From the IMG/VR virus record IMGVR_UViG_3300017788_000020, positions 1 to 64,000 of that record: a stretch of 64,000 nucleotides of DNA. The stretch is one strand, 5' to 3'. This document shows positions 1 to 64,000 of the stretch, one piece after another. This DNA is from a virus. Each line of letters begins with the position of its first letter. Position 1 is the stretch's first letter. The translations under genes were made by a program, and so were the position numbers. The notes below the pieces were generated by a model. That model was not told where the DNA came from. It worked only from the letters and a program-made list of their open reading frames with translations, and searched no databases.

Positions 1-14
1 ATTTGTAGTTGCAT
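1..14 (-). CDS. Start of a gene running off the window (partial)
   Basis: Read on the minus strand, a purine-rich stretch with GAGGAG is followed two bases later by an ATG at 14-12, and the frame (Met-Gln-Leu-Gln) stays open to the window edge. It would be the next gene of the minus operon 31-2639. Only four codons are visible, so nothing can be said about its product. The ribosome site lies unusually close to the ATG. Confidence 0.3.
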
Positions 15-30
15 GACTCCTCTTTTTTTT

Positions 31-180
31 TCAGCTGATCAGTTTGTAGTTATGGCTTTTCGCCATGCTACGCCATTCGCTGCGTTTGGTTGTGTACGTC
101 TTAGCAGCCCCTAGTTCAGAAATAGGCACGGCCAGGTACCGCTCCTGCCCGGCTGCGTAATTATAGTTCGTACTTGTCAT
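31..180 (-). CDS. Small hypothetical protein, 49 aa
   Basis: Not recognised. A longer reading from 258 is open, but the start at 180 is preferred because its ATG overlaps the stop of the AAA+ gene in an ATGA junction, the same arrangement used by the two genes upstream in this operon. The product is polar (MTSTNYNYAAGQERY...), with no membrane segment and no Cys pair. It is probably translationally coupled to the ATPase gene. Confidence 0.5.
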   Translation of the reverse strand: MTSTNYNYAAGQERYLAVPISELGAAKTYTTKRSEWRSMAKSHNYKLIS

Positions 181-1256
181 CTTATTGAAATAGACGCTTT
201 GGACGCACGTGTCGGGTCGTAGCGGCGTTTTCGTCGCGAAACGGTGCGTCTCGCACAACTTACAATATCCGCAGGCGACAGTTGCTTATAATCCGCAAAA
301 AAATGCTCGAAATCCTCTTCGTTTCGTTGGTAATCAGTCAGCCAGAGCTGTTTAGCCACATCACGCGCTAAGGGTTCGAGTTCGATAACATCAAAACAAC
401 GCTGCGACCGGACTAGTGCGTTATCCAACCTAAGCGCCGGTTGGTTAGAGGTGAGAATGATTCGGCTGTTCGGCGGGATAAGACCGTTAGCCGCGACCAG
501 GAGATTGCGAACGAAGACATTGCCCTGCCGCGTACTAAGATCGTCGTCTACATCGTCGAAAATGATGAACGGATAGTCGCCACTCCTGACTCTGTCCCAG
601 AACTCTGGCAGATGCAAGCACGCAGTATCACACGTTGTCAACACGGGGCAACGACGAAGCATCGCAATATGACGAGCCAAATGTGTTTTACCTGTTCCAG
701 CCGGTCCAACCAAGAACAGGAGAGCTTCTTCGATGTCATCTCCTTGTACATAGTCGTCGATCCAAGACAGATCCATCAAGCTGCCGTCTTTTTCACGGAA
801 GAAATTTGGGTTGAACGTAGTGAAATCATCCTCGGTGAGCGTCACTCTGCTCGTTTGCAGACCGGTACGCCCCACGGAAGCTATGGTTAGCTCTGTGTGC
901 GGATTTTGGTCGTCGACAGGCAGCCTCAGCGCCGTATCCAGTTCGGTACGCACTTTCTGAAAGAAGTACGGATCTTCTCTCCCGTGAAATACGGATACCC
1001 GGTTCACAATCAGACACACCGCTATCAAGCGGTTACTTGCGGCGTGGTGCCATATTTTTGTTACAGGCGAATGCTCTGCCTGCCAGTCAGCGCAAAAGCT
1101 TTCGAGTGTGTTTACGATAGCTTCTTCGGTTTTCTCGATGTAATCCCATGCCGTAAAGTACGGGTAGCGCTCAGGATCGATTATGCCTACAATAAGGCTA
1201 TCGCCTTGGTCTCTGTCTAACGCGCTAATAACGTATTTTGTCTGTCGTTCGCTCAT
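177..1256 (-). CDS. AAA+ ATPase
   Basis: A 359-residue P-loop NTPase of the AAA+ class. Walker A is GPAGTGKT (about residues 184-191), Walker B is FIIFDDVDD (about 229-237), a sensor-1-like strand is IILTSNQ (about 263-269), and a possible arginine finger lies in LVRSQRCF (about 277). The N-terminal ~170 residues match no family I can name. Single-domain phage AAA+ proteins of this size include replicative helicase loaders and DnaA/DnaC-like proteins, but no replication gene lies next to it here, so the role is open. It starts in an ATGA overlap with the upstream gene and ends in an ATGA overlap with the 49-aa gene, so it belongs to the minus operon driven from about 2650. Confidence 0.8.
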   Translation of the reverse strand: MSERQTKYVISALDRDQGDSLIVGIIDPERYPYFTAWDYIEKTEEAIVNTLESFCADWQAEHSPVTKIWHHAASNRLIAVCLIVNRVSVFHGREDPYFFQKVRTELDTALRLPVDDQNPHTELTIASVGRTGLQTSRVTLTEDDFTTFNPNFFREKDGSLMDLSWIDDYVQGDDIEEALLFLVGPAGTGKTHLARHIAMLRRCPVLTTCDTACLHLPEFWDRVRSGDYPFIIFDDVDDDLSTRQGNVFVRNLLVAANGLIPPNSRIILTSNQPALRLDNALVRSQRCFDVIELEPLARDVAKQLWLTDYQRNEEDFEHFFADYKQLSPADIVSCARRTVSRRKRRYDPTRASKASISIR

Positions 1257-1681
1257 ACGTAGTTGTCGATTGCGTCCGTGTGACGAATATTGTTAGAGTA
1301 AGTCTGTTCTGCGGCCGCTGCCACATATTTCGCCAGAGAGGCTCCCGTGCGCAGAACCCTGCTTCGCAGTAGAGGGCGCTTCCGCCCAAGTAACGGAGCA
1401 TGTCGTTGTGATATACCAAATGCGACAGCTTCTTCAGAAGCTAGACCGGGCCGTACACGCGTCTTGGTCGATCTGATAGAACTTTTTCGGTAAAGCCCGG
1501 CTTGGCGATGAGTTAACGGCGGAAAGACGCCGAGAAGGTACGATCGCGTTGTGGTGCAGGCTCCTCTTTCTACAACAACGTCGCGATAAGAGTTACCTAT
1601 CTTATTACTTCCCGGAGACTGCGAGCTAGCCCGCCTCGTTACAGGGTCTGCGTAGCGAAAGAATAGATCGGGCATTGTCAT
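1253..1681 (-). CDS. Hypothetical protein, 142 aa
   Basis: Not recognised. It is a basic, Arg-rich protein (N-terminus MTMPDLFFRYADPVTRR) ending in AIDNYV. Both ends are shared with neighbours through ATGA overlaps, which is the main support that it is translated. The last codons plus the next start read AACTACGTATGA, the same string found at the end of the gene upstream (1678-2130). No transmembrane segment and no metal-binding motif are seen. No long competing frame exists on the other strand. Confidence 0.55.
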   Translation of the reverse strand: MTMPDLFFRYADPVTRRASSQSPGSNKIGNSYRDVVVERGACTTTRSYLLGVFPPLTHRQAGLYRKSSIRSTKTRVRPGLASEEAVAFGISQRHAPLLGRKRPLLRSRVLRTGASLAKYVAAAAEQTYSNNIRHTDAIDNYV

Positions 1682-2130
1682 ACGTAGTTATCTAGCGCAT
1701 TTGTATGAAAAGAAATAAACGACTGCTGATCGCTTGGCGTGGGTACGTTCAACCGACATGCGCTACGCGTACACCGCAGTGCCGGACGTAACCGCGTCCT
1801 AATCGCATCGGCGCCTTCTACGCCATAGACGTCGGGATCATGCCCAAAATTGGCTAGCCAGCTGCTGTACAGGATCCTAATTCGCGGAGCGTGGTAACGA
1901 CACCGGGGTACAACGTATGCGTCGGCGACAGTGGTTTTGGCTGAGATCAAGGGTCCTGCGTCAACTAGTATAGGGACTGCGTCATGCTCTGCGTCGACCC
2001 CGCGCGCTCCCATATACCTAATCCTACCTTGTATAGTGCCGCCGTTTGCTCTGTTGCAGCCACGTATTCCAGCAGGTGTGCGCCGCCGGTCCGTGTGATA
2101 ATACATATTGTGGAAGCGCTTGTCTACCAT
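1678..2130 (-). CDS. Hypothetical protein, 150 aa
   Basis: Not recognised. The protein is rich in Arg, His and Tyr near the N-terminus (MVDKRFHNMYYHTDRRR) and ends in ALDNYV, nearly the same tail as its downstream neighbour. The ATG at 2130 follows an AGG-type ribosome site and lies nine bases after the stop of the HAD gene. The stop overlaps the next ATG (ATGA). It lies in the same operon as the HAD protein and the AAA+ ATPase. No domain can be assigned. Confidence 0.5.
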   Translation of the reverse strand: MVDKRFHNMYYHTDRRRTPAGIRGCNRANGGTIQGRIRYMGARGVDAEHDAVPILVDAGPLISAKTTVADAYVVPRCRYHAPRIRILYSSWLANFGHDPDVYGVEGADAIRTRLRPALRCTRSACRLNVPTPSDQQSFISFHTNALDNYV

Positions 2131-2138
2131 AGTGCTAC

Positions 2139-2639
2139 CTAACTGACTCTAGAAAAGTTTCTGCTTCTTAACATATCTATCGCTCGTTCAGCCGTACTGG
2201 CCGTCAACCCATCCCGGAGGGTTGTTCGAACGTGAAACTCTGCGAGACTACCGAATTCGCTTGGCGGCAGGTCATCTAGAATACATATCGAATCGATTAT
2301 ATCGGATTGCTCCTTTAACCACTTATCGATAGCATCGCCTCGCGTAGCACGCTTAGTCGAGTGCGCCGCCTCGTCTAAAAGCGAGGTGCTGCTGTGCATT
2401 GACAAGTCCCACATACTGAGGGCTACCAACAGCAAGTGTCCGTGCGTACCGGGTTTCCAGCCGTTGACACGCCACGTAGAGCTGACAACAATTCGCGCAC
2501 CAGTCGCGTGCACGATATCTTTAAGTAGCCCTAGACAATGTCTGTCTAGAGCAAACGTCGGAAGGTTGTGTCGAGCGGCCCGACCCAGTGCCCGGTCGTT
2601 GTTCAAGACACCATCAACGTCTAAGAACAAAATCTTCAT
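2139..2639 (-). CDS. HAD-like phosphatase (RNA-repair type HAD domain)
   Basis: A compact 166-residue HAD-fold protein. Motif I is FLDVDGVLN (residues 5-13, nucleophile Asp7 and acid Asp9). Motif II is VSSTWR (about 52-57), and an acidic motif, ILDDLP, lies near residue 122. The DVDGVLN plus SSTWR combination is typical of the small HAD family linked to 'Swiss army knife' RNA repair proteins and found in many phages, so a nucleotide or RNA-end phosphatase is likely, though the substrate is not shown. It is the first gene of the minus operon. The ATG lies only a few bases past the candidate promoter at 2642-2653, so the mRNA may be leaderless or nearly so. Confidence 0.75.
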   Translation of the reverse strand: MKILFLDVDGVLNNDRALGRAARHNLPTFALDRHCLGLLKDIVHATGARIVVSSTWRVNGWKPGTHGHLLLVALSMWDLSMHSSTSLLDEAAHSTKRATRGDAIDKWLKEQSDIIDSICILDDLPPSEFGSLAEFHVRTTLRDGLTASTAERAIDMLRSRNFSRVS

Positions 2640-2641
2640 AC

Positions 2642-2653
2642 ATATCTTATGAC
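2642..2653 (-). promoter_or_regulatory. Candidate promoter for the minus operon 2639-31
   Basis: On the minus strand the site reads GTCATAAGATAT, ending three bases before the HAD start codon. It matches the GTCATAAGTATT element seen upstream of the minus genes at 12939 and 40257 and in the 7480 and 62156 leaders. Inferred from recurrence and position only. Confidence 0.45.
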
Positions 2654-2696
2654 ATATAAAGATACGAATTTGGCGTAAAGGGTATCAAGTTATACT

Positions 2697-2707
2697 TCTA
2701 TATGAGG
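2697..2707 (+). promoter_or_regulatory. Candidate promoter for fibre module I
   Basis: TCTATATGAGG lies just before the first plus-strand structural gene, back to back with the minus element at 2642-2653. It resembles CTATAAGTAG (7611), CTATATGTAGG (12999) and ATATAAGTAG (15606). The GAGG at its end may also serve as the ribosome site of the ATG at 2717. Confidence 0.4.
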
Positions 2708-2716
2708 CCTTATACA

Positions 2717-3259
2717 ATGACCGAACTTCGTGCACTAGTCAGCATAGACGGGTACACACGTCTAGCAGAGCTGAAAGACGACGATACGCTCGCCCGCGTC
2801 GTCAACCACGCGGATTTTACTGCAAACAACACCGTTGTGGTTAAAAACAACGCAGGCGCCATAACGGCTGTATCGTTGGCGAGTACCACCGTCTTAGCTA
2901 ATATAGGCGCCGGACTGGCGGCTGTACCGCTAGCGGACCTTAAGACGGCTTTACAAGTACCTGCGCGGACTGTCGACGCAGTGAGAACCGGTGCGGTAAC
3001 CGCGGCACCTAATACGATACATCCAATAGATGTGCGAGCGGTAGCCGCCACTATAAATCCGCCAGAGGTCCCGACGGCCGATATGTGGTTCACAGTCGTC
3101 GATGCGTACGCTTCCGCCGCGCTGCATAACATAACAATCGCCTTTGATGACGCAAACCAGCTGTACTACGGTGCCGCAGGTAACGCGGTGATTACCTCAA
3201 ATGGCTCGGTTAAAACATTCACCTATATAAACGGGACTATTGGTTGGGTAGTTCAGTGA
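2717..3259 (+). CDS. Fibre-associated structural protein
   Basis: A 180-residue protein. The ATG at 2717 is chosen over 2702 because GAGG sits nine bases upstream. Residues about 25-75 (NHADFTANNTVVVKNNAGA, then LANIGAGLAAVPLADLKTAL) are closely paralleled at the N-terminus of the fibre protein at 13916 (NHSDFTSNSVMVKDNLGA, LLGNIGAGIASLSAADIRTLL), so the two are paralogous modules. The rest is Ala/Thr/Val-rich beta structure as expected of a virion appendage protein. It lies five bases upstream of the 1042-aa fibre gene and probably shares its mRNA. The exact role (fibre shaft, trimer or adaptor) is unknown. Confidence 0.65.
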   Translation: MTELRALVSIDGYTRLAELKDDDTLARVVNHADFTANNTVVVKNNAGAITAVSLASTTVLANIGAGLAAVPLADLKTALQVPARTVDAVRTGAVTAAPNTIHPIDVRAVAATINPPEVPTADMWFTVVDAYASAALHNITIAFDDANQLYYGAAGNAVITSNGSVKTFTYINGTIGWVVQ

Positions 3260-3263
3260 GTAA

Positions 3264-6200
3264 ATGACCAATTCTGAGCATCCTAGATATGCTGGCGACG
3301 TCATTTTTCTAAAAAATGGGGTCGCCATTATTGCTAATCAGGCGATCAATAGAGAGAAGATTGATCGTGCCAGCGTATTTTCAGCACTATTTACGCCGAA
3401 AGTTGTAACAAACGACCTGCTACAGGATGCATCGGTCGACAGTAGGGTAATAAAAGCCAATTCTGTGGCGTTCACGCGCCTCCAAACCGTTGCAGAAGGC
3501 ACTTTTTTAGGGAGATTACCCAGCACAGGTACCGGTGATCTGGTTCCGATACCTATTGAAGCCGTAAAAACATCACTAAATTACGTATCAAACCAGATAT
3601 TGTTCGATACGTCATCCGCAGACCTTGCAACAAACAGTATTTACGCAGTAATTTCCGCATTAGATGCGCGTATAGACGGTATCGAAGCGACGGGAATCGA
3701 CCTGACAGCCGATTATAATTGGACAGGTCTGCATACTTTTACAAAAAATGTGGCAATAAATGCCGCGTTGACTACGACAGGTACCGTAAATGGTCGAAAT
3801 TTGGCCACAGACGGAAGCAAATTGGACGGAATTGAGCCGAGCGCGACCGCGGACATGTCTGCGGCTGAGATTTTAGCGGCTTTATTGACTGTAGATGGCG
3901 TAACGAGCGGGTTAGACAGCCAGTACTTAGCAGGGCAAGCGGCGTCACACTACCTAGACTGGGCGAATACCACAAATAAGCCTGATTTATCAATCACTGT
4001 TAACTTAACAGGCGCTGTTTCAGGGTCTGGCTCGCACACTTTTACGGATTTGGCTGCCGGTTCGTTAGATATAGTAACAACACTCAACAACACCGGCGAA
4101 CTACTTGACCCGATAGTACTGGGCGCGTTACTAGTTCGCGCAGCGGCCACGCAAGACGGCGTACGCCTTCAAGGCCGCGCCGGCGGATCGAGTAGCTACA
4201 ACGTCACGTTGACGCCGACGACGTTGTCAGCTAGCCACACATTGACACTGCCGAACCAGTCAGGCACAGTTGCTGTACTCACAGATATTCCAACGCAGAC
4301 TCGTCTACGAGGCACTACAGGCGGTACGTATACTGGCGGGGATCTGACACTGTTAGCCGGTACTGGAATATCTGTATCACAGAGCACGACGGATTACACC
4401 ATCGGTAACACCGGGGTGACTCAACTTACCGGTACAACGAACCGCATAACAGTATCAGCAAGTACTGGCTCAATAACGCTAAACACGCCGCAAGATATGC
4501 ATACCGGCGCGTCGCCGACATTTGCTGGTGCAACATTCAGCGGTGACGTAGCGTTGGGTGGTAACAAGATCACAGGTCTAGGTACGCCCACAGCAAGTAC
4601 AGATGCCGCAACCAAAGGTTATGTGGACGCGGCGGTATCGGGCCTCGAGCCACACCCCGCATGCGCCGCAGCTACAACAGGGACCTTAGCCAGTATAACA
4701 GGCGGCTCTGTAACATATGACAACGGGGCTTCTGGCGTAGGCGCTACCCTCACGTTAGGCGTTGCTTTGACTACCCTCGACGGGTTCGCGTTAACAAACG
4801 GCGACCGTATTCTCGTCAAAAACGAAGCCACCGCAGCAAACAACGGTATCTATGTTAGGACAAGTAGCACAGTCCTTACACGCGCAACAGACTTTGACGC
4901 ACCGTCCGAAATCGTTGGTGGCGACTACACGTTCGTCACAAACGGTACGCTCTACAACAGCACCGGTTGGGTAAACACAGACAACGTTGTCACAGTCGGC
5001 ACAACAGCTGTGACCTGGGTACAGTTCTCAGGCGCTGGTACATATACCGCAGGCGCAGGCCTAACGCTGACGGGCTCCCAGTTTGCGCACGCAGACACAT
5101 CAAGCGTCAGTAACGTCAATAGTGATAACAGCGGTAACACAGTTATTCAAGATATTGCGCTCACTTTCGACACATATGGACACGTAACGGCAGCGACAGT
5201 GGCGACCGCGACTATTGTTGTCAACAACGGCATACTGTCGGCGTCGGCAGGTACAGCGGGCGCGACAAACACCACAGTTGCTTTAAACTTTAGCGGCGCA
5301 TATAGTGCCAACGAATCAGCAGACCGCACAATCAACCCGGTTGTGGGACCAGCTTTAACAGCTCTGGCGTCCACAATGACTGGCGCAGGTACAGGCTTCT
5401 TGCGCAAAAACGGCGCGGATACTTACTCGTTAGATACAAACACGTACTTAACAAGCGCTGGCGCGGTCACATCATTCAGCGCAGGTACAACAGGCCTTAC
5501 TCCGTCTACAGGTACGGTAGGCGCAATCACGTTAGCGGGTACTTTGAACATCGCTAACGGTGGTACAGGTGCAACAACTGCAAGCGCTGCGCGGACAGCG
5601 TTGGGCGCAACGACGGTTGGCGCTAATATATTTACGCTGACTAACCCGAGCGCTATTACGTTTTTACGTATAAACGCAGACAACTCGGTGACGGCGCGTG
5701 CGGCGGCAGATTTCCGCGGTGATATAGGCGCTGGTACTGTCACATCTGTAGCCTCAGGTACAGGCTTAACCGGCGGTCCTATAACAAGTACAGGGACATT
5801 AGCGCTTACAGGCCAAGCGCTTGCTCTGCATAACTTAGCCTCGAACGGCCTCATCGTACGGACAGGCTCGGATACGGTTGCTGCGCGTACGTTGACCGCC
5901 GGTACAGCCATCTCTATCACAAACGGCGATGGTGTGGCAGGTAACCCGACGATCGACTGCACATTCACAGAAACGGATACGCTGGCGGCCGTAACAGGTC
6001 GCGGCGCGAACACGACAACAACTATAGGTCTTCACAACGGAGCAGGCCTCGCACTTGCGGCGGACACATCAACTGATACTCTGACAAACGCAATAGCGGC
6101 CAGTTTGTCGACTATATCGCTCACGTCAGTTGACACATGGGCTATAGCAACATATCGGGCATGTAAGTATCTTGTACAAATAACGCAGTCGACAAACTAC

Positions 6201-6392
6201 CAAGTGTCGGAAATACTCGTTATACACAACGGTACCACTACAACGATGACCGAGTACGCTGTATTAGAGACTAACGGTCCGTTGTGTACTTTCACATCTG
6301 ATATCAACGGCGGTAACGTTCGCCTTTTAGCTACTATGGGTTCAGCGTCTGCGGCTACAATAAGAATACACAAGACCGTTATCGCGGTCTGA
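3264..6392 (+). CDS. Large tail fibre protein
   Basis: A 1042-residue, Gly/Thr/Ser/Ala-rich fibre. Recognisable phage-fibre modules include 'GIEPSATADMSAAEI', 'LDSQYLAGQAASHYLDWAN', 'NKITGLGTPTASTDAATKG' and 'LTFDTYGHVTAATVA', with several repeats of a TGTL/TAGTG beta-strand pattern in the last 500 residues. These blocks are common in trimeric fibres of marine and freshwater phages. It has no catalytic motif and no chaperone-like C-terminal domain. It lies between two smaller fibre proteins in one plus-strand unit. The DNA is internally repetitive, as expected for such a protein, so assembly or recombination variation is possible. Confidence 0.85.
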   Translation: MTNSEHPRYAGDVIFLKNGVAIIANQAINREKIDRASVFSALFTPKVVTNDLLQDASVDSRVIKANSVAFTRLQTVAEGTFLGRLPSTGTGDLVPIPIEAVKTSLNYVSNQILFDTSSADLATNSIYAVISALDARIDGIEATGIDLTADYNWTGLHTFTKNVAINAALTTTGTVNGRNLATDGSKLDGIEPSATADMSAAEILAALLTVDGVTSGLDSQYLAGQAASHYLDWANTTNKPDLSITVNLTGAVSGSGSHTFTDLAAGSLDIVTTLNNTGELLDPIVLGALLVRAAATQDGVRLQGRAGGSSSYNVTLTPTTLSASHTLTLPNQSGTVAVLTDIPTQTRLRGTTGGTYTGGDLTLLAGTGISVSQSTTDYTIGNTGVTQLTGTTNRITVSASTGSITLNTPQDMHTGASPTFAGATFSGDVALGGNKITGLGTPTASTDAATKGYVDAAVSGLEPHPACAAATTGTLASITGGSVTYDNGASGVGATLTLGVALTTLDGFALTNGDRILVKNEATAANNGIYVRTSSTVLTRATDFDAPSEIVGGDYTFVTNGTLYNSTGWVNTDNVVTVGTTAVTWVQFSGAGTYTAGAGLTLTGSQFAHADTSSVSNVNSDNSGNTVIQDIALTFDTYGHVTAATVATATIVVNNGILSASAGTAGATNTTVALNFSGAYSANESADRTINPVVGPALTALASTMTGAGTGFLRKNGADTYSLDTNTYLTSAGAVTSFSAGTTGLTPSTGTVGAITLAGTLNIANGGTGATTASAARTALGATTVGANIFTLTNPSAITFLRINADNSVTARAAADFRGDIGAGTVTSVASGTGLTGGPITSTGTLALTGQALALHNLASNGLIVRTGSDTVAARTLTAGTAISITNGDGVAGNPTIDCTFTETDTLAAVTGRGANTTTTIGLHNGAGLALAADTSTDTLTNAIAASLSTISLTSVDTWAIATYRACKYLVQITQSTNYQVSEILVIHNGTTTTMTEYAVLETNGPLCTFTSDINGGNVRLLATMGSASAATIRIHKTVIAV

Positions 6393-6420
6393 TAGCAGGT
6401 TTCGTGGATAGGGAAGCGAA

Positions 6421-6996
6421 ATGGTAAATGAGTTTAAAGCCAAAAATGGCTTAATCACGCCTGTTGTACAAGCTACCGTCACAACAGGTACATCACCCCT
6501 CGTTGTCGCATCGACAACTGTGGTTTCTAATCTAAACTCCGATCTCTTGGACGGTTACCAAGGATCGGATTTTCCGCGCAAGGCTGAAAATGCTACTGTG
6601 TCTGGTGCGTGGACTATCAACAACGACTTAGATATCAACGGCACACTGAAGGCCACAGCAAAGTCGTTCGTTATACAACATCCAACAAAAAAGAATAAAC
6701 GCTTACAGCACGGAAGCTTGGAAGGACCGGAGCACGCAGTCTATGTACGCGGTCGCGGAGAGACGGCCATCATCAAATTTCCCGCATATTGGAAAACGCT
6801 AGTCGATCCTGATACAATCACGGTACAGGTAACCCCGATAGGTATCGCCGACGACAACACGATTGCGGTGCATAGAATAAACAAAACAAGCGTGGTTCTG
6901 TCTTTTAGAATCACTCCGCGGCCTTATTTCTATTTCATCACCGCAGAACGTAGAGACATACCTCCGCTCGTTACGGAAATCCCCGCTAAAAAATAA
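6421..6996 (+). CDS. Short tail fibre or appendage protein
   Basis: A 191-residue protein. The N-terminal half has a fibre-type repeat (PLVVASTTVVSNLNSDLLDG, then SDFP), and the C-terminal domain begins KSFVIQHPTKKNKRLQHG and continues SLEGPEHAVYVRGRG. That C-terminal signature, with FPAYWKTLVDPDTITVQVTP, is shared by many cyanophage- and T4-type small fibre or structural proteins. The domain is thought to be structural, and no enzymatic role is implied. It is last in its unit: the stop codon lies inside the terminator hairpin at 6991-7020. Confidence 0.75.
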   Translation: MVNEFKAKNGLITPVVQATVTTGTSPLVVASTTVVSNLNSDLLDGYQGSDFPRKAENATVSGAWTINNDLDINGTLKATAKSFVIQHPTKKNKRLQHGSLEGPEHAVYVRGRGETAIIKFPAYWKTLVDPDTITVQVTPIGIADDNTIAVHRINKTSVVLSFRITPRPYFYFITAERRDIPPLVTEIPAKK

Positions 6997-7020
6997 GGCC
7001 GCAGTGCTGCGGCCTTATTT
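6991..7020. terminator. Bidirectional terminator between converging genes
   Basis: Perfect 14-base arms AAATAAGGCCGCAG and CTGCGGCCTTATTT with an A tract on one side and a T tract on the other. It separates the plus gene ending at 6996 from the minus gene ending at 7022 and can serve both. Confidence 0.85.
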
Positions 7021-7021
7021 C

Positions 7022-7480
7022 TCAGGAACAGTTGACACCCACTAGTACATAATGTGGGTTCACGGGATGCTCCTCAGTCACAAAAGACCTGTTGAATCCG
7101 AGGAGACTACCTAACGTCATTTCGTCCGCAGAACCTCCCGGAATCTCCGCAATCAAAGACACCTCACGGTCAGCGAACAGTGTCCTAAATGCGACAGGAG
7201 CATCCGCTGTCTCCCAAACGACGCACGCGTGTCGTTTATGCACAAGACTAGGCGCGTTATGCATGATACTTTCTTCTGTGTCCGCAAGCCGCTGCTCCAA
7301 CTCGCGAATTTTTCCGCGCTGTCTATCATGGACCGTAGCGCCGTGCTTCACAGATAGGCGCAACACGGCCACTTCTTCACACGCATCGGAACAAAACCTC
7401 AATGGTACAGTGCTGCTGCGAATGGGTATGCCGCATGTATAGCAGCAGGTATTTCGCAAATGTTCTTTTTTTGTCATCAT
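7022..7480 (-). CDS. Zinc-motif hypothetical protein, 152 aa
   Basis: The N-terminus has a probable zinc site, CCYTCGIPI (about residues 12-20) then RFCSDAC (about 28-34), resembling a short treble-clef or MYM/FCS-type finger. A charged helix follows (about 50-70, coiled-coil-like RGKIRELEQRLADTEES), then a ~70-residue unassigned domain. It is a lone minus gene inside the fibre module. A ribosome site GAGGT precedes the ATG pair MM, and the candidate promoter at 7568-7579 lies about 90 bases upstream. Function unknown; nucleic-acid binding is only a guess from the finger. Confidence 0.6.
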   Translation of the reverse strand: MMTKKEHLRNTCCYTCGIPIRSSTVPLRFCSDACEEVAVLRLSVKHGATVHDRQRGKIRELEQRLADTEESIMHNAPSLVHKRHACVVWETADAPVAFRTLFADREVSLIAEIPGGSADEMTLGSLLGFNRSFVTEEHPVNPHYVLVGVNCS

Positions 7481-7567
7481 ACTACCTCATATGTCACTTG
7501 TTACTCGCCCATCGCCTAAAAAGTTACGCGGTATTTCGCTAGTCCATACACAATAAAAAAGCTCCAC

Positions 7568-7579
7568 AATACTTATGAC
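7568..7579 (-). promoter_or_regulatory. Candidate promoter for the 7480 minus gene
   Basis: Minus-strand GTCATAAGTATT, identical to the elements at 12958-12969 and 40275-40286. It sits about 90 bases upstream of the ATG, in the divergent region 7481-7623. Confidence 0.5.
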
Positions 7580-7609
7580 ACAAATATCGTAAGTTAGGCG
7601 TATAGGTAC

Positions 7610-7621
7610 ACTATAAGTAGA
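7610..7621 (+). promoter_or_regulatory. Candidate promoter for the 7624 fibre gene
   Basis: ACTATAAGTAGA ends two bases before the ATG at 7624. It shares the ATAAGTA core with the minus elements and resembles 12997-13009 and 15600-15615. If it is a -10 element, the transcript would have almost no leader. Confidence 0.45.
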
Positions 7622-7623
7622 TT

Positions 7624-9453
7624 ATGGCTTTCGCGGATAAAAATATACTAATCACGCCAAATCGCGGCTCGACTACCGAGGTCCCGACAGTTGCGTTTGT
7701 CGGTGCCGACGTCTCAACAAACGTGACGATAGACGCGAAGATGTACCACACGAACATCCTCGAGTTTAGCGGATCGCCTGGCGTTTTGTTTAGTATATCA
7801 GCCGCCTCTAGCGGAACAATTACGCACCATGTAGCCGCCGTATTTAACAACACAATAACGAGCTCGTCAACAGTTCAAGGTACGCAATTCATATCGACTA
7901 TCGCTACCGGCACCGCGCCACTCACAGTCTCGTCGACAACGGCTGTGACTAATTTAAACGCAGATTTACTTGACGGACAGCATGGGACACATTACCTAGC
8001 TTTCGCCAACTTCACCGGATCCGCTTCAACGGCCCAGATCACCGACAACGCGGTGGACAACACAAAACTTCGCGATTCTGCGGCATTATCCGTCATCGGT
8101 CGCTCAGCCAACTCGTCAGGAGACCCCGCGGATATCGCAGCAGCCTCGGACGGGCACGTACTGCGGAGATCCGGCACCACACTTGGTTTTGGGCAAGTAG
8201 TTACGGCCGGTATTGCAGACCTTGCCGTAACACGTGCAAAGATTGAGGATGAGGCCGTAGGTACGGATCAGATCGAGAATGAGGCCGTTACTACGGACAA
8301 GATCGCCGATAACGCGGTCACAGGAGCTAAGTTTGCCAATTACTCCATCACATCGAATAAATTATCAGACGCCGCTGTAAATTCGGATAAAGTCGATCTA
8401 TCTGACACATACACCTGGAGCGGTCCGCACACTTACTTTAGCTCTGTAAAGTTCAACAACACCGTCGATATTTCAGGCGTGACTACGTTTAATAACGCCA
8501 GCGTGAAGCTCGGTGCTGCGGTGACGGTTACGACAGACAACGGTAGCGGGTGGTGGTTCAACCTCTATTCAGGTATTAAGTTTACTGGATTATTGCTGTT
8601 CCCTGCCGTACCGAGCGTCACAATAACAGCTAACGATGGAGCAGGTAACGTATCGACGCTGGCGCTTTCCGCCGCCGGAATGAATATGACGTTCAGCGGA
8701 ACCGCGGATTGGGCACTCAACAGCGTAGTAGGTAAGCTTAACGAAGTACTTGTTGCCCAAGGCAACGACACGCCGCCTAAATTTGTACATTTGTGCCCGC
8801 CAATACGATATGCATGGACGGACTTCTATTCGCCCAACGCCTCACAGACGCAGGACCCATACTTCGGCACAGCACTAGTCAGCGGCACGCAATCCGCGTC
8901 GCCCGGCGCAACCTTCTTGATCGCAGGCGTTGCCGGTCTGAGCCTTTTACGTAGCTCAACGAACGCAAACTCCGGTTTCCGTTGGATCACGGAGAACATC
9001 GACCGCATAGCCGGCCAGGCCGATCTCTATTTCCGTGCTATTTTAGCCATCTCGGATGATATGACAGCCAAAACCGTACGATTCGGTTTTGGTGATATGG
9101 TCAACCAGAACGACGCGGTAGACGGTACGTACTTTGAGCTAGTGGCCGGCTCGCTCGTGTGCACACCGAAAACAGCCAGCAACTCGGCACGTTCAAGTGG
9201 GTCGACATTCACGCTAACAGTAAATACCTTTTATGTTTTCGAGGTATATTGGACATCAACGAGCAGCATCAACTTCACGATAAAATCGCTTGACGAGGCC
9301 ACGGTACATCTCGACACTAATATTACGACAAACATTCCAACAGGTACTGCGCGCGTTTTCGGTGCAGGCCTTGTCGCAACGTCGTCGGATACGGCTGCCG
9401 ATGATTTGCTAGTCGTGGATTATATGGGACACGGCTTCAGGAACAGACGATAA
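7624..9453 (+). CDS. Tail fibre with C-terminal lectin-like domain
   Basis: A 609-residue protein. The N-terminal third has fibre modules (GTAPLTVSSTTAVTNLNADL then LDGQHGTHYLAFANFTG; GRSANSSGDPADIAAASDG). The middle has repeats of the form DEAVGTDQIENEAVTTDKI. The last ~200 residues, starting near FYSPNASQTQDPYFG, contain alternating strands such as FRAILAISDDMTAKTVRFG and FYVFEVYWTSTSSINFTIKS, which look like a concanavalin/LamG-type jelly roll. A receptor-binding role is likely but inferred. The stop overlaps the next start (TAATG), coupling it to the SGNH-like protein. Confidence 0.75.
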   Translation: MAFADKNILITPNRGSTTEVPTVAFVGADVSTNVTIDAKMYHTNILEFSGSPGVLFSISAASSGTITHHVAAVFNNTITSSSTVQGTQFISTIATGTAPLTVSSTTAVTNLNADLLDGQHGTHYLAFANFTGSASTAQITDNAVDNTKLRDSAALSVIGRSANSSGDPADIAAASDGHVLRRSGTTLGFGQVVTAGIADLAVTRAKIEDEAVGTDQIENEAVTTDKIADNAVTGAKFANYSITSNKLSDAAVNSDKVDLSDTYTWSGPHTYFSSVKFNNTVDISGVTTFNNASVKLGAAVTVTTDNGSGWWFNLYSGIKFTGLLLFPAVPSVTITANDGAGNVSTLALSAAGMNMTFSGTADWALNSVVGKLNEVLVAQGNDTPPKFVHLCPPIRYAWTDFYSPNASQTQDPYFGTALVSGTQSASPGATFLIAGVAGLSLLRSSTNANSGFRWITENIDRIAGQADLYFRAILAISDDMTAKTVRFGFGDMVNQNDAVDGTYFELVAGSLVCTPKTASNSARSSGSTFTLTVNTFYVFEVYWTSTSSINFTIKSLDEATVHLDTNITTNIPTGTARVFGAGLVATSSDTAADDLLVVDYMGHGFRNRR

Positions 9454-10403
9454 TGGCTAACACAATTTTTAAAGACCTGACGACTAAAGCAGCACAACTT
9501 GTGTCAACGGACAGAGTCGTATCTATATGGTTAGGCGATTCAATTATCGCAGGGACTTCGATGGCGCCGACATCGACGATCATTGATCCAGGAAGTATAT
9601 ATCCTGCGACACTGACGCGCGGGCAGTTTTGGGATAAATGGGTACACGCTGATAGGCTTGTTTTATCCGACGGTTCGTTTAGCTGGGATGACGTGACGAC
9701 CACAAGCGGCGGTATCACAAGCGGTGTCGGCTATACGCCACCATTCTATGGACACTCGCTATATCTCGGAGGCTCCGGTACCGCAGACTTTACCGCCAAC
9801 ATCAACCACGTAAACGCGGTAAAACACTACACAGTAGTGCTTGGTATAAGCGCGTCCAGCATTAACGACGATTTGTCGGTTGTCACAAACCCATTGGCGC
9901 ACTGGGAACCTTCTGTAGATAACGGAGCTTTTGAGCTACTTACCGAAAATTACATACAACCCGCACTATCAAACCTACGTGCTGGTGGGACTAATACGCT
10001 GTATCTAGAAGGAATCTATTTACACATAGGTAATGATGCGTACAACGGCGCAACATACTTCCCGATCGAGATAGCGCAAAAATACGATATCTATTTACGT
10101 AGACTAATATTCGCGCTAGAGCAGTTCCTCGAATTCTCCGGTATTCCTGTTTGTATATTACAGACGCCGCAGCTACCTTCCGATTATGCGCATGCAGGCA
10201 CTATTCGTGCCGCCCAAGCGCGCGTAGCGGCTGCACGGCCTAGAACAATCCTGGTCAACCCAAACCAGTTTCCACAAGGCACGGACCACGTACACTTTAA
10301 CGCCATGGGTAACATAAAGTACGGTTACGAGGCGGCACAGGCAGTACGCGCAGCGTTCCCAAACCAGTTCGCACAACTAGCTGCGAAAGCCGATCACTGG
10401 TAA
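9453..10403 (+). CDS. SGNH-hydrolase-like fibre-associated protein
   Basis: A 316-residue protein with the landmarks of the SGNH esterase fold: block I LGDSIIAG (about residues 28-35, Ser nucleophile in GDS) and a C-terminal block V-like DHVHFNAMG (Asp-x-x-His, about 278-286). An intermediate LHIGNDAYNG may supply the Gly/Asn oxyanion block. The family includes carbohydrate O-acetyl esterases, and in phages these are tailspike-type enzymes that deacetylate host surface sugars; here that is inference. The paralogue at 13025 keeps the same blocks. Translationally coupled to the upstream fibre (TAATG). Confidence 0.65.
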   Translation: MANTIFKDLTTKAAQLVSTDRVVSIWLGDSIIAGTSMAPTSTIIDPGSIYPATLTRGQFWDKWVHADRLVLSDGSFSWDDVTTTSGGITSGVGYTPPFYGHSLYLGGSGTADFTANINHVNAVKHYTVVLGISASSINDDLSVVTNPLAHWEPSVDNGAFELLTENYIQPALSNLRAGGTNTLYLEGIYLHIGNDAYNGATYFPIEIAQKYDIYLRRLIFALEQFLEFSGIPVCILQTPQLPSDYAHAGTIRAAQARVAAARPRTILVNPNQFPQGTDHVHFNAMGNIKYGYEAAQAVRAAFPNQFAQLAAKADHW

Positions 10404-10419
10404 TATTTAACTAAAAGAG

Positions 10420-10441
10420 AAGCAGGCGCAGGCGCCTGCTT
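10420..10441. terminator. Terminator hairpin after the 9453-10403 gene
   Basis: Perfect arms AAGCAGGCG and CGCCTGCTT with a CAGG loop, 16 bases after the stop codon. A short U-poor tail follows, so efficiency is uncertain. Confidence 0.6.
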
Positions 10442-10460
10442 ATAGCTACATCTTTATGTT

Positions 10461-10495
10461 ATGAACCTCTTCCGCATCATTGGAAAGAGGTTCAT
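10461..10495. terminator. Second hairpin in the convergent region
   Basis: Arms ATGAACCTCTT and AAGAGGTTCAT, extendable by three pairs across a one-base bulge. No T tract follows on either side, so it may be a processing or backup terminator rather than an intrinsic one. Confidence 0.4.
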
Positions 10496-10502
10496 ACGTT
10501 TC

Positions 10503-10638
10503 GAAGACTTATAATGTGTGATACGCCCGTCAATACCCAGACTCTTAGCTAACAGCAGTACTTCATGAGCTAACATGAAGTACTGCTGTTAGCTAAGAGT
10601 CTGGGTATTGACGGGCGTATCACACATTATAAGTCTTC
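10503..10638. repeat. 65-bp perfect inverted repeat copied from RNA polymerase intein 1
   Basis: Two 65-bp arms (10503-10567 and 10574-10638) are exact reverse complements around a 6-nt spacer. Both are copies of intein-1 coding DNA. The right copy, 10574-10644, matches 55743-55813 at 70 of 71 bases. The left copy, 10503-10573 read in reverse complement, matches 55737-55807, again with a single mismatch. Both differ from the intein at the same base (T at 55784, G here), a synonymous Gly codon change. The copied region encodes LLAKSLGIDGRITHYKSS of the homing-endonuclease part. It lies at the convergence of the plus fibre unit and the minus operon 12939-10627. Confidence 0.95.
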
Positions 10639-10833
10639 TATGAATGTGATGTGTGCGCCCTCTTCGTTTGCCCACGCCTCTGCGGCACTTCTGACGTAGT
10701 ACAAGCTGAGTAACAATAGTGCGTATAGACACAGACCACTACAAATCAGTTGTATCGCGGTCGGTTGGCGCGACACCTTTCGCCGCGTAAATGGCGCAGC
10801 CGATATCGAAAACTTATTTTTTCTTGTAAACAT
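10627..10833 (-). CDS. Small membrane protein, 68 aa
   Basis: The N-terminus is basic (MFTRKNKFSIS...RRKVSRQ), followed by one hydrophobic segment (about residues 28-46, ICSGLCLYALLLLSLYYV) and a short acidic tail ending ITFIEDL. The final EDL and stop codon are supplied by the right arm of the intein-derived inverted repeat, so that event may have replaced the original 3' end. It is last gene of the minus operon 12939-10627 and overlaps its upstream neighbour by 20 bases. Function unknown; a lysis or membrane role would be a guess from size and topology. Confidence 0.5.
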   Translation of the reverse strand: MFTRKNKFSISAAPFTRRKVSRQPTAIQLICSGLCLYALLLLSLYYVRSAAEAWANEEGAHITFIEDL

Positions 10834-11116
10834 GCAACTCGACGTAGAGTTTTTCTAGCGCAAATCCTTGCTCTACATTTAACTTCACAAGCTCGTTCTG
10901 CACTACTCTGTGCAGGTCTTGGTATGTCATACCAGAGTCGATCTCGATGCGAACGACCGGTGCTGGCGGCGCACAGACTTTGGTCGGTACTGTTTGTTCT
11001 ATGTTGGACAAGGCTTTCTTGAGTACTTTATGATTACTCGATCCTTTGGTGCTCGTCGCCTTGATGACTAGTAGCACAAGCGCTGCCGCATATGCGAAGA
11101 AGATTAAGCTAAGCAT
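10814..11116 (-). CDS. Membrane-anchored small protein, 100 aa
   Basis: Start taken at 11116 (MLSLIFFAYAAALVLLVIKA) rather than 11143, because this gives an N-terminal membrane anchor directly and an 8-base overlap with the preceding gene. After the anchor come a linker and a domain beginning near VVRIEIDSGMTYQDLHRVVQ. The layout (one N-terminal anchor plus a soluble domain of ~70 residues) is compatible with an inner-membrane spanin or another periplasmic protein, but no family is recognised. Confidence 0.5.
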   Translation of the reverse strand: MLSLIFFAYAAALVLLVIKATSTKGSSNHKVLKKALSNIEQTVPTKVCAPPAPVVRIEIDSGMTYQDLHRVVQNELVKLNVEQGFALEKLYVELHVYKKK

Positions 11117-11312
11117 TTCTGTCTTTTCTGTACAGGAGCACACCTAGACCTACACTTGCGATTGTGCAGGATAGGGCTACCCAAAACACAGGGCTCGGGA
11201 CCGCGGTAAAGGTTTCGGTAACAACATAGATACCTGCGGGTACCACAAGACCTAAGACAATACCGTGCAGCATTGCTGTTGCAATGGCTGCCGCTAGCGA
11301 ATATGTTTTCAT
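11109..11312 (-). CDS. Two-TM small membrane protein (holin-like size)
   Basis: 67 residues with two hydrophobic stretches (about residues 6-30, AAAIATAMLHGIVLGLVVPA, and 42-60, FWVALSCTIASVGLGVLL) and a charged C-terminus, YRKDRNA. This size and topology match class II holins, but many unrelated phage membrane peptides look the same and no endolysin is in the window. Its start overlaps the upstream stop (ATGA). Confidence 0.5.
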   Translation of the reverse strand: MKTYSLAAAIATAMLHGIVLGLVVPAGIYVVTETFTAVPSPVFWVALSCTIASVGLGVLLYRKDRNA

Positions 11313-11533
11313 GAGTATTCGTTGTATGATTTTTCACACAGCACATCGACCGTGATTGTCATCAACACGGCCAGCAGTGCCATAATGTAGAGGTATAACC
11401 CAAACGCTGTTTGCGTATAGAGCACGTGACCTATCAGGCATACTGAAGTCCATACTACGAACGACAGCGTGAAGACCAGTACTAGCATACTCGCTCGCAT
11501 GCCGTACACGGGTATGTATGTAAGCCAGGTCAT
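11309..11533 (-). CDS. Two-TM small membrane protein, 74 aa
   Basis: Two hydrophobic segments (about residues 14-37, MLVLVFTLSFVVWTSVCLIG, and 43-62, AFGLYLYIMALLAVLMTITV) and a polar tail, CEKSYNEYS. ATGA overlaps join it to both neighbours. Not assigned to a family. With 11109-11312 it forms a membrane-protein pair in the middle of the operon. Confidence 0.5.
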   Translation of the reverse strand: MTWLTYIPVYGMRASMLVLVFTLSFVVWTSVCLIGHVLYTQTAFGLYLYIMALLAVLMTITVDVLCEKSYNEYS

Positions 11534-11859
11534 TTTTGTTGTTTTTTAAGTAAATTACCGGTCGTAGTTAAGCTACCACAAATCAGGGCGAGCTCTTCAA
11601 GACGGCGGTTAGAGGCGATGATCTGTAGTCTTGTCGTCTCTACCTCGTTTTCGGCTAACCTGCAGGCCTCGGCAGCCCGGCGATATACCGCCGAATCCAA
11701 ATCAAATGCTTGCCGTAAGCAGTTGTTTGATGCTGATGCGAGTTTGCGGCGCTCTGTGTCAAATCGTGCCGCTAGCTCTTTGTGGGCTACATCTGCGTCA
11801 CTACACAGAGTAGTTACTTCTTGTAGGATATCGGCCACGCGATCAGCTAGTTTTTTCAC
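11530..11859 (-). CDS. Coiled-coil protein, 109 aa
   Basis: A GTG start at 11859 is chosen because GAGGAG lies seven bases upstream; the open frame also extends to a TTG at 11874. The product is largely helical with heptad-like spacing (ADRVADILQEVTTL; KELAARFDTERRKLASASNN; AENEVETTRLQIIASNRRLE), so a coiled coil is likely. No membrane segment. It overlaps the next gene (ATGA) and the preceding one by 17 bases. Confidence 0.5.
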   Translation of the reverse strand: MKKLADRVADILQEVTTLCSDADVAHKELAARFDTERRKLASASNNCLRQAFDLDSAVYRRAAEACRLAENEVETTRLQIIASNRRLEELALICGSLTTTGNLLKKQQK

Positions 11860-12232
11860 GGGGCGCCTCCTCAAACACTAGCTGGAAATCCGACCAGAGA
11901 CTCTGCTGCACTTCAGCCAAACATACGCCAAAATTCAGACGAGCCAACTGGGCCGAAATGTGTTGTCTTAGCGGATTTGCGTATTTTTCCCAGTTTTCAC
12001 GGGTTTCGATCACCTCGTCACCGTTTTTACCGACGTAGAGCCGCGCAACGCACCATACAGGTTGACCTAGCTGATGCACTGAGATCGCAGTGTCTAATTC
12101 CGCTGTGTGTTCGGCCAAACCGGCCGCCGCGGCAGCTTCGTTTACAATCCGTAGTAGTTCTCTAGTGAGCGAGAACAACATCACGTTAAAAGCCCTACGA
12201 TTGTCTCTTAGTTCCTGGGTTAAGGTAGTCAT
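11843..12232 (-). CDS. Hypothetical protein, 129 aa
   Basis: Not recognised. Mostly soluble, with an N-terminal helical part (MTTLTQELRDNRRAFNVMLF) and a central stretch WCVARLYVGKNGDEVIETRE that looks like a beta hairpin. It starts one base after the stop of the upstream gene. It fits the tightly packed minus operon 12939-10627, and no motif suggests a function. Confidence 0.5.
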   Translation of the reverse strand: MTTLTQELRDNRRAFNVMLFSLTRELLRIVNEAAAAAGLAEHTAELDTAISVHQLGQPVWCVARLYVGKNGDEVIETRENWEKYANPLRQHISAQLARLNFGVCLAEVQQSLWSDFQLVFEEAPREKTS

Positions 12233-12233
12233 T

Positions 12234-12596
12234 TTAGATGTACTGTTCTATGTAGAACACGCCGCTAGGTAGCGGCTGTGTGAGCAAGACTGTTTTACCT
12301 GCGTTACCGTTGATGAGTAGCGCTTGGCGCGATGGTGCATGTACGTCAAACGGCGAAACTACTGTTATCAGCACCGGTTGATCTGGCGTGTGGTACACAA
12401 GGCGCTCATAATCCGCCCTCGCAGGCATGGCCAGTACGAACGCTTCGTCATCAGCGACGCACCGTAATTCGAATAGCGCCAATAGTGCAGCATCCATGTG
12501 CACCGCTACCACGCCTGCTGGAAAATCGCGCCGCGAGCCTCCCACAGGGACAAAAACAAATTGGCGCAATACGTCAGTTAGCGGCGATTGACTCAT
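12234..12596 (-). CDS. Hypothetical protein, 120 aa
   Basis: Not recognised. The ATG at 12596 (MSQSPLTDVLRQFVFVPVGG) is preferred to an upstream TTG at 12614. It overlaps the end of the preceding gene by 23 bases. The composition suggests a compact alpha/beta protein with many Val/Leu strands (FPAGVVAVHMDAALLALFEL). No catalytic pattern is evident. Confidence 0.5.
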   Translation of the reverse strand: MSQSPLTDVLRQFVFVPVGGSRRDFPAGVVAVHMDAALLALFELRCVADDEAFVLAMPARADYERLVYHTPDQPVLITVVSPFDVHAPSRQALLINGNAGKTVLLTQPLPSGVFYIEQYI

Positions 12597-12939
12597 GGGT
12601 ATTACGTATCGCAAAAGTTAGGCCCGTTTTAAGCACCGTCTGTTCTATCGGCACATCCGCAGAGGTGCCCTCGGGGCGACAGCGGACAAGCTCCGCGTCC
12701 CATGTCACACGTAGCCCGCAACGTGCGCAGTGCGCCAACGCTTCGGTAAGGGACGGGCGTAATGTATATGGATCCGATATCAACGCGACTACAGCCAACA
12801 CGTCCGGACATATATCCCCCTGTTTGTATGTAATCGAATCTGGTACCAACGCGGTGTTTTTATTGGCCTTGTTGTTGTTCTGTACTATGGTAAGAAGTTT
12901 TCTGTAGAAGAACATTCCGGGGTGTTCAGCTGTTTGCAT
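12574..12939 (-). CDS. Hypothetical protein with CxxC, 121 aa
   Basis: First gene of the eight-gene minus operon. It contains CARCG (about residues 91-95) and two further Cys, so one zinc site is possible but not certain. The candidate promoter GTCATAAGTATT ends 19 bases upstream of the ATG, and a GCGAGG-like ribosome site lies between. No family recognised. Confidence 0.5.
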   Translation of the reverse strand: MQTAEHPGMFFYRKLLTIVQNNNKANKNTALVPDSITYKQGDICPDVLAVVALISDPYTLRPSLTEALAHCARCGLRVTWDAELVRCRPEGTSADVPIEQTVLKTGLTFAIRNTHESIAAN

Positions 12940-12957
12940 AGCTAAAAGATGCCTCGC

Positions 12958-12969
12958 AATACTTATGAC
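12958..12969 (-). promoter_or_regulatory. Candidate promoter of the 12939-10627 operon
   Basis: Minus-strand GTCATAAGTATT, followed by a G-containing spacer, a purine-rich ribosome site and the ATG at 12939. One of three identical 12-base copies in the window, all upstream of minus-strand units. Confidence 0.55.
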
Positions 12970-12996
12970 CTAAAACAGTCCGTATTTCTCAGTATA

Positions 12997-13009
12997 CTCT
13001 ATATGTAGG
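12997..13009 (+). promoter_or_regulatory. Candidate promoter of the 13025 gene
   Basis: CTCTATATGTAGG lies 16 bases before the ATG at 13025 and back to back with the minus element at 12958. It shares the CTATA(A/T)GTAG pattern with 7611 and 15606. Confidence 0.4.
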
Positions 13010-13024
13010 TACGTTACGTATTAT

Positions 13025-13870
13025 ATGGTAGGTCATCCTCGTCTCATTATAGCTTTTGGTGATTCGCGTATAGGCGGTTTCGGCGCTAGCCGAACCGGCG
13101 CACGCTTTGCTGACACAATAACAGGCCCTGCTCCCCTAACTAGCCTAGCAAAGCGCTGGACAGATCCTTCCACAAGGTTCGATATCGACGCGCAGTACAA
13201 TACCGAAGATCCTTGGACTATTCACACAGATACACAAAATCTCCAAGGAACCGGGACGGTAGCGAGTTACAGTATCGCCCGCACAGATGGGCGGATGAAA
13301 CCATCCGGACAAAGCCGTTACATAGTATTTTTCTCAGGAAGTGGTTCACAAACATCGAACCAGAACGTGATCAACCCGCTGGGCACATGGGACCCTCAAG
13401 TATCTAACGGCTTGTTTGATTTATTCACACAAGGTTATCTATTACCTGTACTCTCCCTGCTGCCGCGCCCCATAGAGCTCGGCGGCATTTATTTTACACT
13501 GGGTGGCGGAGATGGCAGAACAATAGAAGCCGCTAACGATTACACAGCCGCATTAACAAGAGTTCTTCTCGGCCTAGAAACTATATTAGGCGTGGCACAG
13601 TTACCATGTGTGGCAGACATAATGCCTACACCACTAGATACAACACTGTATCCCCATCAGAATATAGTCCGCGCACAACAACAGCATATTAATGCCAATG
13701 TAGTCACCGGGCCGCTCGCAAAAGTATATTTCGAGAACTCAGATCACCTACGCAGAATTGATTCTGTACACTGGACACACGACGGCGTACTTATAGCCGG
13801 CATAAACATGTGTAGACGCATGCTTACTGACACTAATCCGCCAGGTACCGAGCCGCTCATACTTCAATAA
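13025..13870 (+). CDS. SGNH-hydrolase-like protein, second copy
   Basis: A 281-residue protein with the same blocks as the 9453 protein: IIAFGDSRIGGFG near the N-terminus (Ser in GDS, about residues 11-13), GGIYFTLGGGDGR in the middle, and IDSVHWTHDG near residue 240 (Asp-x-x-His). Shared features such as NPLGTWDPQVSNGLFDL against NPLAHWEPSVDNGAFEL show clear paralogy. A surface-sugar esterase on the tail is the likely role by family. It has its own candidate promoter and is followed by a ~45-base gap before the next fibre. Confidence 0.65.
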   Translation: MVGHPRLIIAFGDSRIGGFGASRTGARFADTITGPAPLTSLAKRWTDPSTRFDIDAQYNTEDPWTIHTDTQNLQGTGTVASYSIARTDGRMKPSGQSRYIVFFSGSGSQTSNQNVINPLGTWDPQVSNGLFDLFTQGYLLPVLSLLPRPIELGGIYFTLGGGDGRTIEAANDYTAALTRVLLGLETILGVAQLPCVADIMPTPLDTTLYPHQNIVRAQQQHINANVVTGPLAKVYFENSDHLRRIDSVHWTHDGVLIAGINMCRRMLTDTNPPGTEPLILQ

Positions 13871-13915
13871 ACCGAGCATACGTACACATAGACACAATAC
13901 ATATACACATAGGTT

Positions 13916-15490
13916 ATGGCTAATAAAAAACCCGTTGTAGCTGTAGGAACTTCTCCTAACTTTACTGGTCTAGGAGAGCTGGCGGCGGCTGATAGACTAG
14001 ACGGAATAGTAAATCACTCAGATTTTACTAGTAATTCCGTAATGGTCAAGGATAATCTTGGCGCAGTTGTGCCCACTAATTTAGCAACAAACACTTTATT
14101 AGGTAATATTGGTGCAGGTATAGCCTCTTTGAGTGCCGCAGATATCCGAACACTACTCAAGAATATCTACAATTTAACAACGACAGGTCAAGTATTAGCC
14201 TATAACGATGCCACAGACACATTAGTATCAATCGCACCTGGTACAAATGGTCAAGCATTAGTATTTGACAACACTGTTACAGGTGGATTAAAAGCTGGTG
14301 ATGTAGCAAGTCAGCTGAACGGCTTAGCAGATGTTACATTGAACACACCTGTTGTCGGACAAACGCTAAGACATAACGGCACGTTATTTGTTAACGCTAA
14401 GCTGGCGCTGGCTGATCTCAGCAATGTCGATCTATCTGGTCTAGATGATGGCGATGTGCTGCAGTATGATCTCGGTGCAGACGAGTGGATTGCTGGACCT
14501 GTATCTGTATCTTCTGGTTTAGCATCAAACGGCGATCTCACAGCAGTTGAGATTGATATGTACGGTGGTAACAATACAGCCAAACCTATCATAGGACTGA
14601 GCCGCGTAGCTTTCCAAGCCAACATGGATATTCAATCCGGAACAGCTTGGCGAATACTACACTTCGGCACAGATCTAGTCGTGTCGAGGACACAAGCAGG
14701 AGCGGCTGGCGACCTTGTGACCACATTTAACCAAGATCGCACAGTACGCCTTCACGCATACGAGAACACTAGAGACGATAGCGCCACAACGCCTATCAAC
14801 TTCTTGTACACCAACGCGACTGGTGTTGTACTGAGCTCACCTATAACAGAACTCGCCATCCCCGCTGAGCTAGATGACCTGACAGATGTTGATCTTACTA
14901 CAACGCCGCCAGTCGATGGACAATTCCTTAAGTATGTGGTGGATAAGTGGGTAGCGGCAGCCGCCCCAACAGCTACCTGGATTGGTACAGCGACAAGTAC
15001 GCTGAACATGGCCAACAACGCCATAACGAACAATGCTTCGTTAGCGTTCCGCGACTACGGGTCAGGTGCGTGGAGTATTGTTGGTAACGGCGCCAACTCG
15101 TTGGTATTCTCTTTTGGCGCATCCGCACGTGTCAGTGTACTCAGCACAGGCGATATTGTTCTAGGCGCCTATGGTTCAGCAAGAGCGACGGACTCTGGTA
15201 CGTACCCTGTTACCAATTTCATGTACACGACAACGGCTGGGGGCTTTGCCAGAGCCGTTATCGAGACAATGCCGTATTTCCGCGATGCTGGGAATGCGAC
15301 AGAGCATATCGAAGATATATTCTTCATAAACGGTTCTGATGCGATGAAGCGTTTGGCGCTAGCCGATATCCCCGCATTTGACGATCAGACAGCGGCTACA
15401 GCTGGCGGCGCCACATCAGGTAGACTGTGGAAAGCCTCATCCGGTAACACAATGAGTGTTCCGCCAGGCACGCTAATCGTATCGCCATGA
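13916..15490 (+). CDS. Tail fibre protein, 524 aa
   Basis: The N-terminus (about residues 20-90) is a paralogue of the 2717 protein: RLDGIVNHSDFTSNSVMVKD, LATNTLLGNIGAGIASLS. A region follows with two copies of a LADVTLNTPVVGQTLRHNGT / LTDVDLTTTPPVDGQFLKYV repeat, typical of phage fibres, and a Thr/Gly/Ser-rich distal part. No enzyme motif. It ends about 80 bases before two hairpins. Likely part of the adsorption apparatus, exact position unknown. Confidence 0.75.
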   Translation: MANKKPVVAVGTSPNFTGLGELAAADRLDGIVNHSDFTSNSVMVKDNLGAVVPTNLATNTLLGNIGAGIASLSAADIRTLLKNIYNLTTTGQVLAYNDATDTLVSIAPGTNGQALVFDNTVTGGLKAGDVASQLNGLADVTLNTPVVGQTLRHNGTLFVNAKLALADLSNVDLSGLDDGDVLQYDLGADEWIAGPVSVSSGLASNGDLTAVEIDMYGGNNTAKPIIGLSRVAFQANMDIQSGTAWRILHFGTDLVVSRTQAGAAGDLVTTFNQDRTVRLHAYENTRDDSATTPINFLYTNATGVVLSSPITELAIPAELDDLTDVDLTTTPPVDGQFLKYVVDKWVAAAAPTATWIGTATSTLNMANNAITNNASLAFRDYGSGAWSIVGNGANSLVFSFGASARVSVLSTGDIVLGAYGSARATDSGTYPVTNFMYTTTAGGFARAVIETMPYFRDAGNATEHIEDIFFINGSDAMKRLALADIPAFDDQTAATAGGATSGRLWKASSGNTMSVPPGTLIVSP

Positions 15491-15572
15491 TGCCGATTTC
15501 CCGTTAAAACGCATTTCTATCGAGCGAAATGGCAAATAGCGCCATTTGATATCTAAAAAAGCCCAAACTACA

Positions 15573-15598
15573 CAAGCCAGTCCGCCAAGACTGGCTTG
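15573..15598. terminator. Terminator hairpin after the 13916 fibre
   Basis: Perfect 10-bp arms CAAGCCAGTC and GACTGGCTTG with a CGCCAA loop. A smaller hairpin (AAATGGC / GCCATTT, 15527-15547) lies just upstream. A candidate promoter for the next unit begins two bases after the stem. Confidence 0.6.
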
Positions 15599-15599
15599 C

Positions 15600-15615
15600 T
15601 CTATAATATAAGTAG
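15600..15615 (+). promoter_or_regulatory. Candidate promoter of the 15643 unit
   Basis: TCTATAATATAAGTAG, containing the ATATAAGTAG core, lies directly after the terminator stem and 27 bases before the ATG at 15643. Confidence 0.4.
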
Positions 15616-15642
15616 CGTATTTAGCCGCTAATCTATTCACTC

Positions 15643-17043
15643 ATGAGATTATCGAGATTCCCCGCAGGGATGAAACCTCTGCAATCTGATTTAAACGCTA
15701 TCAGCGAGAATGTAGAGGGCGCATTTTCAGATTTACTCAACGTATTCAGCAATAATACGCAAGGCGTTTTATTTGATGCACTGTTACCTGTGGTTACTAA
15801 AGACGGGACCACGCTGAGTGTATTCACGCCAGCGCAACATGTAGGTATTCAAGGTAACGTTGAGTACGTAAAGCAATATAGCGAACTTTTTGATGTCGAC
15901 GATGGTCTAGGCGGCGAGCTTGACCTCCGTGTAGAGATCTTTTTTGTTTTTACACGGGTTCCGGTCACAGCTACTCGAAATTTCCTAAGCCTTGAGCCTA
16001 TTAAAGGTGTCAACATACTGCAGAATTTCGAGGCTGAGATTGCTACACATGTTCGACCGCATGTTGTTTATCTGTGGACGAATAACTTATCCGCAAGCGG
16101 CGAAGTGCCGGCATTAGGTCCCAACGATGTCGGGCACATCAAACTGGCTACTGTTATATACACAGGGGTTGTTACTATAACGGACGAGCCGCAGAACAAG
16201 TTCACGCTACCTAACAGTGTGGTGGTGCCGACGCAAGCACACGCTGCGCAGCACATGCCGGGCGGCAGTGATCCTTTACCTATTGCCACGCTGACGAATA
16301 CGCTGACAGCAGGTAGCAGTGCTGGTTTGATGCCCATAGGCGCGCTTGCCACTACAATGCAAGCTGTACAAAATCTGGTGCCGAATAATGATTCGCCTTT
16401 CTTGGCGTTCAGTATTGTAGGCACAAACACGCTTGTCAATGGTGTATACGATCCGCGCATAGCGAAAGTATCACTGAAGACAGATGCGAGCTTGACTGTG
16501 CACAACTCTAATGAAGGACAGCGTCTGGGCGTGCGTTTTGCACCTAAAGGAGCTACCGCTGGACAGGCAGACGAGGCTGCGCGGCGCGATCACATACATG
16601 CAGTATCAGAGAGCGGTATCGTCGTAGTGAACTTAGAGCGCACGTTGGCAGCAAGCGACTTAGGTACGTTGTTAACAATAACAATCACCGCCTCGGATCT
16701 ACCCCAGAATGTTAGACTGGGGCAGATACTTGATGTCAAGTATTACTGGCAGCCAAGTAACCTGAGCGAGCTCAATAATCATGACGACAACTTGGTCGCC
16801 GTGCCTTGGGTTGTCGCAGCCATAGGCGCGTTAGGACTGACTACAGTCGGTGTACGGACCAATGTTCTCGCGAACAACACGTTCCAGGCCGAGATCGGAG
16901 CCGCTGGTTTGACCTACCTTACACCGCAAATGCAGGCGGAAGTACAGTCGTGGACATCGCCGCAATACAGTCAAGGCACATACCCATCATCGGGTAAACT
17001 CCGTATGGTTGTTATAGGTTTACGTGAGGGCGCTAATGGTTGA
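15643..17043 (+). CDS. Structural (baseplate/fibre) protein, 466 aa
   Basis: It begins MRLSRFPAGMKPLQSDLNAI. It has a HAAQHMPGGSDPLPI segment (about residues 201-215) and a second ATAGQADEAARRDHIHAVSE segment (about 302-321). Both 'H-x(n)-GGSDPL' and 'A-x-RRDH-x-H' patterns recur in phage fibre and baseplate proteins, where histidines often bind metal in trimers. The rest is unassigned. The stop overlaps the next start by 8 bases, so it opens a long co-translated plus unit. Confidence 0.6.
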   Translation: MRLSRFPAGMKPLQSDLNAISENVEGAFSDLLNVFSNNTQGVLFDALLPVVTKDGTTLSVFTPAQHVGIQGNVEYVKQYSELFDVDDGLGGELDLRVEIFFVFTRVPVTATRNFLSLEPIKGVNILQNFEAEIATHVRPHVVYLWTNNLSASGEVPALGPNDVGHIKLATVIYTGVVTITDEPQNKFTLPNSVVVPTQAHAAQHMPGGSDPLPIATLTNTLTAGSSAGLMPIGALATTMQAVQNLVPNNDSPFLAFSIVGTNTLVNGVYDPRIAKVSLKTDASLTVHNSNEGQRLGVRFAPKGATAGQADEAARRDHIHAVSESGIVVVNLERTLAASDLGTLLTITITASDLPQNVRLGQILDVKYYWQPSNLSELNNHDDNLVAVPWVVAAIGALGLTTVGVRTNVLANNTFQAEIGAAGLTYLTPQMQAEVQSWTSPQYSQGTYPSSGKLRMVVIGLREGANG

Positions 17044-17836
17044 GTTGCTTGCCGCAGACATGCCTGCAACATGCCTTGTAGGGACATTCAGTGTTTGGAA
17101 GGTTGCGGCTGATGTACCTTATGAAGAGGTACTCACGCATTTAGGCGAGCCGCTGCTCGAGGCAAAGAACCTGGTTGTGGGAAACGCATTGCACGTGCTT
17201 GTGCAACTGCTCCGAGGTAATACAGAGGACTACACTCCGGCGTACATAACGATAGGGAGCGGCGGCGATCTTGATCAAGTGTTCAGGCTAGACCAAGGTG
17301 CGCGCGTACCAGCTTCCATCGCAGATACTTACATACGACGTCCTGAAGCACGTATACCTATTGTCGTTACAGAGGACGGCGACAAACCTAATGTGTGGCA
17401 TTATGTGGCGGTTGCGCGGCCGCATGAGGCGCTGACGCCTGTAATCAATGAATTAGGTGTAGAGACCCGCAACGGTACGCTGATCTCGCACTATATAAGT
17501 GAAGAGGACAGCACGGGACGCGCTACGCGCTATGTGAAGACTTCACTAGAGTATTTGATCATCAAATGGCGCTACGAGTTAACGCTTGCGCTTAATATCA
17601 CTGGCTCGGATCTTGCGCCTGTTAGCGGCGGCGTCTACCTGCCATTCACGCTGGCGAATGGCGTGACAATCATGACAGTACTTGTTGAGCCGCGGCCCGG
17701 TGCTAGTACAACACGCGCACTGTATTTCCAGCTCAGTAATGGTACTGCAGGGACGGTCGACATACAGAACAACAGCACGTTGCTGTTCACACTAAGTGAT
17801 GGTACGCCTACTAATATCGAGGTAACAACGCCGTGA
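17036..17836 (+). CDS. Structural protein, 266 aa
   Basis: Not assigned to a named family. The ATG at 17036 is chosen over the upstream GTG at 17024 because GAGGG precedes it. The protein is a mix of strands and short helices (MVELLAADMPATCLVGTFSV). The last ~80 residues are Thr/Ala/Leu-rich beta structure. The stop overlaps the GTG of the next gene. Its place between structural genes argues for a virion component. Confidence 0.55.
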   Translation: MVELLAADMPATCLVGTFSVWKVAADVPYEEVLTHLGEPLLEAKNLVVGNALHVLVQLLRGNTEDYTPAYITIGSGGDLDQVFRLDQGARVPASIADTYIRRPEARIPIVVTEDGDKPNVWHYVAVARPHEALTPVINELGVETRNGTLISHYISEEDSTGRATRYVKTSLEYLIIKWRYELTLALNITGSDLAPVSGGVYLPFTLANGVTIMTVLVEPRPGASTTRALYFQLSNGTAGTVDIQNNSTLLFTLSDGTPTNIEVTTP

Positions 17837-18861
17837 TCAACAAATACGCACTCGACCCCATCACCTCGTTTGCGGCAGCTTTTGCAGGAAAAAACCTGTT
17901 AGCCGCTACTGCTGACAATATCGATACGCACGGTAAGCCGCTCACAGAGAAAGAAGAACAAAACCGTGTCATCAAAAGTATCCGCAAACTACGCCACGCG
18001 GCAGGCGGAAATATCCACAAATACAAAGCGAGGGCTTTCCAAGCAGGTCTGCTACACGGAATAGATCCGCTAAAAGACACTCAGTCCCCCGGATGGCAAT
18101 GGTCACAGTCGCTTCCTGTTGTAGGGACGCAGCATCACGCAGTGCAGTATAATCTAGGGTACACACTCGGGAAACGGTACAAACATCTACCGCCAATAAT
18201 CAAGCGCAGAAAGTTAGCCGAGTTGCATACGCACATAACAGCTATCCCCGAGTTTCGCGACATACCACACATGGCGGCAGCGGCTGACGGTATTAAGCAC
18301 ACGCTTAAAGAAGACGCAGGCTTACCGAACGGGCGTCCGGCGAAAGTTTTACGGCTGCTAGGTATTAAAGATACGTTACGTAGCCAAGACCGTAAATACG
18401 GGCAACGTTTGATGGCGGGGAAACTGCGATCTTGGCGAGAAAATGCAGAACGCAATGTCAGTACAGCCGGCGAGTTGGCGGCCAAGTGGCTTGATGCGGA
18501 TCGTTTTGTGGTTAGTAGCATAGACAAAATTGCACCTCTACGGGACCTCAAAAACCGCTTTGTCAATCGCGCAATCATCCGGAATCTGAAAAAAGCCGGA
18601 CCTGAGTTCATATATACGCGCAAAGATGCCGCCAAGACGTTAGCGCTTCAGTCACTCCTTTCGCCTAGATTGGGTGATATAGGGCACGGCGCCAGGGCTA
18701 TCAGACAGAGCTTACTCATAGACCCAGGACGCACGTTACGTAGCGGCGCCCATGTCGCGCAAGAGTTCTCAGGTACTCCCGTAAAACCGTTCATCAATCA
18801 CATATGGGGCGGTGTGCCCCGATCAAAAAAAGGATTACATGGCACAGCAGATCACAACTAA
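17833..18861 (+). CDS. Basic, helix-rich virion-type protein, 342 aa
   Basis: A GTG start overlaps the upstream stop (GTGA). The product is strongly basic and helical, with many Lys/Arg/His (KSIRKLRHAAGGNIHKYKA; RDLKNRFVNRAIIRNLKKAG) and no membrane segment. Similar basic proteins encoded among tail and portal genes are often internal or DNA-contacting virion proteins, but that is inference. Not recognised as a family. The next gene starts 22 bases inside its 3' end. Confidence 0.55.
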   Translation: MINKYALDPITSFAAAFAGKNLLAATADNIDTHGKPLTEKEEQNRVIKSIRKLRHAAGGNIHKYKARAFQAGLLHGIDPLKDTQSPGWQWSQSLPVVGTQHHAVQYNLGYTLGKRYKHLPPIIKRRKLAELHTHITAIPEFRDIPHMAAAADGIKHTLKEDAGLPNGRPAKVLRLLGIKDTLRSQDRKYGQRLMAGKLRSWRENAERNVSTAGELAAKWLDADRFVVSSIDKIAPLRDLKNRFVNRAIIRNLKKAGPEFIYTRKDAAKTLALQSLLSPRLGDIGHGARAIRQSLLIDPGRTLRSGAHVAQEFSGTPVKPFINHIWGGVPRSKKGLHGTADHN

Positions 18862-21121
18862 GTATCGCGAGTACAACACATCCGCGATTCAAAACAGGCG
18901 CTACGTAAACGTAATTACGCCAGGCGTGTACTCCGGTTACGTGATTGTCGCAAACGCGAGTCGTCCTAATGTTCTTGACATTGTGACAGGGGCGAGTGCT
19001 ATATCTACACTGGTCACGGCCGAAGGTGTGGTGATTAGTGAAACAGCGAATGTACCGGGTGCCGTCAAAATAGCACCTGCCGACCCAAACTATAGTCGGT
19101 ACGATCTGGTGATTGCAGAATATGCATACTCCACAGATCCAAACAAGACGCCGACGTACAAAGTCATCCGTGGTCCTAATCAACTTAACATAGGTACAGA
19201 ACCTGTGAAGCCTCGACCTACAGGCGCCACGCAGATCGGCCTCGCATATGTGCACGTACGCGCCGCCGCACCGTACGTGTTGACCACGGACATTCATCCA
19301 ATACCAAAAGCTGACTGGATAGATAGCCAGAAATGGGGCAACTTACGGCCAGAAATCGTAGTCAACGACGCGGCGCTGCTCTATGTTTACCCAGGTACTT
19401 ATCCTAACTCTGCGGGAACGGCGATCATATCATATCCGGGCGGATACTCGAGTCGATTGTCGGATACCTCGCTACTAGTCGGCAGCGAGCGTTGGTACAT
19501 GTTTGGTTTAACAGACGACCAGCGCGTAGAGGTAATTGCGTACGCGGCGAACAAAGACGATCTCCCCGAACTTTCTAGCGACGTATTCGCGCTGGCACGT
19601 GTGCGTGTACGTAAGGTATCTAGCGAACGCATCGAGTTGGTAGAGCTTGAGGATATGCGCATGCCCTTTACACGCGCAGGGTTCTCGGCAAACGAAGACT
19701 TAAAGTACCAAGATCTACTCGCGACATCTGTGTTTCAATTCTTGCGTGTAGAGAATTTCGATACACTCGACGTGGTTTTGACTGACATAACCACCGGAGG
19801 TAGTGTTGTTTTAGACAGCGCCGCAAAAGCGCTAACTATAGTCGGTAGCCCAGGTACAGAAGTCGTGTTTACTGTAGGCGACTTAGTCCTGGGTAGCGCT
19901 ATCTCGACAGTTAAGCAATTCATGGTCGCCGCGGATAGCACAATAGATAACCTGGAGTTCGATTACAGCACTGTATCTGGTACTACTGGTTTTAGCGGTA
20001 AACGCTATAAGTTGAATGAGCTAGTGAAAGTACGTTCTGTGTTTGCGACGCGCCTGTTCATTCGGTTTTATGTACCTGCGGCAGAGTTCGCAGCAAAACG
20101 TACCACGCAGTTGTTCAGCATGGGTGTGTTGTTCAACCTAGACGCCGTGGCTCTGAATACCCATTCGATAACAGAACTCGGACTCAGAGAGCTGACTAAC
20201 TCTATAAACAACTTGATCAACAACGGCGACTTCTATTATTGGTCAAAGAACACGTTGAGTGGTGTGCGCGCAGATCTCCGGACTCGCGGCGAGCTTGTGT
20301 TCCCTATATCGACTGAGTCACCGAACACAGCGGATGGTTGGCAGTTCACGAATATCAATAGCAACTTCTCTAGCGACAGCGTCCGTCGTGTGTTTATCAC
20401 ACAAGCGGGTGTTAATACTACGGCGCTTCAGCTAGTGATGTCGCCCAACACAGCAAGTACCACAACGGAACCGACTGCGCTCGAGTACCGTATACCGCGT
20501 GCGTTCGAGATGTCAGGTAAGCGACTCACCTTTGCTATCGATTTTTCCGGTGTCTCGCCTCTTGGCGCAATCACAATAGGTATTGGCCAGTTCCGCCGGA
20601 CAGACGCAGGTCTGGTCTTGATTAAGACTGATGAGAACGTTATACGCAGCTTCAGCGGCACAGCACAAGTGATTACCGCAGCCGCTATAGATACCAATAC
20701 GTCTGTAGTATCCTTCTACATCAAGTTTGCGGCCAACACCACGCTCACGGCGACATTCTGGCACGCGCGCGCAGCTATCGGCGATTATCCGGTGCTGCCG
20801 TACGCTTATGTGAGTGATGCGAGCGACAATCTCAGAAGTTACTACGAGCGCGGCCGCTTCTATCTAGCCACATATGCACAACAAGGATCTGTCATAGGTA
20901 ACAGTACCCAGTTTGGCTCACCGAAACATCTCGAGTTAGGTTCGTTGGTGACACAAACAGTGCCGTCGGCAACCGGCGACCGTTCTAATAATGTTTCGGC
21001 TGTAACGTATACTTCTGATAGAGACAGTATTACAGTGTCTGCAACATCGTCTGCCTCCTCTTCTGTTATCATTCAAACAGAATGGGAGTCGTTTGTTAAG
21101 TACGAGAGTAGTGTGATATGA
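18839..21121 (+). CDS. Large structural protein (baseplate or fibre), 760 aa
   Basis: The ATG at 18839 (MAQQITTKYREYNTSAIQNR) is preceded by AAAAGGA and is preferred to 18812. N-terminal residues form a domain with VITPGVYSGYVI and GAVKIAPADPNYSRYDLVIA, a pattern frequent in phage structural proteins. The central part holds a NLINNGDFYYWSK motif that often marks the start of a carbohydrate-binding-like beta sandwich in phage fibres. The end is Ser/Val-rich. The ATG of the next gene overlaps the stop. Confidence 0.65.
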   Translation: MAQQITTKYREYNTSAIQNRRYVNVITPGVYSGYVIVANASRPNVLDIVTGASAISTLVTAEGVVISETANVPGAVKIAPADPNYSRYDLVIAEYAYSTDPNKTPTYKVIRGPNQLNIGTEPVKPRPTGATQIGLAYVHVRAAAPYVLTTDIHPIPKADWIDSQKWGNLRPEIVVNDAALLYVYPGTYPNSAGTAIISYPGGYSSRLSDTSLLVGSERWYMFGLTDDQRVEVIAYAANKDDLPELSSDVFALARVRVRKVSSERIELVELEDMRMPFTRAGFSANEDLKYQDLLATSVFQFLRVENFDTLDVVLTDITTGGSVVLDSAAKALTIVGSPGTEVVFTVGDLVLGSAISTVKQFMVAADSTIDNLEFDYSTVSGTTGFSGKRYKLNELVKVRSVFATRLFIRFYVPAAEFAAKRTTQLFSMGVLFNLDAVALNTHSITELGLRELTNSINNLINNGDFYYWSKNTLSGVRADLRTRGELVFPISTESPNTADGWQFTNINSNFSSDSVRRVFITQAGVNTTALQLVMSPNTASTTTEPTALEYRIPRAFEMSGKRLTFAIDFSGVSPLGAITIGIGQFRRTDAGLVLIKTDENVIRSFSGTAQVITAAAIDTNTSVVSFYIKFAANTTLTATFWHARAAIGDYPVLPYAYVSDASDNLRSYYERGRFYLATYAQQGSVIGNSTQFGSPKHLELGSLVTQTVPSATGDRSNNVSAVTYTSDRDSITVSATSSASSSVIIQTEWESFVKYESSVI

Positions 21122-21834
21122 TATACGAATATTTCATCAAGATAGCGATGGATCCGAAGCGCAACGCTGCGCGGATGGACCCAGCCACGAAAACACTGAC
21201 TGTCCCTGACAGCGTTAAGCGTGTAGCGGACTTTTTTAAGCGTTATAGCTATGAGAACCCGGCGTCTACGCCGCCAGCACAGAAAGCGCCGGCTGTGCCT
21301 ATCCCTCAGAAGACAGATGCTCCCAAAGCAGCGCCAAGATTCGGAGGTCCTTACGGGAAAGCCGTTGGCGCGGCTGCTGCGACTTACGTGGGTTACAAAG
21401 CGTTCAAGCATTTTAGGGAGAAGAAGAGACAGCGCGAGCAAGCCGCCGCACAAGCTCGGCAGCCCTTAGTTAAGGCGGCAGCGTATAAACTAGACCCCAC
21501 TAGCCGCATGCACAGGCTCGCTACGGTACTCAAGAAACATAAAGAAGGGTCGCCTATGTATGATAAGGTGCTGACGCGCGGTAAGGTATATGCAAGCGCT
21601 GCTGCAGAGCAGCAGCGCGGGCCTCTCCACCAAACCATGTCCGTAGGTAAGCGTAACGCGCAACGACAAGTCGCGACGTTGTTCCAGAACCCCGGCGCAC
21701 GTAAGAAGAGTCTCGTACCATTACCTACGACTGGTCGCTTCGGCGCGGGACATGAGGTACATAAACAGAAGCGCGACAACACGACCTCTCAAGCAAAACA
21801 TGTCGGTAGCTGGTTAAGCTCTGTGGCGCCGTGA
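21118..21834 (+). CDS. Basic virion-type protein with LY/IY-x-K-A N-terminus, 238 aa
   Basis: It starts MIYEYFIKIAMD, one of several nearby proteins whose N-terminus follows a (L/I)Y..(F/Y)..K.A pattern. It then has a Pro/Ala-rich linker, a hydrophobic glycine-zipper-like stretch (about residues 81-96, YGKAVGAAAATYVGYKAF), and long Lys/Arg/Gln-rich helices. No domain recognised. The composition suggests an internal capsid or ejected protein. Coupled to the upstream gene by an ATGA overlap. Confidence 0.5.
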   Translation: MIYEYFIKIAMDPKRNAARMDPATKTLTVPDSVKRVADFFKRYSYENPASTPPAQKAPAVPIPQKTDAPKAAPRFGGPYGKAVGAAAATYVGYKAFKHFREKKRQREQAAAQARQPLVKAAAYKLDPTSRMHRLATVLKKHKEGSPMYDKVLTRGKVYASAAAEQQRGPLHQTMSVGKRNAQRQVATLFQNPGARKKSLVPLPTTGRFGAGHEVHKQKRDNTTSQAKHVGSWLSSVAP

Positions 21835-21883
21835 CTGTGTCACAAATACAACAAACACAGCTGACATACTGATCTGTACTACC

Positions 21884-22135
21884 ATGTTATACGACCACTT
21901 TAATAGACTAATCAAAGAAGCTCAGCAGGTTAAGCAAGCCGGCTGGGGAGCTCTCGCGGCAAACCCGAAAGTCGGCAGAGCGTTTAATAAAACCCTTTCG
22001 TCGATAGCTAAACCTAACACACCGGCGAACCGTCCGCAAAGACTAGACACGTTGTTACAAGGACGTGTCAGACAGGCGGGTGTACGGCCGGACGCTGTCG
22101 CACGCACCATGAGGCGCTCTTCTGTAACGCCTTGA
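21884..22135 (+). CDS. Small basic protein, 83 aa
   Basis: It starts MLYDHFNRLIKEAQQVKQAG, again with an LY..F...K-A type N-terminus. The rest is Arg/Pro/Ala-rich (ANRPQRLDTLLQGRVRQAG) and probably disordered. It lies in a 50-base spaced position after the 21118 gene. Not recognised. Confidence 0.45.
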   Translation: MLYDHFNRLIKEAQQVKQAGWGALAANPKVGRAFNKTLSSIAKPNTPANRPQRLDTLLQGRVRQAGVRPDAVARTMRRSSVTP

Positions 22136-22171
22136 CCAGCTCACCGCGGTAACACCTAAAGCACCGACACA

Positions 22172-22810
22172 ATGAGCTTCGTAAAACCACACAGAATCGA
22201 CGACAAAGTCGTACCCAACTTCTATGAGAAGATTCGCACACAAGGCGACTCTTCTGAATTTACTGCTGAGGCTCCCGGCAGGCGCGCATTGCTGTCGTGG
22301 GACGCAGGCATATACAATGATATGACTGGTGCATGGGAATACACACTCCCCTTCTCGTATCTAGTTAATCAAAAACAGTTACACGTGTATTGGTGCACCG
22401 ATGAGTACAATGTAGCACCTCCGCGGCACAGAGGTTGGGCGCTTCTGCTGGACCTTGAGACCATAGAAGATAGCCCAATATTCAACATACTGGCTGATCC
22501 ATACTACGTAGAACTGGCCGCCGACAAAGTGGCTATCTATAACCTAGATAAGTTGTATCCGACGCCGTACATCGGCACAGGCAGCAACCCCTCACCAGGA
22601 CCAGGCAGTGGTAACACGTTACTGTTCGCTGTACCACACACGGCTCTGCCGGGCACGGTCCGTAACCGCCTGATTGTCGAAGATCAAGGCGATAATGTCG
22701 GCTTGGAGATGCAGGGTCCAGGCGACGGTATAGTACTGAAATCGCCGCAGGGTAAATCGTTCCTGATTCGGGTTAACGAGGGCGGGATGCTGACAACAGA
22801 GGAGCTATAA
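22172..22810 (+). CDS. Structural protein, 212 aa
   Basis: Not assigned. It has a soluble N-terminal domain (MSFVKPHRIDDKVVPNFYEK), a Gly/Ser/Pro linker at about residues 132-148 (IGTGSNPSPGPGSGN), and a C-terminal ~60-residue beta domain (VPHTALPGTVRNRLIVEDQG; FLIRVNEGGMLTTEEL). The two-domain layout with a flexible linker resembles baseplate or head-decoration proteins. Three bases separate it from the following metallopeptidase-like gene. Confidence 0.5.
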   Translation: MSFVKPHRIDDKVVPNFYEKIRTQGDSSEFTAEAPGRRALLSWDAGIYNDMTGAWEYTLPFSYLVNQKQLHVYWCTDEYNVAPPRHRGWALLLDLETIEDSPIFNILADPYYVELAADKVAIYNLDKLYPTPYIGTGSNPSPGPGSGNTLLFAVPHTALPGTVRNRLIVEDQGDNVGLEMQGPGDGIVLKSPQGKSFLIRVNEGGMLTTEEL

Positions 22811-22813
22811 AAA

Positions 22814-23857
22814 ATGGCTGAAAAACCAATAGATATTCACGAGACTTACGCAAAAGGTCAAAACCCTTTTGTTCACCACAAAGCAATACACGCGCTTATG
22901 TTAGGTAATCCCGCAGCCGTCGGGAGACCTTACAACAAACAAGAAATAGAAACTTTCTTAAAGAGACACAACATAACGCATATACCATCTAGTCAGCACA
23001 AAGATGCCGTAAATCTGCGTATAAACACAGGGGAAGGCTTTAAAGCAGCCATGCGTGATCTCGCGCGCTCGTTTCAGCGGAAAGACAGATCTTTGTTGGG
23101 TAAAGCGCTTTCTATACCCGGCATACCCGCGACCTTCCTAACGAAATTGCGGGGATCCGACCACTATGATCCTGGCGCGCACTCCGTTAACGTGTACGGA
23201 AAATCACCTGCGATATTGGCGCACGAGATCGGGCATGCTATTAATCAGTCGTCAACTAAACACCCTACTCTACGATCGATCGCTCTCCGTTTTACACCAG
23301 GAGGAATTTTGCGCGAAGAACGCGCAGCGTCTCATCATGCGATGAAGATGCTCTCGGAAAGTCCTGACTATAGCAAACAGGATATTCAGAGGGCGAGCCG
23401 AAAGCTGCATGCCGCATATGGTACTTATGCAGCGGGTGCGGGGTTAGCCGCGCTAGGCGGTGCGCGAAAACTGATCAACATGTCCGTGGATGCGCGCAAG
23501 GCGCGTTCAGCGAAAAAACTACTTATACCGCGCCGCAACGATTTGCGCGGGAGCCGTGTGAAGGCAGTACGGCAGTGGCGTATAGGTAAAGCGATAGATA
23601 AACACGTGCCTGCTGCGCTTAGGCGAGCCTCGGATTGGGCGGGGCGGCATCACAAGCCGATAGCGGCGGGTGTCTTAGCCGCGGCCGTATTAGGTGGGCA
23701 TCTTCTAGGACGCCACCGCGCTAAAAAGTGGGTCAAAGAACACCACAAAGATGATCCAAACTCAATGCTCGAGTTACCGGGAACGAATAAAGGATTCGCC
23801 GCCGCTCAGGCCGGGCTTATAGAAAACGTTAAACGACTACCTAAGACAACTAGCTAA
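22814..23857 (+). CDS. Zincin metallopeptidase-like virion protein
   Basis: A 347-residue protein with the zinc-protease signature HEIGH in ILAHEIGHAINQ (about residues 136-147). An Glu-rich segment downstream, ILREERAASHHAM (about 169-181), could supply the third ligand. The C-terminal half is basic with an Ala/Gly hydrophobic segment (about 281-297, HKPIAAGVLAAAVLGGHLLG) that may insert in a membrane. This combination of protease motif and membrane-active tail fits an ejected virion protein acting on entry, though this is inference. Its ATG lies three bases after the upstream stop. Confidence 0.65.
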   Translation: MAEKPIDIHETYAKGQNPFVHHKAIHALMLGNPAAVGRPYNKQEIETFLKRHNITHIPSSQHKDAVNLRINTGEGFKAAMRDLARSFQRKDRSLLGKALSIPGIPATFLTKLRGSDHYDPGAHSVNVYGKSPAILAHEIGHAINQSSTKHPTLRSIALRFTPGGILREERAASHHAMKMLSESPDYSKQDIQRASRKLHAAYGTYAAGAGLAALGGARKLINMSVDARKARSAKKLLIPRRNDLRGSRVKAVRQWRIGKAIDKHVPAALRRASDWAGRHHKPIAAGVLAAAVLGGHLLGRHRAKKWVKEHHKDDPNSMLELPGTNKGFAAAQAGLIENVKRLPKTTS

Positions 23858-23859
23858 TC

Positions 23860-24117
23860 GTGCTGAAGAAACTCGCCACAATTCTTACACCTAAATATCC
23901 AGACAGTAGTCCTGGTGTACCTAAGCAGACATCTGTAGATCCTGACGAGGCAGACCAGGCCGCGCGCCGCGCATTCATGGACGCTAAGAAAGCTCACAAG
24001 CGATACAAAGAGAAGTACAAGTACCGCACTATGGACCACGGTTTAGAGACCGAATTCTTCTCCGGCTCGACTAATCCGTCCACCAACGGCAAAGATATGC
24101 CAATACGAGGATTATGA
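23860..24117 (+). CDS. Small basic protein, 85 aa
   Basis: A GTG start two bases after the metallopeptidase stop. N-terminus MLKKLATILTPKYPDSSPGV; the middle is a charged helix (DEADQAARRAFMDAKKAHKR). Not recognised. The stop overlaps the start of the next gene (ATGA). Probably another minor virion component. Confidence 0.45.
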   Translation: MLKKLATILTPKYPDSSPGVPKQTSVDPDEADQAARRAFMDAKKAHKRYKEKYKYRTMDHGLETEFFSGSTNPSTNGKDMPIRGL

Positions 24118-24713
24118 ATCTATACGAATTGTTTTTATCAAAAACCGCCCAAAAATGGCAGGTTCTGGTCGCCAAAGAAGTTGGGAGTGTAACCAAGCTT
24201 GCGGCTAAATCAAATATATCTTTGTCGCAGGCTTTAGATAATGTACAAGACGATCGCGGCTTCTTTGGTAAGGTCACTGGCACCAAGCACCTTCCGAGAA
24301 TACGCAGCGTGTGGCGCCGCATGGCTAAAAGTGCGCGTCCGATTGCCGAGCATACGCGCTACTCACGAAAATATAACCGTTATCTTTTGGATGCCTGGAG
24401 CACCGAACGTGATGCAGTAGGACGTATCGCGCCTGTTATCATGGCTGTACATGGTAGGCATAAGATTACACCTGATCTTATTCAGCGTATAGCGGCTCAG
24501 CACGGAAGAGCAATAGAGCCGACGCATGTGTCTGGTATGGTACAGGCCGTTGCTAAACACCGCGCACGGCGCGCGCTTAACCGTAAACTTCTTATAGGCG
24601 GTGCCGCGACACTGGCCGCCGCAGGCGGTTACGGCATCTATAGAGCACTAAAGAGACGCAAAGAACTCAAACAGCGAGCACGCAATGAATCTATACAAAC
24701 AATACCTAAATAA
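24114..24713 (+). CDS. Virion-type protein with N-terminal LY motif and TM segment, 199 aa
   Basis: It starts MNLYELFLSKTAQ, nearly the same as the next protein's MNLYKQYLNKLAA. The body is basic and helical. A hydrophobic segment lies near residues 158-172 (LLIGGAATLAAAGGYGIYRA) before a Lys/Arg-rich tail. The shared leader suggests a common targeting or processing signal. Function unknown. Its 3' end overlaps the next gene by 29 bases. Confidence 0.5.
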   Translation: MNLYELFLSKTAQKWQVLVAKEVGSVTKLAAKSNISLSQALDNVQDDRGFFGKVTGTKHLPRIRSVWRRMAKSARPIAEHTRYSRKYNRYLLDAWSTERDAVGRIAPVIMAVHGRHKITPDLIQRIAAQHGRAIEPTHVSGMVQAVAKHRARRALNRKLLIGGAATLAAAGGYGIYRALKRRKELKQRARNESIQTIPK

Positions 24714-25164
24714 GCTGGCTGCTGTACTAGACCAGACATATAAGAACACGCGACTCAGTGATAAGGCGCGTCGCGCGGCTCATTTAGGTATTGCGCCGTT
24801 AGCTAAGCGGCACGCGGTCGTGAAACACGACTTCGAGCAACGTATGATAGCGCGGAATGCCGTATCACTACGCAAAGCAAAGCTAAAGAAACTAGCAGCA
24901 TCACCGGCGTGGACACGTAAAGAAGGTAAAGATCCTGAAGGCGGCCTGAACGCCAAAGGCGTGGCTTCATATCGTAAAGCCAATCCCGGCAGTAAACTTC
25001 AGATGGCGGTGACCACTGATCCGAGTAAACTAGCTCCGGACTCAAAAGACGCTAAACGCCGTAAATCTTTTTGTGCTCGTATGAGCGGCATGCCTGGTGC
25101 GATGAAAGACGCTAAAGGGCGACCGACCCGTAAAGCGCTCGCGCTCCGAAAATGGAATTGTTGA
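24685..25164 (+). CDS. Phage conserved protein, SPAWTRKEGK type (DUF6321-like)
   Basis: 159 residues. After the MNLYKQYLNKLAAV leader comes a basic helix, then a block I recognise from many phage genomes: SPAWTRKEGKDPEGGLNAKG (about residues 73-92), SYRKANPGSKLQ, KRRKSFCARMSGMPG, and a C-terminal ALRKWNC. Elsewhere the family is annotated only as a domain of unknown function, and its strongly basic conserved residues hint at nucleic-acid contact. Here it is fused to the virion-type leader, so it may be packaged. Confidence 0.7.
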   Translation: MNLYKQYLNKLAAVLDQTYKNTRLSDKARRAAHLGIAPLAKRHAVVKHDFEQRMIARNAVSLRKAKLKKLAASPAWTRKEGKDPEGGLNAKGVASYRKANPGSKLQMAVTTDPSKLAPDSKDAKRRKSFCARMSGMPGAMKDAKGRPTRKALALRKWNC

Positions 25165-25196
25165 TACATGACACTCACATAGGAGACTACCGAAAC

Positions 25197-25589
25197 ATGC
25201 CGTCACTATATGCGCTATACATGACTAAGCTGGCCGCTGTTTCCTATCACGGTTCTACAAAGCGATTCGATACGCTCAGAGCCGGCTCATGGGTAACACC
25301 GTTCAAGGCAGATGCGCGTAGTTTTGCTGTGCCTTGGGACTCAAAGCAACTAGCACCATATAGATCGATCAACCACCGTCCGCCTAAGAGGCTTAAATTC
25401 AAATCCGATACCGCTTTACCAAAAGATTCCCCTATCTACATCTATAAAATAAAAGGCGAAGTTGTTCCGGCTAAAACAAATACCGGTAAAGAGTATAGTT
25501 GGAATAGACAGATCACGCAAGATACGCCTGCGGTTTTAATAGAAACACACCCTTCTTGGCGAAAACATTTTGGCGTAGCACCACAATAG
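25197..25589 (+). CDS. ADP-ribosyltransferase-like fold protein (tentative), 130 aa
   Basis: Start at 25197 (MPSLYALYMTKLAAV) rather than 25152, because AGGAG lies 11 bases upstream and the start restores the LY..Y..KLAA leader. It continues SYHGSTKRFDTLRAGSWVTP, then DARSFAVPWDS. The YHGS plus 'G-S/T-W-x-T-P ... A-x-x-FA' order resembles the NAD-binding core of ART-fold proteins of phages (H-G-S, then S-T/W-T-x(n)-A-FA). The catalytic Glu is not obvious. If correct it could be an ejected host-modifying enzyme. Confidence is low for function, fair for the gene. Confidence 0.5.
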   Translation: MPSLYALYMTKLAAVSYHGSTKRFDTLRAGSWVTPFKADARSFAVPWDSKQLAPYRSINHRPPKRLKFKSDTALPKDSPIYIYKIKGEVVPAKTNTGKEYSWNRQITQDTPAVLIETHPSWRKHFGVAPQ

Positions 25590-25613
25590 TCGACACTAAA
25601 GATCGGCCGGTAT

Positions 25614-26615
25614 ATGACACTCACACACGATAACGTATACAGTCTTGTAAACCTGTTCATGAACGGCGGCTGGGCCGTCCGTAAAGAACAGGTTCCGGCT
25701 TTTTGGAGGATGGATAACCTTCTTCCAATAGGTCTGAATAGTTACAAGATAGAGGACGATCGTTTGCGGGTATCGTTAGGTAGTAATAAGCCATCAACTA
25801 TCTCTCAAGATTTTAAATCGTTCGCAACGCCACTAGATTTCAGACGTCCTGCGCTTGGGGGCATCTACCCCACACTACCGGCCGGTTACGAGACTACACA
25901 TAGCCGAACAATACCAGGTAATACGCAACTGACTTGTAGTTTTGATGTTGTACGTGACGCCGGCGACGTACAATTTAGATTGTTCTACACAAGTGGCGCA
26001 CTCACTACGTACTCTGCGCCTGTGCGTGTAGCAATAAACACAGATATACGCATAGTCCTCTCTATGTTTGTCGCATTTACGCCCGATACTGTTGGTATCG
26101 AGATGCAGGCCGACAGGACAACATCTTTTTCAATAGACAAGATCATGCTGGCGGTAGGTCAGCATTCAGTGTTGCCGTACACCGGCGACCCATTCAGCCA
26201 GGTATTTCCTAAGGGTGTTATCGTTCTCTCATTAGGCGATACTTGTCCACTAGGTTTCGAGGAACTAGGTGAAGGTGATCTAACACCACTAGGTGCGTGG
26301 GAGACGCACGAGCCCGGTATAAAGGCTCGAAAAGGGAACTACCCGCGAAACGGTACCGAACAGCTCGGCTCACCTGTTCACACAGCGGATGTTTCGCAGA
26401 TGCGGCCCGGCAGGGAAGATTTCCTGGAGTATGAGGGCTTTGAAGGTAAACTATTTACAGAACATAGTGACATAGAAGCGTCTACACCTATTAAGGTGTT
26501 CACTGTTTCGCAGGGAAACCCGGACGTGGATGCTTATCGCCAGCACACGCACACGCTGTCCGAGGGGGGCTCGCGGCCCTTGTCGCTAGGACTCATGTTC
26601 TGTAAGCGGTTATGA
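25614..26615 (+). CDS. Tail-collar-type fibre protein, 333 aa
   Basis: First of three neighbouring proteins sharing a C-terminal module: FPKGVIVLSLGDTCPLGFEE (about residues 201-220), then QHTHTLSEGG and an end LMFCKRL. 'P-x-G-x-x-x-x-x-x-G-x-x-CP-x-GF' followed by 'H-x-H' is the layout of phage tail-collar/receptor-tip domains. The N-terminal half carries a beta-sandwich region. Its stop is overlapped by the ATG of the 1224-aa protein. Confidence 0.7.
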   Translation: MTLTHDNVYSLVNLFMNGGWAVRKEQVPAFWRMDNLLPIGLNSYKIEDDRLRVSLGSNKPSTISQDFKSFATPLDFRRPALGGIYPTLPAGYETTHSRTIPGNTQLTCSFDVVRDAGDVQFRLFYTSGALTTYSAPVRVAINTDIRIVLSMFVAFTPDTVGIEMQADRTTSFSIDKIMLAVGQHSVLPYTGDPFSQVFPKGVIVLSLGDTCPLGFEELGEGDLTPLGAWETHEPGIKARKGNYPRNGTEQLGSPVHTADVSQMRPGREDFLEYEGFEGKLFTEHSDIEASTPIKVFTVSQGNPDVDAYRQHTHTLSEGGSRPLSLGLMFCKRL

Positions 26616-29600
26616 ACCAGTTAACATTATTCAACACAAAGCTACCGCTTACCCTAAACGGTAACTTCACGCAAGGACTTTCGGGCTGGTTCGGTTCGTA
26701 TATCCGCCACGGCGTTACAGCACCTATAAATGAGTTTACGCCCGCTTATTTTGCTACGTTGTTTTCGGGCGAGCCTGCCGATTATCTGGACACAATACCG
26801 CCTGGTATAAACCAGTTCATCGACCTGCCAGAGTTATACACTTACCCATCAACGAGGAAGGTGTATAACCTCACTATGCGCGTGGTCGCCCCGGATCAGG
26901 CGGTACTGAGTATTAACCCATCCACTGTGTTCTCTACAGGCGCACAGGCTACATTGGAGACGCATCCCTTTGTGTTCAAAGGCGACGGCGAAGTCGGTGT
27001 GGCGCAGGGTACGCTTGTAACACTCTCCGCGGCAATCGAGGCGTACTCCGGTGCAGCACGCTGCGCCAAACCTGTAGCAATCAAGGTCGCCAACCAGATA
27101 GTTGACTACGTACTACCCGTGGTTCTTGTGCAGCGGACAATAGCGCCGATTCTATCGGATAAAAGCTTTGCCGCAGTTACGCTTGAGCTTATTGGTGTGC
27201 TACCTACAACAGGCACCGGTACGCTAAGGTTCATATCCGACGAAGCGACGCTGAACGCTATTAAAGACTTTGCGCGACCGGACGGTACCGTAGGTTTTCG
27301 TATAGGCGATACAATACAATTACTTGATAGCGATCGCGCTGTACGCGTAACCGCTGTAGCCACATCACTTAACACATCCACTGGGCCGCTGTCGTATAAT
27401 CTGTCTGTGGCGCCAATACTCGGCTTAGCTGCTCCCACGTCTGCCTCCGCGACGTACCGCTGGAATGTGTTTCCTGTGACATATACGACAGCGACATATA
27501 CGTTAGACGTATACAAGTATGACTACACATTAGCGTTGTCGTACGAAGCGATTGAGGGCGGCGCACCGGGTCTACCGCAGATTCAATTCAGACAGACCGA
27601 ATCGGATACTATTAGAGGTATTGGGGAAGAGATACCGGCCACAACAATTACTGCCGAAGAACAGGCTACGGTCACTATACCGCTACCTAATTCTACTTGG
27701 AATAGGCGTATAACCTATCTGACCAAAGAATTCACTAAACCGGTTAGAGGGCGCGCGCTGCTTAATATACCACCAAGCGGGTTCACCGGCTTTATTTTGG
27801 GAGAGCCTGTACAGGTTCTTAGCGTGGCTTATGATGCTGTAATGGCGCGCGCACGTATTCGTTATAGAGAGCTCGGGGAGTCTGGTAACCCGATATCCGC
27901 TCTGACGTACTCGCAAGCCACAAGTACATTAACGATCGTAGGTACACCAAGCGTACCACTCAATTTAGTGCCAGGCCAGGCGATCTATTTAACTGGAAAG
28001 ATGCTTGGAATGCCTCAATGGCTTCGTGTGCCTATCAGCGATCGACGCGCTCTGCTAGTGCTATCTTATGATCTAGGTACTAATACAGCGACGGCGCTAC
28101 TAGCTACCCCGCATACTGATCAACCGTCTTTAACCGGGCTACTTGACTCAACATTGCGAGTGTCTGAAACAGCTGCGCGTCAGGTCCAGCTACGGTTCGA
28201 TGCTACCGGCGAGTGGCAGTTGCGCTTACAGACGCCGGCGAGCGGCGCTCCGGTAACATGGGCGGCACCGCTTTATAACAGGAACAGCCGTATAGCTGCC
28301 ACGCCCGTGATCGAGTCTGTTGATACATTTGTGAGCGCTGTGCTTTATGTGGATGTTGATTGGCCTGCCGAACCGCCGACTAATCCGATTACGATAAATC
28401 TGACCGACGGTACTGTCGTGGGCCTAGCTACGTCGTCCGACAACGTGTGCCAGATCGCCGACGTCGCGCTATGGCGCGGCTACCACATACATCGGATGAA
28501 TTCTTCAGACACGGCCGATTTGTTGACAACCAATCTCGGCACGAATGTTAGTATTGATCCGCTATTGAGTAGGGTCGATCCGATCGGCGATATTGTACCA
28601 AAAGGTGTCGTGATGCTTTATACCGGCGGCACATGTCCTGCAGGCTATAAACCTGTTGACAATTTCGCTGACGCAGAGCCCTCAACACAAGGTTTCTGGA
28701 AACAGCCCACAATGCCTTGGCCGGACGTGGTTACGTATAACGCGACCACGGACACAACAACTCTGCAGTGGCCCTTCTTGCGGTTCAACCAGACCAACCC
28801 CGACGGCTCGCTCATACTTAAAAACACAGATGTCCGCTATCTAGAGTTACCTCTTGTAGACATAAACCCGGCCACGGGGGAACGCCTTACTAGACAGGTT
28901 ACTATTAAGCAAGCTAAACAGCTTGTAGAGCCCGGCATGTTCTTGTCTGTAGATGAAGAAGAGTACGTAGAAGGCCGGTCTACGCTTGTCGATAGCGACG
29001 GGGATATGACCGCGTTAGATTTATACGGCCCTGTCGCAGCAAACAGAGCCAGTTTCTTGATAACAAACCTGACGCTGACGGCGTCTACAGATACGATAGA
29101 GGCCCCATCGACGCAACCGGTACGCTTCGGCGATAACACGCCGTCCTTATTCGGCGGTGGTTTCGGTCACATCAGTTATCCATCTGTCGACTCTGCTGTG
29201 TTTGTACCGAGACCTGTTAGCGCAAGTCTCAGTCACGATATAGGTAATTCTTTACCTAACGTCCCTACAGCAGGTCCACTCATGCCGCGCCAGACTAACG
29301 TGTTCCCAGGCGCACGTCCGTACGCGTATCTGGTCATAAACACATTAGAGGACGTCAACGGTCTCGGACAAGGCAAGTACCGTTGTCAGCGGCTGCAGTT
29401 CGCCAACCAGCCAAATCCACCGCTGGCGGTGCCGGTAACAGGTACTAACCTCACAGCAGATGTTACGGCCAATGACGATGTGTTCGGTGCGCTAGGGACA
29501 GACCGCCCAGAATCAATCAGAACAGGCGATGTGTTTTTTGCACGCATCTATTTTCACCTAGCTACGTCCTCAACAACCTCAGAATGGACGTATCACGACG

Positions 29601-30286
29601 GCTACCTTGTGCGGCTGGTTCAACGTTCCGGAACGAGTTGGGATGTTTACCGCTACGACGGCGCTGCGCACCGACTGTATGACGTTGGAACAGTCGGATA
29701 CAAGCAAACAAACGCCGTAGGTACATCGGCCAATTTCCCGCAGCTTCTCATAAGTGGCGGCATTATCGTACTGCAGCCAGCCAAGTTGTACGGAAATCCG
29801 TCTAACCGCCAGGAGATGCGCGGTACACTTGCACAATTCGGGGCGCCAGGACAAGGCGTCGCCCTCAGCTCGTCTTCGCCACAAGGTGTAGGTGAAGGTT
29901 ACCTACAGCAACAGACGGCGCTTTCCGTGTCAGGGACTGCGCAGCTGGCGTGGGTATCTGCTATGGTACAGGTCGGCACAGAGATGGTCGTGACCGGTAA
30001 CCTAGCTAAGGTCGGGACGCGCACGCACCTTCGTGTAGAACCGTCCGGCTATCTACGCTACGATGACCCGAGTACGCAGATCCATTACGGGGCGTCCGGC
30101 CACGCGCACACAATAGACAACACACAGGATATCCAACTCGATAATCCTCTTCCACGTGTGCGAAGTACGCTGCTAGCTCATTATCCGCCTAAACGACTGC
30201 CTGTAGGACACGGTCACGGCTTCTTAGGTGACATATCCTATACAATGCCTGCAGCATACCTATTCACTTTGTGCGAGAAGCTGTGA
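26612..30286 (+). CDS. Very large tail-collar-type adhesin, 1224 aa
   Basis: The N-terminus starts with a fibre beta-sandwich (LTLNGNFTQGLSGWFG). The body consists of repeated Val/Thr/Leu-rich beta domains, followed by a collar module VPKGVVMLYTGGTCPAGYKP (about residues 663-682). Far downstream come GHAHTIDNTQD and an end AYLFTLCEKL, paralogous to the proteins at 25614 and 30286. A long insert between the CP-x-G motif and the H-x-H motif makes this member much larger than its paralogues. Probably a tail-tip or fibre adhesin. TGATG overlap with the next gene. Confidence 0.7.
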   Translation: MNQLTLFNTKLPLTLNGNFTQGLSGWFGSYIRHGVTAPINEFTPAYFATLFSGEPADYLDTIPPGINQFIDLPELYTYPSTRKVYNLTMRVVAPDQAVLSINPSTVFSTGAQATLETHPFVFKGDGEVGVAQGTLVTLSAAIEAYSGAARCAKPVAIKVANQIVDYVLPVVLVQRTIAPILSDKSFAAVTLELIGVLPTTGTGTLRFISDEATLNAIKDFARPDGTVGFRIGDTIQLLDSDRAVRVTAVATSLNTSTGPLSYNLSVAPILGLAAPTSASATYRWNVFPVTYTTATYTLDVYKYDYTLALSYEAIEGGAPGLPQIQFRQTESDTIRGIGEEIPATTITAEEQATVTIPLPNSTWNRRITYLTKEFTKPVRGRALLNIPPSGFTGFILGEPVQVLSVAYDAVMARARIRYRELGESGNPISALTYSQATSTLTIVGTPSVPLNLVPGQAIYLTGKMLGMPQWLRVPISDRRALLVLSYDLGTNTATALLATPHTDQPSLTGLLDSTLRVSETAARQVQLRFDATGEWQLRLQTPASGAPVTWAAPLYNRNSRIAATPVIESVDTFVSAVLYVDVDWPAEPPTNPITINLTDGTVVGLATSSDNVCQIADVALWRGYHIHRMNSSDTADLLTTNLGTNVSIDPLLSRVDPIGDIVPKGVVMLYTGGTCPAGYKPVDNFADAEPSTQGFWKQPTMPWPDVVTYNATTDTTTLQWPFLRFNQTNPDGSLILKNTDVRYLELPLVDINPATGERLTRQVTIKQAKQLVEPGMFLSVDEEEYVEGRSTLVDSDGDMTALDLYGPVAANRASFLITNLTLTASTDTIEAPSTQPVRFGDNTPSLFGGGFGHISYPSVDSAVFVPRPVSASLSHDIGNSLPNVPTAGPLMPRQTNVFPGARPYAYLVINTLEDVNGLGQGKYRCQRLQFANQPNPPLAVPVTGTNLTADVTANDDVFGALGTDRPESIRTGDVFFARIYFHLATSSTTSEWTYHDGYLVRLVQRSGTSWDVYRYDGAAHRLYDVGTVGYKQTNAVGTSANFPQLLISGGIIVLQPAKLYGNPSNRQEMRGTLAQFGAPGQGVALSSSSPQGVGEGYLQQQTALSVSGTAQLAWVSAMVQVGTEMVVTGNLAKVGTRTHLRVEPSGYLRYDDPSTQIHYGASGHAHTIDNTQDIQLDNPLPRVRSTLLAHYPPKRLPVGHGHGFLGDISYTMPAAYLFTLCEKL

Positions 30287-31365
30287 TGGTTAACTTCCAT
30301 AATCTATTTACGCCGTTAGATGGTCGCCTCAACCTTGTTAACAACGGCGGGTTTACGGCCACGACTGAGCGGTTCCAGCCGCGAGTAAACACCGCGGCCG
30401 GCCGCATACCTGCGACAACGGATCTAGTCGATGTGAGCGTCTACAGGCAGCATAGTACAGGCTTTGTTGTTCCGGATAATCAGTTTTTAGGCGCCTGGTC
30501 TTTTTCAGGAGCACGGTGCGCGGCTACAGTAAATCCATCCGACGTTAAAGGTAATGCGATAACGTCCCCTGATGGAGGTCATATGCTGAAGCTCAGTTTT
30601 ATTGAAAACGGCGAGCTTGTTATGGAGCAGGTTTTTGACGATCTGAAGCGGTTCGAAGGTGTCACGTTGTCGATAGCCTGCTCCGGTATGCACATCGAAG
30701 GCTCTCCTGTAGTCAAGCTCATGGTGGCCATAAATGGTGACGACATCAATGTCACCACGGTCTCGGCTGCTGCATTAGGAAACCACAGGCGTTTTGGTGA
30801 TTACATCAAGTTGCCAGATAGCTTGACGGGATTTTCGCTAAAAATAAAGATTGTGGGTAATTTAGGCGAAGAGCTCTGTCTTGGTGGCGTGTGTGCCGTT
30901 ATGGGCCACAGTACAAAAATTCCGCCGTATACATCGTCCTTACTTGACAGGGTGCTGCCACCGGGTATAGTATTTATGGTAGAAGGCACTACCTGCCCTC
31001 CGGGGTTTTCGCCCCTTCCGGAGCCCCGTATGGCGCTTGTCTCTGGGACCAAGAACATACAGCATGTTGAACATACCGCCACCACGGTGCTAGGTTTCGA
31101 TACGCATGATCATAGTACAGAACGCGTAGACGCTATTCGCAAACCTGTGGCAACATTATCTGAAACCACGGCGCCCTTGGCGCCTACACAGACCAAACTC
31201 GTGATGGGCGCGGACTTTCATAGGTACCCAGCTACTGTAGCCTTTGCGCCATACACAGGCGAGCTACCTGTGACTGTGCTAGGACCGAACCATACCCATA
31301 AATTACAGACACAGATGCCGCACATACCACCAGTGTTTCCCATCACGTACTGTGTTAAGTTATGA
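30286..31365 (+). CDS. Tail-collar-type protein, 359 aa
   Basis: The start at 30286 (MVNFHNLFTPLDGRLNLVNN) is preferred to 30271, being the ATG of a TGATG overlap preceded by GAGAAG. It has an N-terminal NLVNNGGF beta-sandwich start, a collar module VLPPGIVFMVEGTTCPPGFS (about residues 222-241), then GPNHTHKLQ and an end FPITYCVKL. Third copy of the module seen at 25614 and 26612. The three may assemble together or represent alternative receptor tips. Confidence 0.7.
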   Translation: MVNFHNLFTPLDGRLNLVNNGGFTATTERFQPRVNTAAGRIPATTDLVDVSVYRQHSTGFVVPDNQFLGAWSFSGARCAATVNPSDVKGNAITSPDGGHMLKLSFIENGELVMEQVFDDLKRFEGVTLSIACSGMHIEGSPVVKLMVAINGDDINVTTVSAAALGNHRRFGDYIKLPDSLTGFSLKIKIVGNLGEELCLGGVCAVMGHSTKIPPYTSSLLDRVLPPGIVFMVEGTTCPPGFSPLPEPRMALVSGTKNIQHVEHTATTVLGFDTHDHSTERVDAIRKPVATLSETTAPLAPTQTKLVMGADFHRYPATVAFAPYTGELPVTVLGPNHTHKLQTQMPHIPPVFPITYCVKL

Positions 31366-31781
31366 ACCTAGAACCTGATCACATCTATCAGCGACTACAC
31401 GATGCCGGTATTCACGGGATTGATGCCGGCTACAGAAAATTCACCTTCGTGTTCAAACGCACACTCACCTACAAAGGTGATAAATGCTTCGGACTGACTG
31501 ACTGGGATCGCGGCGAAATAGCATTCGCCACAACACAAGCTAAAGATGATGCGCGCGAGACGTTGGTACATGAGCTTATGCATGTAGTACTAGACCTTGT
31601 CGGTCTAGGCGGACACGAACAAACAGGCATAATAACCCGACGGACTAACGAGGAATTAGTTACACTAATATCCAGAGGGTTGTTGTTGCTAATGAATCTC
31701 AACCCCCGGCTATTCTCAATCATCGATGAGCAATCCCAGACCAGACCGACGGCGCCGGACGGCGACACAGTATCACTTTAA
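31362..31781 (+). CDS. Small zincin metallopeptidase, 139 aa
   Basis: A clear HELMH zinc site in ETLVHELMHVVLDLVGLGGH (about residues 66-85), followed by NEELVTLISRGLLLLMNLNP (about 99-118). Small phage proteins with this pattern are SprT/ImmA-like metallopeptidases of unknown substrate. Joined to the collar-protein gene by an ATGA overlap. The next ORF starts inside its 3' end. Confidence 0.7.
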   Translation: MNLEPDHIYQRLHDAGIHGIDAGYRKFTFVFKRTLTYKGDKCFGLTDWDRGEIAFATTQAKDDARETLVHELMHVVLDLVGLGGHEQTGIITRRTNEELVTLISRGLLLLMNLNPRLFSIIDEQSQTRPTAPDGDTVSL

Positions 31782-31947
31782 GTGCGAAGACTGTTTGGCG
31801 CGCTTCGCCTTACACGCAAAAAAAGGGCTGCAAAACCCTTACCCAGTTGATCCCGATATGCCTGCGGTAGAGAATGCGGTCCTCTGCCCGCGCTGCCGCC
31901 GAGAGCAGGACGAGTTGTTCGATACGCTTGTACGTACAGCAGAGTGA
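31726..31947 (+). CDS. Zinc-ribbon-like small protein, 73 aa
   Basis: Two CxxC pairs, CEDC (about residues 20-23) and CPRC (about 54-57), suggest a zinc ribbon. The N-terminus is Arg-rich (MSNPRPDRRRR). It overlaps the preceding gene by 56 bases in a different frame and the next by a TGATG. Not recognised beyond the metal motif. Confidence 0.55.
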   Translation: MSNPRPDRRRRTATQYHFKCEDCLARFALHAKKGLQNPYPVDPDMPAVENAVLCPRCRREQDELFDTLVRTAE

Positions 31948-32213
31948 TGCACAGCATATTCTTTTATCGGAGTGACTGCGTGCTCTGTAATCGAGCCATC
32001 ATGGAGGTGGCTCCTTTTTTTGCTAAATTAGGTAAACCATTGCTGATAAGCAAACTGACAGATAACTATTTCTTCATACCCGGTTTACCTGCCCTAATTG
32101 TTCGTGGCGACGTGTTCAATACCGAGCAAGAGATAATAATCCTTGGCTCTAGGATGGCTGATCAGCTACATGTGCTTTTATCGGCTAAAAATCAAGCCTG
32201 TGTGCAGACTTAA
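31947..32213 (+). CDS. Thioredoxin/glutaredoxin-like protein, 88 aa
   Basis: The ATG of a TGATG overlap is used as start. MHSIFFYRSDCVLCNRAIME has the redox CxxC (CVLC) at the end of the first strand, as in glutaredoxins. GLPALIVRG (about residues 50-58) matches the cis-Pro strand 'P-A/T-hydrophobic' of the fold. The length is typical. It may keep Cys-containing virion or enzyme proteins reduced, but the partner is unknown. Confidence 0.6.
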   Translation: MHSIFFYRSDCVLCNRAIMEVAPFFAKLGKPLLISKLTDNYFFIPGLPALIVRGDVFNTEQEIIILGSRMADQLHVLLSAKNQACVQT

Positions 32214-32269
32214 TTTTTAGCTATCACGGATCAGCCGTTACGGCTAGGCGCACACTTTGTAGTACCAGC

Positions 32270-32290
32270 CCATACACTATATGTATGGGT
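32270..32290. promoter_or_regulatory. Palindrome over the start of the 32285 gene
   Basis: Perfect arms CCCATACA and TGTATGGG around CTATA include the ATG at 32285. It could be a stem-loop controlling translation, an operator, or a late-type promoter (CACTATATGTA). Which one cannot be told from sequence. Confidence 0.4.
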
Positions 32291-32683
32291 TGTCCATGTG
32301 CCGTAACTGCTGCGGAATTTCCGCTGACCATAATTCGAGGTGACACTGTGCGTTGGTGTTTTACGTTCAGCGATACTGCTGGAGCGGCAATCAATACAGG
32401 CGGCTGGCACGTGTGGCTCATTCTGCGGAAAGCGGCGGATACACGCTACGAAGACGCCTTTAAATTACGACTTATCGTACCAAATACGCCAGAGGCCGTC
32501 AGCGGAAGCGTCGTCCTGACAATTCACTCATCTGACACAGCTACGTTGGTGCCCGGTAAATATCTGTACGAATTTAAACGCGTACTTCCCGGAGTAATGC
32601 CTAAAGATGTTTGGACATTCAAGTTCGACACAAAACCGGCGATGATGGTTACCGACACTGTTGTTATCCCCGATGACGTATGA
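32285..32683 (+). CDS. Baseplate/fibre adaptor-like protein, 132 aa
   Basis: It contains FPLTIIRGDTVRWCFTFSDT (about residues 12-31), then GWHVWLILRKAADT and LTIHSSDTATLVPGKYLYEF. 'RGDT-x(n)-F ... D' followed by a 'PGKY-Y-E-x-KR' strand is the layout of small Ig-like or BppU N-terminal-like baseplate domains of phages. It is paralogous to the N-terminal half of the next protein. Starts inside the 32270-32290 palindrome. Confidence 0.6.
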   Translation: MGCPCAVTAAEFPLTIIRGDTVRWCFTFSDTAGAAINTGGWHVWLILRKAADTRYEDAFKLRLIVPNTPEAVSGSVVLTIHSSDTATLVPGKYLYEFKRVLPGVMPKDVWTFKFDTKPAMMVTDTVVIPDDV

Positions 32684-32689
32684 TCTCAG

Positions 32690-33409
32690 ATGTCATGCAA
32701 CTGTACACCCATTCTCACGGAGTTCCCTTCAACGTTTGTTAGAGGTGACACGGTACGTTTTGCTGTTTGCTTTAAAGATGGTACAACGCCCGTAGATATA
32801 CGAGGATGGGAACTGTGGTTTATTCTGCGTGACCGCCTAGTTGCTGACTTCGGCGAGGTGTTTAAGGTCAAATATGTTGCGCCGTCAGACGAGCTTGCGC
32901 AAGCAGGTACGGCTGTGTTGACGGTACATGCCGCAGATACAGCACGGCTTTTACCAGGAAAATATTTCTTTGAGCTCAAACGCGTACTCACTAACACACA
33001 GCCGACCGATGTTTGGACATTTGCGTTTGATACTAAGCCTACGGTAGTTGTGCACAGTGGTACCGTGCTGTTTGAGAAGGCGACCGACCCCGTACACGCG
33101 CACGCTAGCGCGCTGCAAGGTCCGCAAGGTCCTCAAGGCATTCCCGGTGCGACCGGTATGTCTGCTTATCAAATATGGTTAAGCCTCGGTAACGCGGGGT
33201 CTGAGCAAGACTTTATAGCGTCACTCGGCGGTGGCGGAGCTGCTGACAGTCTTGTGGCACTAGATCTTGAGGCCACACAATGGTATTGCCGCTACGCCTC
33301 TAAAATCGTTCGCATAGATCACACCACCGCACCTCCCACAAAAACACAGTACGTAGCTCAGATCACAGACGTGCTGTGGGCTGCGAGGCAGGCTTTACCG
33401 TATCTATAA
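32690..33409 (+). CDS. Baseplate/fibre protein with collagen-like segment, 239 aa
   Basis: Residues about 10-125 are a paralogue of the preceding protein (FPSTFVRGDTVRFAVCFKDG; LLPGKYFFELKRVL). Then come a short collagen-like run GPQGPQGIPGATGMSAYQIW (about 144-163) and the SAYQIWLSLGNAGSEQDFIA sequence common in phage fibres and baseplate wedge proteins. The last ~60 residues are unassigned. Probably trimeric. Followed by a 17-bp palindrome. Confidence 0.65.
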   Translation: MSCNCTPILTEFPSTFVRGDTVRFAVCFKDGTTPVDIRGWELWFILRDRLVADFGEVFKVKYVAPSDELAQAGTAVLTVHAADTARLLPGKYFFELKRVLTNTQPTDVWTFAFDTKPTVVVHSGTVLFEKATDPVHAHASALQGPQGPQGIPGATGMSAYQIWLSLGNAGSEQDFIASLGGGGAADSLVALDLEATQWYCRYASKIVRIDHTTAPPTKTQYVAQITDVLWAARQALPYL

Positions 33410-33417
33410 TATAGATA
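33401..33417. promoter_or_regulatory. Palindrome upstream of the 33439 gene
   Basis: TATCTAT, AAT, ATAGATA: perfect 7-bp arms overlapping the end of the preceding ORF. AT-rich and 22 bases before the next ATG, it fits an operator or promoter and has the TATAATATAG character of the plus-strand elements. Function inferred only. Confidence 0.35.
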
Positions 33418-33438
33418 TAGGCTCTCCCACACATCGCC

Positions 33439-34866
33439 ATGGCATTAATCACAGACCCAGACCTCCTCGCAGATAGCGCAACGGACAACGGTTCGGCTGA
33501 GGTATTCATAAATACCACAGCTAAGACGATCAAGCTGGTGACGACAGGTGACTTATCGACAGATGGTGTCACCTTGAAATGTCTTTATTCTTTCTTAAAA
33601 GAAGCGTGGCGTAACGACCCGCACACAAAAAACTTACCAGCCTTCGCTTTCCCGATGGTTCCGATCACGGATGAGTCGTTCGAATTTGTCGACGGATGGA
33701 ATCTCGCGAACGCCGGCTCTCGCAACCTGATACGTACAGCAGGCTGGACCGTACGTAATGTGTCCGGCGCCGTAACAGAGCAGTGGGCGGGTATCGTATC
33801 CCTGGGTACTGTAGGCGAGGCAGATCAGCCGTACTATAACCAAGGCCAGGGTAAGGTGAACTTTGTGTTGCCAGATCGCGTGAATCAAGCGGTACAGATT
33901 TACTCAGACCCCAACGGCGACGGTAATACGGCCGACGGTTTCAACAGACGTACCGTGTTTACCATATACGTGCGTGAGCAGGGTAAATTATTCGGTTCCA
34001 CCACTATCGACGATATCGGTGTCACCGAGATGGCACCTATCGCGTATAGATTCCCGCTCACATCATCCACCGACTTAAAGGTCACACACGCCGATGTCGA
34101 CATAGACGCCAACTCGGATGGGACCGCGGACGTAGCGCCGTATTCTGGTATGAGTATTACGTACCACGCCACGCCGCAGGTCCGTAACATTGGCGGCGTA
34201 AACTATAACTTTGGTGTTATAATTGATGGGAACAGCGGCACAGCAGAGCAGATTTACGAGTTTGTGCAATGGTCGCTCCGTCAATCAACCGACATCGACG
34301 ATGATAGCTCGGTGAAGATAGGTAATGTTCAGCCACGTCTGTTGCAATTCATCGGCGATACGCTACGAGCCGCTACTTCAGGCAACGAAGACGGCGGCGG
34401 AACCGGTGTCTATATAGACAATTTCGCACCAGCTGATGTCAACCGTTTAGTATTTGTGGACAACACTGGTGCGGAGCGCACTTTCCCAAGAAAGGCCACG
34501 GTTACTATACAATTTGGCGCAAACTTAGTGGCTGACCCTGACGCGAAATATTGGTTATACTTCACAGATCCCGACGAGACGCCTGATGGTGATGAATGGG
34601 GCACGGCCGGTGGACTACTTGTTCCCGTGGACGGGGGCGGCTCGATGACCGGTAATGTCAGCGGTAGTGCAAGCGTACAATTAATATACGACTATGACGG
34701 CGATACCACTGGCGGCCGCACACCAGGTACCGACGTCCCTATCATAGCGGTCGCTATCGGTCTGTCGACAGGGCAATACGTGCGCGCCTCCGGTACGGTC
34801 CAATTCCCGTCCAGTGTTATATCGTTAGTTGCTCCGCTAGAACGTAACTACGCAAACCCTGCGTGA
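33439..34866 (+). CDS. Structural protein, 475 aa
   Basis: It begins MALITDPDLLADSATDNGSA and contains a KTIKLVTTGDLSTDGVTLKC block, YSFLKEAWRNDP, and QIYEFVQWSLRQSTDID. I associate these sequences with a conserved phage structural protein found next to the 34877- and 37669-type proteins. No enzymatic motif. Acidic Asp-Gly-rich loops (DPNGDGNTADG; DYDGDTTGG) may bind calcium. Shares the plus unit with the next three genes. Confidence 0.6.
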   Translation: MALITDPDLLADSATDNGSAEVFINTTAKTIKLVTTGDLSTDGVTLKCLYSFLKEAWRNDPHTKNLPAFAFPMVPITDESFEFVDGWNLANAGSRNLIRTAGWTVRNVSGAVTEQWAGIVSLGTVGEADQPYYNQGQGKVNFVLPDRVNQAVQIYSDPNGDGNTADGFNRRTVFTIYVREQGKLFGSTTIDDIGVTEMAPIAYRFPLTSSTDLKVTHADVDIDANSDGTADVAPYSGMSITYHATPQVRNIGGVNYNFGVIIDGNSGTAEQIYEFVQWSLRQSTDIDDDSSVKIGNVQPRLLQFIGDTLRAATSGNEDGGGTGVYIDNFAPADVNRLVFVDNTGAERTFPRKATVTIQFGANLVADPDAKYWLYFTDPDETPDGDEWGTAGGLLVPVDGGGSMTGNVSGSASVQLIYDYDGDTTGGRTPGTDVPIIAVAIGLSTGQYVRASGTVQFPSSVISLVAPLERNYANPA

Positions 34867-34876
34867 TCGGTAACCC

Positions 34877-37672
34877 ATGACAGCCTACACAATTAACTCA
34901 GGCGCTGTCGTTAATTTTGACACACTCACATCGCCTAGCGTGAACGCCACGCTAGACACGTTCACTGTCAGCAACAACAGCACGTTACTGATAGACACGG
35001 ACACATTCCAATGCGCAAACCACTCGCTCGCAGGCGGGTCGCTAGATACGGTAGCGTTTGCGCAGACCGGCGGGATTGTCCGCATTGACGGTACCAACGT
35101 GTGGATAATCCCGTACACGGGAGGTACAGGCAACGCTCCGGCTATTGGACAGACTATCACACAAACAGGTCGTACAGCTACCGGCTATTTTTTAGGTATA
35201 TGGGAAACGTTTCAGACTGCGCCTACTGCAGTAGGCGCGGCTATACCATCTACCGGCTGGATAAAGATACGCGCGTTTTCCGGCGAAGACTTTGTAGACG
35301 CGGCCGCTATACAAGCTAACGGTGTCACTATCGCCACAGGAGCGGGTACGCAGCGCCGCGGGTGGATAGAGGTACGAGGTGCGGACACCGCTACCATCAC
35401 AGTACCGCGCGTTGGTCGATTCGAGGTTGTAGGCGATTGGTTAGATCTGGGCACGACATCAGGTACGCGCGGGCAAGTACTGCTTTGTCCGACAGCGGAA
35501 ACAGTCGACGGCGTACTACCTGGTGTCCAGATAGAGACCGCACCCGACTCGAACGTATATGAGTGGTATCGCGGCAACGGTACCGCACCAGCTGATGCCA
35601 ACACGCCTACTGATAGCTTTCGAGGAAAAATAGTGCGGCAAACGACTGCGGGTATCCGCATAGGTAACGACGGTACTAACGATGTCGGTTATTTACCGCC
35701 GGCTGGGTGCCGGGTGCGTATACCAAATGTTTTTCTGACCTGTTGTACACGCACAGTCGGGCAAGGTTCTGGACCGCGCGTACTCCCAAACGCGACCTTA
35801 GCGACGCGTCAAGAATTCGTGACGACCAACGCAGGTGAAGTAGCGCTAGACAAGTGCGTAGTGCTGTGGTACGCCAACTTCCAGCAAGCATTCAACACGG
35901 ACATTGTTGACACAGCTATTGCGACGATATTGACTATTGGCGAGCAATCGGAAGCGCTTAATATACAAAACACGATAGTTGGTGTGACTCAGCAACAGTT
36001 AGCTATACCGCTGACCCTAGTTTCGTGTTTTTCCGGGGGCACAATAAGTGATTCAATGTTTGTGCGTTACAGCCTAGCTACTGGTGGCTATGCAGCATCC
36101 CTATCGTCCGTGAACGATCTCACGTTCTTTGATTGTGCGTTTGTTTCTGTGCTCAATAGAGCACACGCCACAACAGGCGCCGTCACAACAACCAGAACAA
36201 ATAACTGCCGTTGGCATAACACAAACGTTATCGCTGCCGGTAGGTTTCTGCACACAGCCTGCTCAAAAGTGCAGCATACAGGTACGCTCAGTTACGCAGA
36301 TGTTATAACAGGCACGACGACGTCATCTCTAGGTGTGTATATTTGCGTATTGACGAACACCGAGGCCGTTCGCTGGTACGCGGATATACAATTTCCTGTA
36401 GCAAATACGCATCCGTATCTTGGATTATTTAATACAGCCGGCGCCAACGACTCACTATTTACAGGTATAGGCACATACAGTACACCGTTGGTGCTAGGCA
36501 CGGTGCAGACGAGTGGTCTCATATGGGTTAGCGGCGGCAACAACAACAATCTACGACTCAAGCGTATTTATGTAAACAACACACGCACAGGTACGTGGAC
36601 CACGGTGAACTCCGATATTAATATCCTATACGAGTCTTGTTACGGCGACTACGCAGATGCGTCACAAGTGGCAACGCTAAATAGCGTTGTGTTGGGTTGC
36701 GGCGGGACACCGGCCGTAACCGGCCAAGCAGCTGTTTACGGTACCCACTGGCAAAGTTATTTTACATCTTCTACAGCAGGCCGTTTGATCATTTCGTGCA
36801 ACGAGCCGACAGACACGACAGCCGCACAATGCACGCAGCCGACAGGTACCGGTAAGTTCACGTCAACAGGCCAAGTTATCCTTACAGCGATTGACGACTC
36901 TGTTACCTGGACAACCCCTAGACGCTTTACAGGGTTCACGGCGTTCACCAATACCGCACCTACTATAACAGGCACGAACGCGACCAACCACGTTTTAGAA
37001 TACAAGATAAATTTTGGCAGCGGCTGGCCGGATGAGGATGAGTGGCGGACGTTGTATTATACGCGCACAAGCGGCGGCGGCTCGTCAGGCAGCACTACGG
37101 TGACTATGAGTGACACGACCGGCGTGCAGGTCGACTCGTCCGTATTCGGTACAGGTATCGCAGCTAGCGCCAGAGTAGTATCGGTCGATAACGGCACGAG
37201 TATAACAGTGTCCGCAGCAAACACGGGAACCGTGTCGGGTACACTCACGTTTAATAGAATACCCCAAGAGACTATAACGGATCCCGAGGCAGGTTTTTTA
37301 CTGCAGGTACGCGCCAGATGTGTCACAGCAAACGTCACGAATGCGCTGACGTTCATACAAATTAACGTAACGACAACAACTGAGGTACAAGGTACTACCG
37401 TATATCCACTCGAACCGTTGACCATCACGCTGACCGGACTAAAGAATCCCACAGAAGTGCGCGTGTACGAGTCCGGTACGACAAACGAGCTCACAGGCTC
37501 TGAGGAGATCACGACCGGCTCATTTATTTTCGAGGTAGAGGCGGACCAGCTGGTCGACATAGCTATACTGGGACTTGGTTACCAAAATATCCGGTTGACA
37601 GGCTACTCGTCTCAAGTATCTACATCCATACCTATTCAGCAGCAGGTAGACAGACAATACCTTAACCCATGA
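34877..37672 (+). CDS. Large beta-rich structural protein, 931 aa
   Basis: A Thr/Val/Asn-rich protein (MTAYTINSGAVVNFDTLTSP) with a repeated TG-x-G pattern in the first 150 residues and an N-rich central domain. Near residue 735 comes SGGGSSGSTTVTMSDTTGVQ, a Gly/Ser hinge before a beta-sandwich (VSVDNGTSITVSAANTGTVS). Likely virion appendage or neck whisker. The stop overlaps the next ATG (ATGA). Confidence 0.6.
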   Translation: MTAYTINSGAVVNFDTLTSPSVNATLDTFTVSNNSTLLIDTDTFQCANHSLAGGSLDTVAFAQTGGIVRIDGTNVWIIPYTGGTGNAPAIGQTITQTGRTATGYFLGIWETFQTAPTAVGAAIPSTGWIKIRAFSGEDFVDAAAIQANGVTIATGAGTQRRGWIEVRGADTATITVPRVGRFEVVGDWLDLGTTSGTRGQVLLCPTAETVDGVLPGVQIETAPDSNVYEWYRGNGTAPADANTPTDSFRGKIVRQTTAGIRIGNDGTNDVGYLPPAGCRVRIPNVFLTCCTRTVGQGSGPRVLPNATLATRQEFVTTNAGEVALDKCVVLWYANFQQAFNTDIVDTAIATILTIGEQSEALNIQNTIVGVTQQQLAIPLTLVSCFSGGTISDSMFVRYSLATGGYAASLSSVNDLTFFDCAFVSVLNRAHATTGAVTTTRTNNCRWHNTNVIAAGRFLHTACSKVQHTGTLSYADVITGTTTSSLGVYICVLTNTEAVRWYADIQFPVANTHPYLGLFNTAGANDSLFTGIGTYSTPLVLGTVQTSGLIWVSGGNNNNLRLKRIYVNNTRTGTWTTVNSDINILYESCYGDYADASQVATLNSVVLGCGGTPAVTGQAAVYGTHWQSYFTSSTAGRLIISCNEPTDTTAAQCTQPTGTGKFTSTGQVILTAIDDSVTWTTPRRFTGFTAFTNTAPTITGTNATNHVLEYKINFGSGWPDEDEWRTLYYTRTSGGGSSGSTTVTMSDTTGVQVDSSVFGTGIAASARVVSVDNGTSITVSAANTGTVSGTLTFNRIPQETITDPEAGFLLQVRARCVTANVTNALTFIQINVTTTTEVQGTTVYPLEPLTITLTGLKNPTEVRVYESGTTNELTGSEEITTGSFIFEVEADQLVDIAILGLGYQNIRLTGYSSQVSTSIPIQQQVDRQYLNP

Positions 37673-38205
37673 TCGCGTTTGATAGCGAAAACAGTTTGAT
37701 CATTCTAGGTCCGGGTACAACATCGGTGACCGCCGGATACATGTATTCGGCCTGGAAAAACTGGATGCGCGAAGGGACTAATTCTAAATTTCTTCCTGCG
37801 TTTGCGCCATCTGTAGGCGGTGAGCCGCTGGGCGGCGGGCTGTCTGTAGGCGCCTACTTTTTCCTACAAAACGGATGGCGTATCCGGCCGCAAGAAGCAA
37901 ATCACGTATTAAACATATCAGGTAATCTATTCCCTATTCCCGACACCGCCGCGCTGATTGCCCCAACGGTCGGGAACTTCAATGTGACCGTGTTATTCTC
38001 GCGCTCATCTATCGCTACTATTGTGACGACTGGTTCGGTGGCACAAGAAGACATAACCACGATAAAGCAGGCGGTAATCGATCGCCTAGATGTACCTATA
38101 TCGTCTAGGTTAGGTGAGGATACACTAATAACAGGAGCAAAAACGCCAGGTACTGTCGGTAGCGCGCTGCAAGACATGTCGGCTAGAATAACCGGAGCAT
38201 TATAA
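37669..38205 (+). CDS. Structural protein, 178 aa
   Basis: MIAFDSENSLIILGPGTTSV followed by YMYSAWKNWMREGTNSKFLP and QNGWRIRPQEANHVL. The 'Y-S-x-WK-x-W' sequence with a following 'NGWRIRP' is a recurrent small phage structural protein, function unknown. TAATG overlap with the next gene. Confidence 0.6.
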   Translation: MIAFDSENSLIILGPGTTSVTAGYMYSAWKNWMREGTNSKFLPAFAPSVGGEPLGGGLSVGAYFFLQNGWRIRPQEANHVLNISGNLFPIPDTAALIAPTVGNFNVTVLFSRSSIATIVTTGSVAQEDITTIKQAVIDRLDVPISSRLGEDTLITGAKTPGTVGSALQDMSARITGAL

Positions 38206-38744
38206 TGACCAATCCTTGCGACAACAGCGGCTTGAATATCCGCGTCAACAGTGCGGTACTTAGCGGCCAACTAAGTGGCATACCAGGTCCCGCAGGGCCT
38301 ACAGGCTGTCCTACTTTACAGACTACGGTCAGTATACCGAATGTCAGTGTAGGTAAACACTACATAACATATAGCAGGACCGCCGCAGACATAACGTACG
38401 TAGTCGCCACACAGGTTGGTGACACGCCGTCTGTGGTTTGGAACATACGTCACGGCGCCAACTACAGCGGCATAGGTACCGCGTTATTCGTCTCCAGCCG
38501 CACCACAACTAGCGCAGCTTTAGGTAATAAGTTTCCTACAGAGCAGGCGTTCGCTGTTGGTGGCGCTACAGTCGCAGAAGGCTCCCATATCTGGTTATCT
38601 GTAGATTCAGCAGCCGCAGGAACTACCCTCTACTTGACACTATTCTACAAGCCAGAGTGTCTAGACATTTTGACAGATAAAGGTATTTTGCTGGAGCAAG
38701 CAGACGGTACGGAGCATTTTGTACCTCTACTGAATATAGACTAA
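38205..38744 (+). CDS. Collagen-like virion protein, 179 aa
   Basis: It has a short GIPGPAGPTG collagen-like segment (about residues 25-34) after MTNPCDNSGLNIRVNSAVLS, then a beta domain (SIPNVSVGKHYITYSRTAAD). The end LLEQADGTEHFVPLLNID is typical of small phage appendage proteins. Last gene before the terminator 38743-38777. Confidence 0.55.
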   Translation: MTNPCDNSGLNIRVNSAVLSGQLSGIPGPAGPTGCPTLQTTVSIPNVSVGKHYITYSRTAADITYVVATQVGDTPSVVWNIRHGANYSGIGTALFVSSRTTTSAALGNKFPTEQAFAVGGATVAEGSHIWLSVDSAAAGTTLYLTLFYKPECLDILTDKGILLEQADGTEHFVPLLNID

Positions 38745-38777
38745 AAAAGAAGCCGCGTAAGCGGCCTCTTTTTTTTA
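38743..38777. terminator. Bidirectional terminator
   Basis: Stem of AAGAAGCCGC and GCGGCCTCTT around GTAA, flanked by an A tract and an eight-T tract. It separates the converging plus unit ending at 38744 and the minus unit ending at 38775. Confidence 0.8.
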
Positions 38778-39071
38778 AACGCAGCGTCTGTCGAGAGCTG
38801 CCACAAGGCTACTGATTGCAGCCTCTTCGTCGTACGCGGCATTCACCGGTACTTGATACCCCCGATCGCGCAACATCTGCGCTACGCGTTCGAGTAGTGT
38901 CTGATGTTTATCGCAACCCGCACACAAATGCGTCGGGTCGAAGACACGGGCGTGCGCAGTCGCGTAGCGTATCTTCTCCTTAATAATCGCTATTTCCACA
39001 TAGAGGTCATGCAGCGATTCATGTAAGGCGACTACCTCAGACCTGCCTCGTTCAGTGGAACAGTCAGCCAT
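38775..39071 (-). CDS. Hypothetical protein with CxxC, 98 aa
   Basis: Good ribosome site AAGGAAGG directly before the ATG. The N-terminal half is helical (VVALHESLHDLYVEIAIIKE) and a CAGC pair sits at about residues 51-54. No family. Overlaps the upstream gene by 8 bases; ends at the terminator. Confidence 0.5.
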   Translation of the reverse strand: MADCSTERGRSEVVALHESLHDLYVEIAIIKEKIRYATAHARVFDPTHLCAGCDKHQTLLERVAQMLRDRGYQVPVNAAYDEEAAISSLVAALDRRCV

Positions 39072-39591
39072 CCTTCCTTAGCCTTCTCGCGTCGCGAGTT
39101 ACCTCGCTGTCGAACAACAAGCCACACCAAATGCTCAACCCTCGCTCCGTGATGCGGGGATCCAGCGGCAGCCAGCTACGAGCGCTGTCCACAGCCTGCG
39201 CCCAAGGCGTATGCGCCAGCGTATCCACCAGCTTTAGCCCTTCCTCGGTGAGTAAGTCTTTGACAGCTCCACGCCACAGCTGACCACGTACAAGGCCCCG
39301 ATGGAGGGCCGCACGAGCTGCCGTCACGCGCGGCCCTGCCGCATCCTTTGTGGAACAGAGCAGATGCTGCATCAGATGCTGCAGCAGTTGCTGGTATACG
39401 GTATTACGTATCACATGCTGCACGTGTTCCCAGCGTGCGACAGTCCGCAGTTTCTTGCGGCTATCTACAAACGCAGCAAAGTCTGCGTTAACCGTCAGAG
39501 TATCCAGAGGCGCCACCGGGCTACTTGATGCGATCCAATCCCTTCCCACGCGGGGACGGCGATCACCTTTTTTTAGTGCGTAGATCTGCAT
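39064..39591 (-). CDS. Hypothetical protein, 175 aa
   Basis: Not recognised. Helical, Leu/Arg-rich (NTVYQQLLQHLMQHLLCSTK; LTEEGLKLVDTLAHTPWAQA). ATG at 39591 after AAGAA. It overlaps the upstream sigma-like gene by 19 bases and the downstream gene by 8. No metal motif and no membrane segment. Confidence 0.5.
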   Translation of the reverse strand: MQIYALKKGDRRPRVGRDWIASSSPVAPLDTLTVNADFAAFVDSRKKLRTVARWEHVQHVIRNTVYQQLLQHLMQHLLCSTKDAAGPRVTAARAALHRGLVRGQLWRGAVKDLLTEEGLKLVDTLAHTPWAQAVDSARSWLPLDPRITERGLSIWCGLLFDSEVTRDARRLRKDG

Positions 39592-40106
39592 TTCTTTTTG
39601 CTGAAAGAATTGGCCACGTCTTCCGACGTAAGCTCGTTGAAGAACCGCCGACGTATTTCTTCCCTACCTGTACGCAGTGAGAACTGTTCTTTCTCTGTGC
39701 GCGGGCGCAGATAACCGGTCTGCGCGATCTCCGTTAGCAGCGTGTGGGCATGTCTGGATAATCCGGATTTTCGGAACTGCGAGATCTCAAACGCGACGTC
39801 GTGTGTCTCGACGCAGCTTGCTACCTGCTCGACTGCCGGAAGCTCACGCGTATATTTGTCGTAGGTATCTCGCCTGAGAAACACACGCTTCTGTAGATCG
39901 ACTAACCGACATCGTGCGAACCGGCGCAAAAAAGGTGCGAACCACTTTTTTGGACCGCTCTGCAGTAGCTGCTCCCACAGGTACTGCACTAGATCGTCCT
40001 GTGTGTGCCCTGCCACTTTTTGTGTGCGGGTACACCACCGAAACAGTCTTGTGACCTCGTCGACAGGGAGCTCACGGTCACTCTGCAGTAGGTTCTTTTG
40101 ACTCAC
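39573..40106 (-). CDS. Sigma-factor-like protein (tentative), 177 aa
   Basis: A GTG start at 40106 eight bases after AGGAG. Residues about 35-75 (HTQDDLVQYLWEQLLQ, then FLRRFARCRLVDLQKR) follow the sigma-70 region 2 layout, in which DDLVQ begins the first helix and 'R-x-x-x-x-DLx-R' resembles the 'NRxIDxLRK' helix. A second helical part near residues 125-165 could be a degenerate region 4. Divergent phage sigma factors have this size. With a phage RNA polymerase in the same window the assignment is attractive, but no single motif is decisive. An alternative is an unrelated helical protein. Confidence 0.4.
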   Translation of the reverse strand: MSQKNLLQSDRELPVDEVTRLFRWCTRTQKVAGHTQDDLVQYLWEQLLQSGPKKWFAPFLRRFARCRLVDLQKRVFLRRDTYDKYTRELPAVEQVASCVETHDVAFEISQFRKSGLSRHAHTLLTEIAQTGYLRPRTEKEQFSLRTGREEIRRRFFNELTSEDVANSFSKKKCRSTH

Positions 40107-40257
40107 GTAGCCACTCCTTTTTGTTTTCCTCTGCTCGGGATTTGATCTCCGCGCGAATCTGTACGACGCGCGGGTCCGTGTTTGTGGGATCTAGAAGTAC
40201 GGCTAAAATTAGCCGACGCAATTCCGCTTTGGTCAGTCGCGGTAGTTTATTCGTCAT
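40078..40257 (-). CDS. Small charged protein, 59 aa
   Basis: The ATG at 40257 follows AGGAAGGGG, and the candidate promoter 40275-40286 lies 18 bases upstream, so the longer reading to 40446 is rejected. The sequence MTNKLPRLTKAELRRLILAV and the C-terminal EIKSRAEENKKEWLRESKEP are helical and highly charged. Not recognised. First gene of the minus unit; overlaps the sigma-like gene by 29 bases. Confidence 0.55.
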   Translation of the reverse strand: MTNKLPRLTKAELRRLILAVLLDPTNTDPRVVQIRAEIKSRAEENKKEWLRESKEPTAE

Positions 40258-40274
40258 AGACGTCCCCTTCCTAT

Positions 40275-40286
40275 AATACTTATGAC
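40275..40286 (-). promoter_or_regulatory. Candidate promoter of the 40257-38775 minus unit
   Basis: Minus-strand GTCATAAGTATT followed by ATAGGAAGGGG and the ATG. Spacing of a -10 element, a short leader and a strong ribosome site is the cleanest example in the window. Confidence 0.6.
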
Positions 40287-40332
40287 ATTTATTGTACGAA
40301 ACATGCAGCGCTTGAGTAAGAGTGCGCAAGAT

Positions 40333-40347
40333 TACACTACATATAGA
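40333..40347 (+). promoter_or_regulatory. Candidate promoter before the 40352 gene
   Basis: TACACTACATATAGA lies just upstream of the ATG at 40352, opposite the minus element. It is the weakest match among the plus-strand elements. Confidence 0.3.
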
Positions 40348-40351
40348 ACGC

Positions 40352-41233
40352 ATGTATACGTCTACGATAGACATAACGATCCGTACAATAAATAGTTTAG
40401 GCGAACCGACGTCGGCGCCTGCGCTGTACGGTATTGTCCACAACATTCGAGGAGAGCAAGTCGATGTGTTGACATTGGAGCGTCTTATAGAAAGCGCACC
40501 AGGTGTATATAACCTTGATGATTACTCGGTGAGTGATACGAACACGTTTCCCGGAACCGAGCTAACAATCTTTTGGTGTACCCAGTCCACAACGGTTTCG
40601 CCAGAAACAGCGCTGCAGCGCTACGCATTGTTTGCTAAACACCCATCTGGGGTCGTGAATCGCCTCCTGACGTGGTACCCTTCGTATAGACGTAATAACC
40701 TGTACGGTTATCGTATATACAGACAACTTCGAGGGGAAGAGACGCCTACGGTTTTAGGTCAAACGATCTACCCGTACTTCTTTGACCGCAGTGTTTATAC
40801 AACTCCCACAGAGTTTCATTTAGCCAGATTTACAGTCTACGAGCTTGCGTGGCTCGCGACACCGACAGATGAGCCCATCGAAGGTGGCGCCATACTTATG
40901 TTACGTAAAACCGAGACACGTCATTCGTTTTGCGAAGTATACGGCGAAGTTGTGGACGTGATGGGTGGCTCGAGCGCGGAGTCTGTGAACTTCTTCGTAC
41001 ACGAGAAGGACGCGCCACAGACGGTCAAAACGTCTTTTATGGCGCGGCGGGATGCGGTTACCGCTCCTGTGAACTGCAGGGGCGAGTTTAGTATACCGCT
41101 AATTCAAGGAGCTTTGGTAACGGCAGACATGCCTGAGGCTGGTGTGCAACGGCGATTTGTTGTACCTAATAAAGCGCGTGTGGCGCTAAAAGACATAACC
41201 CACTATCCTGTGGAAATCAACAGAGCTGAGTGA
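40352..41233 (+). CDS. Structural protein, 293 aa
   Basis: Not assigned. The ATG at 40352 (MYTSTIDITIRTINSLGEPT) is preferred to a GTG at 40322, because the latter would run through the candidate promoter. A mostly beta domain (PSYRRNNLYGYRIYRQLRGE) with a C-terminal Ig-like part (KARVALKDITHYPVEINRAE). It precedes the 1615-aa adhesin with a TGATG overlap, so it is probably a partner or adaptor of that fibre. Confidence 0.5.
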   Translation: MYTSTIDITIRTINSLGEPTSAPALYGIVHNIRGEQVDVLTLERLIESAPGVYNLDDYSVSDTNTFPGTELTIFWCTQSTTVSPETALQRYALFAKHPSGVVNRLLTWYPSYRRNNLYGYRIYRQLRGEETPTVLGQTIYPYFFDRSVYTTPTEFHLARFTVYELAWLATPTDEPIEGGAILMLRKTETRHSFCEVYGEVVDVMGGSSAESVNFFVHEKDAPQTVKTSFMARRDAVTAPVNCRGEFSIPLIQGALVTADMPEAGVQRRFVVPNKARVALKDITHYPVEINRAE

Positions 41234-44200
41234 TGCAAACAATTAACTTATATCTCAATATCCCAGCGACAGGCGATTTTCCGGGTTCGTGGGCGGGACC
41301 TATAAATGCAAACTTCGCCATTATAGACGCGCTGTTCAGTAATGCGCAGGGTCACACGCACGACGGAGGCCCTGGTTCTGGCGGACGTATTTCGCATAGC
41401 AGCTTATCTGCCGCAGGCGCGTATTCTCACGCAGAGCTCGATGCGCACCTAGACAATATCGCGATACACACGGATACCAAGATCGGTCAAATTGATAGAC
41501 GCGTCGGAGGACTCGTAACACAATCTTTCCTTGATGTGGCTACCCTGCAATTTGAGAATTGTGATGTTGAGCAAAGTATACCAGGCGTCGTGTTGATTAG
41601 ACCGGCCGCTGGTGCGGCTGCGCCGTCAGTACAGCAGATTGCGCCGGTCGTTGCGCATATCGATTTTACAGGCGCTGCAGGATCCTCACTGATCGAGCAG
41701 GACTGGATACTGGTCAAGAATCAACCTAACGCGGCGGGCTTTGTGATGAAAGCGCCGGCGGGTGCGCGCCTGTCAACAGGTAATGGTGCTGGTTTTTGTT
41801 CTGCGTTTTTGCGGTCAACGGTACCGCACAGTCTCGTACAGCGCGTAACTGTTAAAGTCGGCCCAGAGTACGGCCCGTCTATTGCGCAGGTGACAGACCA
41901 ATGGTCACTTTGGCTACATCTCCTGGCATCGCCCCGTGCGCAGTCGTTAACTACAGCACAACCTGTCGAACTCGGAGTAAGTCTGGCACTGGAGGTACGC
42001 GCGGTTAACGGCTCGCTACGGCTCATGCCCAAGCTCGTGGCTCGATCTTTGGTAGCCACCGCCGTATTTACCGCGTTCCCAAGTCCTGCGGGATGGTCAA
42101 ATCCAAACGGCGGTGTAGGTTGGACTAACCTACCTAGGACATATTTGATAGGCAGCCACGAGCTTAGCATCAGCGCTACAGACGCATCGGCAGATTTCAC
42201 CATTAGCTACTACTACGAAGGTGGCCTAATCTTCACAAGATTATTTACGGCAACAGATGGGCTGTTTTTCACGGTTGTCCGCGATCTGATCGATCAGCTA
42301 GCTAATACGACGCCCGCGGTCGCAGACTGCGGACACTTCGGATTCTCGACAACATATTCGCTGAGCGGCCTTTCTTCAGACGCGCTATTCGATATCGGGG
42401 TTTTCAGTGCAGCAAGTGTAGGCGAGCGGACTACGCCGCGTATTGTTTCAATACCTACAGGCGCTGGAGGCGGTACGGTAACTGGCGTGTGTCCAACAAC
42501 GAACACCGCGGATTGGGCGGGCGTCGCACTTCAGCAGTCATTTGACGTAGATGGAGCAGGTCCAGTATCTGCTAATCAGTGGCGTGTTATTAGTAACGTG
42601 GTACCGACGGCGCTGTTGTCTGAGTCATTTGTGATTCAGAACACGGCGACATCGGCAGAGCATAACGTACACTGCGGAACACCCATACCTTCACCTATAA
42701 CATCCACGCAATGCCTACGCGCGCTCGGTACATCGGCCGTCACACTCCTCGGCAGAGATCTACCTATTCCAGAATTCTCGATACTACGATTACGCGCGGC
42801 AAGTGGTAACATACCGCATAACTGGTTCGACGGCGGCTACGGAGAAGAATTTTATTCTGTTGGCGAAGAGCTACCAATATCGTTTGGTAGGTTCTCTGGT
42901 ACGCAGCTTAGGGAGCTTAACCAGGCAGCGGGACACAGCCTGCAGCTCGGCATACTTGGCGGTACGCGTCTACCGTGGGGTGCTCGGGTAACAGCAGAGA
43001 TAGTTCCGCAGTACCAAGCTGATACAGATTATGTAGCTGTGTTTACGCAAGCACTAGAAGTGTGCGCAGCCGCTCCGGTTGTAGAGCAGACGCTGACCTA
43101 CAAGTTCACACCAGCTAATGAGTGGGAGCCTGTCGAGCCTGGGCAACCTGTAGAGGAAGGCGCATCTGTGGTTTTTGTATTGTCGGGCCGTAATATCCCG
43201 CTAGGTCCGGCATTCTGGACGTCTGGTAAAGGCTTCGAGCAGCTTCCCGGCTACACCCTTGCGGATACCGCAGGTTCTGTCGGCAGCGCTCTTACGCTGA
43301 CAGGTCCGGTAGACGTGTATTACAGCGGCATAATGCGCGGACGGCTGAGTGTTAACGAGGGTGTGACTGGACTGCCGCCTACAGCCCCTGTGACGGCTGT
43401 AGGATTGAGCTACAACGCTATCGCAGACCCAGTACGGGAGCTGGTGTTTGTTGCCGGACGTGTCCGCCACAACGGCTGGCAACCAGGCGGTACATCGCCG
43501 GTCGTTATGGAGCTCCGCGACACGGAAGCGCCGGCGCTTTTTAACACCGTCACATTTATTCCGGCAGCAGGAATTGCGCCCAAGGCGCCCGAGATTGTAT
43601 CGGGTGTACTAACGCCTAATTTAAACGCAGGTTCGTCAGTCACACTTGAGATCCAGGTTTGGTATCCTGACGCGGATATCGGCACCACTATCGGCGCACA
43701 ATTAACGCTAACTTCTGGTTTCTCCACTACTGCAACACTTACGCGCAGCTCGGGCGGCGTGTCTGTATCTTCTTCAGCAGGCGGCGAGTTCGAGACCTGG
43801 ACAGTGACGGGACTTCAGCTATCTGCGGTACCTGCGACGTCGATTCAGGTAACGTTTACTAACGTTTTACCGACGACGCCTCAGTCGTCAGTGCTCGTGC
43901 TGGGCACTGTCGGATCGGCACCAGGCTCGACACCGAGCGTTACCTACACAGCAGGCACGTGTATAGAAGATACTGTGCAGAATATCACATTAACGGGCGT
44001 GATAAGTACCCTTGAGCCGGGTACCGTGATAACTGTTGCCGCACCTAGTACAGAGTTTCTCACAATCGTGGGTACTCCCACATTCGTCGACGCCGGCCCC
44101 GATCGGATCTTTACCGTACGCATCGGTACTCGAGACCTTGTTGGAGGCGGAACGCTCCCCGCTCTCGTGTCGCTCGTCGTACGCAATCCGCAAGCAAATA

Positions 44201-46077
44201 CTACGTTAACAATCAGTAACATACCGGCACAGCAAGCAACTGCGCCCGATATTGTGCGAGCGGATTTAGACGCCGTTGATTCTGGTGTAACTGGCTGGTC
44301 CATAGGCGAGTTAGGTTCTCGGTGGCTGTATGTGCGCATAAACGACACAACACCGTCGCGCCTCAGTAATATCTTACCAACAGGTGTTGCGACATCCACA
44401 TCTGTTATTTTTGGGCAGTTCGAGCACGTGACAGGTAATGTGTACCGCACCTTGGTTACGTTAGCCGAAGCGGCGCTAGGCGACACAATCTCGATCAAAG
44501 CCACGAACGCTACAGCCGGAGATCCGTTGGAGGATACGCTCGTCGACGCCGTTGAAATTGTCGCGACAATAAATACACAGTCGGCGTCTTTTGTGACGAA
44601 CCCTAGCGAAGGTCATTACTTTGAGTTCGCACTACTAGGTCAATTCGATACCGGCGGCGAAGACTTGCTGGTAGATTTCGTAGACGAGCTCGGTGTTTCT
44701 CTATTGAGCGGCTCCGTCACCATTACATCGCTTTCACCGTCGCTGGTGACGGGTAACGCGAGAGTGGCGAATAACAAAGACGGGAAGGGAATCACCGTTC
44801 GGTTAGAGATAGACAACACAGCTATCACAAGTCAGTTCAACACAAATACTGTAGTCAGCGTGTACCCGCTACCCGCCATAACGGGCTTCATCATTAATCC
44901 TAATGTCGAAGGTACGGTAGGCGCAACTATAACTATTGATGGTAGCTATCTAATACCCCCTGCGCCTCCTGTAGGTAGGCCGCCGTTATCGTACGCGTAT
45001 GTATTCAATCACACGGGCGTGGTTCCGATAATCACAGGCGCCTCGTTACTGCCTGGGAGCACAAGTACTAAACTAGTGTTCTCCGCTAACATAGCGGAAG
45101 GTACGGGCGGTCAATCCGTCGGCATCGATATCGTAGCGCTAGGCGGTGACGCGTTCCGTATGTCGCCGACAGTACCTATTCTAGCCGCCTCGTCAGGTAA
45201 TCCGGCCATTACGTCAGTGACGCTGACTTCGGCGGAAGAAGATTCGATGGAGTTCGGCCAGACAACCACGTTAGTTATAACAGGTACGGGTCTCGGTGCG
45301 GGTAATGTAGCCGCAGGCGACGGTCTGGCTGGCATAAGACTGTCTGTAGATGGCTTTGAAAACGCAGGCGCGGGTAATTTGAGAGAAAGCCCTCCCGGAC
45401 AAGGTGTCGACGGTGGACTTTTCCGCGCGCTAATAAGCAGCCTCGATATACTAACGCAGAGCGACACGTCTATTACTGCGCGACTGACGCCGCCTATAAC
45501 GTTGGTAGACACTAAGTTGCGTGTACACCTCTTGCGGGCGCCTGGTCACGTGCTAGGTGCCGGAGAATGGCCGCAATCTGTAATCGACGCGATTACGCCG
45601 ACTGATGCGCGTCACCGCGGTCTATTAGTAGACGGACCAAGCGCTGTGTCGCTTCTTAAAGTTAATGCACTTCCTGCGCAAGGTCCGACGAGGCTAGATA
45701 TGGCCAGAACATTCCAACAATGGTTGGCGACGAGCCCAACAGGCTCGAGCAGTCTTGTAGTAACGTTTGATCGTGTGCCGACAACTATGCCTGTTATTGT
45801 GCCTGTCGCTGATGCCGTGTATCCAGAACTGGTATTGAAAGACATCAGCGTCGCAGCCGTTCCGGGCAACGCATTCGCATACACAGTGTATTTCTCATTA
45901 CCGTCCGCGGATGAGGTATCAGAAGAAGGCTACCCCGGTGGTGTACTTAACTCGGTATTTCCTATCACATTCGGCCTTCGCCTAGCAAGCGGTGTCCCTA
46001 TTGTTTCAGGCGTCTACGGCATAAATACTTGGCGCTCCCCTGCACAAGAACAAAGTCTGCACATTCCGCTTAATTGA
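41233..46077 (+). CDS. Giant beta-repeat adhesin or tail protein, 1614 aa
   Basis: The start at 41233 is the ATG of a TGATG overlap. The N-terminus MQTINLYLNIPATGDFPGSW and a HTHDGGPGSGGRISHSSLSA loop (about residues 41-60) are typical of fibre attachment regions. The remainder is many Ig/IPT-like beta domains, e.g. 'ATAPDIVRADLDAVDSGV', 'TLTSAEEDSMEFGQTTTLVI' with 'TGTGLGAGNVAAGDGL'. No enzymatic motif. Likely a host-binding tail component. A 25-base gap with a candidate promoter follows. Confidence 0.7.
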   Translation: MQTINLYLNIPATGDFPGSWAGPINANFAIIDALFSNAQGHTHDGGPGSGGRISHSSLSAAGAYSHAELDAHLDNIAIHTDTKIGQIDRRVGGLVTQSFLDVATLQFENCDVEQSIPGVVLIRPAAGAAAPSVQQIAPVVAHIDFTGAAGSSLIEQDWILVKNQPNAAGFVMKAPAGARLSTGNGAGFCSAFLRSTVPHSLVQRVTVKVGPEYGPSIAQVTDQWSLWLHLLASPRAQSLTTAQPVELGVSLALEVRAVNGSLRLMPKLVARSLVATAVFTAFPSPAGWSNPNGGVGWTNLPRTYLIGSHELSISATDASADFTISYYYEGGLIFTRLFTATDGLFFTVVRDLIDQLANTTPAVADCGHFGFSTTYSLSGLSSDALFDIGVFSAASVGERTTPRIVSIPTGAGGGTVTGVCPTTNTADWAGVALQQSFDVDGAGPVSANQWRVISNVVPTALLSESFVIQNTATSAEHNVHCGTPIPSPITSTQCLRALGTSAVTLLGRDLPIPEFSILRLRAASGNIPHNWFDGGYGEEFYSVGEELPISFGRFSGTQLRELNQAAGHSLQLGILGGTRLPWGARVTAEIVPQYQADTDYVAVFTQALEVCAAAPVVEQTLTYKFTPANEWEPVEPGQPVEEGASVVFVLSGRNIPLGPAFWTSGKGFEQLPGYTLADTAGSVGSALTLTGPVDVYYSGIMRGRLSVNEGVTGLPPTAPVTAVGLSYNAIADPVRELVFVAGRVRHNGWQPGGTSPVVMELRDTEAPALFNTVTFIPAAGIAPKAPEIVSGVLTPNLNAGSSVTLEIQVWYPDADIGTTIGAQLTLTSGFSTTATLTRSSGGVSVSSSAGGEFETWTVTGLQLSAVPATSIQVTFTNVLPTTPQSSVLVLGTVGSAPGSTPSVTYTAGTCIEDTVQNITLTGVISTLEPGTVITVAAPSTEFLTIVGTPTFVDAGPDRIFTVRIGTRDLVGGGTLPALVSLVVRNPQANTTLTISNIPAQQATAPDIVRADLDAVDSGVTGWSIGELGSRWLYVRINDTTPSRLSNILPTGVATSTSVIFGQFEHVTGNVYRTLVTLAEAALGDTISIKATNATAGDPLEDTLVDAVEIVATINTQSASFVTNPSEGHYFEFALLGQFDTGGEDLLVDFVDELGVSLLSGSVTITSLSPSLVTGNARVANNKDGKGITVRLEIDNTAITSQFNTNTVVSVYPLPAITGFIINPNVEGTVGATITIDGSYLIPPAPPVGRPPLSYAYVFNHTGVVPIITGASLLPGSTSTKLVFSANIAEGTGGQSVGIDIVALGGDAFRMSPTVPILAASSGNPAITSVTLTSAEEDSMEFGQTTTLVITGTGLGAGNVAAGDGLAGIRLSVDGFENAGAGNLRESPPGQGVDGGLFRALISSLDILTQSDTSITARLTPPITLVDTKLRVHLLRAPGHVLGAGEWPQSVIDAITPTDARHRGLLVDGPSAVSLLKVNALPAQGPTRLDMARTFQQWLATSPTGSSSLVVTFDRVPTTMPVIVPVADAVYPELVLKDISVAAVPGNAFAYTVYFSLPSADEVSEEGYPGGVLNSVFPITFGLRLASGVPIVSGVYGINTWRSPAQEQSLHIPLN

Positions 46078-46083
46078 TAAGAC

Positions 46084-46102
46084 CTATACTTAATATAGAA
46101 TT
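46084..46102 (+). promoter_or_regulatory. Candidate promoter of the portal/RNA polymerase unit
   Basis: CTATACTTAATATAGAATT fills the short gap between the stop at 46077 and the ATG at 46103. It includes a TATACTTAATATAG element resembling the other plus-strand sites. It is the only non-coding gap of note before the long unit up to 59417. Confidence 0.35.
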
Positions 46103-46606
46103 ATGTCTAACATTCTAGATAAGCTAGCTGCGGCGGCTGCGGCTGCGGCGCCGCCGTCAGGAGGTCAAGGAGGTCCTCCGCCTGGTCAAGGCGATCCTGC
46201 TATGGGTGATCCTAGCATGGCGCCTATGCCAGATCCGATCGAGCAAGACAATATGCGACTTACGTCGATACTGCAGAATCTACAGCTGCGCGCAGAGGTT
46301 GTACAAGCTCAGGCAGAGCTTGAAGAACTGACCAAGCAGATTCAGCAATCGAACGCTAAGCCTCCGATGGACCCGGATAGGCCGGCACCCCGTGCAGGCA
46401 GCATACCCGATCTGGCGCACGCATCTGGTCTAACAGAGCTTCTACGGCGCACACCCAAAGGTCGGTCGCAACAAGAAGTAGGCGCGGAAACTAAAGCACG
46501 TCCCAAGGCGATCGCGCGTGATACTCAGCGAGGTGTACCGACGACACCGGGCCGCGCAGACGCCGACGCGTTAAAAGCGGCGCCCATGCAATACCAAGGA
46601 TCATAA
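46103..46606 (+). CDS. Pro/Gly/Ala-rich virion-type protein, 167 aa
   Basis: N-terminus MSNILDKLAAAAAAAAPPSG, then a Gly/Pro linker, a helical segment with heptad character (about residues 50-85, NMRLTSILQNLQLRAEVVQA), and a disordered Arg/Pro-rich tail. The DKLAA start resembles the KLAA leaders at 24685 and 25197. Possibly a scaffold or minor virion component; not recognised. Confidence 0.5.
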   Translation: MSNILDKLAAAAAAAAPPSGGQGGPPPGQGDPAMGDPSMAPMPDPIEQDNMRLTSILQNLQLRAEVVQAQAELEELTKQIQQSNAKPPMDPDRPAPRAGSIPDLAHASGLTELLRRTPKGRSQQEVGAETKARPKAIARDTQRGVPTTPGRADADALKAAPMQYQGS

Positions 46607-46607
46607 C

Positions 46608-47660
46608 ATGACTGAACTTTTTAAGTTTGCCGGAGCTATTTTGGATTGTTATGACGATCCGGCATTTATCGAGAACCCCCGCGCTACAGCGCTTTTCGGT
46701 CGCGAGCTGCTGCCCGCAGACAAGCTGGATACGTTACCAGACTCTTGTTTCGCGGTAAAGATCGCTGGCCGAACAGGTTACAAGAGGAGATTTCCTGTCT
46801 ACAACGAGACGATAACCAAGGTTTCTTGTTTGTACTTTGATAACCACTACACGAGTCTGCCGCCAGAGATACAGGCGGCCGCTGGTCATGGTCTATACAA
46901 AGCGTGTGAGAAATTTGGTATAGAGAAGCGTGCGTCCATTGCGCAGCATGCGGCAGACGCGCCGTCGACCGTCGAGCGCGTTACTGTGCGTGTGGAAGAA
47001 CCTGTAATCAAAACTGCAGCAGACCTCGCTAAACTGGCGGAAGACAGGCTGGCGTGGGAGCTACACCGTATGCCTATCGACCAGCGCACACAAGCGGCAA
47101 CAGCGTTGTTTAAAGCCGCAGGCGAGGACGCGTTGACACGTCAAGACGTGTGGGATTATGTACAAAAACCTGTTACGGGACCGCTTCTAGAAGGCGCGCT
47201 AGACGATAGGGAGATGTTATGTAAGAATGCATCCTCGGAGATGCAACACCTGTTTGCCGAGCTGCGTAACGACATAGAGGAAGCTTCCGCAGATAAAGCC
47301 GTCGAGCTGCTGACACTGTTCGACAAACACGCAGGTTTCGACATGCGTTACACGCAAGGGCTGTTAGATCCGTCCAAGGCTGTTTATGGCGGCTGGTCTT
47401 TACCGCACGTACGTAGACGAAATCAAGAGTGGTTACTAGACAAAGAAGCCGGCGTGGTTGACGCGCACACGAACTTGCCTATTGATGCGGCGACCGCTAA
47501 AGGACTTAGCGTAGAGCAACATCTGTTACATCTACAACAGAGATACCCAAAGAACTCTGAGTCGTTCCGTAAAGCCGCGTCTGTCGGCGTTACTGGACAT
47601 ATGGAGCAGAAATGGGGCTCTAATTACGTAAAAGCACGTAAACTATACTTTGGAGTGTAA
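46608..47660 (+). CDS. Hypothetical virion-module protein, 350 aa
   Basis: It starts MTELFKFAGAILDCYDDPAF. Helical, no metal or catalytic pattern, with a C-terminal HMEQKWGSNYVKARKLYFGV. It lies two bases after the preceding stop and directly upstream of the portal region, so it may be a head-completion or head-internal protein. Not recognised. Confidence 0.5.
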   Translation: MTELFKFAGAILDCYDDPAFIENPRATALFGRELLPADKLDTLPDSCFAVKIAGRTGYKRRFPVYNETITKVSCLYFDNHYTSLPPEIQAAAGHGLYKACEKFGIEKRASIAQHAADAPSTVERVTVRVEEPVIKTAADLAKLAEDRLAWELHRMPIDQRTQAATALFKAAGEDALTRQDVWDYVQKPVTGPLLEGALDDREMLCKNASSEMQHLFAELRNDIEEASADKAVELLTLFDKHAGFDMRYTQGLLDPSKAVYGGWSLPHVRRRNQEWLLDKEAGVVDAHTNLPIDAATAKGLSVEQHLLHLQQRYPKNSESFRKAASVGVTGHMEQKWGSNYVKARKLYFGV

Positions 47661-47666
47661 GCTTGC

Positions 47667-48272
47667 GTGCAACAAATTTTCACAGCGACAGGCGTGCCGC
47701 CTCGCGTGTACAGAGACCTGTTAACAAAAGAGTTCGGTGACGCGTGGTTAACCTGGCTACCTGAAACGCTTTATGCAGAAATAGAGCGTGTATGGCACGT
47801 GCAGCTATCAAGCGAGGTGGCCAATAAAATCAATGCTTTCCGTGTGTTTCTCACGACCGATCTGTTTTACACAGATGCCGCGGCGTTCGAGCACATTGTG
47901 CAGTCTATAAACGACGTTGTGATTGATCCAGAGTTGCTTAGCCTAAGCACACCTTCTGAGATTCTGTATGCGTTATATATGATAGGTCCTGTCGATGTGA
48001 CCAAATTCGGGCGCGAGGTTGTGACGTATATACGGGTGTGCTGCGAGAATTTTGGCTTGTTGAAGTATCCCCCTTTACTTAAATTTGCGCAACCGGTATA
48101 CGGTGCAGCAGAACTTAACGAAGCCTTACCTAAAATAAAACCTGCGCTGTTGCCCGGCGCCGACGACGATATTGTTGTACAGCAGTCACGCAAGCTGTAT
48201 CAAGTCATAGGGGATGTGGTGGATCGTATCGGGCGCTTCCGCAACGAAGTATTGGAGACAACTAACGTATGA
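47667..48272 (+). CDS. Hypothetical head/neck-region protein, 201 aa
   Basis: GTG start after GGAG. Helical protein (NDVVIDPELLSLSTPSEILY; VVQQSRKLYQVIGDVVDRIG) that overlaps the portal gene start by four bases (ATGA). Its position immediately before the portal suggests a small packaging or neck component, but no family is recognised. Confidence 0.5.
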   Translation: MQQIFTATGVPPRVYRDLLTKEFGDAWLTWLPETLYAEIERVWHVQLSSEVANKINAFRVFLTTDLFYTDAAAFEHIVQSINDVVIDPELLSLSTPSEILYALYMIGPVDVTKFGREVVTYIRVCCENFGLLKYPPLLKFAQPVYGAAELNEALPKIKPALLPGADDDIVVQQSRKLYQVIGDVVDRIGRFRNEVLETTNV

Positions 48273-50185
48273 TAGGGTCGAATAATCTGATTGGTGGTGG
48301 CGACGCCGTAGGCGGTATAGGCAGCTCCGGCGGTCCGCGGTCGCAAAACATGTATCCGCACCCGTTCTTTGATTTAAGTAATCAAGAGATACCCAGGACT
48401 GTTAAAGAGTTATTCAGGTGGTGCCTTTACCTGTATCTATCACACTCAGAGATTGCGCCCCTGATCAACAAAAAGTGCTCCTATGTGATAACAGATATTC
48501 TGTACGACACCGAATCAAAAAAAGATCGCGATGCGTGGCAGAGTGTGTTGGAAGAAACGCTCGATATCAAAGAATTTGAGCTTAAAATGTTGCTGGATTA
48601 TGAGATTTTTGGCAATGCCTACTGCTCAATCTCTTTTCCGTTCGAGAGGCAACTGACGTGTAAGAAATGTTCGACTAACTTCTCAATTGAGGATCCTACG
48701 TTGGACTGGCACTACCGCGACCATACATTCGTAGGAAAATGCAACAAATGCGGTGAGCGGACAGAGTATGACGTACAAGACCGACCCATCAAGCGTAAAA
48801 AGTCTCTTAAACTTATACGATGGTTTCCTGAGTATATACAAGTAGTTCAGAACGAGATTACGGGTCACGCGCGCTATATTTACAAGATTCCTAGGTGGAT
48901 GCGCAAAGGTATAGTTAACGCGGAAAACGACGAGAATAAATACCTTGTTGTGGACACACCGCTAGTGTTTTTACACGCCATCAAGCGCGGCGGCGACGTA
49001 GAGCTTGACAAAGACAACATATACCACATGCGTGTACCGAGCTGCTCGTATTACGATCAGGCATATGGTATACCGCCGATGTTGGCGGTATTCAAAGATG
49101 CTTGGTTATTCCAAGCGTATAGACGCGCACAAGAGGCGATCGCGATGGAACACGTATTGCCACTACGTCTCCTGATCCCGCGACCTATATCTGGTGATCA
49201 CTCGCCGCACCAGCACAACGATCTTGGCCAGTGGTCAAGCCGTATGCAGAACATCGTCAACAAGTGGCGCCGGGATCCGAACGCTATATTCACCGTACCA
49301 TTCCCGGCCGAGGTTCAAAGTATCGGTGGGAATGCGCAGGCGCTCAACGTGCACAACGATATGGCACAGATTCGTCAACAAATCGCAGGCGGACTGGACA
49401 TCCCTAGTGACATGATCTACGGCAATATGAGTTGGAGCGGCAGTAGCGTCACGTTGCGTATGTTAGAGAACACGTTCTTAGGCCGTATAACCCAGCTCGA
49501 AAAGCTGCTGAATAAGTTCATCATCCCTAGAGTAAAGGCCTGGGCAGCTTTGCCGGACATTACAATCAGGCACAGAGACTTTAAGATGGCGGACGACGTT
49601 CAGCAGAAGCAAATCGCCATGACGCTTCGTCAGACAAATACGTTATCCGACCGCACGGTGATACAAGAGCTCGGCTTTGACTACGCGACTGAGCAGAAAT
49701 ACAAGCGGGAAGAGGAGGAGACGCGTAACGCAACGCTTGCTCGACAGATGCTGGCGCAGACAGACGCTCAAGGTAAGGCGCAGATTGCTATGGCGGCCTT
49801 TGAGGCGCAAGCACAGGCTGCACGTACTAAGGCCGCAGAAGAGGCGCAGCGCAAAGCAGCTCTGGAATCATACAAAGAGCTCGGAAGTCCGCAAGACCGG
49901 TCGAATATGGCGAACGTGGCCCAAGCTATCGGCTCGCCTATGCCAGAGCAGATTGGCGGCTCTCCTATATCATATAGCTCCGAGGTACTTGACAGCATGG
50001 CAGAGAATGTGCTAAAAGCGACGCCGCCGGATATGATTGCAGACATGACTATGCGCTTGCAAAAATCAAACCCGCAAATTGCGGCAGCTATTGCGCGTAT
50101 TCAGCGCCGCGGCGAAGAGGCGTCACGCACCGTACGCACGTTACCGGAGCAGAAGCCGCCGCGTAGTCCTAACGCAGGTATTTGA
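48269..50185 (+). CDS. Portal protein
   Basis: 638 residues with the portal layout. There is an N-terminal wing (EIPRTVKELFRWCLYLYLSH, about residues 39-58) and a helical stem region with 'RAQEAIAMEHVLPLRLLIPR' and 'MAQIRQQIAGGLDIPSDMIY'. 'GNMSWSGSSVTLRMLENTFL' and a long C-terminal Gln/Ala-rich helix (the barrel) follow. A CxxC...CxxC element, CKKCSTNFS (about 131-139) and CNKCGER (about 158-164), sits inside the wing and looks like an inserted zinc ribbon. The portal forms the head-tail connector ring through which DNA enters and leaves. Ends two bases before the next gene. Confidence 0.85.
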   Translation: MIGSNNLIGGGDAVGGIGSSGGPRSQNMYPHPFFDLSNQEIPRTVKELFRWCLYLYLSHSEIAPLINKKCSYVITDILYDTESKKDRDAWQSVLEETLDIKEFELKMLLDYEIFGNAYCSISFPFERQLTCKKCSTNFSIEDPTLDWHYRDHTFVGKCNKCGERTEYDVQDRPIKRKKSLKLIRWFPEYIQVVQNEITGHARYIYKIPRWMRKGIVNAENDENKYLVVDTPLVFLHAIKRGGDVELDKDNIYHMRVPSCSYYDQAYGIPPMLAVFKDAWLFQAYRRAQEAIAMEHVLPLRLLIPRPISGDHSPHQHNDLGQWSSRMQNIVNKWRRDPNAIFTVPFPAEVQSIGGNAQALNVHNDMAQIRQQIAGGLDIPSDMIYGNMSWSGSSVTLRMLENTFLGRITQLEKLLNKFIIPRVKAWAALPDITIRHRDFKMADDVQQKQIAMTLRQTNTLSDRTVIQELGFDYATEQKYKREEEETRNATLARQMLAQTDAQGKAQIAMAAFEAQAQAARTKAAEEAQRKAALESYKELGSPQDRSNMANVAQAIGSPMPEQIGGSPISYSSEVLDSMAENVLKATPPDMIADMTMRLQKSNPQIAAAIARIQRRGEEASRTVRTLPEQKPPRSPNAGI

Positions 50186-50188
50186 GTC

Positions 50189-50566
50189 ATGGCAAACAAC
50201 CGCATAACCAACGTCCTATCAAAGCAGGTGCTAGAGGGGATAAACTCCAGCATAGCTAGCCGACCCGCGCTAGGCGCAGCAGCTGCGAAGTTCGTGGCGC
50301 GCGGTTTGGACGAACAGCTGCGCCGTAAACGCATCGTATTGCTTAACCTACATACGTCTCGTGAATCAACCTTCTGGCAAATACTGCAAAACACTCCAGA
50401 ACGTTTCCAGATCGTAAGCGAGAAAGAGTCTCACCAGCGAGGCGAATATGTAGTGCGTGTTATATTTTACGAAATTGGCGAAGATTTGCCCATATATAAA
50501 TCACAGGCTGCGCTTATCGCTGAATACACAGGTGCGCCACAAGAAACAGAGTTAGATGATGTCTAA
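50189..50566 (+). CDS. Hypothetical protein between portal and RNA polymerase, 125 aa
   Basis: Not recognised. N-terminus MANNRITNVLSKQVLEGINS, then a basic helical stretch and a short beta region (GEYVVRVIFYEIGEDLPIYK). It overlaps the start of the RNA polymerase gene by 11 bases, so the two are translationally coupled. It could be a polymerase-associated or head-completion protein; nothing in the sequence decides. Confidence 0.5.
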   Translation: MANNRITNVLSKQVLEGINSSIASRPALGAAAAKFVARGLDEQLRRKRIVLLNLHTSRESTFWQILQNTPERFQIVSEKESHQRGEYVVRVIFYEIGEDLPIYKSQAALIAEYTGAPQETELDDV

Positions 50567-53500
50567 AGAGCTTCAACAACACATACAGTTGCTAGAAGAA
50601 GTTCGTCGTATTGTGGCGAACATGTTTCCGATAACTGCCCGCAACGGCGCCACGCTGACTGTATCCAATCTTCGTTGGTCAGACGCAGGCCAGCATGTTA
50701 TGGATAACATCACTGCCCAAAAGGAGGCTAAGTTGCGCGAGCGGTCCGTTGACAGTAAGCTGACAGCGGATGTAGAACTAAAGGATGCGACAGGGACGAT
50801 ACTCGATAGCCGCAAAGGCTACTTCATACTGTCGATGCCGCACATCACGTCGCGTAATTCGTATATCGTTGACGGCAACGAAGTTCAGATAATCAATCAA
50901 TTACGTCTTCGTCCAGGTGTTTACACGACCATAAAGGCCGGGGACACCGTGGAGGCGTATTTGAACACGACCGCCGCCGGTACATACAAGTTACTGCTCG
51001 ACAGGAAGACTGGTGTTATTCGCCTGAAGGTCGGTACAGATAAGAAAGTGCCTGTGTATTCTGTATTACTTGCCCTGGGCGCATTACCGGGCGACTTACC
51101 AGACATATTCGGTGACCTGCTTGATGTGAATGAGAAAGCCGCGCGTATAGAGCCTGATACGCAAAAACTGTTGTTGGCTTTATGGCCTTACGCCAAAAAT
51201 GGCTCTTTAATTGAGAACCAACTCGAGGCGCGTAAGTTCTTAGAATCTAAACCACTCGATCCGGCGGTCAACAAACTGACACTGGGTATTTCTGGTATTG
51301 ACAAGATCGACAAGGCCGCGGTAGCCGCCGCCATACGCAGATGTATTTTTATATCGAAAGGTATGGCAGACGAGGATGACATCGAGTCGCTCGCGTTCAA
51401 GTCGATTCACTCAATCGAGGATTTTATTCCAGAACGCCTGCGGCGCAAAGAAGCGGCAGTAAAGCGCATTGTCGCTTACCAGATGACACGCAAAGCGACT
51501 ATACCGGCCGTACTACCATCGTCACTCTTTGATAACAATATCAAAGACTTTATGACAACATCTGAGTTTACCAGATTCTCAGACCAAAATAATCCGATTG
51601 ATATGAACGCCGTCGCGTCAACCACCACGATCATGGGTGAGGGCGGTATACAAAGTACGCGTGCGGTCAGCGACGCCGTGCGCGCCGTACACGCCTCGCA
51701 CTTCGGTGTGCTTGATCCGGTACATACCCCAGAAGGACCTAAGATCGGTATTACCGGACACCTTTCGCTGGGCGCGGAGAAAATTGGGAATACGCTTTTC
51801 CTCACAGTCTTTGATGCGCGCACAGGCGAGAAAAAGCGGATGTCCGTTGAAGCGCTTATGCCGTATACGGTAGCTTTTGCTGACCAGTATACAAACATCG
51901 GTACCGGTACACCTAAGCTGAAGGATAAATACACGACAGTCAAGGCGCGTAAAAACACCAAACTGCTTGAGGTCAATCCTGCGGACGTGGATTACATATT
52001 CAACGATCCAGCAACCTTCTTCTCGTCGAGCACGTCCGTCATTCCGTTTGTTAACAGTAATAGCGCTAACCGCGTTCTGATGGGCGACAAACACATCGAA
52101 CAGTCGGTGCAATTGGCTGATCCAGACAAGCCTTTGGTTTTACACAGACTGACTAAAGTCAACAAAGGCTATCTAGAGCTCTTAGGAGAGAACTTTCTTG
52201 TTAAAGCGCCTGTAGCCGGTACGGTGACGAAGATCACACCGGACACTGTTTTCATAAAAGAGGACAAAGGTAAGACACACGCGGTAGCTATCCATAATAA
52301 CTATCCGCTCAACTCTAAGACATTTTTGCACGATGAGCCTATTGTGACTGTAGGTGAGCAGGTCCGGGCCGGGCAAGCCTTGGTACGTAACAATTTCACC
52401 AAAGACAACACGCTCGCCCTCGGTAAAAACCTTCTCGTGGCTATGGTACCTTACAAAGGTTACAACTTCGAGGACGGTACAGTCATCTCCTACAAAGCCG
52501 CACAAAAGCTCGCATCTGTGCACAAAAACGAGCACAGAGTGGAGAAAGAGGACGGCGTGGCTATAGGGCTAGCGACGTACATTGCCCGATACCCACAAAA
52601 TCTTGATAAGTTCCGCAAAGGCTTTAGAGATAACTACGACGAGAACGGTATTATAAAAAAAGGTACGGTTGTTCACAAAGACGACATTCTTATACCTGCC
52701 GTAAAAGAAGTCACGCTAAGTAAAACTGAATTAGTTAATATACACAAAAAGCTGCTCTCGACCGCATATTCCGATATCTCGGAAACGTGGACAAAAGACG
52801 TTCCTGGCGAAGTTGTGGATGTCATCAATGAGCGGGGCTTTGTTAAAGTTGTTGTACGCAGCGTCGAGCCGGCCGTTGTAGGTGATAAGCTGTCCGCTTT
52901 TGCAGGAGCTAAAGGCATCATTACTAAGATTCTCGGACCTGACGAAGTCTATAAGGATGAGAAAGGTGCTGAGATTGATGTGTTGTTCAATTTCCTAGGT
53001 ACCCTAGGTCGCGCCAATCCCGGCTTCATACTAGAAGCTGCTGCCGGTAAAGTCGCGCAAAAAACAGGCAAGCCTTTCTATGTCGACAATTTCAACATGA
53101 CGCACGAGAGCAATCTTGCGCATGTCCAAGAAGAACTCAAGAAGGCTGGAATAAGCGACGCCGAGACCATCACCAATCCGACAACCGGCCACAAGATGGA
53201 GAATGTGCTGGTCGGTCCGCTGCATACATTAAAGCTCAAGCACATGGTCGAGCATAAATTCTCGGCCCGCGGCGCAGTCGGTCTCCCGTATACGACGCTA
53301 GAGCAGCCTAAAAAAGAATCCGGCGAGAGTGCGCAACGTATTGCGCCCCTCGACATGTCGTCGCTGCTTTCTATGGGCGCTACAGCGTTTCTCAGCGACG
53401 CCTACGGCATCAAGTCGCAGAAAAACGATGATTACTGGTTAGCGCTACAGACTGGCCGCACGCTACCTGCGCCGCAAACTCCTTACGTGGCAAATAAGTT

Positions 53501-56500
53501 TGTGACGATGATGCTTGGTGCAGGTATTAACCTAAACCAGACTGGCTCTAAACTAACCGCCACGCCTATGACTGATGAAGAGATTTTGCGTATCAGTCAC
53601 GGGGAAATCAAAGAACCACACACGCTGAAATCGTCCTCTTTCCAACCCATGAAAGCGGGCTTGTTTGATGACGACTTGACGGGCGGTATAGGCGGTAATA
53701 AGTTCTCCCACATACGACTAGCAGAACCTATTATTAATCCGTTGATGGTGGAGGCCGTTGTGTCTGTGGGCGACTTTAACTCAGGTGTCGAGGTCGAACA
53801 GGTGCTCAACGGCACTAAATCAGTCACCGCAGACGGCCTAGTCGTCGACGGCGACGGCGGTGCGACAGGTATCGAAGGTATCCGCACTGTCCTCAAAAAA
53901 GTGGATATAGCTAAGGCTATAGAAAAGACAGGTGACGCTGCCAAAAACGCCAAAGGCTCAGTACTTAACAAACTTAACCGCCGCTTGCGTTACCTACGGG
54001 CACTCGAGTCGATGGGTATGCGACCAGAAAACGCGTACATAAATCAGCATGTTCCGGTTATTCCCCCGAAGTTCCGGCAGATCACGGAACGGACAGACGG
54101 GTCAGTATCTGTGGCGGACGTGAACCATCACTACAGAGATCTGTTAATCATCAACAATCAGCTAGAAGAGCTGAAGAATATCGGCGTAGACAAGAAACAC
54201 ACGGCTGCTCTATCTAGAGCATTGTATGACGGCGCTAGCGCGTTGGCTGGTTTAGGCGATTCCGTAACAAAAGGTAGAGAATACAAAGGCCTTTTGGAAG
54301 AGATAAACGGCGTTAAGGAATCTAAATACGGCTACTTCAAGAGTAAGCTACAGTCGCGTCCACAAGACCTGTCTGCGCGGTCGACTGTTATTCCAAACCC
54401 TAAATTGGATATGGACCACATTGGTATCCCTACCAATATGGCGCTCACCATCTACACACCTTTCGTCATAAAGCGCCTCGTACAAAACGGGTACGCGCCA
54501 CTAGATGCACGCAAGATGGTAAGAGAGCAGTCTCACGAGGCAGTGAGAGCTTTGGAAGTAGAGATGGAGGACCGGCCGGTACTTATGACCAGAGCGCCAT
54601 CTCTACACAAATTCAACATGCTGAGCTTTAAGCCAACACTGATTAACGGCAAAGCGGTAGAGGTAAATCCCCTTATTGTAGGGGGCTATAACATGGACTT
54701 TAACGGCGATGCCGTCTGGCACTCATGCATATTTGCTCTAGAGGCTGAGAAAGCGGATGAATTCTATGATTTTGTGTTGACTAATAGCATGTTTAATGAT
54801 AGATTGTGGACGAAAGAAGAATTGGCTTCTTTCTTACACAACACAAAAATGACAGCAAGATTTGACGTGAAGCTTCCTTATATAGAAGGACACACAGTAC
54901 ACTGCATAGCGCTAGAAGATTTCCCGAGAGGGGAGCGTAGCCACTGTAGCATGGGTCAGTTTGGTATTATTGAGTGGTACCAAGCGCCGCCCGGTATTAA
55001 AGCTTTGGCGTACGATAACTTAAATCAAAAACTAGAGTGGCGACCTGTCACTTTCTACTCTGTTCACCACGGATGTGAGCGTGAGATCATTAACCTTGCA
55101 TCAGGTCGTCAGATGTTCGCCGATGACGACCCTCGGGCGGTATTTGGTATTGAGAGAGGCACGTTAACCTTCACTAGAAACACTCCCTCTAATGCCGCTG
55201 AAAATCAGATGTTTGTTCCTCGTGTAGCTAATATGAACGTCACTAATTACGGAGATCAAACAGAGATACAAGTAGTGACCGATAAAACACGAAAAAATCC
55301 GTTACCTGAAACGCTTGCTTTAACAGCAGAACTAGGCTACTTAGTCGGTGTTATGGCCGGCGACGGCTGGGTGTCTACTAATGACTCAATTAACATAGCA
55401 AGTATACGCCCAGCGATTCCTGCAAAATGTCAAGCAACTATAGAACAGTTGGCTGATAGAGTTGTCAAAGACACTGTCACAATATCTACTAAGTCCTTGG
55501 GAGAAAGTGTAAGACATACGTTTAGTGCTGCCGCTGTAGCAGATTTCTTAAAAGAGATGATCGGTTCTGGCGCTAAGAATAAGCACCTACCTGTGTGGTA
55601 TTTGTCTGCCAACGAAGAATGCCGCAAAGGATTATTCGCCGGCTTGATGGACACTGATGGTTCTATTTGCGTGGTGCAGGCTGTAGCTAAAGCGAAGCCT
55701 CAGCTACAGGCTAACTATACAAGCACAAGCTTCCGTTTAGCTCATGAAGTACTGCTGTTAGCTAAGAGTCTGGGTATTGACGGTCGTATCACACATTATA
55801 AGTCTTCTATGAAAGCGACCGATACGTGGGCAGCTTCTTTCTCCAATATGGACATCAAGCGTTGGGGCGGTAAGTACATGATGCATCCGGAGAAGCTTGA
55901 AAAACTCGCCTCTATAGAGGTAGATGAGACCTCGAACATTGCGGCACGGACTGACATAGTTCCCATAAGCTTCGATTTAGCCAAGTATATTCAAAACAGC
56001 GTCAGTATGCCGAGGAACGCCCCGAAGGAGACGAAATCGTTGTATGTAACAATACAGAGGGCCGTCAAGCTCGGTAAACTTAGCCGCATGATAGCCAAGC
56101 GCGCAATATCTCTAATAACTGAAGAGACCTTACTTAAACATCCCGAAGGTGCGAAATGGTTACGTATTGTTGACGACACTTCAGTCAAATGGGACCAAGT
56201 CGCGTCTGTCGAGAAAACAGGCGTTTGCGAGACCGGATATGACCTGACAGTTCCGGGCTACGAAACTTTCATGAACATAGAAGGGGTCATTCTTTCCAAC
56301 ACGGCAGGTATCCACGTACCGGTATCGGAAGAGGCTCGCCGTGAAGCGGTCGAGAAACTTATGCCGAGCCAGAACCTGATCTCTGTTCGTCACGAGTCCG
56401 CTATGCATACCCCCGGTAAAGAGACGGCACTCGGCATCTATTTGATGACAAATCCCAAAGGGGAGCCTACGGTTGTGCGCTCGCTGGACGATGCGGTCGC

Positions 56501-59417
56501 ACAGCATGCACGGGGTAGTCTTAAAGTCAATGCGGCGATCCGTGTTGGCGATAAAGTGACGTGCGTAGGACAGAAACTGGTTGCAGACGTGTTCCCGGTA
56601 TCTATGCGACCAGAGCTCATGGTCGTGGACGGCGACCTGCTTAACCAGTTGTGCTTGAAAGCCGCACGCACGTTACCTGCACGAGCCGCGGGCGAGATTA
56701 TTAGCAGGCTGAAAGATCTTGGGAACCACTACGTCACAGAGATAGGCGCAGGCGTATCCTTGAAGGACCTGGAGTTCGACTACGAGAAACGGGATGCTGT
56801 ACTGGATAAGTTACGCAAACGTGCCCCCATCGTAGGGTTCGACACCGCCGTGGAAGAGGCCGGTAGAGAGTTAGATGCGCTACTAGCGGCTGCGACTGAT
56901 AACAGGTTTGTGGAAGCAGGCGTCACAAGTAAGGCCACAAGTAAGGGCGGTATGGTACGGCAGATGATTGTCACACCCCTCGCTATTACGGACTCTAAAG
57001 GCGCGACAATTCCGCTTGTTGTCAATAAGTCGTACGCTGAGGGACAAGACCTGGGGTCGTACTTAGGGACCACGCCAGGCGCGCGACAAGGCCTTGTTGA
57101 TAAAGGTATCTCTGTTGCTGATACTGGGTACTTAAGTAAGCTCCTAGTCAATGCTAACGCGACCAATAAGATCACAGTGGACGATTGCGGTACCGTAGAC
57201 GGATTACTGTTGGATGTCGACGACAAGGAAGCACTTAATCGGTTCGGCGCTAAAGAACCTATACGCAATGTAGTTATAACACCAGAAGTGGTTCGCAAAC
57301 TTAAAGCCGCGGGCGAAAAACAAATACTTGCGCGATCGCCTCTTAAGTGTCGAGCACTCAGTGGTATGTGCGCAAAATGCGCCGGTGTGAACGAATATGG
57401 TGCGGCGTATAAGATTGGCGACAATGTCGGTATCACGGCCGCACAGGCTATTGGCGAACGTGCTACGCAAGTAACACTTCAAAAGTTCCACTGCCTTGAG
57501 CGTACTACCATCTGCCTTGTGCGAAAAGGTGCTGAAATTTTCCACACAACACTTGGGCAACTATTTGATGAGCATGAGACTCATCAAGAAGGTGATGAAG
57601 AGGTCGCCGAGGTTAGCGCCTATGAAGTGTGGGACCGCGGCGGCTGGACAAAAGTAAAGCGAGTACTGCGTCACGCACAAGAGCCCGGAACAGAGATGGC
57701 CTTGATTAGATCTCGTACAGGACAGGCGGTTATTGCGCAGGATAACCACCCGCACATGTTATCAAAGGTCGCTGTTGCTTGTCCTACCTGCGCCACATGG
57801 CCTAAACGTATAAACGCGCGAGGTAGTCGTTACTACTGTCGTACATGTAAACACGGCTGGTCAGATAAACCGGAAATGACTGTTGACTACAGCATGACGG
57901 CTAGTAGCGAGCTTGGTGACAAGACGCACGCGGCTTTGATTGACACGGGTCCGGTACCTACGCCGGCCACACCAATCATCCCCGATGGTTGGTTGGCTGG
58001 TATGTATATCGCCGAAGGCTCTCGCCTAGTCAGGGGCGGTTTGTACGAAGGCTTCTGTGTGTGTCAAAATGATGGTCCGATTAAAAGTCAGGTGTATGCG
58101 CGGCTAACTGACTGGCTACCTGACAGCAAAATCCAGCTATCTAAAACCGCTGTGCGTGTGTTGGAACCCGCGTTAGGTGAAAAGCTTACAAAGGTGCACG
58201 GTACCTATTGTCGAGATAAAGGGCTGCCTCCAGGTTGGAGCGGCTACCCATCCGTATGGTTGAGTCAGTTTGTAGCCGGTGTTATTGACGGCGATGGCAC
58301 GCTTGTACGTAACCGTGACAGTCGCTGGACTACAGTACGCATAGACACCACTAGTTTCTTGTTAGCACAACAGCTTGTTCATATATTACGAACAGCCGAC
58401 ATCAAGGCGCGTGTTATAGTGTCGCCTTGGCGAAAACTAAGCTCGCATCAAGGATACGCGGTACAGTTTGTGTATACAGAAAGAGCGCAGCAATTCTTAG
58501 GAAATGCCTGTACAAAATTAGTGGGTGTGGCTGCGAATCCTAAGAACAAAAAAGAAGATTATGGTCATGTCGTTGACTACGTAAAAATTGTACGCTATAG
58601 CGAGGCGCCTGCCGTATACGATATCGAAACAGAGACTGGAACCTACTTTGCTAATAGTTTCTGGACACACAATACGGGGGGTGCTGTCGGCGGCAACGTC
58701 GTAGGTTTTGGACGTATTAAGCAACTGCTACATCTACCGCAGACAATGTCCGATAAGGCGGTTCTATCAGAGGAGACAGGTGTTGTACAAGCTATCGCAC
58801 CGTCGCCGACGGGTGGCTGGCTTGTCACAGTTAATGGTGTCCGCCATTTCGTTGCACAGGAGTTAGGTCTAAAAATTAAGCAAGGCGACTCCGTTGTCGC
58901 GGGGCAGCAGATCAGTCTACGCGGCGTAGTGCAGCCTCATGAATTACTGGAGACGACCGGCGACATCGGGCTTGTACAGAATAAGATCGTCGACGATCTA
59001 AAGGGCGCGTACGGTAAGCAGAGAATTCACAGACGTATCTTTGAGACCGTAGTCAAGCCTATGACAGACAAAGCCAGGGTTATTCACCCAGGCGACGCTG
59101 ATAAGTTGTTTAACGTCTACGCTGGTGATACCTTACTCAGCAGCGTCATAGACGACTACAACAAGAAGCTTACGGCGAAAGGTCTGCGCCCCATTAAATC
59201 GGAAACAGCTTTGATGGGTATTGTGGCGATTCCGTTCCAGGACGAGGACTTTGTTGGTAGGTTGACACACGAGCGTCTGAAAGACACGCTCAAGGGCGCG
59301 CCTGCGCTAAACCAGACGGTTGATATACAAGGCGACCACCCCGTGTCGCGGCTAGTCCTAAAGAACTTTGGGCACGTAGACGACATAAAGAACGCGCCAA
59401 GAAGAAAATTATTCTAA
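50556..59417 (+). CDS. RNA polymerase beta/beta' fusion with two inteins, 2953 aa
   Basis: A single chain carrying both catalytic subunits. The beta part spans about residues 1-1000 and includes HTPEGPKIGI (~390), GYNFEDGTVISYKA (~634), GDKLSAFAGAKGIITKIL (~776) and SLLSMGATAFLSDAYG (~938). The beta' part starts near 1005 with MTDEEILRISHGEIKEP and FSHIRLAEPIINPLM; the usual N-terminal zinc finger is absent. The Mg loop is NMDFNGD (1379-1385) where bacterial enzymes have NADFDGD. A C-terminal zinc site is kept (CG ~2210; LKC ~2265, GMCAKC ~2271). The trigger region is GITAAQAIGERATQVTLQKFH (2292-2312). Inteins occupy 1386-1915 and 2313-2706; the spliced product would be about 2029 residues. 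No alpha or omega subunit is visible. Its place beside the portal suggests a late or virion-packaged enzyme. ATG at 50556 or 50559. Confidence 0.9.
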   Translation: MMSKELQQHIQLLEEVRRIVANMFPITARNGATLTVSNLRWSDAGQHVMDNITAQKEAKLRERSVDSKLTADVELKDATGTILDSRKGYFILSMPHITSRNSYIVDGNEVQIINQLRLRPGVYTTIKAGDTVEAYLNTTAAGTYKLLLDRKTGVIRLKVGTDKKVPVYSVLLALGALPGDLPDIFGDLLDVNEKAARIEPDTQKLLLALWPYAKNGSLIENQLEARKFLESKPLDPAVNKLTLGISGIDKIDKAAVAAAIRRCIFISKGMADEDDIESLAFKSIHSIEDFIPERLRRKEAAVKRIVAYQMTRKATIPAVLPSSLFDNNIKDFMTTSEFTRFSDQNNPIDMNAVASTTTIMGEGGIQSTRAVSDAVRAVHASHFGVLDPVHTPEGPKIGITGHLSLGAEKIGNTLFLTVFDARTGEKKRMSVEALMPYTVAFADQYTNIGTGTPKLKDKYTTVKARKNTKLLEVNPADVDYIFNDPATFFSSSTSVIPFVNSNSANRVLMGDKHIEQSVQLADPDKPLVLHRLTKVNKGYLELLGENFLVKAPVAGTVTKITPDTVFIKEDKGKTHAVAIHNNYPLNSKTFLHDEPIVTVGEQVRAGQALVRNNFTKDNTLALGKNLLVAMVPYKGYNFEDGTVISYKAAQKLASVHKNEHRVEKEDGVAIGLATYIARYPQNLDKFRKGFRDNYDENGIIKKGTVVHKDDILIPAVKEVTLSKTELVNIHKKLLSTAYSDISETWTKDVPGEVVDVINERGFVKVVVRSVEPAVVGDKLSAFAGAKGIITKILGPDEVYKDEKGAEIDVLFNFLGTLGRANPGFILEAAAGKVAQKTGKPFYVDNFNMTHESNLAHVQEELKKAGISDAETITNPTTGHKMENVLVGPLHTLKLKHMVEHKFSARGAVGLPYTTLEQPKKESGESAQRIAPLDMSSLLSMGATAFLSDAYGIKSQKNDDYWLALQTGRTLPAPQTPYVANKFVTMMLGAGINLNQTGSKLTATPMTDEEILRISHGEIKEPHTLKSSSFQPMKAGLFDDDLTGGIGGNKFSHIRLAEPIINPLMVEAVVSVGDFNSGVEVEQVLNGTKSVTADGLVVDGDGGATGIEGIRTVLKKVDIAKAIEKTGDAAKNAKGSVLNKLNRRLRYLRALESMGMRPENAYINQHVPVIPPKFRQITERTDGSVSVADVNHHYRDLLIINNQLEELKNIGVDKKHTAALSRALYDGASALAGLGDSVTKGREYKGLLEEINGVKESKYGYFKSKLQSRPQDLSARSTVIPNPKLDMDHIGIPTNMALTIYTPFVIKRLVQNGYAPLDARKMVREQSHEAVRALEVEMEDRPVLMTRAPSLHKFNMLSFKPTLINGKAVEVNPLIVGGYNMDFNGDAVWHSCIFALEAEKADEFYDFVLTNSMFNDRLWTKEELASFLHNTKMTARFDVKLPYIEGHTVHCIALEDFPRGERSHCSMGQFGIIEWYQAPPGIKALAYDNLNQKLEWRPVTFYSVHHGCEREIINLASGRQMFADDDPRAVFGIERGTLTFTRNTPSNAAENQMFVPRVANMNVTNYGDQTEIQVVTDKTRKNPLPETLALTAELGYLVGVMAGDGWVSTNDSINIASIRPAIPAKCQATIEQLADRVVKDTVTISTKSLGESVRHTFSAAAVADFLKEMIGSGAKNKHLPVWYLSANEECRKGLFAGLMDTDGSICVVQAVAKAKPQLQANYTSTSFRLAHEVLLLAKSLGIDGRITHYKSSMKATDTWAASFSNMDIKRWGGKYMMHPEKLEKLASIEVDETSNIAARTDIVPISFDLAKYIQNSVSMPRNAPKETKSLYVTIQRAVKLGKLSRMIAKRAISLITEETLLKHPEGAKWLRIVDDTSVKWDQVASVEKTGVCETGYDLTVPGYETFMNIEGVILSNTAGIHVPVSEEARREAVEKLMPSQNLISVRHESAMHTPGKETALGIYLMTNPKGEPTVVRSLDDAVAQHARGSLKVNAAIRVGDKVTCVGQKLVADVFPVSMRPELMVVDGDLLNQLCLKAARTLPARAAGEIISRLKDLGNHYVTEIGAGVSLKDLEFDYEKRDAVLDKLRKRAPIVGFDTAVEEAGRELDALLAAATDNRFVEAGVTSKATSKGGMVRQMIVTPLAITDSKGATIPLVVNKSYAEGQDLGSYLGTTPGARQGLVDKGISVADTGYLSKLLVNANATNKITVDDCGTVDGLLLDVDDKEALNRFGAKEPIRNVVITPEVVRKLKAAGEKQILARSPLKCRALSGMCAKCAGVNEYGAAYKIGDNVGITAAQAIGERATQVTLQKFHCLERTTICLVRKGAEIFHTTLGQLFDEHETHQEGDEEVAEVSAYEVWDRGGWTKVKRVLRHAQEPGTEMALIRSRTGQAVIAQDNHPHMLSKVAVACPTCATWPKRINARGSRYYCRTCKHGWSDKPEMTVDYSMTASSELGDKTHAALIDTGPVPTPATPIIPDGWLAGMYIAEGSRLVRGGLYEGFCVCQNDGPIKSQVYARLTDWLPDSKIQLSKTAVRVLEPALGEKLTKVHGTYCRDKGLPPGWSGYPSVWLSQFVAGVIDGDGTLVRNRDSRWTTVRIDTTSFLLAQQLVHILRTADIKARVIVSPWRKLSSHQGYAVQFVYTERAQQFLGNACTKLVGVAANPKNKKEDYGHVVDYVKIVRYSEAPAVYDIETETGTYFANSFWTHNTGGAVGGNVVGFGRIKQLLHLPQTMSDKAVLSEETGVVQAIAPSPTGGWLVTVNGVRHFVAQELGLKIKQGDSVVAGQQISLRGVVQPHELLETTGDIGLVQNKIVDDLKGAYGKQRIHRRIFETVVKPMTDKARVIHPGDADKLFNVYAGDTLLSSVIDDYNKKLTAKGLRPIKSETALMGIVAIPFQDEDFVGRLTHERLKDTLKGAPALNQTVDIQGDHPVSRLVLKNFGHVDDIKNAPRRKLF
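54711..56300 (+). other. Intein 1 (LAGLIDADG) in the RNA polymerase Mg loop, 530 aa
   Basis: The flanks join as NMDFNGD + TAGIHVPVSEEAR, matching NADFDGD-TMAVHVP, so the insert is bounded by Ala1 and Asn530 with Thr as +1. The C-terminal block reads GYDLTVPGYETF ... GVILSN, so the penultimate residue is Ser. Two dodecapeptides, LGYLVGVMAGDG (about 207-218) and GLFAGLMDTDG (about 307-317), mark a homing endonuclease. A block-A-like segment, CIALEDFPRGE, lies about 64 residues in rather than at the junction, so the N-terminal ~63 residues are unusual. Noncanonical residues (Ala1, Ser-Asn) mean self-splicing chemistry should be checked. Confidence 0.85.
57492..58673 (+). other. Intein 2 (LAGLIDADG) in the RNA polymerase trigger loop, 394 aa
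   Basis: Inserted between QVTLQKFH and TGGAVGGNVVG, the site equal to bacterial TFH-TGG. Canonical class-1 residues: Cys1, C-terminal His-Asn, Thr+1, with block F/G AVYDIETETGTYFANSFWTH. Dodecapeptides GWLAGMYIAEGS (about 166-177) and FVAGVIDGDGTL (about 260-271). Between block B and the endonuclease lies a four-Cys element, CPTC (about 97-100) and CRTC (about 115-118), probably a zinc ribbon that could help DNA binding. Confidence 0.9.
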
Positions 59418-59446
59418 AAACAAAGCCGCACGCGCGGCTTTGTTTT
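59415..59446. terminator. Bidirectional terminator after the RNA polymerase gene
   Basis: Perfect 14-bp stem AAAAACAAAGCCGC and GCGGCTTTGTTTTT with an ACGC loop, beginning at the stop codon. It separates the plus late unit from the minus unit ending at 59460. Confidence 0.9.
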
Positions 59447-59459
59447 TTTGTAATACGCA

Positions 59460-59912
59460 TCATATTGCGTCATCGCCGCGCGCACCAGAAGACCTATGAT
59501 GCGCATTTGTTGGTTTTTTTACATTGTTGGCGAGCACGTTGCGGTACTTTCTTGACCTGTAATAGAGCGTAGTAAGCTCTTTCGTGAGCTTGTAGATGAG
59601 CGCTCTACGCAGGTATAACTCCACAGTTGGCGCACTCTCGTCATCCAAAACCCGCCAAAGCTGGGTCAGCAACGACGGTCGCTGTTCTACCGGCGCTGTG
59701 CGCCAATTTTTGGCGATATCGAGAGCCGGCGGTGGGACAACTAGCTTATCGGTTAAATATATCGGAGCGGCGAGGCGCTTCTGTGCCTCCTCGAGAGGCT
59801 CAGCTGCGTTTAGGTATGCGACTATACGGTCCGCGCTCAATGTCACATAGGGGAACAGCTCTGTACTTATGGTACGGTCGATACCATCGGCGTCAAGTTG
59901 GTCGTTTGTCAT
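59460..59912 (-). CDS. Hypothetical protein, 150 aa
   Basis: ATG at 59912 (MTNDQLDADGIDRTISTELF) chosen because it overlaps the end of the upstream gene; the open frame extends further to 59990. The protein is helical with a basic C-terminus (RKYRNVLANNVKKPTNAHHR). Last gene of the minus unit 61162-59460. Not recognised. Confidence 0.5.
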   Translation of the reverse strand: MTNDQLDADGIDRTISTELFPYVTLSADRIVAYLNAAEPLEEAQKRLAAPIYLTDKLVVPPPALDIAKNWRTAPVEQRPSLLTQLWRVLDDESAPTVELYLRRALIYKLTKELTTLYYRSRKYRNVLANNVKKPTNAHHRSSGARGDDAI

Positions 59913-60213
59913 AGGGTGGCTGATTGTGCTTGCGCGCGCATTCTTCTGGGGTAGTTTGGCGCTTTTCCCAGTCGTTGTATGCTGTTTCATATACTTTGCA
60001 CACGCGAGGCTCGCCTGCGGCTTCTGCTAGCAAATCGATCAAAAAGAACTCATCATCCAGGGTACATCGTTCGAGCATTGAGCGCTGCGCGTACCTTGCG
60101 TCAGCCTCTTCCACCGTAGCATGGTAGCTCAACAGAGTCTCCCCTTGGTACTCTGTAGAAAATACGGACACGAGTTTATATCGACACGGAAGAGTTTTAG
60201 TTGCTTGTGTCAT
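59893..60213 (-). CDS. Hypothetical protein, 106 aa
   Basis: ATG at 60213 (MTQATKTLPCRYKLVSVFST); an alternative TTG lies two codons upstream. Beta-rich N-terminus, then FFLIDLLAEAAGEPRVCKVY. Overlaps the upstream gene by 17 bases and the downstream gene by 20. Not recognised. Confidence 0.5.
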   Translation of the reverse strand: MTQATKTLPCRYKLVSVFSTEYQGETLLSYHATVEEADARYAQRSMLERCTLDDEFFLIDLLAEAAGEPRVCKVYETAYNDWEKRQTTPEECARKHNQPPYDKRPT

Positions 60214-60667
60214 GATCAACTGATTCGTGTTGGTTGAAATCTAAAGCGCACAGCATGTCGTAGATACGGTAGTATTCTTTCAAGAACTTGCGTAAATGAC
60301 GCGCATGTTTTTTGTCCAAACGGCCACGCCTATCAACAAGAATGAAGAAATCTCCTTCGTATGTGACATCATGCGCCCCCCACCTGTTCGGCAGGAGATA
60401 CCCAGCAGCACCTGCATAGGTGTCCCCCATCGTATGACCAAATGTTCCTGCCCTAAGCTCAGGCAGTTTCGTCAGCTCGTTGATCGCATCATAGCCTCCG
60501 TAGTTGACTTCTTCAAATGCGAAAAAAATCCGCGTTTGTTTTTCGCCAATGCGGGTCGGTACAGCTTCCGCGGCGTTACCAAAGAGCGCCTCTACGCGAT
60601 CAATAATGTCATCCGAGTCTGTGCTGTCAAACAATACTCGCATGGCGAGATAGCAGCGATCACCCAT
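60197..60667 (-). CDS. Hypothetical protein, 156 aa
   Basis: Not recognised. MGDRCYLAMRVLFDSTDSDD, then a mixed alpha/beta sequence with FFAFEEVNYGGYDAINELTK, which has the look of a small phage/plasmid accessory protein. No metal or catalytic signature. Overlaps its neighbours on both sides (8 and 17 bases). Confidence 0.5.
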   Translation of the reverse strand: MGDRCYLAMRVLFDSTDSDDIIDRVEALFGNAAEAVPTRIGEKQTRIFFAFEEVNYGGYDAINELTKLPELRAGTFGHTMGDTYAGAAGYLLPNRWGAHDVTYEGDFFILVDRRGRLDKKHARHLRKFLKEYYRIYDMLCALDFNQHESVDHDTSN

Positions 60668-60959
60668 TTTTCTTCATCTCCTCTAACCGCGCAACTAGAT
60701 TCCGCATGCGCAGCACGCCGACAGGATTAGCGCTGTGGATATATATCTTAGGTAGTGGAAACGCCGCATTGTCGAAAATGCGACGTTCGAGCCATGTCAG
60801 TACATCATAGCCCGTGCCGCGACCGTCGTCGCCCAAATCGTGGTCGAGGCTGAGTTCTGTGATTCCGCCCCTTTCGAGCAGGGCGATGGTCTCTTCAGGC
60901 CAGTATGTGCGGATCCAGCCTTCGGGCGTGGAGCGCGTATCGTCCAGATAAACCTTCAT
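60660..60959 (-). CDS. Cyclic-phosphate processing receiver-domain protein (cREC), 99 aa
   Basis: The family signature is complete: MKVYLDDTRSTPEGWIRTYW (residues 1-20, with YLDD), ELSLDHDLGDDGRGTGYDVL (about 35-54), and PKIYIHSANPVGVLRMRNLV (about 69-88). This family of small receiver-like domains is linked to RNA-end cyclic phosphate processing in RNA repair gene sets and is common in phages. In this window it is the clearest RNA-repair gene, with the HAD protein at 2139 as a possible second. The ATG overlaps the stop of the upstream gene (ATGA). Confidence 0.75.
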   Translation of the reverse strand: MKVYLDDTRSTPEGWIRTYWPEETIALLERGGITELSLDHDLGDDGRGTGYDVLTWLERRIFDNAAFPLPKIYIHSANPVGVLRMRNLVARLEEMKKNG

Positions 60960-61162
60960 CGGGCTTTGTAGATAGCTCTGTGTGTTGCTATTACAGGTGT
61001 GTCCTCGAAAGACTCGGGTAACGTAGCGTCACCAAGATGGTCTTTATTGTAAATCAAGCGAATGTGTCGACCGTTCTTTGGATCTAGCACTACGCTGCTA
61101 GATACAAACCACGGCTGTTTCGCGTACTTGCTGCGAAATCTTTTGATTATATCGATAGCCAC
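60956..61162 (-). CDS. Small hypothetical protein, 68 aa
   Basis: GTG start at 61162 after an AAGG ribosome site. MAIDIIKRFRSKYAKQPWFV, then a basic beta-rich part. First gene of the minus unit that continues with the cREC protein. No promoter motif like the ATAAGTA element is seen nearby, so read-through from the DHH-like unit is possible. Not recognised. Confidence 0.5.
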   Translation of the reverse strand: MAIDIIKRFRSKYAKQPWFVSSSVVLDPKNGRHIRLIYNKDHLGDATLPESFEDTPVIATHRAIYKAR

Positions 61163-61230
61163 TTCGGTACCTTCAGTTGTAGTTTTTCAAGTAGGTTTTT
61201 GATTTCGTCTGTACGAGGGTAAGTTACTAA

Positions 61231-61264
61231 AACCAGGTAGGTTACTTACGTAACCTACCTGGTT
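61231..61264. terminator. Terminator hairpin after the DHH-like gene
   Basis: Perfect 15-bp arms AACCAGGTAGGTTAC and GTAACCTACCTGGTT with a TTAC loop, directly after the stop at 61266 on the minus strand and followed there by TTTTAGT. It is also the first element of the hairpin-packed transcription unit. Confidence 0.75.
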
Positions 61265-61265
61265 G

Positions 61266-64000: not shown

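Follow-up and report, generated by a model that had tools for sequence, protein, structure and literature searches.

Template switching can make perfect hairpins in a single event (PMC8794818). In the template-switch mutations of Monttinen and Loytynoja (2022, PMC8794818), both strands are copied and a perfect stem arises at once; the known cases are local, and the largest pattern resembling such a mutation extends up to 59 bp. Fold-back inversions through hairpin priming are known in yeast and human (PMC7467729, PMC10622511); they leave head-to-head inverted copies around a short loop and duplicate a chromosome end by the fold. Inverted joins also form in the laboratory when 3' ends prime on other strands during multiple displacement amplification (MDA), and such chimeras usually have one junction and a neighbouring source (PMC1855051). 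Intrinsic bidirectional terminators place a hairpin between converging phage genes.

We describe here a phage locus that can be compared with all of these. Like a template-switch mutation, it could have acquired its perfect stem in one event by copying of both strands, but its source, still intact, is 45 kb distant and its stem reaches 65 bp. It has the head-to-head inverted copies and the short loop of a fold-back inversion, whereas the duplicated part is a short piece between unrelated flanks. MDA chimeras are alike in their inverted joins and differ from the three junctions, distant source and variant allele seen here. With bidirectional terminators the locus shares position and hairpin shape, but it has no U-tract, a 65-bp stem and sequence derived from an intein.

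The window analysed here (64,000 nucleotides) comprises bases 1-64000 of an IMG/VR uncultured virus contig of 64,564 bp. A fused beta-beta' RNA polymerase gene with two inteins lies at 50556-59417, beside a gene for a portal-like protein. Among named phages, Vibrio phage D69 and Salmonella phage Arash come closest, at approximately 30% protein identity, and the best relatives in IMG/VR have about 50% of polymerase residues in common with the window phage. Intein 1 interrupts the catalytic loop of the beta' part, where the relatives read NMDFDGD-TAGIHVP without interruption; its start is uncertain by one codon, as the Ala codon at 54711-54713 may be part of it. It carries motifs like those of LAGLIDADG endonucleases. 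The splice residues of this intein (54711-56300), which splits an NADFDGD-like loop, are unusual, the first residue being Ala/Val and not Cys/Ser, with Thr following the intein. An intein-like stretch 27% identical to intein 1 adjoins the polymerase gene in another surveyed stretch, L070. The features of the locus and of its source are as follows.

9453 to 10403, plus strand: ORF of 316 aa with a weak SASA/SGNH-esterase-like match, the last in the plus-strand operon that converges on the hairpin
10420 to 10441, no strand assigned: terminator-like hairpin (AAGCAGGCGCAGGCGCCTGCTT) just 3' of the plus-strand gene, T-rich solely on the minus-strand side
10460 to 10496, no strand assigned: ordinary hairpin with a 12-bp perfect core (TATGAACCTCTTCC...GGAAAGAGGTTCATA), 6 nt from the left edge of the insert, without a U-tract
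10503 to 10573, minus strand: left copy, the reverse complement of intein-1 DNA 55737-55807 (71 nt, one mismatch), forming the left arm and the loop
10568 to 10573, no strand assigned: hairpin loop AGCTAA, intein 55737-55742 in reverse complement
10574 to 10644, plus strand: right copy, intein-1 DNA 55743-55813 (71 nt, the identical single mismatch)
10627 to 10833, minus strand: ORF of 68 aa with a hydrophobic segment, whose final five residues, FIEDL, and stop are encoded by the insert
54714 to 56300, plus strand: intein 1, inserted in the loop NMDFNGD|TAGIHVP
55737 to 55813, plus strand: intein-1 stretch from which the copies derive, within the fused RNA polymerase gene (LAHEVLLLAKSLGIDGRITHYKSSMK), directly after the motif GLFAGLMDTDGS

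The original prediction described two 71-base copies of intein-1 DNA lying head to head in a perfect 65-bp hairpin, and sequence comparison confirmed it to the exact coordinates. Arms 10503-10567 and 10574-10638 are complementary at 65 of 65 pairs around a 6-nt loop. The source, about 45 kb from the copies, is intact within the open RNA polymerase/intein frame. The copies start and end at different intein positions yet share one synonymous difference, also as predicted: T55784 of the intein is G in both, a silent change in a GGT codon (Gly 1743 of the ORF). Six intein bases are private to each arm, 55737-55742 on the left (the loop) and 55808-55813 on the right. The copies, both 71 nt long, are shifted by 6 nt relative to each other at either end, although the equality of the offsets is suggestive only, since each copy edge is uncertain by about one base. 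A 71-nt match with one mismatch has a chance expectation of approximately 1e-31, and a chance match between hairpin and intein is excluded.

The position between converging transcripts holds as well, with the plus-strand ORF ending at 10403 and the minus-strand ORF at 10627-10833. That the insert supplies the last codons of a membrane-protein gene is correct as regards the codons; the "membrane protein" itself is an unconfirmed ORF for which no relative was found. Both flanks match the rest of the contig in tetranucleotide composition. Seven related contigs share with the window the structural genes between 15.6 kb and the polymerase gene but not the region 1-15.5 kb, so that synteny does not confirm that the flanks adjoin. 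No relatives of the genes left of the structural cassette (window 1-15500) are detectable in those seven contigs, a sign that this region changes rapidly.

Among 2.2 Mb from 82 related stretches, surveyed for perfect hairpins with a loop of up to 60, stems reach 18 bp with two exceptions, one of 36 bp in L086 and the one of 65 bp in the window. The hairpin of L086, a distant relative, lies at 2490-2575 and has a 14-nt loop; it was considered as a similar event and rejected, there being no source copy within its 44.8-kb contig. When repeats of at least 40 bp and at least 85% identity within the same stretch were compared, the intein-fragment repeat was the sole distant one and all others were no more than about 2 kb apart, many of the surveyed stretches being only about 20 kb long, so that very distant repeats are visible in the longer contigs only.

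A copying or repair accident, rather than a working regulatory element, is the most likely origin of this structure, a laboratory artefact being less likely. We favour, with a probability of about 0.62, a recent one-off ectopic insertion in which both strands of approximately 77 bp of intein DNA (55737-55813) came to lie head to head, leaving a neutral or mildly harmful scar. Such an insertion would probably have begun with a break or stalled fork beside the hairpin at 10460-10496, where a growing 3' end would have switched to intein DNA. One intein strand would have been copied to 55737, followed by a U-turn to the complementary strand at 55743, return copying to 55813 and resumption at the original locus. 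An equivalent route would be that a break captured an intein duplex closed at one end and bearing 6-nt 3' extensions. By either route, the U-turn of a switching polymerase or the uptake of a fragment capped by a hairpin, both strands of a single intein duplex would most likely have been captured.

Adjacent reverse-complement and forward copies in a near-perfect stem are what a U-turn insertion leaves, and here all 65 of 65 positions pair; an unaltered source can be identified elsewhere, at 55737-55813. The shared variant gives good support for the derivation of both copies from one intein piece. This part of the proposal that one fragment was duplicated by a fold-back event therefore stands; a simple fold-back fits poorly. 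In a plain snap-back the second arm should hold nothing that is absent from the first, and it is disfavoured because each arm has six intein bases that are missing from the other. If one arm had been copied from the other, one of the six-base intein matches would have to be due to chance (about 1 in 4096), and thus both strands of the duplex were most likely used. These private ends mean, whichever arm came first, that the intein itself was the template for the other arm, or else that the arms derive from opposite strands of a single duplex. Both the U-turn and the captured duplex predict head-to-head copies, and also the shared variant if the source duplex had G; the captured duplex fits, suggestively, the equal 71-nt lengths offset by 6 as well. 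The 65 undecayed perfect pairs indicate youth or homogenisation of the arms.

Two observations count against a recent ectopic insertion. Similarity at the outer edges, beyond the copy ends at 55807 and 55813, is not significant (P 0.19 and 0.40). The G variant is absent from the present intein; its presence in the copies requires that the intein had an earlier or a different allele, or that a mutation spread between the arms.

If real, the locus clearly preserves the trace of an event in a phage genome in which both strands of a distant sequence were copied, and it illustrates how the DNA of a selfish element can, in a single step, give rise to a long perfect hairpin and to the last codons of a reading frame. 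It reveals no new system. A regulatory role for structures of this kind should be proposed only after they have been checked against the reads.

It is possible, although unlikely, that chimeric molecules from amplification (MDA), library preparation or assembly were built into the contig. The record is that of an uncultured virus, 85% of 475 MDA chimeras were inverted joins (PMC1855051), and inverted repeats have been documented in library chimeras (PMC10908179). An independent copy of the hairpin site is also lacking in the collections searched. Searches with the whole RNA polymerase, the hairpin pattern, both flanks and the neighbouring proteins found no close relative there, nor a second copy of the phage or an insert-free site; the nearest RNA polymerases are about 50% identical, from sequences without the region. 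A 41-nt match across the left junction in Vibrio phage PhiImVa-1 (E 0.08) was treated as chance. However, an artefact would need three junctions and a variant absent from the intein in the majority of reads at the hairpin, and MDA inversions are mainly local (<10 kb), compared with 45 kb here. T in the intein and G in the hairpin were assembled as separate alleles, from which we reason that the G allele is truly in the reads. The like composition of the flanks and the contig also argues against an artefact.

A function for the hairpin is not supported, and a scar without function is the default. The element could have been recruited from the intein to end the converging transcripts, as a transcription stop, an RNase III site or a protector of RNA ends, and this we regard as improbable. 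It does lie exactly between the converging genes, at a junction from which a canonical terminator is absent, and its stability is extreme (-152.4 kcal/mol for the 231-nt region 10440-10670, z-score -20.8). However, an intrinsic terminator has its U-tract right after the stem, and a terminator role is not supported here because neither side of the 65-bp stem, on either strand, has one. Moreover, two smaller hairpins are already present at 10420-10441 and 10460-10496, and a perfect stem of 65 bp goes well beyond the needs of termination, the other terminators in the window having stems of 10-16 bp. The three other convergent gene pairs in the window have A-stem-T terminators (6991-7020, 38744-38775 and 59416-59447). 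A transcript of the hairpin would fold into a long double-stranded stem, potentially open to cleavage by RNase III. An Rfam search with the hairpin gave nothing above the gathering score; the sub-threshold hits were to microRNA-precursor models only, which reward any long hairpin.

Another question is whether the hairpin belongs to a wider pattern in this lineage. At 61201-63500 of the window, 31 perfect hairpins (arms of at least 8 bp, 8-16 bp being found; loop 3-20) are observed against 0.5 expected from dinucleotide shuffles. Fifteen of them lie within a minus-strand ORF of 296 aa at 61266-62156, where 0.3 are expected after codon shuffling; a faecal phage encodes a relative of the protein at 32% identity, and the gene for it is without such hairpins. 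A comparable region, with 36 hairpins observed against 1.1 expected, is found at 900-4300 of L090 (contig G003, IMGVR_UViG_3300045125_000140, approximately 40.9-44.3 kb), from a phage with about 44% RNA polymerase identity to the window phage. It comprises coding and non-coding DNA and has no significant sequence similarity to 61201-63500. The cluster at 61.2-63.5 kb is a stronger oddity than the intein-fragment hairpin. An active hairpin-writing process in the lineage, that is, frequent U-turn template switching, might have made both the cluster and the 65-bp hairpin, with the products kept for their effect on RNA or DNA structure; we regard this as improbable.

Two further proposals, both from the original prediction, are very improbable. 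As an antisense regulator of the RNA polymerase/intein mRNA, any transcript of the hairpin would have one arm complementary, not fully as had been stated but with one mismatch, to 71 nt of the intein mRNA; this role is unlikely because the arms would pair mutually at once, holding the complementary arm in a perfect intramolecular stem and away from the polymerase mRNA, and in addition the target is mid-gene, within the intein and distant from the translation start, and no promoter-like site faces the hairpin (sigma-70 promoters were sought there). A scar of aborted intein homing would suit a source with endonuclease-like motifs, but a homing product is an intein inserted at its recognition sequence, and here the copied piece is internal, with neither intein end nor extein flank nor homing site, and the hairpin flanks are unlike that site, NMDFNGD|TAGIHVP, all of which makes homing unlikely.

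Elsewhere in the window, the motif YAATACTTATGAC (CTATACTTATGAC at one site) occurs on the plus strand at 7567, 12957, 40274 and 62562. It precedes the first genes of plus-strand operons (7624, 13025, 40322) by 35-60 nt, and a weaker copy is present at 2641, before 2702. YAATACTTATGAC is a candidate for a phage-specific promoter.
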